A stretch of DNA of 39,120 nt from NCBI GenBank assembly GCA_021157735.1, contig JAGGVZ010000046.1, forward strand, positions 1 through 39,120, given 5' to 3'. Every line of letters starts with the position of its first letter. The stretch's first letter is position 1. Positions 1 to 39,120 of the stretch are shown one piece after another. Source of the DNA: a bacterium. Lineage in GTDB: Bacteria; Patescibacteriota; Microgenomatia; UBA12405; BS750m-G30. The position numbers and the translations under genes were made by a program. The notes below the pieces were generated by a model, which worked only from the letters and a program-made list of their open reading frames with translations, made no database searches and was not told the origin of the DNA.

Positions 1-2
1 AA

Positions 3-281
3 TACCATCTTGACTGGCGTTTGCTTCCAGCCATAGCAGGATTAGAATCTGCTTTTGGGAAAAAGCTAGTTCCTAATTCGTTTAACCCTTTTGGTTGGGG
101 AGGAGGCTATTATTACTTTTCTGGTTGAGCAGAGGCAATTGAAACAGTAGGTCGGTCCCTTTCTGAAAATTACTATCGGCGGGGATTGGATACCCCGGAG
201 AAAATTGGTCCAGTATATGCTCCTCCTAATCCTCGCTGGGGAATTTTAGTAAGAGCGTTGATGGAGAGAATTTCTCCTTAA
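3..281 (+). pseudogene. C-terminal part of a lysozyme/glucosaminidase-like secreted protein, truncated by window edge and interrupted by an in-frame TGA at 126-128
   Basis: Frame translates YHLDWRLLPAIAGLESAFGKKLVPNSFNPFGWGGGYYYFSG*AEAIETVGRSLSENYYRRGLDTPEKIGPVYAPPNPRWGILVRALMERISP*; lysozyme-like fold pattern; TGA falls where Trp is typical (FSxWEEAIET-like). Confidence 0.6.
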
Positions 282-341
282 TCTGCCTTTCTTTTGGAGG
301 AGCTTTATTTTTTCCCCTTGTTTGATAAAATAAAGAAGTTA

Positions 342-414
342 GCGCCCGTAGCTCAACTGGCAGAGCACCCGCCTCTTAAGCGGATGGTTGGGGGTTCGAG
401 TCCCTCCGGGCGCA
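342..414 (+). tRNA. tRNA-Lys(CTT)
   Basis: Acceptor gcgcccg/cgggcgc, T-arm ggttcgagtccc, anticodon loop CTCTTAA; no encoded CCA. Confidence 0.93.
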
Positions 415-420
415 CAAAGT

Positions 421-553
421 AAGTCCCGGAGGGCGAGAACCCCGAGGATCCAAGCTTGGAGAGGGTGTTTCCCTTGGGGAAAGGTTTTTGAGCTGATAAG
501 AAAGGGTTCTGAGAGGAAGACCATACCGCGGTGAGAGTCCCTCCGGGCGCACA
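421..553. other. Structure-prone intergenic region with direct and inverted copies of tRNA-Lys T-arm/3' end
   Basis: 19-nt gagtccctccgggcgcaca at 398-416 repeated at 535-553; cccggaggg (424-432) complementary to ccctccggg (539-547); palindrome ccaagcttgg; tttccc/gggaaa hairpin. Confidence 0.6.
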
Positions 554-567
554 GATTACATTGGGTA

Positions 568-652
568 GCCGTGGTGGCGGAATTGGCAGACGCGCAGGAT
601 TTAGGATCCTGTGCCCGACAAGGGCATGTGGGTTCGACTCCCACCCACGGCA
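568..652 (+). tRNA. tRNA-Leu(TAG)
   Basis: gccgtgg/ccacggc acceptor, long variable arm, loop TTTAGGA. Confidence 0.93.
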
Positions 653-2095
653 CTATTTTGTAATATCTTTCCCAAAATCAAAGCTTTTCCAAAGAGAAAC
701 AAAAAACTTCTTTAGTCTTTGAAAAAAGTTTGTTTTGGGACGATAAAGGACAAAGTCAGATGAAGTAATGATTGGCTTTAGAGTGATAGCCTCAAGATTT
801 TTCCATTCAAGGGTAACTGTTTGTTGAGAAGGGGTAAGGATTTTAAAGGAAAAGCGAAACTTTCCCTTGTCTCCTGGTTCTACTTTATTGGAAGAGAAAA
901 GACAAAGGGGAGTAATTTTAACCTCTTTGGTTTCTTCTGGAAGCCAGCAAAATTCTCCTTTTTCTCCCCAAATTTGTTGACCAGTATTTTTAATTTCTAA
1001 AATTGCTGTGTAGGGAGAGTTGGGGACGATAAAAAGAGGAAGGTTAATTTTTTCTATTTCTCCCCCATTTTCTTGTTCCGGCCACCACGATTTTTTGGGA
1101 ATTTGTTGGGTAATTTTATAAAACGAATAAGGAGTTTTTTCTGCATCAACCCAAGAAAAATTAGAGAATTTTCCGTGAGGAAAGTAAAGAATAAAAGGAG
1201 TAAATGAGTAAATTTTTTTATCAGTATTCCAGATATTGAATGCTTGTTCAAAAAAATTGTTCAGCCGTTGGGCAGGATAAAAAGAACGCTGTTCCTTTTC
1301 TCCTTCACGGTGGGGCCAGCCGGTCTCGGTAATAAAAACGGGAATTTCTTTTTTAAGACCGAGTCTTTTGAGAAGTTTTATCTCTTCCCGATAACCAACA
1401 ATAGTTCCCCATCCTTTATCGCTTGGTTTTCCTGCAAAACCGTGATTAGGGTAAGAATGAGAAGCTAACCCTTCTATTGATGCTAAAACCTCCGGGTTAG
1501 CGAGAGCCTGACGGTAAAATTTTTGCGGAGAAGAATATGAAGGTGGACGATGAGGAGCAACTTGATCTGCACCGGCGAAAAGAAGGAAAAAGTTTTTATC
1601 TTTTTGTTTGAAAATTTTGGAAGCAGCGAGGAAAATTTCTCCATATTCTTGAGGATTAACTTCACCTCCCCACTCTTTTCCGTGGTTAGGTTCATTGAAG
1701 ACAATAATATATTTAGTTTTAGTGGGCCAGTTGAGTTGCGAGAGAAAAGTAGCTTGCTTTTTTAAGGTGAGAAGAGACGGTTTTTCCCAGGCTCCTTTTT
1801 GGGAATTGAAGTGGGTTGCCAACCTTACCAAAGGAACAAGGTGTTTCCTTCGGCATTGATTAAAAAATGTTTGCCATTGTTGATAATTAAGTTGGTCGTC
1901 TCTGATGACTATTGTAACCCACCCCCAATCTCCTCCTTGAGAGTTGACTAATTCAGCTGCCATAGAAACTTGTGAGGTATCCCCAAGGTGAATACCAAAC
2001 TTGTTAATTTCCTGGGGAGAAAAAGCCTTAACCGGAGAAACACCTAGAGATGCTAAAATTATAAAATTCAAAAGTAATTTTTTTATTTTGGTCAT
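653..2095 (-). CDS. Secreted clan-A-like glycoside hydrolase with C-terminal Ig-like domain
   Basis: N-terminal signal-like segment; IIVFNEPNHG and VFITETGWP resemble acid/base and nucleophile motifs of (beta/alpha)8 glycosidases; stop abuts the tRNA-Leu 3' end. Confidence 0.6.
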   Translation of the reverse strand: MTKIKKLLLNFIILASLGVSPVKAFSPQEINKFGIHLGDTSQVSMAAELVNSQGGDWGWVTIVIRDDQLNYQQWQTFFNQCRRKHLVPLVRLATHFNSQKGAWEKPSLLTLKKQATFLSQLNWPTKTKYIIVFNEPNHGKEWGGEVNPQEYGEIFLAASKIFKQKDKNFFLLFAGADQVAPHRPPSYSSPQKFYRQALANPEVLASIEGLASHSYPNHGFAGKPSDKGWGTIVGYREEIKLLKRLGLKKEIPVFITETGWPHREGEKEQRSFYPAQRLNNFFEQAFNIWNTDKKIYSFTPFILYFPHGKFSNFSWVDAEKTPYSFYKITQQIPKKSWWPEQENGGEIEKINLPLFIVPNSPYTAILEIKNTGQQIWGEKGEFCWLPEETKEVKITPLCLFSSNKVEPGDKGKFRFSFKILTPSQQTVTLEWKNLEAITLKPIITSSDFVLYRPKTNFFQRLKKFFVSLWKSFDFGKDITK

Positions 2096-2120
2096 TGGCT
2101 TATATTATATCTTTTTTGTA

Positions 2121-3209
2121 ATGGCTGATAGAAATCAAATTCTGGAAAAAATTGCTGCTTTAGAAGAGGAAATCCGTTCTACTCCTTATCATAAGGGGAC
2201 AGAGCATCATATTGGGTTGTTAAGAGCCAGGATTGCTAAGCTAAGAGAGGAACTTTATCAACCAAAGAAAGGGGGAGGAAAAGCAGGATGGGGAATAAAA
2301 AAAGAGGGTGATGCTAGTTGCGTTCTTGTCGGTCCACCTTCAGCGGGGAAATCTACTCTTCTTAATGCTTTAACAGGAGCAAATTCCAAGACTGGTTCTT
2401 ATGATTTTACTACTTTAAGAATGATTCCCGGAGTGATGTTCTACCGAGGAGCGAAAATTCAGATTTTTGATTTGCCCGGATTAATAGCGGGAGCTTCCCA
2501 AGGAAAAGGAGACGGTAAACAGATTATTTCTGCTATTCGAGGGGCAGATTTAGTTATTTTAGTGGTGGATGTAACTCGTCTTCATTTATTTTCCGAAATG
2601 AAAGAAGAACTTTCTCGGGCTGGAGTGAGACTTAATCAATCCCCTCCAAAGATAAAAGTTAAAAAACTGTCTCGAGGAGGAGTGAGAATAATTAACCCTT
2701 ATCATAATTTCCCTGAAGAAACTTTAATAGAGATTGCTTGCGAGTTTGGGATTAAAAATGGAGAGATTATTTTTCAAGAAAAAATAGATTCTTTGGAGAA
2801 AGTAATTGATGTCTTGATGGGAAATAGGGCCTATTTACCCTGTTTAGAAGTAGTTACCAAGATAGATTTGCAGCCTGGTTTCAAAGGAAAAGGGGTGGTG
2901 GGGGTAAGTGCTTTGAAAGATATAGGCTTGGAGAAGTTAAAAGAAGCGATTTGGGAAAAAGTAGGACTGATTAGAGTTTATTTAAAAAAAGACAAAAAAA
3001 GTCGTCCTGATTTTTCTCAACCTTTAATTTTAAAGAAGGGAGTCCAGGCGATTGAGGCGGCGGAGGCAATTTCTTCCCAATTGCGAGAGGAAACGAAAAG
3101 GATTTTTATTTGGGGACCGGGAGCAAAATTTCCGGGACAGGAAATTCCCTTTTCCCATCCTTTAAGAGACGGAAGCATTCTTTTCTTTGAAAAGAGAGTT
3201 AGAGATTGA
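2121..3209 (+). CDS. DRG/Rbg-family GTPase with TGS domain
   Basis: TPYHKGTEHHIGLLRARIAKLREEL N-terminus, GPPSAGKSTLLNALTGA, DLPGLIAGA, C-terminal TGS-like FIWGPGAKFPGQEIPFSHPLRDGSILFFEK. Confidence 0.88.
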   Translation: MADRNQILEKIAALEEEIRSTPYHKGTEHHIGLLRARIAKLREELYQPKKGGGKAGWGIKKEGDASCVLVGPPSAGKSTLLNALTGANSKTGSYDFTTLRMIPGVMFYRGAKIQIFDLPGLIAGASQGKGDGKQIISAIRGADLVILVVDVTRLHLFSEMKEELSRAGVRLNQSPPKIKVKKLSRGGVRIINPYHNFPEETLIEIACEFGIKNGEIIFQEKIDSLEKVIDVLMGNRAYLPCLEVVTKIDLQPGFKGKGVVGVSALKDIGLEKLKEAIWEKVGLIRVYLKKDKKSRPDFSQPLILKKGVQAIEAAEAISSQLREETKRIFIWGPGAKFPGQEIPFSHPLRDGSILFFEKRVRD

Positions 3210-4467
3210 GAAGCCGGGAAGTTATTTTAACGGAGACAATTTTTCCCTGAAGGTTTTGGGAAGAGGGATAGGTTATTCCGATATAATTATCTGTTAAGCC
3301 GTACCATTTCTGAGGAGCAACTTGTTCCAAAAAAAGTACAGGAAAAGTCTTTCCTATTAACTTTTCTTTAAAGGCTTTTTCTTTCTCTTTTCCTATTTTT
3401 CTAATTAAAGCAGCTCTTCTTATTTTTTCTTCTTTGGAGACTCTTCCCCACTCTTTTTCCATTTTTGCCGCCGCTGTTCCCGGTCGAGGGTTATAACGAA
3501 AAACATGGAGGCGGGAAAAAGGTAATTGCTGGATAATTTTTACTGTTTCTTTGAACTCTTTTTCCGTTTCTCCGGGAAAACCAACAATAATGTCGGTGCC
3601 TAATCCTAGAAAGGGGTTATCTTGGGTTAATTTATCGACAACTTTGAGGTATTGAGACAGGTGGTAGGGGCGATTCATCTTTTTAAGAATTTTTTCCGAG
3701 CCGGATTGGAGGGGGAGGTGAAGATAGCGGGAAAATCGCGGAGAGTTGGTTTGCCATCGCTTTTTAAGAAAGTTTATTAAAGAGGGAGAAATCCCTTCTG
3801 GGTTTAGGGAACCAAAACTAATCCGAGGCAAAGAGGTTTCTTTTTCTATCTTTCTTAGAAGAGTTAAAAGAGAAAAGCTCTTCCCCCGGTAGAAGGAGAG
3901 GTTGGTTCCGGTAAGGACTACTTCTTGAAAGCCCTTTTTTTCTGCCTGTTTTATTAAATAGATTGCTTTAGCGGGAGGAAGAGAAATTAGCGAAGAACGG
4001 AGGAAAGGGACGATACAATAAGTGCAAAACTGGCGGCAGCCACTTTGGATCCGGAGAAGAAAGCGGTGGGAGCGAGGAAAGGGATGATTGATTTGAAAAG
4101 AAAAAGGACAGTTAATTTTTTGAAGAATTTTTTCTTTTTCTGGATTATCAAAAGTAAAGGAGGCAAAAGAAAACGCCTGAGGAGAAAAACTTACCCCGCA
4201 GCCAATGGGAATAATTTTTGCCTGAGGATAGCGTTTTTTTAACAGTTTTGCCGTTCTTTTTGACTCAGCAAATCCTTTTTGGGTGACAGCGCAAGTGTTA
4301 ATGATTATCAGATAGGGAGAAACAGAATCACTTTTCCAACCTTGTTTTTCTAGCCAACCAGCGATAGCAAGAACTTCGGCCTGATTGGTGCGACAGCCTA
4401 AGCTTTTAACCAAAAAAGTTTTTCTGGGAGCATGGTCAATTATTTCTTTAAATTTTGAGATACTCAT
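3199..4467 (-). CDS. mtaB: MiaB/MtaB-like radical SAM tRNA methylthiotransferase
   Basis: LGCRTNQAE N-terminal motif, SGCRQFCTYCIVPF radical SAM cluster, GTDIIVGFPGET. Confidence 0.85.
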   Translation of the reverse strand: MSISKFKEIIDHAPRKTFLVKSLGCRTNQAEVLAIAGWLEKQGWKSDSVSPYLIIINTCAVTQKGFAESKRTAKLLKKRYPQAKIIPIGCGVSFSPQAFSFASFTFDNPEKEKILQKINCPFSFQINHPFPRSHRFLLRIQSGCRQFCTYCIVPFLRSSLISLPPAKAIYLIKQAEKKGFQEVVLTGTNLSFYRGKSFSLLTLLRKIEKETSLPRISFGSLNPEGISPSLINFLKKRWQTNSPRFSRYLHLPLQSGSEKILKKMNRPYHLSQYLKVVDKLTQDNPFLGLGTDIIVGFPGETEKEFKETVKIIQQLPFSRLHVFRYNPRPGTAAAKMEKEWGRVSKEEKIRRAALIRKIGKEKEKAFKEKLIGKTFPVLFLEQVAPQKWYGLTDNYIGITYPSSQNLQGKIVSVKITSRLLNL

Positions 4468-5614
4468 GCCTTAACTCCTCCAAACAGTTTTCTTTAATTG
4501 CTTGTCTTATTTGTTTCATCAGCTGGGTAAAGAAATAGAGATTGTGAATAGTAAGAAGGCGATAGCCTAAAAGCTCTTTGCTTTTGAAGAGATGATGGAG
4601 ATAAGCACGGGAGAAGTGACGGCAAGTGTAACAACGGCAGTCTTTTTGTAAAGGAGAAAAGTCAGTTTTATATCTTTTTTTGGTGATATCCAAAGGCTTA
4701 GCAACCTTTTTGGCTAGAAACTTTCCCATCCTAGCTAGTCGTGTGGGGATAACACAATCAAAAGTGTCAATTCCTCTTTCTACAAAATCAAAGATATCGT
4801 CTATTTGCCCTACTCCTAAAAGGTGTCTTGGTTTTGAGGAAGGAAGGTGAGGAATTATCCAATCCACCACTTGGCGCATCTTTTCTTTCGGCTCACCTAC
4901 AGAGACACCGCCGATGGCAATTCCATCAAAATCCAAAGAAGCAATAAATTTGGCTGATTGTTCTCTGAGATTTTTAAAGTAGCTTCCTTGGACTACTCCA
5001 TAGAGGAACTGGGGTGTTTTTTGTTGTTGGTTAAGCTTTTGATGGGTTCGAAGGGAAATTTCTGCCCAGCGGTGGGTTCTTTCAAGAGAGAGGCGGGCTT
5101 TTTCTTTGGAGATTGGATAAGGGAGGCAGTCGTCAAAAGCAATAATTAAATCTGCTCCTAGTTGATGTTGAATGGTAATAGACTCTTGGGGGCCAAGGAA
5201 GATTTCTTTTCCATCTATCGGAGATCGGAATAGAACACCGTTATCTTGGATTTTAACCAGTTTTCCTCCAAAAAGTTCATCCTGATTTTTGGGGCGAAAA
5301 TGGGGTTGCCCAAGGCTAAAGACTTGAAAACCACCCGAGTCGGTAATAATGGGCCCTTTCCAACCACAAAATTGATGTAATCCTCCGGCTTTTTGAATTA
5401 CTTCTGGTCCCGGGCGAAGGAGCAAATGATAAGTATTGGCAAAGAATATTTGTACTTCCAATTGAGAGAGTTCCTCGGGCGAGAGGCTTTTAACTGAAGC
5501 ATTAGTCCCCACGGGAATAAAAGCAGGAGTTTCTATTTCCCCATGAGGAGTTTTAATAATCCCTAACCTTGCTTTGGTTTTTTTACTTTGGTAAATTTTC
5601 TGAAAAAGAGACAT
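4448..5614 (-). CDS. tgt: Queuine/preQ1 tRNA-ribosyltransferase
   Basis: ITDSGGFQVFSL, AIGGVSVGEPKEKM, zinc site CRCYTCRHFSRAYLHHL. Confidence 0.93.
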   Translation of the reverse strand: MSLFQKIYQSKKTKARLGIIKTPHGEIETPAFIPVGTNASVKSLSPEELSQLEVQIFFANTYHLLLRPGPEVIQKAGGLHQFCGWKGPIITDSGGFQVFSLGQPHFRPKNQDELFGGKLVKIQDNGVLFRSPIDGKEIFLGPQESITIQHQLGADLIIAFDDCLPYPISKEKARLSLERTHRWAEISLRTHQKLNQQQKTPQFLYGVVQGSYFKNLREQSAKFIASLDFDGIAIGGVSVGEPKEKMRQVVDWIIPHLPSSKPRHLLGVGQIDDIFDFVERGIDTFDCVIPTRLARMGKFLAKKVAKPLDITKKRYKTDFSPLQKDCRCYTCRHFSRAYLHHLFKSKELLGYRLLTIHNLYFFTQLMKQIRQAIKENCLEELRHEYLKI

Positions 5615-5645
5615 TTTTCTGGGAATATGATATCATTTCTTAAAA

Positions 5646-5733
5646 GGAGGAGTCGCCTAGCGGCCGATGGCACCGGTTTGCTAAACCGGGTCCCCTAAAA
5701 AGGGACACGCGGGTTCGAATCCCGCCTCCTCCG
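5646..5733 (+). tRNA. tRNA-Ser(GCT)
   Basis: ggaggag/ctcctcc acceptor, long variable arm gtcccctaaaaagggac, loop TTGCTAA. Confidence 0.93.
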
Positions 5734-5741
5734 CTATTTTA

Positions 5742-6269
5742 ATGGATATTTTTCTTTCCCCACCAGTAGCTTTTCTCCTAATTATTTTTTTAGGAGCAGT
5801 TATTTTTTATCTTGTTTACGTGTTTTTTATCCATGAAGGCCCTGTTTATCTTCCTTCTTCGTTTTCTGTGGCCGAGAAAATGATGGAACTGGCAGGAGTG
5901 AAAAAGGGAATGACGGTATTAGACTTGGGTTCTGGGGACGGAAGGATTCTGTTTGCTGCCGCTAAAAGAGGGGCACGGGCAATAGGATACGAAATCGACC
6001 CTTTTTTAGTCTTGGAGACTAGAAAGAAAGTAAAAAAAATGGGATTGCAAAAATTGGTAAGAGTCCATTGCCAGAGTTTTTGGAAGGCCGATTTTAATCA
6101 GGCCGACGTTATTGCTGTTTATCTTTTACCTAAGTATATGGAAAAACTGGAGAAACTTCTTAAAAAGAGGCTAAAGAAAAAGATTTTGGTAGTTTCTAAT
6201 TTTTATCGTTTTCCCCATCAGTCTCCGCTTCTTCAAAAAGGGCGGGTGATTCTTTACGAATTTCCTTAG
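5742..6269 (+). CDS. Membrane-anchored class I SAM-dependent methyltransferase
   Basis: N-terminal TM segment, motif I VLDLGSGDGRILFAAAKRG; starts 8 nt after the tRNA-Ser. Confidence 0.75.
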   Translation: MDIFLSPPVAFLLIIFLGAVIFYLVYVFFIHEGPVYLPSSFSVAEKMMELAGVKKGMTVLDLGSGDGRILFAAAKRGARAIGYEIDPFLVLETRKKVKKMGLQKLVRVHCQSFWKADFNQADVIAVYLLPKYMEKLEKLLKKRLKKKILVVSNFYRFPHQSPLLQKGRVILYEFP

Positions 6270-6343
6270 TGTCCCTGGGGAGAGTCGAACTCCCGACCTT
6301 CCGCTTAGAAGGCGGACGCTCTATCCATCTGAGCTACAGGGAC
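6270..6343 (-). tRNA. tRNA-Arg(TCT)
   Basis: Reverse complement GTCCCTGTAGCTCAG...CTTCTAA...CCAGGGACA. Confidence 0.92.
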
Positions 6344-6348
6344 TGGTG

Positions 6349-6422
6349 TCGGAGCGGCGGGACTTGAACCCGCGACCTCAGCGTCCCAAACGCTGCGCGC
6401 TCGCCAACTGCGCCACGCTCCG
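6349..6422 (-). tRNA. tRNA-Pro(TGG)
   Basis: CGGAGCG/CGCTCCG acceptor; loop TTTGGGA. Confidence 0.92.
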
Positions 6423-6429
6423 GATTTTG

Positions 6430-6514
6430 TGCCGCGGGAGGGATTCGAACCCTCACGCCCTTGTGGGGCACAAGATTTTAAGTCTTGCCTGTCTGCCAAT
6501 TCCAGCACCGCGGC
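6430..6514 (-). tRNA. tRNA-Leu(TAA)
   Basis: GCCGCGG acceptor, loop CTTAAAA, long variable arm. Confidence 0.92.
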
Positions 6515-6883
6515 TTATTTTTGATTTTCTAGCTTTTCCTCAATTTCTGCTAAGACCTTTAAAATCTGCTGTTGATAGTGTTGATTTTTCTCTTCCAAAT
6601 CAAGAATTTTATCGACAATATCCTTTTCTCGTTTTTGGGCAGCTGCTTCTCGCCGATCTCGAGCAATTTCCGCTTTGTTAGAGGCAATCAAAAGAAAAAT
6701 ACCAATAAAGATTGCCTCTAAAGAAACAGCGAGAGTGAGGATATTAATATCAAATTTGTAAATGAGCCAAAAAGCAAACCAGGCAGCGTGGAGAATGACT
6801 CCTAGCCAGCTGCCAGCAATTTTGCTCACAAACGCGAGCGTAATTTTCTCTAATTTTTCTAAAGGCTTTTCTTTCTCTTCCAC
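6515..6883 (-). CDS. DUF1003-like membrane protein with coiled-coil C-terminus
   Basis: GTG start; SKIAGSWLGVILHAAWFAFWLIYKFDINILTLAVSLEAIFIGIFLLIASNKAEIARDRREA; lies between tRNA-Gln and tRNA-Leu. Confidence 0.75.
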   Translation of the reverse strand: MEEKEKPLEKLEKITLAFVSKIAGSWLGVILHAAWFAFWLIYKFDINILTLAVSLEAIFIGIFLLIASNKAEIARDRREAAAQKREKDIVDKILDLEEKNQHYQQQILKVLAEIEEKLENQK

Positions 6884-6887
6884 GCGG

Positions 6888-6958
6888 TTCGGGGACGTGG
6901 ATTCGAACCACGATTCGCAGCTCCAAAGGCTGCTGTCCTACCGTTAGACGATCCCCGA
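6888..6958 (-). tRNA. tRNA-Gln(TTG)
   Basis: TCGGGGA/TCCCCGA acceptor; loop CTTTGGA. Confidence 0.9.
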
Positions 6959-6965
6959 ATGTAGG

Positions 6966-7038
6966 AGCGGCGGAGGGGATTTGAACCCCCGACCTTCTCC
7001 TTGGCAAGGAGACGTTCTGCCAGCTGAACTACCGCCGC
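6966..7038 (-). tRNA. tRNA-Gly(GCC)
   Basis: GCGGCGG/CCGCCGC acceptor; loop TTGCCAA. Confidence 0.92.
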
Positions 7039-7053
7039 TGGTAATGAGCTAGG

Positions 7054-7126
7054 AGCGGGAGACGGGATTCGAACCCGCGACCTTCTCCTTGGAAGGGAGA
7101 TGCTCTACCAACTGAGCTACTCCCGC
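7054..7126 (-). tRNA. tRNA-Gly(TCC)
   Basis: GCGGGAG/CTCCCGC acceptor; loop CTTCCAA. Confidence 0.92.
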
Positions 7127-7135
7127 GCAACTGGG

Positions 7136-7208
7136 TGCCGAGGGTCGGAGTCGAACCGACATCCCGGGTTTTTCAGACCCGTGCCGTGACCGGCTTGGCT
7201 ACCTCGGC
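7136..7208 (-). tRNA. tRNA-Phe(GAA)
   Basis: GCCGAGG/CCTCGGC acceptor; loop CTGAAAA; short variable loop. Confidence 0.9.
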
Positions 7209-7283
7209 AAAATGCCTATTTATAGGAAAAATTTTAACGTATATTTTTTAAATTATACAATATTTGCTCTGTTTTTAAAAGGG

Positions 7284-7368
7284 TGCCGAGGGGGGGATTT
7301 GAACCCCCACGCCCTATACGGACACAGCCTCCTCAAGGCTGCCTGTCTGCCAATTCCAGCACCTCGGC
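7284..7368 (-). tRNA. tRNA-Leu(GAG)
   Basis: GCCGAGG acceptor; loop TTGAGGA; long variable arm. Confidence 0.92.
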
Positions 7369-7414
7369 TCACGATAAATATAATATCAAAATCCTCTTTC
7401 TTTAGCTACTTCAG

Positions 7415-7488
7415 TGGCCGCTAGAGGACTCGAACCTCTGACCTTCCGGATGTAAACCGGACGCTCTAACCAACTGAGCTAAGCGGCC
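7415..7488 (-). tRNA. tRNA-Val(TAC)
   Basis: GGCCGCT/AGCGGCC acceptor; loop TTTACAT. Confidence 0.92.
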
Positions 7489-7492
7489 TCAG

Positions 7493-7577
7493 TGCCAGAG
7501 GGGGGATTTGAACCCCCACCCCCAAAATGGGGACACGCTCCTGAAGCGTGCCTGTCTGCCAATTCCAGCACTCTGGC
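7493..7577 (-). tRNA. tRNA-Leu(CAG)
   Basis: GCCAGAG/CTCTGGC acceptor; loop TTCAGGA; long variable arm. Confidence 0.92.
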
Positions 7578-7610
7578 TTTGAGGCGTATTTCAATTTTAA
7601 CAAAGAGAGT

Positions 7611-8981
7611 CTAGTAGTTCAATTGAACAGCTGTTTTTTGACAAATATTATAGGTAGTAGGATAAAAAAGAAAAATGGCCGGCACCTCTTCGGAGAGAAA
7701 CTTTTGAAAATCCCAATAAATTCTTTTTCTTTCCTCTTTATTAAGAATTACTCTCCCCTCCTCTAGTAGTTTATCTATTCTAGGATTAGAGAACTTGGTG
7801 ATATTAGCCGGTTGGTTGGAGTGCCAAAACATATATTGATCGGGATCGGGAGGAATGACACCGTATCCCAAGATGACATCAAAATCTTGGTTTTTAGGAA
7901 TAAACGGAAGAATTTTAAGTTCGGTTTCGATTCCCAAGTTCTCTTTCCAATCTTTTTTAATTTTTTCTCCCCAGTCGGAGAGTTCAAAGGTAGTGGTAAT
8001 TTGTATTTTTAAATTCCCCGAAAGAGTAGCTTCTTTTTCCGCTTTTGAAAAAAGCTCCTTTGCGTGTTTAGGAGAAAATGGGTAAGTTTTGACATTAGGA
8101 TTATAGGCCCAGGAAAGAGGAGAGATAGGAGTTAGAGCCCGAACCGACTCTTTTGGTTTATGGATACTGTAAGCTAATGCTTGACGAAATCTCTTGCTAT
8201 CAAAAGGAGATTTGGCGGTGTTAAAAAAAATAGCCACATATTTTTTGGTCGATTTTTTAGGAGGAGAAATAGTTAAGTTGGGCCAACCCCTAATCGGTTC
8301 TAAAGAAGAAAGACCATAGGCGCAGTCTATTTCCCCTAGCTTTAAAGCAAGAAGAAGTTCTTTCTCTCCCGGATAAAAGCGGAAGGTAATTTTTTTGGGA
8401 ACTTTGTTGGGGTTCATTGCTAATAAATCTAGACGGGAGAAAAAACCAGCATTAACCCGAAGAGAAGTCACTTTATAATCTCCCAGGCCCACAAGATTTT
8501 CTTTAAATAAAGGAAGGGAAACTAGCGCTGGCAAGGGGGCAAATGGTTTTTCCAAATCAAAAGCTAAAGTGTAGTCGTTGACGGGGAAAATTTTTACCCC
8601 CTCTATTTGGTAAGAAACGTCTTTTGCCTTTAGAGGAGTTTTATCTTGCCAGTGAAGCAGAGGGTCAAGGTGAAAAAGATATCTTTTTCCCTGATTCTTA
8701 ATTTCCCAAGAAGTAGCTGCTCCAGGGAGAGGGTTGTCGTTTGAAGAAAGCTTAGTGAGTCCGAAAGAAATTAGTTTGGTGATTTCCAAAGGAAGAGTCT
8801 CGCGATTATATTTCCCTATTACCCCAACTACCAAGCGCGAAGGAAAGATTTTTTGTTTCCAAGAAATGAGTTTTTTTTGAATAAAAAAGAAAAAGGCACC
8901 AATAACTACTCCCAAGAGGATAAGCTTAAAGTTTCTTTTGATAAAAAGGACGGCAATTTTTAAATTGGTTTTAAACGCCAT
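7611..8981 (-). CDS. TM-anchored extracellular solute-binding protein, family 5 (peptide/nickel type)
   Basis: TSWEIKNQGKRYLFHLDPLLHWQDKTPLKAKDVSYQI, FFNTAKSPFDSKRFRQALAYSIHK, WHSNQPANITKFSNPRIDKLLEEGR. Confidence 0.8.
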   Translation of the reverse strand: MAFKTNLKIAVLFIKRNFKLILLGVVIGAFFFFIQKKLISWKQKIFPSRLVVGVIGKYNRETLPLEITKLISFGLTKLSSNDNPLPGAATSWEIKNQGKRYLFHLDPLLHWQDKTPLKAKDVSYQIEGVKIFPVNDYTLAFDLEKPFAPLPALVSLPLFKENLVGLGDYKVTSLRVNAGFFSRLDLLAMNPNKVPKKITFRFYPGEKELLLALKLGEIDCAYGLSSLEPIRGWPNLTISPPKKSTKKYVAIFFNTAKSPFDSKRFRQALAYSIHKPKESVRALTPISPLSWAYNPNVKTYPFSPKHAKELFSKAEKEATLSGNLKIQITTTFELSDWGEKIKKDWKENLGIETELKILPFIPKNQDFDVILGYGVIPPDPDQYMFWHSNQPANITKFSNPRIDKLLEEGRVILNKEERKRIYWDFQKFLSEEVPAIFLFYPTTYNICQKTAVQLNY

Positions 8982-8990
8982 TCTTTAAGT

Positions 8991-9203
8991 TTATGCTCCT
9001 GCCGCCAGTCTTAAAAAAGAGATAATCAAAAAGATGAAGATAATGGACAAAGTTGCCACAAAAGTTATTTTTTCCCATCCCCTTTTGGTTACCTCAGGAG
9101 CGAAAAAGGAGGTATAACTGGTTCGGTCATCAGCCGGTTCTTGGAGAAGGATGAAAATAATAACCAGAAGGGCAAAGACGGCTTGAAGAATAACTAAAAT
9201 CAT
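8991..9203 (-). CDS. secG: Preprotein translocase subunit SecG
   Basis: 70 aa, two TM segments, ILLQEPADDRT...; size and motif fit SecG. Confidence 0.7.
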   Translation of the reverse strand: MILVILQAVFALLVIIFILLQEPADDRTSYTSFFAPEVTKRGWEKITFVATLSIIFIFLIISFLRLAAGA

Positions 9204-9604
9204 TTTTTAAGAATCCAGTTAATAGTACTAACGGCAAGGTTGAAAAGAAAGGAAAGGAGAATAAAGGTGGTAAAAAGAGAAAACTGAACAGGAGCAATTA
9301 TTAACCCCTGACGATTAATCCCCGGAAAGTAATAAGCAGAAATGGAAAAACCGGGAATAAAAACACTAACCAGGTAAAAGCCCGCAACATTAATTACCCA
9401 CCGCAGCAACCCCAGAGTAAGAAGATTAATAGGCAAAAGAAGAAGTTTCAAGACTGGTTTTAAGAGAAATTCGAAGGCAACAAAAGCTAATCCGGCAAGT
9501 AAAAGGGTTTTAATTCCTTGTTGAAAATGAATTGCTCCTGTTGCTTCGGCAATTATCTTCAGTGCCAAGATGGTAATAAACCAGGCCCGAATAACCTTTT
9601 TCAT
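9200..9604 (-). CDS. Phage holin IV/YvlD-like small membrane protein
   Basis: Four hydrophobic segments; LLKPVLKLLLLPINLLTLGLLRWVINVAGFYL. Confidence 0.6.
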   Translation of the reverse strand: MKKVIRAWFITILALKIIAEATGAIHFQQGIKTLLLAGLAFVAFEFLLKPVLKLLLLPINLLTLGLLRWVINVAGFYLVSVFIPGFSISAYYFPGINRQGLIIAPVQFSLFTTFILLSFLFNLAVSTINWILKK

Positions 9605-9624
9605 TTTTTAAAAGCTTAACAAAA

Positions 9625-11463
9625 TTACCCCCTTTTTGCAAATAAACCCTTTGCTTTCCAAAGGAGAAAGAAAAAAAGAAAGATGCTTCCACTAACAACA
9701 AGAATTTTCCCGAGCAGTTTTTCCTGACTAACAAAAAAGGGTAATGAAAGCGATTTTTCTTCTCTAAATGAACCAAGAGAGAGTGATATTTCTACCGCTG
9801 GTTTGTCTATTAACTGCTTCCACCACGGAGGGAGAGGAACAGTGATTTTTTCCTCCCCTAAAGGAGGGAGAAATTCCACCGTTTGGGCTGTTTTTTCTTT
9901 TCCCGGAAGAACAATTTCTAACTTTAGATTTTCTACCGGATGCAAGTTTTTATTTTTAATGACAATCTCCCCCCAAGAGAGATTTTTAAAAAGAAAAGAG
10001 CTTTCTTTTTTCCGTTGAAAAGAGAAAGAGAGATTTTGAAGGGTTTTTTTGGGAAGAACTACTACTGGTTGACGGGCAAAGCTTACCTGAATGGTTTTTT
10101 CATTAGGAAGAGAAAAATTTCCCGGCGGTGACGGAGAACTGCTACTGGTCCCGTGGATGACAAAGGCAAAATGGTTAAAATCAAAGTTGTGAAAGTAATC
10201 TACCCCTCCGGTAGTTTTTTCCCAGGTAGGATCAACCTGAACCCATTCTTTTCTGCTTTTATCCCAATACTCCGGCCAAGCGTGGAGAATATTTTTTTCC
10301 AGAGAAAGGGGTTTTAACTTGGGATTGTTGGTGTAAGCAAACCCTTCGATTTCCCGAGCAGGAATACCTGCTGCCCGACAAAGGGCAATAAAAAGGTCGG
10401 TAAATTCTGTACAAACACTCTCCTGAGGTCTAGCTAAAGCGGCAACAGCCCCTTTTCTTTCTACCTTTTCATTAATCGCCTGATAGTCATACTGAAGGTG
10501 AGAAACCACAAATTGGTATATCTTCTGAGGGGTTTTTAGTTCTTGAGCAAGACGAATAATTTGCGGGTGGGAGGTTTCCCAATATTGGTCTTCTTTTAAA
10601 AAAAGAGGAAGGGTTTTTTCTTGGTTGTAAAAACTTGTTTTCTGGGGAGAGGCAAAAATCTTAACTTGGCCTTGGACGGTAACCGTGAATTTTTCCCGCG
10701 GCGAAAGAAGATATTCTCCAAGCCAGTTTCCGTTTTCATCAAGAAAAATTCTTTTCGGGAGAGGGTCTATCTTTGTAAAAATTACTTCCTGGTAGTTAGT
10801 TTGGGGAGGAAGAGGAATAATGCTTTCCCCCGGCTCATTGTGAGGGTTAGTAAGCAGATATTTGAGAGCAAAATCGAAACTTTGGAAATCACCAAAAGAG
10901 ATAAGATTGTTTCCTCTCAGGGAGTTTTTTTCAAAGACAAGTTTGGTTTGGATGCCTAAGTTTTCGATTTTTTTAATCCTTGCCGAAGAGTAAGCCAATT
11001 TCCCAAAGGAGTTGGGGACGATAACCGTAAGAACAAAAGAGTTTATCTTTTCCGGATGGGAAAGTTTGGGGAGGGCAATTTCCCAGACTCTCCCTTTATG
11101 GGTTGCCCATTGAGGTAGTTGATATTGAACGTGAAAAACCAGTTTTTTTCCTTTGCCCACGACCTGCTGATTAAATCGAAGTCGTATCTCAGTGGTGTCT
11201 TTTTTCTCTTTAACTTCCGCAAGAATATTTCCTTTCTCATCCCAAGCACTAATATTTTGGACCTTTTCACTGGTTTCCAGCAGATATTCAGTAGGATAGA
11301 TATTAGAAAAATTGTTAGTAAGGGTAATAGTTTGGTGAACAGTAGCATCGCCTCGGGGATTTATTTGGTAAGTCACGGCAAAATCGGTTTGAAAACTTTC
11401 CAACGCTTTTACTGGAGAGGCGGCGAAAAAAAGAAAGAGACAAAAAAGAAAGACTTTCTTCAT
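9625..11463 (-). CDS. Secreted/membrane-anchored transglutaminase-like protein
   Basis: Signal peptide MKKVFLFCLFLFFAASPVKA; Cys-His-Asp triad context SVCTEFTDLFIALCRAAGIPAREIEGFAY / HAWPEYWDKSRKEWVQVDPTW; C-terminal TM. Start moved from 11610 to 11463. Confidence 0.8.
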   Translation of the reverse strand: MKKVFLFCLFLFFAASPVKALESFQTDFAVTYQINPRGDATVHQTITLTNNFSNIYPTEYLLETSEKVQNISAWDEKGNILAEVKEKKDTTEIRLRFNQQVVGKGKKLVFHVQYQLPQWATHKGRVWEIALPKLSHPEKINSFVLTVIVPNSFGKLAYSSARIKKIENLGIQTKLVFEKNSLRGNNLISFGDFQSFDFALKYLLTNPHNEPGESIIPLPPQTNYQEVIFTKIDPLPKRIFLDENGNWLGEYLLSPREKFTVTVQGQVKIFASPQKTSFYNQEKTLPLFLKEDQYWETSHPQIIRLAQELKTPQKIYQFVVSHLQYDYQAINEKVERKGAVAALARPQESVCTEFTDLFIALCRAAGIPAREIEGFAYTNNPKLKPLSLEKNILHAWPEYWDKSRKEWVQVDPTWEKTTGGVDYFHNFDFNHFAFVIHGTSSSSPSPPGNFSLPNEKTIQVSFARQPVVVLPKKTLQNLSFSFQRKKESSFLFKNLSWGEIVIKNKNLHPVENLKLEIVLPGKEKTAQTVEFLPPLGEEKITVPLPPWWKQLIDKPAVEISLSLGSFREEKSLSLPFFVSQEKLLGKILVVSGSIFLFFFLLWKAKGLFAKRG

Positions 11464-11509
11464 AAATTTAATATAACCTTTTTTGAAGAAAATTTGAAGA
11501 AATTTCCTC

Positions 11510-11538
11510 TTGACTTCGGGTTTTGTTAGTGTTTTAAT
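11510..11538 (+). promoter_or_regulatory. Sigma70-type promoter of lexA
   Basis: TTGACT (11510-11515), 17-nt spacer, TTTAAT (11533-11538); ATG at 11548. Confidence 0.7.
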
Positions 11539-11547
11539 AATGGGGCA

Positions 11548-12168
11548 ATGCCACCTATTCTTTATCGCCGTCAACGCCAAACCCTCGACTTCATCAATCA
11601 ATATATCCAAAAATTTGGCTACTCCCCTACTCTGACCGAAATCAAAGAAGCTTTAGGTTTATCTTCTCTTTCTACTGTTTGCGAACATTTAGAGGTTTTG
11701 GAAAAGAAGGGCTATATTCGTCGCTATAAAGGAGCTGTCCGGGGAATAGAAATTATCGATGAAAAAAAATTGCCGGCTCTGGATAAAGGAATAGAACTGC
11801 CCGTTTTGGGATATATTGCCGCCGGCAAACCAATTGAGCCATACACCGACCCTGACGCCACCGTTTTTGTCCCCCGCAAAATGGTTTCCGGTAAAAAAAG
11901 GTCCTTTGTCCTTCAAGTCAAAGGTGATTCTATGATTGAGGAAGGAATTTTGGATGGTGATTATATTGTTGTGGAAGAGCAAAAGGAAGCCAACAACGGT
12001 GATATTGTCGTGGCAATTCTTCCCAACGGTTTTGCTACCTTAAAAAAGTTCTATCGAGAGAAGAACAGAATTCGCCTGGAGCCTGCCAATGCCAAAATGA
12101 AGCCTATTTATGTTAAAAATGTCTCCATCCAAGGCAAAGCGGTAGGAGTGATTAGAAACTTCCGTTAA
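11548..12168 (+). CDS. lexA: LexA repressor
   Basis: wHTH N-terminus, cleavage-site context GYIAAGKPIEP, catalytic GDSM and FATLKKFY. Confidence 0.93.
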   Translation: MPPILYRRQRQTLDFINQYIQKFGYSPTLTEIKEALGLSSLSTVCEHLEVLEKKGYIRRYKGAVRGIEIIDEKKLPALDKGIELPVLGYIAAGKPIEPYTDPDATVFVPRKMVSGKKRSFVLQVKGDSMIEEGILDGDYIVVEEQKEANNGDIVVAILPNGFATLKKFYREKNRIRLEPANAKMKPIYVKNVSIQGKAVGVIRNFR

Positions 12169-12177
12169 AACAAGAAG

Positions 12178-12870
12178 ATGAAAGGCACTCTTTATTTGGT
12201 GGCTACCCCCATTGGTAATTTAAAAGACTTTTCTTTCCGAGGAAAAGAAGTTCTTTCCTCGGTTGATGTTATTTTCTGCGAAGATACCCGTCGTTTTCGA
12301 AAATTGCAGGAGAAAATGGGAATTACTCCCCAGGGGAAAATCTTTTCTTTTTTTAAAGAAAATGAGGAAAAGATGACCCAAAAGGGAGTAGAGTTTTTGA
12401 AAGAAGGAAAGACGGTCGCTGTTGTCTCTGACGCGGGAATGCCCCTAATTGCCGATCCCGGTTGGCTTTTGGTAAAAGCAGCCTGGGAAGAAAAAATTCC
12501 CTTGGTTTGCGTTCCCGGACCAACCGCTTTTTCCATGGCCCTGGTTCTTTCCGGCTTTCCGGTGAAAAATTTTGCTTTCTGGGGATATCTTCCTAAAAAC
12601 AAAAAGAAACAAAAAAAGATTTTTTCTCATTGGCAAAAAATGGCTTCTCTTTTTGGGTTAAACACTTTTGTGTTTTATGAGTCTCCCCATCGCCTCCTCT
12701 CTACCTTGCGCACTTTTTCCCAGGTTTTAGGGGAAAAGGAGATTTTTATTCTCAAAGAAGCGACCAAAAAGCACGAGGAACTTTTACGGGGAACACCAAA
12801 AGAGTTGTTAAAACTTTTCTCAAATAATAAAATAAAAGGAGAGTTTACTTTGGTTTGTTATCTAAGATGA
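12178..12870 (+). CDS. rsmI: 16S rRNA (cytidine-2'-O)-methyltransferase RsmI
   Basis: TLYLVATPIGNLKDFSFR, FCEDTRR, VSDAGMPLIADPG, PGPTAFSMALVLSGFP. Confidence 0.93.
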   Translation: MKGTLYLVATPIGNLKDFSFRGKEVLSSVDVIFCEDTRRFRKLQEKMGITPQGKIFSFFKENEEKMTQKGVEFLKEGKTVAVVSDAGMPLIADPGWLLVKAAWEEKIPLVCVPGPTAFSMALVLSGFPVKNFAFWGYLPKNKKKQKKIFSHWQKMASLFGLNTFVFYESPHRLLSTLRTFSQVLGEKEIFILKEATKKHEELLRGTPKELLKLFSNNKIKGEFTLVCYLR

Positions 12871-13538
12871 AAGATAATTTTAAAAAATTAATTGAGGCAG
12901 CCAAAAAATCCTTGGAAAATCCCGGTCACTCCCCTCGTCCTCTTCCTAAAAAGGAATCGAAAAAATTTTCTGTTATTTATGTCTTCCGTCATACAGAAAC
13001 TTATGATAACCGCCGCAGGGTCTTTTCCGGAAGAAGAAACACCCGCCTGACCCCCCGAGGGATTAAGCAAGCAAAACAACTGGCGAAAAAACTTAAGGAC
13101 AAAAGAATAGAGCTTGCCTATTGCCCTCCTTTAATAAGATGCAAATGGACTTTGCGGGAAGTTTTGCGATATCATCCGGGCGTGAAAATCATCGTCGATC
13201 CTTTATTGGTGGAGCGCGATTATGGAGAGCTCACCGGAAAGAGCAAACTTAAACTGATGCGGGAAAATTTTGAATTAGCAGTTAAATATCGCCGCGGCTA
13301 TGATTTTCCCCCGCCAGGAGGAGAAAGTTTTAAAGACGTCCAGACCAAAAGAATTTTTCCCTTCTGCCGTCGTCTGGAGAAGGAGTTGAGTAAGACAAAG
13401 AAAAATGTGGCCATTTGTTGTACTAATAACACGATGAGGTTAATCCGCATGTATTTTGAAAAATTGACTGTTTTTCAAATGCAAACTTTGGAAAATCCTT
13501 TTGGTGATTATGCTGCTTATGTAGTTAGACCTCACTGA
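12867..13538 (+). CDS. Histidine phosphatase / phosphoglycerate mutase family
   Basis: YVFRHTETYDNRRRVFSGRRNTRLTPRGIKQA; ATGA overlap with rsmI. Confidence 0.8.
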   Translation: MKDNFKKLIEAAKKSLENPGHSPRPLPKKESKKFSVIYVFRHTETYDNRRRVFSGRRNTRLTPRGIKQAKQLAKKLKDKRIELAYCPPLIRCKWTLREVLRYHPGVKIIVDPLLVERDYGELTGKSKLKLMRENFELAVKYRRGYDFPPPGGESFKDVQTKRIFPFCRRLEKELSKTKKNVAICCTNNTMRLIRMYFEKLTVFQMQTLENPFGDYAAYVVRPH

Positions 13539-14574
13539 AGCTCAGAAGACGGTTGTACTTGGCAATTCTTTCTCCCCGACAAGGGGCTCCGAACTTAACG
13601 AAATCAACATTCTCTTTAATGGCTAGGTCAACAATCCAGCTGTCATTAGTTTCTTCTCCGCGATGGGAAACAATAGTTTTTAGACCATATCGTTTGGCAA
13701 CAGCAATCGCTTCTGTTGCTTGAGAAATGGTTCCTTGCTGATTAGGTTTGATGATTACCGCATTGAAAAGTCCCTGTTCTCCTCCTGTAGCTATTTTTTC
13801 TGGATTTGTAACGGTTAAATCATCAGCAACAATCATTATCTCTTCTTTTATCTTCTTTGCCTCTTGAAAGAAAACTTTCCATTCTTCCTTTTTTGTTTCG
13901 GGAAGGGGGTCTTCAATACTTACCACCCGATAACGTCGCACAATATCAAGGAGCGTAGAGGGGGAGGGGGGAGAAGTATCAGCAGCCACATCCAAAGCCA
14001 GCGGCAGTTCTGTCTCTTCTTCTAATATTTTGATAACCTCTTCCTCGTTGTTGATGCCGAAAGGAGAAAATCCTCCCTCACTCCCTACTGTGGTCGCCAG
14101 GCCCTCTTTCTCCAACCGCTTTTTTACCTTTTCATAAGCATTTTTTCCCTCCTCAATGTTACTCACAATCACCATAAATTCCTGAATTTTTAAAGCGGGG
14201 TTTCCATGTTTTTTCCCTTCAAAAACAAGCATCATCATTTGGGGTAATTGAGAAGGAGAAGGTAAGGGTTGGGATTTAAAAAAGGCAGCGGAAACAGCCA
14301 AGGTAGCATTGCTCCCCCACGAGGGATTGTTCAGGAGTCTATCCAGTTCCTCCTGGGTTTGAGGAGAATTTTTCCTCAAAAGAGGGGAAATTTCTTTTTC
14401 TATTTGAAAAATAGCTTTCTCTGGAGAAACAGATTCTTTTTCTTCTTTTCCCCGGGAGATTCCCTGAGGAACAGCCGCTACAAATTCTCCTTTATCGGTA
14501 AGTAATTTACACTCTATAGTCCAATTTCCCGCTGAATTAAGAATTTTTCGCGCTTTTATTTCTTTAATTTTCAT
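13525..14574 (-). CDS. Divergent, shortened enolase-like protein
   Basis: QEFMVI, GSEGGFSP, SIEDPLPE, VADDLTVTN, IIKPNQQGTISQ, VSHRGEETNDS, KFGAPCRGERIAKYNRLL align with enolase motifs; SGASTG replaced by QGISRG. Confidence 0.75.
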   Translation of the reverse strand: MKIKEIKARKILNSAGNWTIECKLLTDKGEFVAAVPQGISRGKEEKESVSPEKAIFQIEKEISPLLRKNSPQTQEELDRLLNNPSWGSNATLAVSAAFFKSQPLPSPSQLPQMMMLVFEGKKHGNPALKIQEFMVIVSNIEEGKNAYEKVKKRLEKEGLATTVGSEGGFSPFGINNEEEVIKILEEETELPLALDVAADTSPPSPSTLLDIVRRYRVVSIEDPLPETKKEEWKVFFQEAKKIKEEIMIVADDLTVTNPEKIATGGEQGLFNAVIIKPNQQGTISQATEAIAVAKRYGLKTIVSHRGEETNDSWIVDLAIKENVDFVKFGAPCRGERIAKYNRLLSFSEV

Positions 14575-16874
14575 CTTTTTCCGCGGCGGATTTTTCTTTC
14601 CACCCAATAAACAATTTCTCGGGTTCTTTCAATGGCATCAGGATTTACCGAGATACTGGTAATTCCCCAACGAACCAACTTTTCTACCAGTTCGGGATAA
14701 TTACTAGGGGCCTGGCCGCATATAGAACTGGTAATGCCGTTTTTATTAGCGATTCTAATCACCCTCCTTAGTGACCAAAGGACAGCTTTGTTTCTCTCGT
14801 CAAAAACTCCTGCTACTTCACTGTTGTCCCTGTCCACTCCCAGAGTAAGCATTGTGAGGTCGTTGGAACCAATTGAAATTCCATCAATTCCTGCCTCAAT
14901 AAAATCTTGGAGGAGAATCACATTAGAGGGGATTTCCACCATCATCCACAATTTAAAGCTCGGACTCCTGGTTAAACCTACGGAAGCAAGAATTCTTTTT
15001 ATCTGAATTAGCTGTTCTGGCGTCCTTACGAAAGGCACCATTAGCCAGAGGTTTTTCAGTCCCATTTTGTTACGGACTTTTTTGATAGCCTCCAGTTCTA
15101 ATTGGAAAACTTCCGGAGAGGTTATATAGCGGATTGCTCCCCGAAAGCCAAGAAGAGGATTTTCCTCATGGGGTTCAAATTTCTCCCCTCCTTGAAGATG
15201 GCGGTACTCGTTAGTTTTAAAGTCGGTCGCCCGATAAACAACAGGGCGGGGGTAAAAAGCCCGGCAGAATTTAGCAATTCCTTTGGCCAATTCATTGGTG
15301 AAAATCTCCCCTCGCTTTTCTTCAAGTAATTTTTTGGGATGAACACCAATGCCGGCAATCATAAATTCTGCTCTTAGCAAACCAACCCCATCAACTTTCT
15401 CCTGGGCAACTCTTTTTGCTAAACTTGGCTCTCCCAGATTGACATAAATTTTAGTCGCCGTTTTTACATTTTTAGGCAGAACCTTTTTCTTTATTATCTT
15501 TTTCTTTTTAACTTCCCCTCGATATATTTTCCCGTTGGTGCCATCTACGGTAATAATTTCTCCCGTCTTGATAATTTTAGTTGCCTTTCCTGTTCCCACC
15601 ACACAAGGAATGGCCAGTTCTCGGGAAACAATCGCCGCGTGAGAGGTTTGCCCACCTTTATCGGTAACTATTCCCTTTGCCAACTGCATCGCCGGGACAA
15701 AATCAGGACTGGTCATCACCGTTACCAAAATATCGCCCTTTTTCACCTTTTTAATTTCTTTAGCTGAAAAGATAACTTTTGCCGGTCCAGTTGCTATTCC
15801 CGGTGAAGCCGCTTCTCCCTCCAAGAAAAGCTCCGCTTCTTTTATTTCCTTTTTAGAGGAAGAGGGAGACTTTTTCTTTAAAGTAGTAATCGGTCGTGTT
15901 TGCAGGATGTAAAGTTTATTTTTTTCCATTCCCCACTCGATATCTTGGGGGAAGAAGTAGTGTTTTTGAATGGCAATTCCCAGCTTCGCTAATTCAATAA
16001 TTTGGAGACTATTTAATTTTTGGACATTTTGCAGACTTCTGGGAACAGCAACTTTGGCTGTTTTCCCCCTGATTTTAATCAGCTGAACTTTTTGGGGATG
16101 GACCTCAATTTTGGTAATTTTTAAACTCTTTTTATCAACACAGTAATGGTCAGGAGTGACTGTTCCTTGAACAATAAGTTCTCCTAATCCCCAAACTGCC
16201 TCGCACACCAAGGTGTTTTTGTCATTGGTGATGGGATCGGTGGTAAACATTACCCCGGATACCTGCGATTGAATCATCTTTTGAATGGGAACGGCAATTC
16301 CTACCCGAAAATGGTCAAAGTGGTTTTTTTGCCGATAAAAAATTGCCCTGGGGGTGAAAAGGGAAGCCCAACAGTCGCGGACCCGGTTGACTACACTTGC
16401 CTCTCCCCGGACGTTAAGGAAAGTTTCTTGCTGTCCAGCAAACGAGGCGTCGGGGAGATCCTCAGCAGTAGCGGAGGAACGAACAGCCACATACGCTTGC
16501 TTTAATCCTCCCAGCGAGCCTAGTTTTAGGTAAGCTTTCATAATCTGTTTGGCAATTTCCTCGGGAATGGGAGTATTTTTAATAAGTCGTTGTATTTTCT
16601 CTGCTGCCTCCTGAAGTTCGGTTACATTTTCTGGATTAAGAACCTGAAGAATTTCTTCTATTTGTTTTTGTAAGTTACCGGCTTTGAGAAAATCGAAATA
16701 AGCATCAACAGTAACGACAAATCCCGGAGGAACAGGTATTCCTATTTGGGTCAACTCCCCCAAATTTGCTCCCTTTCCACCGGCGATGGGAATATCCTCT
16801 TTGGTAATCTCCTCAAACCACCGGATATATCTTTTCATTGCCTTCATTTTAAAGAGTTGCCAATAAATTGACAA
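14571..16874 (-). CDS. ppsA: Phosphoenolpyruvate synthase
   Basis: GGKGANLGELTQIGIPVPPGFVVT, AVRSSATAEDLPDASFAGQQETFLNV, catalytic GGQTSHAAIVSRELAIPCVVGTG, GSNDLTMLTLGVDRD. Confidence 0.93.
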   Translation of the reverse strand: MSIYWQLFKMKAMKRYIRWFEEITKEDIPIAGGKGANLGELTQIGIPVPPGFVVTVDAYFDFLKAGNLQKQIEEILQVLNPENVTELQEAAEKIQRLIKNTPIPEEIAKQIMKAYLKLGSLGGLKQAYVAVRSSATAEDLPDASFAGQQETFLNVRGEASVVNRVRDCWASLFTPRAIFYRQKNHFDHFRVGIAVPIQKMIQSQVSGVMFTTDPITNDKNTLVCEAVWGLGELIVQGTVTPDHYCVDKKSLKITKIEVHPQKVQLIKIRGKTAKVAVPRSLQNVQKLNSLQIIELAKLGIAIQKHYFFPQDIEWGMEKNKLYILQTRPITTLKKKSPSSSKKEIKEAELFLEGEAASPGIATGPAKVIFSAKEIKKVKKGDILVTVMTSPDFVPAMQLAKGIVTDKGGQTSHAAIVSRELAIPCVVGTGKATKIIKTGEIITVDGTNGKIYRGEVKKKKIIKKKVLPKNVKTATKIYVNLGEPSLAKRVAQEKVDGVGLLRAEFMIAGIGVHPKKLLEEKRGEIFTNELAKGIAKFCRAFYPRPVVYRATDFKTNEYRHLQGGEKFEPHEENPLLGFRGAIRYITSPEVFQLELEAIKKVRNKMGLKNLWLMVPFVRTPEQLIQIKRILASVGLTRSPSFKLWMMVEIPSNVILLQDFIEAGIDGISIGSNDLTMLTLGVDRDNSEVAGVFDERNKAVLWSLRRVIRIANKNGITSSICGQAPSNYPELVEKLVRWGITSISVNPDAIERTREIVYWVERKIRRGKR

Positions 16875-17526
16875 GGGCTAATTCTAGTTCGGGAATTTCT
16901 CCTTTTCTGTTTTTATATTCCAAAGTAATTAGTTGGGAGTAGAAAGAAACGAGTTTGTCTTCGGGAAACTTTTCTTTTTGAGAAAGAAGTTTCTTTTTCT
17001 GCCAAGGCGGAAGGTTGCTTTTTGGAGAAAGGACAAGAAGCTGATGACAATGTTTTTTAAGGAAATAAAAAACCAGTTCTAGGGGCTGTTCTTTGATAAC
17101 TTTTTGGAAAAGAGGAAGAAAAACAGACTGGTTACCAGGAAAAATGGATTCCAAGAGCTTAAAGATGATTTTGGGTTGGGGAAAATAAAAAGTTTTCAAC
17201 TGGGGGAAGTGCTTTTTTAAAGTCGCAGAAAGACTGGTCTTTTCCTTGTCCCAAAAAATAATCATTTTTTTGGCGGAGAGAAAAGAAAAAAGAACTTCTT
17301 TGTCTTTGGGAGAAAAGCTTTTTAGCTGGTTAATCAAATAGATGTTGGTTTCCGGGAAAAAGGAAAGAGAACGGGCTTTTTCTTGGAAAGAAAGGGGATT
17401 AAAAGAATTTTTTTCGATGCTGACTACTTTTGCTCCCGGTGTTTTTTCTCGCAGCCAAGATAAAAGACTAGAGACCTTGTTTTGCACCAATAAAACATTA
17501 TCGCCATAAACATAAAAAGCCATCAT
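16849..17526 (-). CDS. holA: DNA polymerase III delta subunit-like
   Basis: MAFYVYGDNVLLVQNKVSSLLSWL N-terminus and FYFLKKHCHQLLVL-type C-terminus; low-complexity match, 225 aa. Confidence 0.5.
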   Translation of the reverse strand: MMAFYVYGDNVLLVQNKVSSLLSWLREKTPGAKVVSIEKNSFNPLSFQEKARSLSFFPETNIYLINQLKSFSPKDKEVLFSFLSAKKMIIFWDKEKTSLSATLKKHFPQLKTFYFPQPKIIFKLLESIFPGNQSVFLPLFQKVIKEQPLELVFYFLKKHCHQLLVLSPKSNLPPWQKKKLLSQKEKFPEDKLVSFYSQLITLEYKNRKGEIPELELALVNLLATL

Positions 17527-17543
17527 TTTTGTCTCTTTAAAGT

Positions 17544-17801
17544 TTATTCAGTTACTTTGTAGACTAAATCGCCTTCTTTGACCGGTTGTTCTACCTTCAT
17601 CCCTACCGTATCTCCTTTTCTTGCCGTTTGAATTGGCTCGTGTTCTATCTGCATTGAGGTAACCTCTTGAGTAAAGCTATTTCCGTGCCCTTCTATTTTA
17701 ATGGTATCGCCAACAGAAATACTTCCTTCTGTTACCTCTACCACCGCTACCCCAATTTTGTCAAAATAATGAGTAACCTTTCCTACCTGCATATCAGCCA
17801 T
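17544..17801 (-). CDS. Stand-alone EF-Tu domain 2-like protein
   Basis: MADMQVGKVTHYFDKIGVAVVEVTEGSISVGDTIKIEGHG...KGDTVGMKVEQPVKEGDLVYKV; upstream AAAGGGGGTG Shine-Dalgarno. Confidence 0.8.
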   Translation of the reverse strand: MADMQVGKVTHYFDKIGVAVVEVTEGSISVGDTIKIEGHGNSFTQEVTSMQIEHEPIQTARKGDTVGMKVEQPVKEGDLVYKVTE

Positions 17802-17842
17802 TTTTCTCACCCCCTTTCTTAATTAATTCTATCATAATCTTT

Positions 17843-18337
17843 TTAGGAGGTTTTAAGAACGGTTAGCGCATGGCAGATAGCTACCCCCAAAGCATCGGCA
17901 GCGTCATCGAAGTGAGTCTTTTTCTTCGGAGGAGTGCGGAATTTAAGGAGTCGTTTAACTGTTTTTTTCATCTCCTCTTTTTTTGCCCAGCCATTTTGCG
18001 TTACTACTGATTTTATTTTTAAAGGTGCATATTCGAAAATCTTTAAAGCATTGTTAACGGCAGCAAGACGAATTACCCCAATTGCCTCACTCACCCTCAT
18101 AGCTGTTTTAGCGTTGTTGTAAAAAAAGAGTTTTTCAATGGCCATTATTTCTGGTTTTTGCTCTTTGATAATAAACTCTGTTTGTTGGTAAATACTTTGG
18201 AGACGAATGTTAGGATCAATGTCTTTGGAGGTCGTTATCCAGCCAAACTTGACTAGCTTGATTTCTCCTTTAGAATTGACATCAATGACGCCGAATCCGG
18301 TTGTTGCTGTTCCCGGATCAATGCCTAGAATTCTCAT
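17843..18337 (-). CDS. ruvC: Holliday junction endonuclease RuvC
   Basis: MRILGIDPGTATTGFGVI, AIEKLFFYNNAKTAMRVSEAIGVI, HFDDAADALGVAICH. Confidence 0.93.
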   Translation of the reverse strand: MRILGIDPGTATTGFGVIDVNSKGEIKLVKFGWITTSKDIDPNIRLQSIYQQTEFIIKEQKPEIMAIEKLFFYNNAKTAMRVSEAIGVIRLAAVNNALKIFEYAPLKIKSVVTQNGWAKKEEMKKTVKRLLKFRTPPKKKTHFDDAADALGVAICHALTVLKTS

Positions 18338-18382
18338 TGTTGAATATAGTATAATTAATCTGATTAAAAGGAACAAGAGCAA

Positions 18383-18454
18383 GCCGCTATCGTCTATCGG
18401 CTAGGACGCCACCCTTTCAAGGTGGCAAGGCGGGTTCGACTCCCGCTAGCGGCA
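18383..18454 (+). tRNA. tRNA-Glu(TTC)
   Basis: gccgcta/tagcggc acceptor; loop CTTTCAA. Confidence 0.92.
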
Positions 18455-18507
18455 CAAAAAAGACTCGCGGAGGAATTACTCTGCTGGAAAAGGAGAAAAA
18501 AGAAAGG

Positions 18508-18804
18508 TTATTTTTTCTTTCTTAGGAAGTAGAGTTTGCTTCTTCTGATTTTGTTGCGGATTTTTCCGACTACTTTAAGGCTACTAATCCAAGGAGAATT
18601 AAGGGGAAAAATTCTTTCTATTCCAATATTTCCTTCGCCGATTTTTCGCACCGTAAACATTTTGTTGTCCCCCTCTCCTCTAATCTTAATTACCGTTCCC
18701 TGAAAAGGCTGGACGCGCTTTTTCCCTCCTTCTTCAATAATGTAGTTTATTTTGACAACGTCCCCCACCTTAAAACTGGTATCTTTCCATTTTGCTTGAT
18801 TCAT
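18508..18804 (-). CDS. rplS: 50S ribosomal protein L19
   Basis: FKVGDVVKINYIIEEGGKKRVQPFQGTVIKIRGEGDNKMFTVRKIGEGNIGIERIFPLNSPWISSLKVV...RRSKLYFLR. Confidence 0.93.
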   Translation of the reverse strand: MNQAKWKDTSFKVGDVVKINYIIEEGGKKRVQPFQGTVIKIRGEGDNKMFTVRKIGEGNIGIERIFPLNSPWISSLKVVGKIRNKIRRSKLYFLRKKK

Positions 18805-18813
18805 AGCGGTAAT

Positions 18814-18842
18814 ATTGTAGCATTGCTTTTGGGAAAACTCAA
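18814..18842 (-). promoter_or_regulatory. Sigma70-type promoter of rplS
   Basis: Minus strand TTGAGT-17-TACAAT ending 9 nt before the ATG at 18804. Confidence 0.6.
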
Positions 18843-21800
18843 TGAGAATTATTACCGCTTTTAAGGATTGTCTGAATAGCTTTTTCTAGTTCTTCGCTAT
18901 AATTTACTCCTCCATTGAACCTGATTGTCTTTCCGTTGGGAAATTCAATAATGCAAGGAGTTTTCCCGGGGTTGTTTTTCAAAAGGGTGTTGAGCCTCAC
19001 TAAGGATTGGGTGCTAAACCCAGGAGGAATTTTAATTACCAAACTGGAGTCTTCTTTAAAATCTTTGGGGTGAACAATTTTTTCTGCAATCAAGGAAACA
19101 CGATCCTCTCTTCTGTCCACCTTTCCCTCAACCAAAATTAGTTGGTTGTCCTGAAGGAGTTCTTTTACTTCTTGGAAAATTTTAGGGAAAACCACGGTCT
19201 CGATTTGTCCGGTGTCGTCTTTAATCTGGACAAAAGCCATTTCTTCATTAGTTCTTCGGGTGACTGTTGTTTTCACCCGAAGAATAATTCCCACTACTCT
19301 GGTTCGACCACTGGTTTCCTCACCGTCCAGTTGGCTAATGGAATGAAAAGCAAGTTTTTTGTATTGGTTTATTTGCTTTTGAAGAGGATCTTCAGTGAGG
19401 TAAAATCCGAAAAGTTCCTTTTCAAAACTTAAAATTTCTTGAAGAGAAAATTCTTCTACTTCAGGAAGAGAAACAGCCATTGGCTGGGGATTGCTATTGC
19501 TGTTTTCTGAAGAATTCCCCTGATCGAACAGGCTGGTTTGTCCCGAGGCTTCTTGCCGTTGTTTCTCCTCTGCTCTACTCCTCACCTGGTCCAGAACCAT
19601 CAGTAAAGCCGCTCTTTTTCCAAAGCGATCCATTGCTCCTGCCTTAATTAAGCTTTCAATTACCTTTTTGTTTATTTTTTGGGTGTTGGTCCGCTGGCAG
19701 AAATCAGCTAAAGAACTGTACGGTCCCCCTTTCTCTCTGACTTGGAGGATTTCCTCTATTGCTGCCTCGCCGACATTTTTTATTGCCGAAAGTCCAAATC
19801 TAATTGCCAGTCCTTCTTTTGATTCCGGGTCCTTTTCAATAGTAAAGCCTTCATGGGAGAGGTTGATATCGGGGGGAAGAACCTTAATCCCCATCCGTCG
19901 GCACTCCTGAATTGCCAGGGGAATTTTAACATCTTTTGCTTGTTGGGTACCAGAACTAGCTTCGGCAGTAAGCAGGGCGGCCATAAATTCTACCGGATAG
20001 TTGGCTTTCATCCAGGCTGTTTGGTAGGCAATCATCGCGTAAGAAACAGAATGGGCTTTGTTAAATCCGTAGCCAGCAAATTTTTCTATTAAAGACCAAA
20101 CGTTTTCGATTACCTTCTTATCATATCCTCTTTCTAAGGCTCTTTTGGTGAACCTCTCTTTTTCCTTTTTCATTAACTCTATCTTTTTCTTCCCAATAGC
20201 CCGGCGGAGGATATCGCCTTCTCCGAGGGTATATCCGGCCATTACCTGGGGGATTTCCATACACTGTTCTTGGTAAACGGCAATGCCATAGGTTTCGGCA
20301 AGAACTTTTTCTAAATCTGGATGGGGATAAGTGATAGTGCGAGGGTTTTTCTTGCCCCTGATAAAATCATCAATAAATTGCATTGGTCCTGGCCGGTAGA
20401 GAGCGACCATAGCAGCAAGATCAGAGAATCGTGAGGGGCGGAGCTTTCTTGCCACCCTTCTCATTCCCTCACTTTCCAGTTGGAAAACACCGGTAGTTTC
20501 CCCTCGGGAGATCATTTCGTATACTTTTTTGTCGTCAAGAGGGATTTCTGAAATATCCACATCTATTCCCCGGGTGGCTTTTACGAATTGATGAGCTTTT
20601 TCCAAAATAGTTAAATTCCGCAATCCCAAGAAGTCCATTTTTAAAAGGCCAACAGCGTTGTCCGAGACATTCAAATCTAGAGAGTACATATCATATTGGG
20701 TGGTGATTCCTCCCCCCTTGCTATCTAATTGAAGAGGAGTATAGTTAACTAGTGGTTTATCAGAAATGACTACTCCGGCTGCATGAGTAGAGGCGTGACG
20801 CGCTACCCCGGTAAGTTTTTTGGCCAGGTCAAGAATTTTTCTTACATCAGGGTCGCTTTCATAGGCAGATTTTAGCTCGGGATTTTCCTCCATCGCTTGG
20901 TCGATAGAAATTTTCTTCCCCGGAGCGGCTGGGATCATTTTGGCAATTCTGTCCCCTACTGAATACGGATGCCCTAAAGCCCGAGCTACATCTCTGATTG
21001 CTAATCGAGACTCCATCGTTCCAAAAGTGATAATTTGGGCCGTGTGGTCTTCACCATATTTTTTCCGGACATATTCAATCACCTCATCGCGACGATCATC
21101 AGGAAAGTCAAGATCAATATCAGGAGTTGATTTTCTTTCCGGATTTAAAAATCGTTCAAAAGGCAGTTTATGGTAGAGAGGATCGATAGAAGTAATTCTT
21201 AAAATATAAGAAACGATAGATCCGGCCGCACTTCCCCTTCCCGGCCAACGCGAATCCCTTGGCTTTTTGCCCAGTTAACCAGATCCTGAACGATGAGAAA
21301 ATACTCCGCGTAACCCATTTTGATAATAATATCTAGCTCGTACTCCACTCTTTCTTTTACCTCTTTGGTGATTTTTTTATACCGCAAAGGCAGTCTTTCA
21401 TAAGTTAATTTGCGCAGGTAAGATTCCGCTGTTTCTCCTTCCGGGAGAGGAAACGAAGGATAGACTTTTTGCCCTAGGGGAATTTCCAAGTTACACTTTT
21501 CCGCTATTTCCTGGGTATTTTTAATTGCCTCGGGATAATCTTTGAAGATTTCTGCCATTTCTTCAGGAGAACGAAGATAAAAATCAGGAGAATTAATCAT
21601 ACTTAAGCGGTTGGGGTCATTTACTGTTTTTTGAGTTTGGATGGCCAGAAGGACATCTTGGGCCTCGGCGTCTTCCGGTTCAATATAGTGGGAATCATTG
21701 GTAGCTACTAAGGGAATTCCTAATTCTCGAGAAAGTTGGATGATTCCTTTATTAGCAATTTCTTGCCGAGGAATTTTGGGGTGGTGCTGGATTTCAAGAT

Positions 21801-22323
21801 AAAAGTCATCGCCAAAGATTTCCAAAAATTCTTTTGCCTTTTCTTTTGCCTTTTCGTATTGGTTTTGGATAATTAACGAGGGAATTTCTCCCTCAAGACA
21901 GGCAGTGGAGGCAATAAGTCCTTTGTGGTATTCTTTTATCAATTCCATATCGGCGCGGGGTTTATAATAAAATCCTTCCAAATGGGCCTTGGTGACAATT
22001 TTCATTAAATTGCGATACCCTTCCAAGTTTTTAGCCAAAAGAACTAGATGAAAGTTGTCACTATCCACTTTAGTCTCTTTGTCAAAGCGAGACCGGCGGG
22101 CGACATAGATTTCGCAGCCAATAATCGGTTTTATTCCCTCTTCTTTACAAGTGTTGTAGAACTTTATTGCTCCATACATCGCCCCATGATCAGTAAGAGC
22201 AAGGCTCTTCATTCCTAGTTCTTTAGCTTTGGCAACTAAAGGTTTTATTTTGGAAAGGCCGTCCAAGAGAGAATACTCGCTGTGGACATGGAGATGAGTA
22301 AACTCAACTTTCTTTTTTGCCAT
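18839..22323 (-). CDS. dnaE: DNA polymerase III alpha subunit, split by a single-base frameshift near 21240-21246
   Basis: PHP N-terminus FTHLHVHSEYSLLDGLSKIKPL; after frame change [64 protein letters not shown]; OB-fold C-terminus. Confidence 0.9.
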
Positions 22324-22333
22324 CTCTAAATTA

Positions 22334-22361
22334 ATTCTAGCGAAAATTCTTTATCATTCAA
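22334..22361 (-). promoter_or_regulatory. Sigma70-type promoter of dnaE
   Basis: Minus strand TTGAAT-16-TAGAAT, 10 nt before ATG at 22323; overlaps gatB 3' end. Confidence 0.5.
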
Positions 22362-23680
22362 GAGAGGCTTTTTAGCTCTTGGATGATTAACTGGGCCGCT
22401 AGTTTAGGGTCAGCTTTTCCTTTGGCTTTTTTCTGGACCTGGCCGATAAGAAATCCTACTACTTGGGTTTTGCCTTTTTGGAAATCTTCTACTGCTTTAG
22501 GCTGCTCTTTAATTACCTCTTTTATTAATTCTGCCATTTTCTCTTTGTCTAAAGAATACTGGTTCTGGGCCTTTTTAAGGGAGGCAATAATTTCCTTTGG
22601 AGTTTTGTTTCTCATTTGGGCCTGGTTGACAAGTAAACTGGCGATTTGTTTGGGAGTGAATTCTTTTTTGCCTAAAAGCACCGCTTGATAAAAGTTGGCT
22701 ATTAACTTTTTACTTTTTAAAAGTGTTTCAAACCAAACCGGAGGAATTTCCCACGCTGTTAATTTTTCCTCCCATTCCCATGGTAATTGGGGGAGGGAGC
22801 TTTTAATTTCTTTTATTTCTTCTGGGGAGAATTCAAAAGGAGGGATATCTGGTTCGGGAAAGTAACGATAATCCTTGGCAACCTCTTTGCTTCGTTGAGA
22901 AAAAGTTACTCCTCTCTCCGGGTCAAATCCTCGCGTTTCTTGTTTGGGGATTTTTCCTTGTTTGAGAATTTCTACTTGCCGATTTATTTCATATTCAATC
23001 GCTTTTTCTACAAAACGAAAAGAATTTAAATTTTTGACCTCTACTTTATAAGTTGGTAGGCCAGTTTCTGTTTGTCTTTGGACAGAGATGTTAGCCTCTA
23101 GTCTCATTGAACCTTTTTCCATATCGCAATCAGATACTTCCAGCCAACGAAGCACCTGCTGAAGCCTTTTAAGATAAGCTTTTGCTTCTTGAGGGGAATG
23201 GAGGCATGGCTGGGTAACGATTTCCACAAGGGGAACGCCGCTCCGGTTATAGTCAATTAAGGTTTCTTCTCCCTGATGAATTAGCTTTCCCGTATCTTCT
23301 TCCAGGTGGACGTTGTCAAGAAAAATTTTCTTTTTTTGGTTATTGATAAGAACGGGGACATATCCTTTTTCTCCAATAGGGCGAAAGTGCTGGCTAATTT
23401 GGTATCCCTTTGGCAAATCAGGATAAAAGTAATTTTTCCGGTCAAACCAAAATTGGCGGTTTATTTGGCAGTGAAAAGCGGTCGCAATAAGAATAGTTTG
23501 TTTAATTGCTTCTTGGTTAGGGACAGGGAGGGCCCCTGGAAGTCCTAAGCAGATAGGGCAAACATGAGTATTAGGAGGTTCTCTAAAATGGCGGTTGGGG
23601 CAGGAGCAAAACATTTTGCTTTTGGTTTTTAGCTCCACGTGGACTTCAAGACCGATGATTGGCTGCCAGGATGAGTTCAT
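22358..23680 (-). CDS. gatB: Asp-tRNA(Asn)/Glu-tRNA(Gln) amidotransferase subunit B
   Basis: PIIGLEVHVELKTKSKMFCSCPN, CPICLGLPGALPVPN, NRSGVPLVEIVTQP, RYFPEPDIPP. Confidence 0.95.
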   Translation of the reverse strand: MNSSWQPIIGLEVHVELKTKSKMFCSCPNRHFREPPNTHVCPICLGLPGALPVPNQEAIKQTILIATAFHCQINRQFWFDRKNYFYPDLPKGYQISQHFRPIGEKGYVPVLINNQKKKIFLDNVHLEEDTGKLIHQGEETLIDYNRSGVPLVEIVTQPCLHSPQEAKAYLKRLQQVLRWLEVSDCDMEKGSMRLEANISVQRQTETGLPTYKVEVKNLNSFRFVEKAIEYEINRQVEILKQGKIPKQETRGFDPERGVTFSQRSKEVAKDYRYFPEPDIPPFEFSPEEIKEIKSSLPQLPWEWEEKLTAWEIPPVWFETLLKSKKLIANFYQAVLLGKKEFTPKQIASLLVNQAQMRNKTPKEIIASLKKAQNQYSLDKEKMAELIKEVIKEQPKAVEDFQKGKTQVVGFLIGQVQKKAKGKADPKLAAQLIIQELKSLS

Positions 23681-24965
23681 TGCCTCTTTTGAGAATAAAA
23701 CCTCCCAAGAAAAGAATCAATAACCCCATAAAGGCAAGAAAGAGACGGACGCTAATAAGATCAGTAAGCATGGCGGTAAAAATACTTGGAGGAATAACTG
23801 CGAGAGTCATTAAAAAGTCCAAAGTACCAAAAACTCTTCCCCTTACCTCCAAGGGAGTATTTTCTTGGATGAATGCTTGACAAGGGGCATAAGCGATAGA
23901 GGCGGAAAGGCCAATGATAAAAGAAAAGAGAGGGGCCAACAGAACCCTTCCTCTAGGAAGAGAGGGAAGAAGGAGGGAAAAGAGAGTGATAAAAGCTCCC
24001 ATAGAAGTCAGTCCTCCGGCAATCCACCCCTTTTTTCTTAATTTAAACTGATGGCGGGTTAAGATTAGTGTTCCTCCTACAATACCACAAGCAAGAGGAA
24101 AAACAACCAGATAACTGGCGTCATAAGGGGTAAGTTTAAGAATTTCACTGGAAATGCTCGGGATGAGAAGAGCGCTGGTAGTGGTGACGACCCGAAAAAG
24201 AAGAGCGAGGCCAAAGCTGTAAAGCAGAAGAGGACAAGTGATTAGAAATTGATAACCCTCTTTTATTTTACTCACCACGCCGTCAAAGAAACTTTGAAAT
24301 CCTTCGATAGTAGCCGCGGGGATATCGTGGGGGAGCAAAGCGGCACTAAGCCCGGAGAGAATAATCACGGCGGCGGCGATAAAGACTACCTTCACAGGAG
24401 TAAAAAGCCGCGTTAAAATTCCGCTTAAACCTGAGCCAAGGATGAAAGAGGCTTGATCGGTAAAAAGGAGAATATTGTTAGCAACGACCAAATTTTTTTT
24501 CTTAACAATAGCAGGAATAGCCGCAAGTTCCGCAGGGTTATTAAACTGGTTGACCACGGAGTAGAAAAAAATAAAGCCGTAAACTAAATATTTTTTCCCC
24601 AAATAGAAAGAAAGACCGTAAATTAAAGTTAAAAGTGCTTGGATAACGTTAGTGTATACCAAGGTACGTTTTTTGCTCCAACAATCTACCAAAGATCCGG
24701 AGAAAGGACCAATTAAGAGAGTAGGCAGAATATATCCAACCCAAACCATTCCTATCGCTACCGTAGAACGGGTAATTTCAAAGGTTCTTCCCAAGATAAG
24801 AAAGAGAAGAATATAATTGGCAATTTGAGAAAAAAAGTGAGAAGCCCAAAGACGGGCAAAATAGCGTTTTTCTTTGCGGCTGAATCTTTTTTTCCAATTA
24901 ATCTTTCCCTTTTTCATATTGGTAGGCAATTTGCAAAACCAACTCTTCTTTTTTCTGTCCGGCAA
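23646..24965 (-). CDS. MFS transporter (12-TM)
   Basis: FARLWASHFFSQIANYILLFLILGRTFEITRSTVAIGMVWVGYILPTLLIGPFSGSLVDCWSKKRTL; multiple TM segments. Confidence 0.85.
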   Translation of the reverse strand: MPDRKKKSWFCKLPTNMKKGKINWKKRFSRKEKRYFARLWASHFFSQIANYILLFLILGRTFEITRSTVAIGMVWVGYILPTLLIGPFSGSLVDCWSKKRTLVYTNVIQALLTLIYGLSFYLGKKYLVYGFIFFYSVVNQFNNPAELAAIPAIVKKKNLVVANNILLFTDQASFILGSGLSGILTRLFTPVKVVFIAAAVIILSGLSAALLPHDIPAATIEGFQSFFDGVVSKIKEGYQFLITCPLLLYSFGLALLFRVVTTTSALLIPSISSEILKLTPYDASYLVVFPLACGIVGGTLILTRHQFKLRKKGWIAGGLTSMGAFITLFSLLLPSLPRGRVLLAPLFSFIIGLSASIAYAPCQAFIQENTPLEVRGRVFGTLDFLMTLAVIPPSIFTAMLTDLISVRLFLAFMGLLILFLGGFILKRGNELILAANHRS

Positions 24966-26334
24966 TTATTTGCAAGCCAACGGGCAGTTTTTGCGGAGAA
25001 GCACAGTTAATACTTATTCCCGGCAATCCCGCCAGACTACTTGCTTCTACCAGCACATCTTGTTTTTCTCCAAACATCGGTTCATCTTTTCCTTGTCCTA
25101 GTTTAAGGGGTAGATAGGGTGATGTTGGTGCCACTAAAGCATCCACTTGAGAAAATATTCTTTCGAAATCTTGGCAGATAAGTTTTCTTACTTTTTGGGC
25201 TTTGGCGTAATACCGATCATAATAGCCGGCAGAAAGAACATAAGTTCCCAACATGATTCTTCTTTTTGCTTCTTTGCCAAAAAATTCTCGAGAACGGCCG
25301 TATCTAATGCCGTCATATCGGGCTAAATTTGAGGAAACTTCGGCTCTTTGAATAATGGTATATACAGCAATTGAATATTTAGGATTTAGGACAGAGACTT
25401 CTTTCATGCGAAAACCAATTTTCTTTAAGGTTTTGATTGCTCTTTCTACTGCCTCCTTTACTTCTTTTTCCATTTCGGGAAGAAAGTATTCTTTAGGAAT
25501 TCCTAAAGTAATTTTTGAGGGAGAAATTTGCTCAAGACTTTCTTCGTAGTTGGGGACGGGATTAGGAAGAGTAGTCGCGTCGCGAAGGTCTTTTCCAGCA
25601 ATGACCCTCAGTAGTAAAGCAGCATCAGCTACTGTTTTAGTGATGGGACCAGGAGAATCCAAAGAAGAAGCCATGGCGATTAGTCCCCATCGGCTGACCC
25701 GCCCATAGGTAGGTTTTAATCCCACTACGCCACACCATGCTGCCGGTTGACGAATAGAACCAGCTGTTTCTGAACCTATTGCGGCAATCGTTTGATGGGC
25801 AGCTACCGCCGCGGCACTTCCTCCTGAGGAGCCACCGGGAACACGACTTAAATCATGGGGATTTTTGGTGGGGCCAAAATCAGAGGTTTCAGTAGAAGAG
25901 CCATGAGCCCAAGCATCCATATTAGTTTTTCCGATAATAATAGCTCCCGCTTTCTTTAATTTTTCTACTACGGTCGCATCATAAGGAGGAACAAAATTTT
26001 CTAAAATCTTGGAAGCAGCGGTAGTTTTTATCCCTTTTGTACAAAAATTATCCTTGACAGCGACAGGGATACCGAACAAGGGTTTCTTTTCCGTAATTTT
26101 TGGATTTTCTTTTAAGATTTGTTCAAATTTTTTTGCTTTTTCAAGAGCCCTTTTTTCACAAACAGTAATAAAAGCATTAATTTTTTTATCTGTTTGTTTT
26201 ATTTGCTCCAAACAGCTTTTTACCAACTGGGTGATAGTCAATTTCCCTTCTTTTATTTTTTCTCTTGCCTCAATAATGGTAAGTTCGTTTGGTTTTTTCA
26301 CCTTATTCTTCCCAACGAATTCGGGGAACAACAA
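24898..26334 (-). CDS. gatA: Asp-tRNA(Asn)/Glu-tRNA(Gln) amidotransferase subunit A
   Basis: GIPVAVKDNFCTKGIKTTAASKIL, GKTNMDAWAHGSSTETSDFGPTKNPHDLSRVPGGSSGGSAAAVAAH. Confidence 0.95.
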   Translation of the reverse strand: MLFPEFVGKNKVKKPNELTIIEAREKIKEGKLTITQLVKSCLEQIKQTDKKINAFITVCEKRALEKAKKFEQILKENPKITEKKPLFGIPVAVKDNFCTKGIKTTAASKILENFVPPYDATVVEKLKKAGAIIIGKTNMDAWAHGSSTETSDFGPTKNPHDLSRVPGGSSGGSAAAVAAHQTIAAIGSETAGSIRQPAAWCGVVGLKPTYGRVSRWGLIAMASSLDSPGPITKTVADAALLLRVIAGKDLRDATTLPNPVPNYEESLEQISPSKITLGIPKEYFLPEMEKEVKEAVERAIKTLKKIGFRMKEVSVLNPKYSIAVYTIIQRAEVSSNLARYDGIRYGRSREFFGKEAKRRIMLGTYVLSAGYYDRYYAKAQKVRKLICQDFERIFSQVDALVAPTSPYLPLKLGQGKDEPMFGEKQDVLVEASSLAGLPGISINCASPQKLPVGLQIIAGQKKEELVLQIAYQYEKGKD

Positions 26335-26593
26335 AATAACCGTCTCTTTTTTTAGGAGCGTTCTCTAAGACTTTGCTGGGACTGAGGCTTTCTTGAACTT
26401 TATCTTCTCGGCTGACGTTTTTGAGGTCAAGAGAACCAAAAGCGGGAGGAATTTTGGTGGTATCTATTTCTTTTAAAATATTAATATACTCAATAGTTTC
26501 TTTAAGCTGTTTTGCAAGTTTTTCCTTTTCTTCTTTGATTTTGAGGTGAGCCAATTTAGCTAAGTGGTTGATGGTAAGACTTTTCTTTTTCAT
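26303..26593 (-). CDS. gatC: Asp-tRNA(Asn)/Glu-tRNA(Gln) amidotransferase subunit C
   Basis: INHLAKLAHLKIKEEKEKLAKQLKETIEYINILKEIDTTKIPP...APKKRDGYFVVPRI. Confidence 0.9.
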   Translation of the reverse strand: MKKKSLTINHLAKLAHLKIKEEKEKLAKQLKETIEYINILKEIDTTKIPPAFGSLDLKNVSREDKVQESLSPSKVLENAPKKRDGYFVVPRIRWEE

Positions 26594-26599
26594 CTTTTA

Positions 26600-26605
26600 A
26601 TTATA
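26600..26605 (-). promoter_or_regulatory. -10 box (TATAAT) of gatC
   Basis: Consensus TATAAT on minus strand, 6 nt before ATG at 26593. Confidence 0.55.
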
Positions 26606-27742
26606 CTACACCTTACCAAAAAACCTTTCTGCTTTAAAGAGGAGATTTGTCTTCTCTTTCTGGAGAATACCAGGAGTATTCTTAACAGCTTTTTCGATAA
26701 TGGCTAAAGTTTGATCATAAATTTGCCGGTTAACAAAATAGGGAGTGCCATCTTTCCCTCCGTGGGCAAAAGTGTAGCGGGCGGGATCTTGGTATGAGGG
26801 TTTAGCGCCATAGATAATTTCTGCTACTAGAGAAATAGCCCGGATGGTTTTGGGTCCTACACCAGGAGTCATAAGCAGTTTTTCAAAATTAGTTGGTTGA
26901 GCAATTAAAGCCTGATTGATTGCCCGTCTAAATTGAGGTGATTCAAGAGACAATAAAGTTTCTCTTTCTACGGGGTGATGGTGAAATTCTGTTCCTGGTA
27001 AGGATAAAAATTTAAATTGCCAATCCTTTGTCTTGACAGTGAGGATTTTTAAATCCCGCAGAAAAGTCTTTGGTTTCCGGACAAGTTGAACCGCCACTTG
27101 GCGGTTGGCCCGACTTTTTTTAGAGGTTAGGTTGAGTACCGTAGGTAAGAATATTTGCGAACTGATGCCACTATGAGGTTCTTCAATAAATTTCTTTTTA
27201 GTATCCCCCAGCCAGTGATATCTTCTTGCTCGTCCCCGAGAAATATTCATCCCTTGTTGAATTACTGTCCACTTTCCTGTTTTGGTAAAAATGAAATTAT
27301 GGTGGTAAAGTTGAAAGCCATCTTGAATTAAAGCACTATCTACTTTAGCAGCTGCTCGGGAAGAATATTCTAATCTTTTCACTACTTTTTCATTTAATCC
27401 TAAGCGCCAGCCCCAACTGTTAATTTCTTCTGGCGTTTTCCGGGAGGTTTTCCCTTTTCCTCCACAGATGAAAACACCCAAGTCTTTCTCCAGTCCCTGA
27501 AAAGCAACCTTTAAAGCTCCCAAAGTAGTGGTGGTTAATCCTGAAGCATTCCAATCGAAAGCCAAAACACAACCCAATGACTGGAACCAAACTGGATCAG
27601 CCAGCCTTTTCAAAAACTCTTCTGGCCCAAATTCTCTAATAATGGCAATTCCAATTGCCCGGGCCAGCCGGACCATTCGCCCAAACAGCCATCGTGGACA
27701 CCGTCCATAGTCTAAAGTAAACTCCGCAACCCCAGTACGCAT
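26606..27742 (-). CDS. DUF763 family protein
   Basis: MRTGVAEFTLDYGRCPRWLFGRMVRLARAI, DWNASGLTTTTLGALK, LLMTPGVGPKTIRAISLVAEIIYGAKPSYQDPARYTFAHGGKDGTPYFVNRQIYDQT. Confidence 0.88.
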   Translation of the reverse strand: MRTGVAEFTLDYGRCPRWLFGRMVRLARAIGIAIIREFGPEEFLKRLADPVWFQSLGCVLAFDWNASGLTTTTLGALKVAFQGLEKDLGVFICGGKGKTSRKTPEEINSWGWRLGLNEKVVKRLEYSSRAAAKVDSALIQDGFQLYHHNFIFTKTGKWTVIQQGMNISRGRARRYHWLGDTKKKFIEEPHSGISSQIFLPTVLNLTSKKSRANRQVAVQLVRKPKTFLRDLKILTVKTKDWQFKFLSLPGTEFHHHPVERETLLSLESPQFRRAINQALIAQPTNFEKLLMTPGVGPKTIRAISLVAEIIYGAKPSYQDPARYTFAHGGKDGTPYFVNRQIYDQTLAIIEKAVKNTPGILQKEKTNLLFKAERFFGKV

Positions 27743-27831
27743 TTCTTTTTCATTTTATCACTAGTCTCAGGTCTGTAGAAAAAGCCCGTTCTTCATTGAA
27801 ATCTCTTGTCAATCTGCTTCTTTTGTGGTGT

Positions 27832-27837
27832 TATAAT
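27832..27837 (+). promoter_or_regulatory. Extended -10 (TGTTATAAT) of the S66 peptidase gene
   Basis: TGT-TATAAT followed by 6 nt then ATG at 27844. Confidence 0.55.
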
Positions 27838-27843
27838 ACCGTA

Positions 27844-28881
27844 ATGAGCCGAAAGCAATTGTTTGCTTCCCGGTTGCAAAAAGGCGATACTATTGCCATT
27901 GTAAGTCCGTCTGGATGCGGAGCTGGGCTTTTTTCTCACAGAGTCAAAAGAGGTATAAAAAATCTTGAGCGTAGAGGCTACAGGGTTGTCTTTGGAAAAA
28001 ATGCTTTCAAAGTAACTGGTTATACAGCAGGCTCTCCCCAAGAAAGAGCCGAAGATATTAATCAACTTTTTAAAGATAAAGCAGTAAAAGCAATTGTGTG
28101 TGCTATTGGTGGTAATCACTCTAATCAACTTTTACCTCACCTGGACTGGAAAGCGATTAAAGATAACCCCAAAATTTTTTGTGGCTTTTCCGATATTACG
28201 GTTTTGCATCTCGCTATTCACAAAAAAACTGGACTTATTACTTTCTATGGACCAAGCTTTTTAAATCAGTTTTCTGAATACCCTACAATACACCGCTATA
28301 CCTGGGAGTATTTTTGTAAAGCTGTTGCTTCTCCTTCTCCAATAGGAAAAATTACCCCTTCTTCTTGGTGGACAGACGAAGTTTTAGATTGGGCTGAAAA
28401 AAAGGACTCACAAAGACCAAGAAGGAAAAAGAAAAATTGCGGTTGGATTTGGTTAAGGAGTGGGCGAGCATGCGGCCGATTAATTGGAGGATGTATTACC
28501 TCTCTCATGCATCTTAGAGGGACTTCTTATTTTCCTTCGTTTAAGAATGCCCTATTCTTTTGGGAAATACCCGAGGGTGAAAGTATATACGAAGGAGAGC
28601 CCGTTTCTGTAATAGATTCATATTTGACCGATCTTGAGTTAAGCGGAGTTTTCGAAAAAATTAAAGGAATGATAGTTGGAAGACCTTATCGTTATAACAA
28701 ACGCCAAGTTAAAGATTTAGTCGAGGTGATAAAAACAAGGACATCTGGCTATAATTTTCCTATTTTATTCAATGTTGATTTTGGCCACACAGATCCAATA
28801 ATCACATTACCCATAGGCGTGAGGGGAACTCTCGACTCTCAGCAAGATCTCTTTTCGATAGATGGAAAAGCTGTATGCTAA
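27844..28881 (+). CDS. S66 family (MccF/LD-carboxypeptidase) peptidase
   Basis: GDTIAIVSPSG, AIGGNHSNQLLPHLDW, FCGFSDITVLHLAIHKKTGLITFYGPSF, CGRLIGGCITSLMHLRGTSYFP. Confidence 0.88.
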   Translation: MSRKQLFASRLQKGDTIAIVSPSGCGAGLFSHRVKRGIKNLERRGYRVVFGKNAFKVTGYTAGSPQERAEDINQLFKDKAVKAIVCAIGGNHSNQLLPHLDWKAIKDNPKIFCGFSDITVLHLAIHKKTGLITFYGPSFLNQFSEYPTIHRYTWEYFCKAVASPSPIGKITPSSWWTDEVLDWAEKKDSQRPRRKKKNCGWIWLRSGRACGRLIGGCITSLMHLRGTSYFPSFKNALFFWEIPEGESIYEGEPVSVIDSYLTDLELSGVFEKIKGMIVGRPYRYNKRQVKDLVEVIKTRTSGYNFPILFNVDFGHTDPIITLPIGVRGTLDSQQDLFSIDGKAVC

Positions 28882-28982
28882 AAAATGATTAAACCGCCGC
28901 AATCAAAATAAATGGGATAAGGATTCATACGGGTTGAAGGGTAGATTCAGTGTTCTACGATATTATTTGTAGACAATGAAAA

Positions 28983-29210
28983 ATGGATATTTTTGTTTCT
29001 GTAAAAACAAATGCTGGGCAGGAAAAGGTTGAGAAAATAGATGAAACTCACTTTAAAGTTTGGGTAAATCAGCCAGCTAAAGAAGGCAAAGCCAATAAAG
29101 CGGTTATTAATTTACTTGCTAAAGCTCTAGGTATACCTAAATCAAGATTAATAATTATTAAAGGGCAAAAGTCACGACAAAAGATAATTAAAGTTTTTTC
29201 CTCTAGTTAA
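28983..29210 (+). CDS. DUF167/YggU family protein
   Basis: VKTNAGQEKVEKIDETHFKVWVNQPAKEGKANKAVINLLAKALGIPKSRLIIIKGQKSRQKIIKV. Confidence 0.88.
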   Translation: MDIFVSVKTNAGQEKVEKIDETHFKVWVNQPAKEGKANKAVINLLAKALGIPKSRLIIIKGQKSRQKIIKVFSSS

Positions 29211-29278
29211 CTACTTCTTGACTCTCAGAACAGCTCCAATATACAGCTTAATTAGCCAAAAGATATTAAAATAAATAA

Positions 29279-30140
29279 ATGAATAATTCTCTTTTAAGTT
29301 GGACAAAAGCTACTCTTCAAAAATTATCTTTAAAACCAGACCTAAAACATAAAGGTCAGCATTTTCTTGTGGACAAAAATCTGGGGAAATTTTTAATTTC
29401 TCAACTGCCGGAATTACCGATAATTGAGATTGGTTCTGGCTTGGGAGCAATTACCGGGTTTCTTGTCCAGAGAAATCTTCCTGTTGTTGCGGTAGAAATT
29501 GACCGCCGGTTTGAACCAATATTAGCTCCTTTACAAGAAAAATATTCCAATCTAAAGGTAATTTTTGCCAACGTTCTGAAAGTTGATTTTTCTCAAATAG
29601 AAAAAGAGTTTAAATTTAAAAACAAGGTTTGGCTGACAGGAAATCTTCCCTATCAGTTAGTGGAGCCGTTATTATTAAAATTGGTAAGAAATCCGAAAGA
29701 AAGAGAGGTAATAGCAGGGGCTACCTTTCTTATCAGTGAACGCTCGGCTCGGGAGATGGGGAAATTGAAGCCGCCACGAGGCAAATTAGGAATTTTGGCT
29801 ACTAGTTTATTTAATTTCCAGTTAATTAAAGTTGGAATCGGGAAAGAAAATTTTTGGCCTCCTTCCCGGACTAGTTCTGCCATCGTTAAGTTAACTAAAT
29901 TAAAACCAAAAGAGCTTTACTCTTCTCCATCTCGCTTCTTTGGTACCGACTGTTTACCCATCCAAGAAGCAAAGTAAAAAATAGTCTTCGAGAAGGACTG
30001 GTTATCTTATTCCAAACCACTAAGAACCAAGCAAGAGCAATAATTAAAAAATTAGGATTATCGGAAAATCTATTAGAGAAGACAGTTGAACAACTCAATG
30101 GGAACCAGCTTGAAGAACTCGACAAGGCCATCTTCAAAGT
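29279..30140 (+). CDS. rsmA: 16S rRNA dimethyladenosine transferase, frameshifted near 29935-29942
   Basis: KHKGQHFLVDKNLGKFLISQLPELPIIEIGSGLGAITGFL, LTGNLPYQLVEPLLLKL; C-terminal helix bundle FTHPRSKVKNSLREGLVILFQTTKNQARAIIKKLGLSENLLEKTVEQL lies in another frame. True end uncertain. Confidence 0.8.
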
Positions 30141-30244
30141 TAGTAATAATCAAAAGTCTTTTCCGCTCTGCTCTCTTTCTAGTTCGGAGAAGAAATTTTC
30201 TGTTTTGATCAGTTCTCTCTTTTCACTTATCATTTTACTTTTCC

Positions 30245-30785
30245 TCACCGATAGTCTTCGTTGGCTTTTCGAGTAAATTCTGCTAACTCGGCATCGGTCA
30301 TTAGCTTAATCCCTAGTTCTTTAGCAGCCTGTTTAATTCGCTTTTCCGCCCATTTTTTTCACTTGCTTGGGTGATAAGAACTTCTAATATGATAACCCCA
30401 AACTTTACTCCACTTTAGCGCTATTTCTACATCTTTGTATCTATAGTTATGATGCTTCTGAGAAGATTCTTGAACCTCAGTGAATCCCAATTTTTTAAAC
30501 ATGGTGACGACCTTTTCTACTTGAGAAGGATCAATAGGAATTTCTGTCTCTTCAAAATCACTCCCCTTACCTATTTTGTTTAACTTCAAAACTATTTTTG
30601 CTGTTCGCTTTGGTTTATTGTCAACAACTTTAAGAAGTTTATCAGGAAGAATAAAGAAAAGGATGTTCTTATCATCTGGCCCCAAATCTTCAGCATTCTG
30701 ATCCAAAAACTTTTTTTAACTGATTGTATTTTTCCTCTGAAAAAATGGCTCGAAATTCAATTTCGATTCTTTTCTTCTGGTCCAC
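30245..30785 (-). pseudogene. CYTH-domain protein (class IV adenylyl cyclase/triphosphatase-like) with three frame changes
   Basis: GTG DQKKRIEIEFRAIFSEEKYNQLKK | FLDQNAEDLGPDDKN...KHHNYRYKDVEIALKWSKVWGYH | LEVLITQASEK | KWAEKRIKQAAKELGIKLMTDAELAEFTRKANEDYR* across frames. Confidence 0.7.
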
Positions 30786-31887
30786 AATGGATCTTGGCAA
30801 GACTTTTAATGTAATGGTTGATGATTTTATCTGCTTCGTTTTTCCAGGAATAGTTTCTTTCTACCCATTGTCTAGCCTTAACCAACTTCTTTTTTGGAAT
30901 TGAACGCGAGAAAAGTCGAGTTATTAGTTGGGGATATTTATCTAAATTATCCTCTATGATTAGATGATTTCTAATTGTTTCCTTCAACCCCTCGATTGCT
31001 AAACCAGTAGCAATAGTTGGTATTCCTGCTGACAAATAAACGAGTATTTTTAGGCGAGTTCCTGATCCTGATGTAAGCGGAGCAAGAGCTATTCTAGTTT
31101 GTGAGAGTATCGGGTTTATATCGACAACTCCTCCAGTAAATTTAACTTTTTCTCCAAATTTTTTCATTTTCTGAGAGAGATATTTAGGGTAATTGCCTAC
31201 AAAAACAAATTCGGCTTGAGGTAAATTTTTTACAACAGGAGGAATAATTCTTTCTCTGATTATATTTACTGCTTCCTCATTTGGTTTATAAAACATATTT
31301 CCTAAAAATAAAACCAGTTTTTTGTTTGTTCTATTATTTTCGAATTGATAATTTTCTGGAGTAATGCAGCCACGATATAAAACGATTTTTTTCCTATCGA
31401 TTCCTATTTCGACTAAATCCTGCTTGTCTTTTTTTGAGCGGGCTAGAATTAAGTCGCTTTTTTCGCCGGCAATGCGTTCATATTTAATTGCCTTTTCAAT
31501 TTTCTTTTTGCTTCCGCCAAGGCGCGTGATTAATGTGTGATTAACATTGAGTACTTCCCAAACCTTTAAGCACCTTTTTCCTACCAAGTCTGCTTGAAAG
31601 GAAACTGCTTCAGCGCTGTCGAAGTGGCAGACGTTAATCTTATATTTTTCAATTAGATGTTGATAGAGTCTTGAGTTAATATAAAAATCACTTGGCTTAA
31701 TAAAAATTGTAGTAAAAGGTTGTTTTAAATATAACTGGTAATTATCCCAACCACGATAACACCGAAATAGAAAAACATTTGTGTTTTTCTTTTGTGCCAT
31801 TGTTTTAATTAGGCCGAACAATGATTCTGACCCACCTTCTTGAGGAGGAAGAAATGGTCCATCGCGGAAAAAGGCTACTCTAAGCAT
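30757..31887 (-). CDS. Glycosyltransferase family 4-like (GT-B)
   Basis: FFRDGPFLPPQEGGSESLFGLI, LVLFLGNMFYKPNEEAVNII, LAPLTSGSGTRLKILVYLSAGIPTIATGLAIEGL. Confidence 0.85.
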   Translation of the reverse strand: MLRVAFFRDGPFLPPQEGGSESLFGLIKTMAQKKNTNVFLFRCYRGWDNYQLYLKQPFTTIFIKPSDFYINSRLYQHLIEKYKINVCHFDSAEAVSFQADLVGKRCLKVWEVLNVNHTLITRLGGSKKKIEKAIKYERIAGEKSDLILARSKKDKQDLVEIGIDRKKIVLYRGCITPENYQFENNRTNKKLVLFLGNMFYKPNEEAVNIIRERIIPPVVKNLPQAEFVFVGNYPKYLSQKMKKFGEKVKFTGGVVDINPILSQTRIALAPLTSGSGTRLKILVYLSAGIPTIATGLAIEGLKETIRNHLIIEDNLDKYPQLITRLFSRSIPKKKLVKARQWVERNYSWKNEADKIINHYIKSLAKIHCGPEEKNRN

Positions 31888-32444
31888 TGAAGCAAAATTA
31901 TCTTTATTACCTTTTTAATTGGCAACTTACTAGAAATACTTATCTTTGGGACTTCCGGCTCCATTAGTGGAAAGATGTTTTCATAAAAGTGCTTCATCTT
32001 TTTGAGACAATAGTTATTGGTCCATGGGCTGCGAGGACTTGGTTTGCGGTTTTTTCTGATGAAACAGAATTTTATTGGGCTACGAAGATAAATATAAAGA
32101 TTAGGTGGAATTAGCTTCTTTCTAAAACTATTTAGATACCATTTTCGAGCAATGGTAAAGGAACTGTGATGCTCGGGGTCATTTCTAACAGCATAATTAA
32201 AAGCTAAAGTTGAGATGTAATTTCTGTCTACAACTACATGTTGATGTTTAGAACACATTTTCCTAGCCAAGGTACACTTGTTTTCATCATTGATAAAATA
32301 AGGGTTTTTAAAATCTTTTTGCTTCTTTATTTCATTTACATCTACTACAATTTGCTCTACTAAACCAAAGGAATATTCCTTTGCCAATAGTTCTGCAATA
32401 GTTGTTTTACCTGCTCCGGGTAATCCTTCCAAAACTATAATCAT
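31875..32444 (-). CDS. P-loop (deoxy)nucleoside/thymidylate kinase-like protein
   Basis: Walker A MIIVLEGLPGAGKTTIAELLAKEY; VVVDRNYISTLAF (DR motif). Confidence 0.75.
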   Translation of the reverse strand: MIIVLEGLPGAGKTTIAELLAKEYSFGLVEQIVVDVNEIKKQKDFKNPYFINDENKCTLARKMCSKHQHVVVDRNYISTLAFNYAVRNDPEHHSSFTIARKWYLNSFRKKLIPPNLYIYLRSPIKFCFIRKNRKPSPRSPWTNNYCLKKMKHFYENIFPLMEPEVPKISISSKLPIKKVIKIILLQCLE

Positions 32445-33501
32445 GTCTTTTGTTAACCTCTCTTAATTTGCTTTTGTCAGCAACAAAATACCACGATTTA
32501 TTTTTGAACAGTTGGTAATTAGTTCGAAAACGGCCCTTGATTAGAAGTTCTTTAATCCAATATGGCATGTGGGAAATAACCTTTTTTCTAATTACTTCCT
32601 TTTTAATAAAAAAGACATCCTTTCCTAATATAAGCTTTTTGTTAAACTCTTGATATTTTTTAAAAGTAAGTTTTCTTAATAATCGTGCTTTTCCTACATA
32701 TTGTTTTTCGTTGAAATTTCCAAATAACTCTTGTAATTTTTTCCTTGCTTCTTTGTTGTATACAGTTATTTCTAAAAAACCATTTCTTTTCAGAAGAGGG
32801 AAAATTGCAAAGAAGAATTCTTCTGGAACAGAAAAAAAATCAATCACATTAGTAGTGATAATAAGATTAAATTTTCCTAGCTTTTCTGGAGAATAATAGC
32901 AAATATCAGCTATTATAATTTTTTTAGGAAGTTTAAATTTTACACCACTAAAGCCGATAAGCCCCACTCCTTTTTTGATTAAGGAAAATTGCCTTTTGTC
33001 TTTTGGACCTCTCGTTATTCCAAGTATTTTGTCGAAAATTTTTACAGAAACTCTATCATCTCTTGTTAAGAGAAATTTTTTGAATTGATTAAGAGCTGCC
33101 AGATATTCTTCTTTTGGGATATCAATCTTTTCTCGTTGATGAGCTCTTTTCCTTTTCCCTATTAAATGGAGAAGAAATGCTTTGCCTACATCTTTTAGGC
33201 TAGCTCCTCGATCTATTAACCAACATGCATATAATTGGGATATTGCAGCTATAGGATTTTTTTCTACGACAACGGTTGAGTAACCTTTAGCAGCAAGATA
33301 ACAAGAATATAATACTCCCCCAACGACTAGAATCTGATTGGATGTTCTTTGTGATAAATCAATTTGTTTGCTTACAGAATCAAGCCAAAATCGACTTTGA
33401 TTTGGCCAAAAGAAGGTTCTTTCTTCTTCGTACTTTTCTGCTTGTTTAACTAAAGATGGTAATACCTGTTGAAGTTTTTTCTCATTCATGTTGAGAATCA
33501 A
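32407..33501 (-). CDS. Putative SAM-binding Rossmann enzyme (methyltransferase or aminocarboxypropyltransferase-like)
   Basis: ILVVGGVLYSCYLAAKGYSTVVVEKNP and LIITTNVIDFFSVPEEFFFAIFPLLKRNGFLEITVYN resemble motif I and motif IV-VI; family not certain. Confidence 0.45.
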   Translation of the reverse strand: MILNMNEKKLQQVLPSLVKQAEKYEEERTFFWPNQSRFWLDSVSKQIDLSQRTSNQILVVGGVLYSCYLAAKGYSTVVVEKNPIAAISQLYACWLIDRGASLKDVGKAFLLHLIGKRKRAHQREKIDIPKEEYLAALNQFKKFLLTRDDRVSVKIFDKILGITRGPKDKRQFSLIKKGVGLIGFSGVKFKLPKKIIIADICYYSPEKLGKFNLIITTNVIDFFSVPEEFFFAIFPLLKRNGFLEITVYNKEARKKLQELFGNFNEKQYVGKARLLRKLTFKKYQEFNKKLILGKDVFFIKKEVIRKKVISHMPYWIKELLIKGRFRTNYQLFKNKSWYFVADKSKLREVNKRHDYSFGRITRSR

Positions 33502-34148
33502 AGGTCATTTCCTAAATGTTCCTTTTTTAGTTCTCGAAAGAAATTTTTGATTTTCTCAAATCTCTTTCTTGCTACTGATTTACTGGTCTGAAAATAAAGC
33601 TTTCTTAAAAGTTGCTGACGACCTTTCTTTCCTTCTTTTTTCCAATATTCCATTTCTTCCGCTAAGTTTAATTTTGCTAATGCCGCATAAGTAAAGGTAC
33701 GCCAAATTTGTAAATAGCCGAAATTACCTAACTCGTCAGCATCTTTTAATACTTTTGCTTCTAGTAATTTTGGCTCGTTTTCTTTGCTTTCTAAAATAAT
33801 TTGACTACTTTTTTCGATTAATCTTTTATCTTTAACTACTTTGCCAATGATTGATTCCAGTTTTTGAACAGCAATAGAAACATGATCTTTATTAGCTTGA
33901 GATTGATAGTCAATCATTCCCTGTTTGTTAACGGCCTCGATTTTACCAATGTCGTGGAATAAAGCAGCGATAAAAAGAGCGTCAAAGTCAACACTTAGCT
34001 TTTCTTTTTCAGCTATTTTTATTGCAAAAGTAGCTACTTGAACTCCATGAAAAAAACGATACTCCTTTCCCCCTCCTAACTCGAAAGTATTTTTGAAGCT
34101 TTGATAAAGAATATCAATTAATTGCTTCCTTTGCGCTCTGCTTAGCAT
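33498..34148 (-). CDS. HD-domain phosphohydrolase
   Basis: RFFHGVQVATFAIKIAEKEKLSVDFDALFIAALFHDIGKIEAVNKQG...LKDADELGNFGYLQIW (H...HD...D). Confidence 0.8.
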   Translation of the reverse strand: MLSRAQRKQLIDILYQSFKNTFELGGGKEYRFFHGVQVATFAIKIAEKEKLSVDFDALFIAALFHDIGKIEAVNKQGMIDYQSQANKDHVSIAVQKLESIIGKVVKDKRLIEKSSQIILESKENEPKLLEAKVLKDADELGNFGYLQIWRTFTYAALAKLNLAEEMEYWKKEGKKGRQQLLRKLYFQTSKSVARKRFEKIKNFFRELKKEHLGNDL

Positions 34149-34270
34149 TTTATCTTTTCTTGTCGATAGTCTTCGTCAACTTTTCGAGTAAATTTTGCTA
34201 ATTCAGAAGAAGTTTTTCTGCTTGCCAAAATTCCTTGTAGTGAAAGGATGCTTTTTATTGACTCAATCAT
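34142..34270 (-). pseudogene. 42-aa remnant ORF ending in a CYTH-like C-terminus
   Basis: MIESIKSILSLQGILASRKTSSELAKFTRKVDEDYRQEKIKC*; ELAKFTRKVDEDYR matches ELAEFTRKANEDYR of the 30245-30785 gene. Confidence 0.55.
34164..34204 (-). repeat. Direct repeat copy B (copy A at 30249-30289)
   Basis: cgatagtcttcgtcaacttttcgagtaaattttgctaattc versus cgatagtcttcgttggcttttcgagtaaattctgctaactc, 36/41 identical by eye. Confidence 0.75.
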
Positions 34271-34292
34271 TAGTTCTTTTCCATTCGTTACA

Positions 34293-36887
34293 TTAGCCTT
34301 TCTTTTCTAGTTTTAGTTCCCCCTTCTTTACTGTAATTACAACCCTGGCCCCTTCTTTCACTTTTCCTTCTACAATCATCATCGCCAGGGGGTCAAGGAT
34401 TTTGCTTTGGATAAGACGTTTTAAGGGGCGGGCGCCAAAAACCGGATTGTAGCCGTGTTTTGCCAACCACTTCTTAGCTTCTGGAGTAACCTCGATTTTG
34501 ATTCGTTGATCAGCCAGTCTTCGTTCCACCTGCTTAATTTGTAGGTCGACAATTTGCTCAATATGTTTTTCATTAAGAGATTCAAAAAGAACAATTTGGT
34601 CGAGCCGATTAATAAATTCGGGTTTAAAAGAATGGTCAATAATCTCTCTCACTTCCCGTTCCATTTCTTCTTTTGATTTCTTTCCTTCGGCGTACTGGCG
34701 GATTATTTCACTCCCAAGGTTGGAAGTCATAATAATGACGGTGTTTTTGAAGTCTACCGTTCTTCCCTTGCCGTCGGTGAGGCGGCCATCGTCTAAAACT
34801 TGAAGGAGAATGTTAAAAACCTGGGGGTGAGCTTTTTCAATTTCATCTAACAAAATAACTGTATATGGTTTTCGGCGCACTGCTTCAGTTAGTTGTCCTC
34901 CTTCTTCATAACCTACATATCCCGGCGGGGCACCAATTAACCGGGCAACTGAGTGTTGTTCCATATATTCGCTCATATCAATGCGCACCATGGCATTTTC
35001 ATCATTAAAAAGAACTTCTGCCAAAGCTTTGGCTAGTTCTGTCTTCCCTACTCCAGTGGGACCAACAAATAAAAAGGAACCGATTGGTTTTCCTTCTTCT
35101 TTTATTCCCGCTCGGGCCCGACGAATGGCATTGGCCACTTCCTTAACAGCATTTTCTTGATTGACTACTCTCTTGTGAAGTTCATCTTCCAAATGAGCTA
35201 ATTTTTCTGACTCGGCGGCAACGAGACGAGAGACAGGAATTCCGGTCCAACGAGAAACAATTTTGGCAATATCTTCTTCCGTTACCTCTTCTTTAATTAG
35301 CCGTTCTTCCCGGGGAATCTTCTGCCATTTACTTTCCCATTCTTTTAATTCTTTCTCTACTTGGGGTATTTGCCCGTATTTAATTTCTGCCGCTTTATTC
35401 AAATCCAGTTCTCGTTCTGCTTTTTTAAGATTTTCTTGGAGCTGATCTAATTTGGCTTTTAATTCTCTTATTTTGCTAACAATTTCTTTTTGCCTTTCCC
35501 AAGCAGACTTTAAGTCTCTTAATTTCTCCTTTTTCTCGGCGAGTTCTTTTTCTAACTTTTTTCTTCTCTCTTGGACGGTTTTAGCTTTTTCCTTCTTTAA
35601 AGCCTGGAGCTCAATTTCAATCTGAGTAATTTTTCGCTGTAACTCATCCAGTTCTGTGGGCATTGATTCTACTTCTATCTTAAGTGATGAGGCAGCTTCA
35701 TCGATAAGATCTATTGCTTTATCAGGCAGGAGACGATCACGGATATAGCGGTCAGAAAGAACAGCGGCGGCCACAATAGCATCGTCGCTGATTTTGATAC
35801 CATGGTGAATTTCATATTTTTCTTTAAGACCGCGGAGGATAGCAATAGTGTCTTCAACGGTAGGTTCCTCGATATAGACCGGTTGGAACCGCCGTTCCAG
35901 GGCAGCATCTTTTTCGATGTATTTGCGGTATTCCGCTACCGTAGTAGCGCCAATAGCATGAAGTGTCCCCCGAGCTAAAGCTGGCTTGAGCATGTTGGCG
36001 GCATCCACCGCTCCTTCCGCCGCTCCCGCGCCTACTAAAGTGTGCAGTTCATCAATGAAAAGAATATATTTTCCCGCTCCTGCCTCAATTTCTTTTAAAA
36101 CAGCCTTTAATCTTTCCTCAAATTCACCGCGGAACTTGCTTCCTGCCAACAAGGCGGCTAGATCCAAAGCCAGAATCTCTTTATTTTTCAAACTTTCCGG
36201 GACATCGCCAGCAACAATTCGCTGAGCCAGCCCTTCTACAATCGCTGTCTTCCCTACTCCTGGATCACCAACAAGGACAGGGTTATTTTTTGTCCGTCGC
36301 GAGAGAATTTGCATTACCCGCCGAATTTCTTTATCGCGGCCAATCACGGGGTCTAATTTTCCTTCTCGTGCCTGTTGGGTTAAGTTAATCGTGTATTTTT
36401 CCAGAACGTTATATTTCCCCTCTGGATTTTGATCGGTTACCTTTTGTGTTCCCCGGAGTTCGTTTAAAACAGCCTTAACCTTTTCTTTATCTATTCCTAA
36501 TTTTCGGGCAATTTCTTGAGTGGCCGAGTCTTTTTCCAATAGGGCAAGGAAAAGGTGCTCGCGGGAAATAAATTCGTCACCAAAAGACTCCGCTTCTTTT
36601 TGAGCTTGATTTAAAACCGTCCCTAGTTCTTGAGAAATATAAACTTGTCCTAGCTCTCCCCCTACTGTTGGTAAAGATTGAAGTTTTTCTTCCGCCTCTT
36701 TAACTAGCTCTTCAAGACTAATTTCTAGTTTTTTCAAAACTTCCACTACCACTCCCTCAAAATCAACTATCAAGGCGAGGAGAAGATGAAGAGGAAGAAC
36801 TTGGGGGTGGCGGTATTCTTGGGCTAACTCTTGGGCTCTAACCAAAGCTTGTTGAGAATTGTATGTTAGTTTTTCCGGGTTAATCAT
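34293..36887 (-). CDS. clpB: ATP-dependent chaperone ClpB
   Basis: Two AAA+ modules ([37 protein letters not shown]), middle coiled coil, Clp N-domain. Confidence 0.95.
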
Positions 36888-36896
36888 CTTAACTAA

Positions 36897-36925
36897 ATAA
36901 TAGCTATCCTTTTGAATAATTGCAA
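36897..36925 (-). promoter_or_regulatory. Sigma70-type promoter of clpB
   Basis: Minus strand TTGCAA-17-TATTAT, 9 nt before ATG at 36887. Confidence 0.65.
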
Positions 36926-36936
36926 TATGCTATTCC

Positions 36937-36965
36937 TTGTAAAAAATCTTTGTGGGTTTTAAAAT
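36937..36965 (+). promoter_or_regulatory. Sigma70-type promoter of the 36973 gene
   Basis: TTGTAA-17-TAAAAT, 7 nt before ATG at 36973. Confidence 0.65.
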
Positions 36966-36972
36966 AAAAAAG

Positions 36973-37743
36973 ATGAAGGAAAAAAACCTGTTGAAGTGGC
37001 TGTTTCTGGGAATTTTGGTAGTTGTGTTAGGAGGGGTAGTTTTTGTTTTAGGGAGGATTTCGGGGGAAAAGACCCAAAGCAGAAAAGCAGCTTCTTTAGT
37101 TATCCCCGGTTACCAACTCGCTGAAATTGAAGGTGCCCCGGCAGAATATGTTGTCGATTTAAAGAATCAGGGAGAAAAAAGGCAGTTGGTAAGAGTCTAT
37201 ACCGAAAACAAGGAAACAAAGACTTTGCCGGTAATTATTAAGGTTTTTTCTTTAGGAAAAGACGGCTTTAAGGAAGAATTCAAATTCGAAGCAAAATTTC
37301 CTGGAAAAGCCAAGCCTCCTTTTGATGTGGCTAATCAATTAGAGGAAGTAAAAGTAGAAAAGAACTTTTGGGGAGACGGAAGGACAGTGGTATTTTTCTC
37401 TCTTTTTTCAAACTATTACGGCTCAGGAGGAAAAAATTATTTAATTTTTCTTAGCTACAAGGAGGGAAGATATCAGGTGGTTCAGGGTCCAGTCCTCGAT
37501 GAGTTAGCTGACTACCGGTTTACAGGCAAAAACGGGAAAGGAGAAGAACTAGTAGTAGCAAAAGCGGTTTGGAACACTGAAGAGGAAGGTCATTTCTCTC
37601 CTCACCGATACACTCTTGAGCACTGGATTTGGAATGAAAATAGCTATGAAAAAGCAGGTTTAGAAAGGACAACTGAAAATAAATATGACCCCGCTTCTAA
37701 TGTCTTGGACCAAATCATCCAGAAAGAGCCCCACTTGCTTTAG
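36973..37743 (+). CDS. Hypothetical single-TM exported protein
   Basis: N-terminal TM KNLLKWLFLGILVVVLGGVVFVLG followed by 220-aa ectodomain; divergent from clpB. Confidence 0.75.
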   Translation: MKEKNLLKWLFLGILVVVLGGVVFVLGRISGEKTQSRKAASLVIPGYQLAEIEGAPAEYVVDLKNQGEKRQLVRVYTENKETKTLPVIIKVFSLGKDGFKEEFKFEAKFPGKAKPPFDVANQLEEVKVEKNFWGDGRTVVFFSLFSNYYGSGGKNYLIFLSYKEGRYQVVQGPVLDELADYRFTGKNGKGEELVVAKAVWNTEEEGHFSPHRYTLEHWIWNENSYEKAGLERTTENKYDPASNVLDQIIQKEPHLL

Positions 37744-37827
37744 TCAATTTTTTATTTTGGAAATTTAGCGAGCTAATTATCAAAAAAATTCAAACAAAAA
37801 AGGATTGTGAGATTTTTTGCTTTTGGT

Positions 37828-38715
37828 TTACTGATTGTGAAATAGTAAATTTTGGGAAACTTTTTCTCCTTTTAGGTTAGTGAAATGAAAATTTGGGTAG
37901 AGACTTCTGTAAATTTCGCTCATTCTGCGAAACTCTTTTTTGGGGAAATAGCACCATGGAAGACTTTGTTTTTTTATTCTTAATTTTTTTGATTCATAGG
38001 ATGGTGGAAATCCTGGGAGGTTGGTTATGTCTTGGACTTCTCCCTCTATTAGCCCTTTTTCTATAAGTTCTTTCCACCAAACACCATCTTGCTCTTTTTC
38101 AGAAATTGCGCTTTTTGGAGGTTGGACGGTGTAGACCTTACAGGGAATTTTTTTTAGTCCAAGCATTTTCATGGCCCCTGTTCGGTGCGTGCCATCTCTG
38201 ACGAAATAAACAGGCCCTTGTGGTCCTTGCATTTTTATCACCTCGATAGAAGAAGATCCCATACTCGAAGAATAGAGATTTATTCCAAAAATTCTTGCTA
38301 TTACTTCAGCCTGCTGTTCTAAATTATCTGTTTTAAATGCTTCAATAAGCGCTTGAGATATTTTTTGATGTTTTCCTTTTCTTCCATGATACTCATCTTT
38401 CCAGTTTTTTACAGCAGGAGAAACACTTCCTACAATTAATTTTACTGGCACCCATTCTTCTGTTGATTCTGTTATTTTCCCATAGTCTGGAAGGTGGCAA
38501 AATGGGATTTTCTCTAGTTCCTCTTCCTTTTCCTGCAGCTTTTCAGCTATATCTTTGTTTTCTAATTTAGTCCAAGGTTCTAATTCCTTCCGAAACTCTC
38601 CCAGAGCCTCCTGCATTATTCGTGAAAGAGAACTTTCATATTCTTGTTCGTCCATCTTTCTCCATTTTACCATTCCCAAAAATTCAACGCTTTCTGTATT
38701 TTTATTTTTCAGCAA
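37828..38715 (-). CDS. ParB/sulfiredoxin-like domain protein
   Basis: GPVYFVRDGTHRTGAMKMLGLKKIPCKVYTV (DGxHR motif). Confidence 0.6.
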   Translation of the reverse strand: MLKNKNTESVEFLGMVKWRKMDEQEYESSLSRIMQEALGEFRKELEPWTKLENKDIAEKLQEKEEELEKIPFCHLPDYGKITESTEEWVPVKLIVGSVSPAVKNWKDEYHGRKGKHQKISQALIEAFKTDNLEQQAEVIARIFGINLYSSSMGSSSIEVIKMQGPQGPVYFVRDGTHRTGAMKMLGLKKIPCKVYTVQPPKSAISEKEQDGVWWKELIEKGLIEGEVQDITNLPGFPPSYESKKLRIKKQSLPWCYFPKKEFRRMSEIYRSLYPNFHFTNLKGEKVSQNLLFHNQ

Positions 38716-39120
38716 GTCTCATTAATTCCCGGTAGCGGCAGTATTCGCAATTTTCCCCGGGAGGAGGAATTTCTTCAGAATCAAGACATTTTTTAATTTC
38801 AAAAAGAGTTGGTTCTACCCAGGAATCATCGCCTTCGTAAGCGATAATTTTCACTTCAAATTCTAGACGGGCGTCAAACTTGGGCCGATTTTTGGCGGCA
38901 TTGGCAAAAATAAAATAGCCGGTATTAGAAACTTTAAAACCATTCTTCCTGAAAAGCCACTGATAAACTTCCATCTGCTTTTTATACCCCTGCTTATACT
39001 CATCTTCCAAAGAAATATCTTTCTCCGTGCTTGTTGCCTTATAATCTACAATCAAAAGCTCGCCATTTTTATTTATCCAAAGATCATCCACGGCGCCAAA
39101 AATTAAAAGATTAGTCGGGG
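38702..39120 (-). CDS. PD-(D/E)XK (RecB/Cas4-like) nuclease, truncated by window edge
   Basis: Open frame from edge: PTNLLIFGAVDDLWINKNGELLIVDYKATSTEK; C-terminal cysteines ENCEYCRYRE; overlaps ParB-like gene. Confidence 0.7.
   Translation of the reverse strand, partial: PTNLLIFGAVDDLWINKNGELLIVDYKATSTEKDISLEDEYKQGYKKQMEVYQWLFRKNGFKVSNTGYFIFANAAKNRPKFDARLEFEVKIIAYEGDDSWVEPTLFEIKKCLDSEEIPPPGENCEYCRYRELMRLAEK

What the first reader, a model, noticed from the sequence alone, without database searches (positions are those of the whole stretch)
30245..34270. Translationally coupled cassette of unknown function: HD hydrolase, SAM-enzyme-like, P-loop kinase, glycosyltransferase, CYTH
All five genes are on the minus strand and each start overlaps the previous stop (33498-33501, 32407-32444, 31875-31887, 30757-30785). 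The block appears more AT-rich than flanking clpB and rsmA. Nucleotide-type kinase, HD hydrolase and CYTH phosphate-chemistry domains beside a sugar transferase and a putative SAM enzyme suggest synthesis or modification of a nucleotide-, phosphate- or sugar-containing small molecule. This is the best candidate here for an undescribed system.
Basis: partly seen in the sequence, partly recalled or inferred. Interest (0 to 1): 0.6.

Follow-up and report, generated by a model that had tools for sequence, protein, structure and literature searches.

The report
Swappable nucleotide-and-sugar enzyme cassette
A block of four tightly packed genes in a tiny uncultured (Patescibacteria) bacterium turns out to be one member of an apparently undescribed family of compact, exchangeable cassettes that pair nucleotide-processing enzymes with sugar-attaching enzymes, probably to make a decorated nucleoside-like small molecule whose identity is unknown.

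Summary
Four intact minus-strand genes (YpgQ/PenF-type HD phosphohydrolase, divergent SAM-methyltransferase-like protein, dNK/TMPK-fold kinase, GT4 glycosyltransferase) form a tight AT-rich block. The fifth, CYTH, is broken (shift at an A7 run, in-frame TGA). Remnants of a second CYTH and a second HD gene flank the block, so a CYTH-HD pair was once duplicated. The order HD-(NDK)-MT-kinase-GT4 recurs in two other genomes of the class at 35-74% protein identity, one at the same clpB locus, one elsewhere. At the clpB locus a congener of the first has an unrelated cassette of similar flavour (NDK-like, GT4, GT2, methyltransferase) between flanks 86-98% identical, and another has none: an exchange hotspot. 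Relatives of the GT4, kinase and HD occur in further operons with ThyX, TMP kinase, carbamoyltransferase, radical SAM, APH or NDK genes. Best reading: biosynthesis of a glycosylated or otherwise decorated nucleoside/nucleotide. The product is unproven; surface-glycan decoration and DNA hypermodification remain rivals. A short P-x-W terminal motif, on different enzymes in different cassettes, is suggestive.

The parts
33498..34148 (-). HD-domain phosphohydrolase, 216 aa, YpgQ/YedJ/PenF type
   Evidence: Pfam HD 7e-10; PDB 3b57, 5dqv (YpgQ) by profile; H34, H65-D66, D136 invariant in 5 homologues
32407..33489 (-). Divergent class-I SAM-methyltransferase-like protein, about 360 aa (ATG start inferred from relatives; the ORF extends to TTG 33501); P-x-W motif near its C-terminus (residue 313 of the 364-aa ORF)
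   Evidence: Methyltransf_23/31 hits up to 1.7e-5 in homologue L005 but below curated cut-off; low-confidence AF2 model, best fold matches are SAM MTases; homologues only in G040 and G106
31875..32444 (-). P-loop (deoxy)nucleoside/nucleotide kinase, 189 aa
   Evidence: dNK 2e-8, dTMP kinase TIGR00041 8e-11; AF2 pLDDT 85, Foldseek best hits deoxyadenosine kinase and TMP kinase E~1e-8; Walker A and DR-Y-STLA invariant
30757..31887 (-). GT4-family glycosyltransferase, 376 aa, distinct subfamily (FFRDGPFLPP, FRCYRGWDN)
   Evidence: Glyco_trans_1_4 7e-18; WbnH 4xyw in PDB; subfamily alignment A7
30245..30785 (-). Broken CYTH gene (GTG start 30785; shift at A7 run; in-frame TGA; tail ends 30245)
   Evidence: three-frame reading; fragment 30359-30706 weakly CYTH/CyaB, 2.5e-4 and 1.3e-4
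34142..34270 (-). Remnant: 3' tail of a second CYTH gene, running into the HD start
   Evidence: 64-nt direct repeat 34141-34204 vs 30226-30289, 81%; 42-aa ORF ending ...ELAKFTRKVDEDYRQEKIKC
30150..30233 (-). Fossil of a second HD gene: start codon region plus 3' end (MISEKRELIKTENFFSELEREQSGKDF*), interior deleted
   Evidence: 59-nt repeat 30148-30206 vs 33496-33554, 71%; C-terminus resembles the HD of G040 (...FFQELEREARGDDF)
34293..36887 (-). clpB: upstream border of the insertion hotspot
   Evidence: ORF; clpB borders the same site in G040, G041 and G042
26606..27742 (-). DUF763-type gene followed by gatC/gatA: downstream border of the hotspot in relatives (here rsmA and an LdcA-like gene lie between); the DUF763 name is by eye
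   Evidence: same clpB...DUF763-gatC-gatA order in G040, G041, G042; 81% identical to G040

Best explanation
An exchangeable accessory biosynthetic cassette that makes a glycosylated or otherwise decorated nucleoside/nucleotide. Proposed order of events (inferred): the dNK/TMPK-type kinase phosphorylates a (deoxy)nucleoside or its monophosphate, and an NDP kinase (cassette-encoded in G106, G325 and apparently G040, host-supplied here) completes the activation. In richer clusters a ThyA/ThyX-type enzyme may alter the base. The methyltransferase-like protein adds a SAM-derived group (in other clusters a carbamoyl-, phospho- or radical-SAM enzyme takes this place). The GT4 enzyme attaches a sugar from an NDP-sugar. 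The HD enzyme removes phosphate or pyrophosphate, either to release the product, as PenF does in the pentostatin/Ara-A cluster, or to clear competing nucleotides. Shown: conserved gene set and order, enzyme families, retained catalytic residues, cassette replacement at one chromosomal site. Inferred: all substrates, reaction order and product.
For: Same order HD-(NDK)-MT-kinase-GT4 in G000, G040, G106. Overlapping or closely spaced genes in nine related clusters. Recurrent partners are nucleotide enzymes (NDK, ThyA, ThyX, TMPK, Ham1, Nudix, PolyA_pol head) plus group-transfer enzymes (NodU-type carbamoyltransferase, APH, radical SAM, GT2, MT). HD is of the YpgQ dNTP-diphosphatase type (PMC8177086); PenF, a nucleoside-antibiotic cluster enzyme, shares that architecture (PMC11592144). 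A ThyX homologue, PolB, C5-methylates UMP in polyoxin biosynthesis (PMC5003785). Kinase fold dNK/TMPK. Hotspot: G040 and G042 flanks mostly 86-98% identical, cassettes unrelated, G041 has neither. Cassettes 6-13 GC points below their flanks in 5 genomes.
Against: No product, substrate or expression evidence. This copy has no NDK, ThyA/ThyX, transporter or resistance gene in the operon. The MT assignment is weak and motif I is not canonical. GT4 enzymes usually act on glycans or lipids, and the closest solved relative is an O-antigen GT. HprK-like and APH-like partners are not nucleotide enzymes.
Confidence: 0.45

Rival explanations
1. Surface-glycan or lipid decoration cassette: GT4/GT2 plus methyl-, carbamoyl- or phospho-transferases modify a cell-surface glycan, and the nucleotide enzymes only supply or recycle nucleotides.
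For: GT4 nearest solved relative is the O-antigen GT WbnH and it is TIGR03087-like; GT2 enzymes in five related clusters; the cassettes of G106 and G085 sit beside type IV pilus genes; variability at one site recalls surface-antigen switching.
Against: No flippase, polymerase or sugar-nucleotide biosynthesis genes; repeated nucleotide enzymes with retained catalytic residues; ThyX/TMPK/UDG operon in G022.
Confidence: 0.25
2. DNA hypermodification: a base-modified dNMP is made and phosphorylated (kinase, NDK), the canonical dNTP is destroyed (HD), and GT4 glycosylates the base in DNA.
For: Enzyme logic resembles phage systems (own knowledge); ThyA-like in G040 and ThyX, TMPK, UDG in G022; the GT4 relative in G604 lies near DUF6884, a nucleoside deoxyribosyltransferase and a Vut_1 transporter.
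Against: No DNA-binding domain; no thymidylate-synthase-like gene in this or most cassettes; no relatives of MT or GT4 in viral contigs, and only a weak 25% partial match in one phage record.
Confidence: 0.12
3. Nucleotide-centred conflict or defence cassette.
For: Patchy hotspot distribution; kinase matches PADLOC candidate PDC-M51B at 2e-11.
Against: MT and GT4 have no PADLOC match and the HD match (Cas10, 2e-4) is a generic HD hit; no effector or sensor domain.
Confidence: 0.08
4. Ordinary salvage or housekeeping genes that happen to be adjacent.
For: HD, kinase and GT4 are each common superfamilies.
Against: HD-MT-kinase-GT4 order is kept across genera; the MT marker is absent from 42 of the 43 other genomes searched in the order; cassettes differ at one site between congeners.
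Confidence: 0.05

Closest known systems
Nucleoside-antibiotic biosynthetic clusters (pentostatin/Ara-A with PenF; polyoxin with PolB)
   Same: YpgQ-type HD hydrolase; in relatives a ThyX-type enzyme, carbamoyltransferase and nucleotide kinases; compact co-directional genes
   Different: No known product, no resistance or transport gene in the cassette; the GT4 plus dNK-type kinase core is not known to me from those clusters; hosts are reduced-genome Patescibacteria
YpgQ / YedJ / Lin1889 HD phosphohydrolases
   Same: H...HD...D motif and near full-length profile match
   Different: Conserved DADEL-NFG-LQIWR segment in place of the DADRLDAIGA-GIAR of YpgQ/Lin1889; operonic with GT4 and kinase
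Deoxynucleoside kinases / thymidylate kinases
   Same: Fold, Walker A, DR-Y motif
   Different: About 20% identity to solved members; subfamily seen here only in the cassettes; substrate unknown
Phage DNA hypermodification gene sets
   Same: Combination of nucleotide kinases, dNTP hydrolase and GT
   Different: Bacterial chromosomal, no DNA-directed module, not found in the viral collections searched
GT4 glycosyltransferases of the WbnH / TIGR03087 type
   Same: GSGTRLKIL motif, GT4 domain
   Different: Separate subfamily in nucleotide-enzyme operons; scores far below the TIGR03087 cut-off

Membership tests
YpgQ/PenF-type HD phosphohydrolase | H...HD...D metal motif | tested here: met
   H34, H65-D66, D136 invariant in 5 homologues
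YpgQ/PenF-type HD phosphohydrolase | near full-length similarity to solved members | tested here: met
   3b57 4e-10, 5dqv 4e-8 over about 180-190 residues
YpgQ/PenF-type HD phosphohydrolase | nucleotide (pyro)phosphohydrolase activity | not testable with these tools
   needs an assay
dNK/TMPK kinase superfamily | P-loop kinase fold with DR-Y motif | tested here: met
   AF2 pLDDT 85 and Foldseek hits at E~1e-8; DR-Y-STLA invariant
GT4 glycosyltransferase | Glyco_trans_1_4 domain above cut-off | tested here: met
   65.8 bits vs 27
GT4 glycosyltransferase | E-x7-E catalytic motif | tested here: inconclusive
   region reads GSGTRLKIL[VTED]Y[LM]; the second acid is kept only in some members
Class-I SAM methyltransferase | motif I G-x-G-x-G | tested here: not met
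   [VI]GGVxYxxY instead in all three homologues
Class-I SAM methyltransferase | motif II acid and C-terminal half of the fold | tested here: inconclusive
   E80 invariant; Methyltransf_23/31 to 1.7e-5 but below cut-off; model pLDDT 45
CYTH | intact reading frame | tested here: not met
   frameshift and in-frame TGA; an assembly error is possible
Nucleoside-antibiotic biosynthetic cluster | nucleotide-modifying enzymes with transferases in one operon | tested here: met
Nucleoside-antibiotic biosynthetic cluster | dedicated export or self-resistance gene | tested here: not met
   none among the ORFs of the cassette; the MFS gene lies in the gatA-gatB context and is also present in G042, which lacks this cassette
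Nucleoside-antibiotic biosynthetic cluster | bioactive nucleoside product | not testable with these tools
   needs expression and metabolomics
Phage-type DNA hypermodification system | thymidylate-synthase-like base-modifying enzyme in the set | tested here: not met
   absent in this cassette and in G106; present only in G040 (ThyA) and G022 (ThyX)
Phage-type DNA hypermodification system | occurrence in phage genomes | tested here: not met
   IMG/VR scans with MT and GT4 negative; phage records gave only a weak partial hit

The most novel reading that the evidence does not exclude
These cassettes are a new, modular class of biosynthetic system in ultra-small Patescibacteria, exchanged wholesale at chromosomal hotspots. 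A short terminal P-x-W-[IL]-x-E-[IL] tail, found on the methyltransferase, the glycosyltransferase or the kinase in different cassettes, is the shared tether or recognition tag (or even the modified peptide) that ties otherwise interchangeable enzymes to one common partner.
Probability: 0.2. Interest if true: 0.78.

Novelty: new variant of a known kind. Interest (0 to 1): 0.55.

Why it matters
Patescibacteria have very small genomes and are usually described as poor in dedicated secondary metabolism. A recurring family of tight, AT-rich, swappable cassettes that combine nucleotide chemistry with glycosyltransferases would point to an unrecognised class of small molecules made by these organisms, possibly used in contact with hosts or competitors. 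The hotspot between clpB and DUF763-gatCA gives a defined place to watch such cassettes being exchanged, and the four-gene core (about 3.4 kb) is small enough to synthesise and test directly.

Tried and rejected
The first genome-contig scan with the single MT protein found nothing; the HD alignment worked. Viral contigs: three scans negative. Plasmids and phages: only weak partial GT hits. PHROGs and PADLOC gave only superfamily-level hits. A BtaA/DUF3419-type origin for the MT-like protein, suspected from its insertion after motif II, got no Pfam support even at E<=10. A leave-one-out profile test of the P-x-W tail did not recover unseen copies at significance, so homology of the tails is not claimed; only the motif enrichment (0 of 229 background ORFs vs 7 of 64 cassette ORFs) is reported, and the motif was defined after seeing some of the cases. 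G347 and the phylum-level hits match only the generic methyltransferase region and are not counted as members. TGA recoding was considered for CYTH and rejected: the intact HD gene here ends in TGA and a homopolymer indel explains the first break. Integration of an element into the 3' end of CYTH was rejected because the displaced tail lies on the wrong side. Literature searches found no description of such cassettes, but only open-licence papers are searchable.
Full report
What is there. The window is one whole contig of a 680-kb, about 90% complete genome. The two relatives that carry the same genes are deposited as Candidatus Microgenomates and Candidatus Amesbacteria, so the class is Microgenomatia of the Patescibacteria (the class name is my reading of those titles). 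Four intact genes lie head to tail on the minus strand: HD (216 aa), an MT-like protein (about 360 aa), a P-loop kinase (189 aa) and a GT4 glycosyltransferase (376 aa). They are 33% GC against 41% for the rest of the contig. The CYTH gene downstream is broken: a shift at an A7 run, then an in-frame TGA. dnaE in the same contig is also out of frame, apparently by one lost base in a C/G run, so an assembly error cannot be excluded.

Local history. A 64-nt repeat (81%) places the end of a CYTH gene both just upstream of HD (34141-34204) and downstream of GT4 (30226-30289), and a 59-nt repeat (71%) places an HD 3' end just after the second copy. Read in frame, 34142-34270 is a CYTH tail and 30150-30233 is a gutted HD gene. 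The layout is therefore [CYTH' tail]-HD-MT-kinase-GT4-[CYTH, broken]-[HD' fossil]: a CYTH-HD pair was duplicated around MT-kinase-GT4 and complementary halves decayed.

Conservation. Among 374 genomes sampled from its class the MT-like protein has clear homologues in only two besides this one, and none among the other genomes of a 380-genome sample of the phylum. Both carry the whole set in the same order: G040 (L005) HD-MT-kinase-GT4, and G106 (L006) HD-NDK-MT-kinase-GT4. Identities to the window are HD 74/51%, MT 50/35%, kinase 66/36%, GT4 66/44%. For comparison gatA and gatB are 49% and 57% between G000 and G040. G040 adds, upstream and co-directional, an unassigned 355-aa protein (sulfotransferase-like by eye only), a protein that is NDK-like by eye and keeps the active-site His in alignment but has no Pfam match, a Ham1 protein and a short ThyA-like protein that keeps the Pro-Cys region.

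A hotspot. In G040, G041 and G042 the borders are clpB and DUF763-gatC-gatA; in G000 rsmA and an LdcA-like gene also lie between. G041 has only a small ORF there. G042, whose flanking genes are 85-98% identical to those of G040, has a different AT-rich operon: Nudix, a GT2 protein with an unassigned N-terminal part, an NDK-like protein, a GT4 of another subfamily, a weakly HprK-like protein and a methyltransferase. Cassettes of similar flavour but different content therefore occupy the same site.

A wider family. Profiles of the GT4 subfamily and of HD lead to further operons. G325: NodU-type carbamoyltransferase, HD, NDK, GT4, kinase, GT2. G022: GT4, APH, P-loop kinase, unassigned 420-aa protein, ThyX, TMP kinase, unassigned, UDG, GT2, with a divergent NDK nearby. 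G070: HIT-like, radical SAM, GT4, kinase. G554: kinase, GT4, kinase, GT2, GT4. G085: PolyA_pol-head/NDK fusion, GT2, HD, GT4, weakly HprK-like. Junctions are nearly all between -38 and +33 nt. GC is 6 to 13 points below the flanks in five genomes tested. Even close relatives of carriers lack the GT4 marker, so the distribution is patchy.

Enzymes. HD matches YpgQ and Lin1889 structures over nearly full length and keeps H...HD...D. YpgQ is a dNTP diphosphatase (PMC8177086); PenF of the pentostatin/Ara-A cluster has a similar predicted core and dephosphorylates Ara-AMP (PMC11592144). The kinase is dNK/TMPK-fold. GT4 is nearest in the PDB to WbnH. The MT-like protein resembles SAM methyltransferases over its second half only; its motif I is unusual and the model is poor, so its chemistry is open.

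A terminal motif. P-x-W-hydrophobic-x-[EQ]-[ILVA] occurs in 0 of 229 background ORFs and in 7 of 64 cassette ORFs, once in each of seven of the eight cassettes with this GT4 subfamily, always near a terminus: MT C-terminus (three, homologous), GT4 N-terminus (two), GT4 C-terminus (one), kinase N-terminus (one). The eighth cassette has a looser version at a GT4 N-terminus. A profile leave-one-out test did not establish homology, and the motif was defined after inspection. It is a lead, not a result.

Interpretation. The set is a real, conserved, mobile-looking accessory cassette and part of a diverse family; I judge that part about 85% secure. The most economical function is synthesis of a decorated nucleoside or nucleotide, because nucleotide enzymes recur while the transferases vary; that is inference (0.45). 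Surface-glycan decoration (0.25) and DNA hypermodification (0.12) are live rivals. It is not filed as a nucleoside-antibiotic cluster: no product is known and no export or resistance gene was found.

Noticed in passing
window 21060-21320: dnaE is split by an apparent one-base loss in a C/G run (GPGRGSAAGS region), suggesting assembly indels in this contig.
   Followed up: partly
window 29279-30137: rsmA/ksgA C-terminus is shifted out of frame near 29930; an assembly error or a recent loss.
   Followed up: partly
window 13525-14607: Short, divergent enolase-like protein (360 aa) next to a PEP synthase-like gene; the usual N-terminal catalytic loop looks altered.
   Followed up: no
window 6269-7577: Cluster of ten tRNA genes on the minus strand.
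   Followed up: no
L071 (G604:C2) 1-7198: Short contig with a GT4 relative beside DUF6884, nucleoside 2-deoxyribosyltransferase, Vut_1 (YhhQ-like) transporter, a reverse-transcriptase-like ORF and a 5'-3' exonuclease-like ORF; possibly a mobile element handling modified bases.
   Followed up: partly
L042 242-8280 (G022): Operon GT4-APH-kinase-420 aa-ThyX-TMPK-182 aa-UDG-GT2 with a divergent NDK; the richest nucleotide cassette seen.
   Followed up: partly
L062-L069 (relatives in the same class): HD homologues also sit in islands rich in Nudix, CYTH-like, phosphoglycerate-mutase-like and nucleotidyltransferase-like genes; in L063 an HD gene overlaps a CYTH-like gene, matching the CYTH-HD pair inferred for the window.
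   Followed up: partly
window 37828-39091: ParB-like 295-aa protein and a RecB-family nuclease-like fragment at the contig end (by eye).
   Followed up: no
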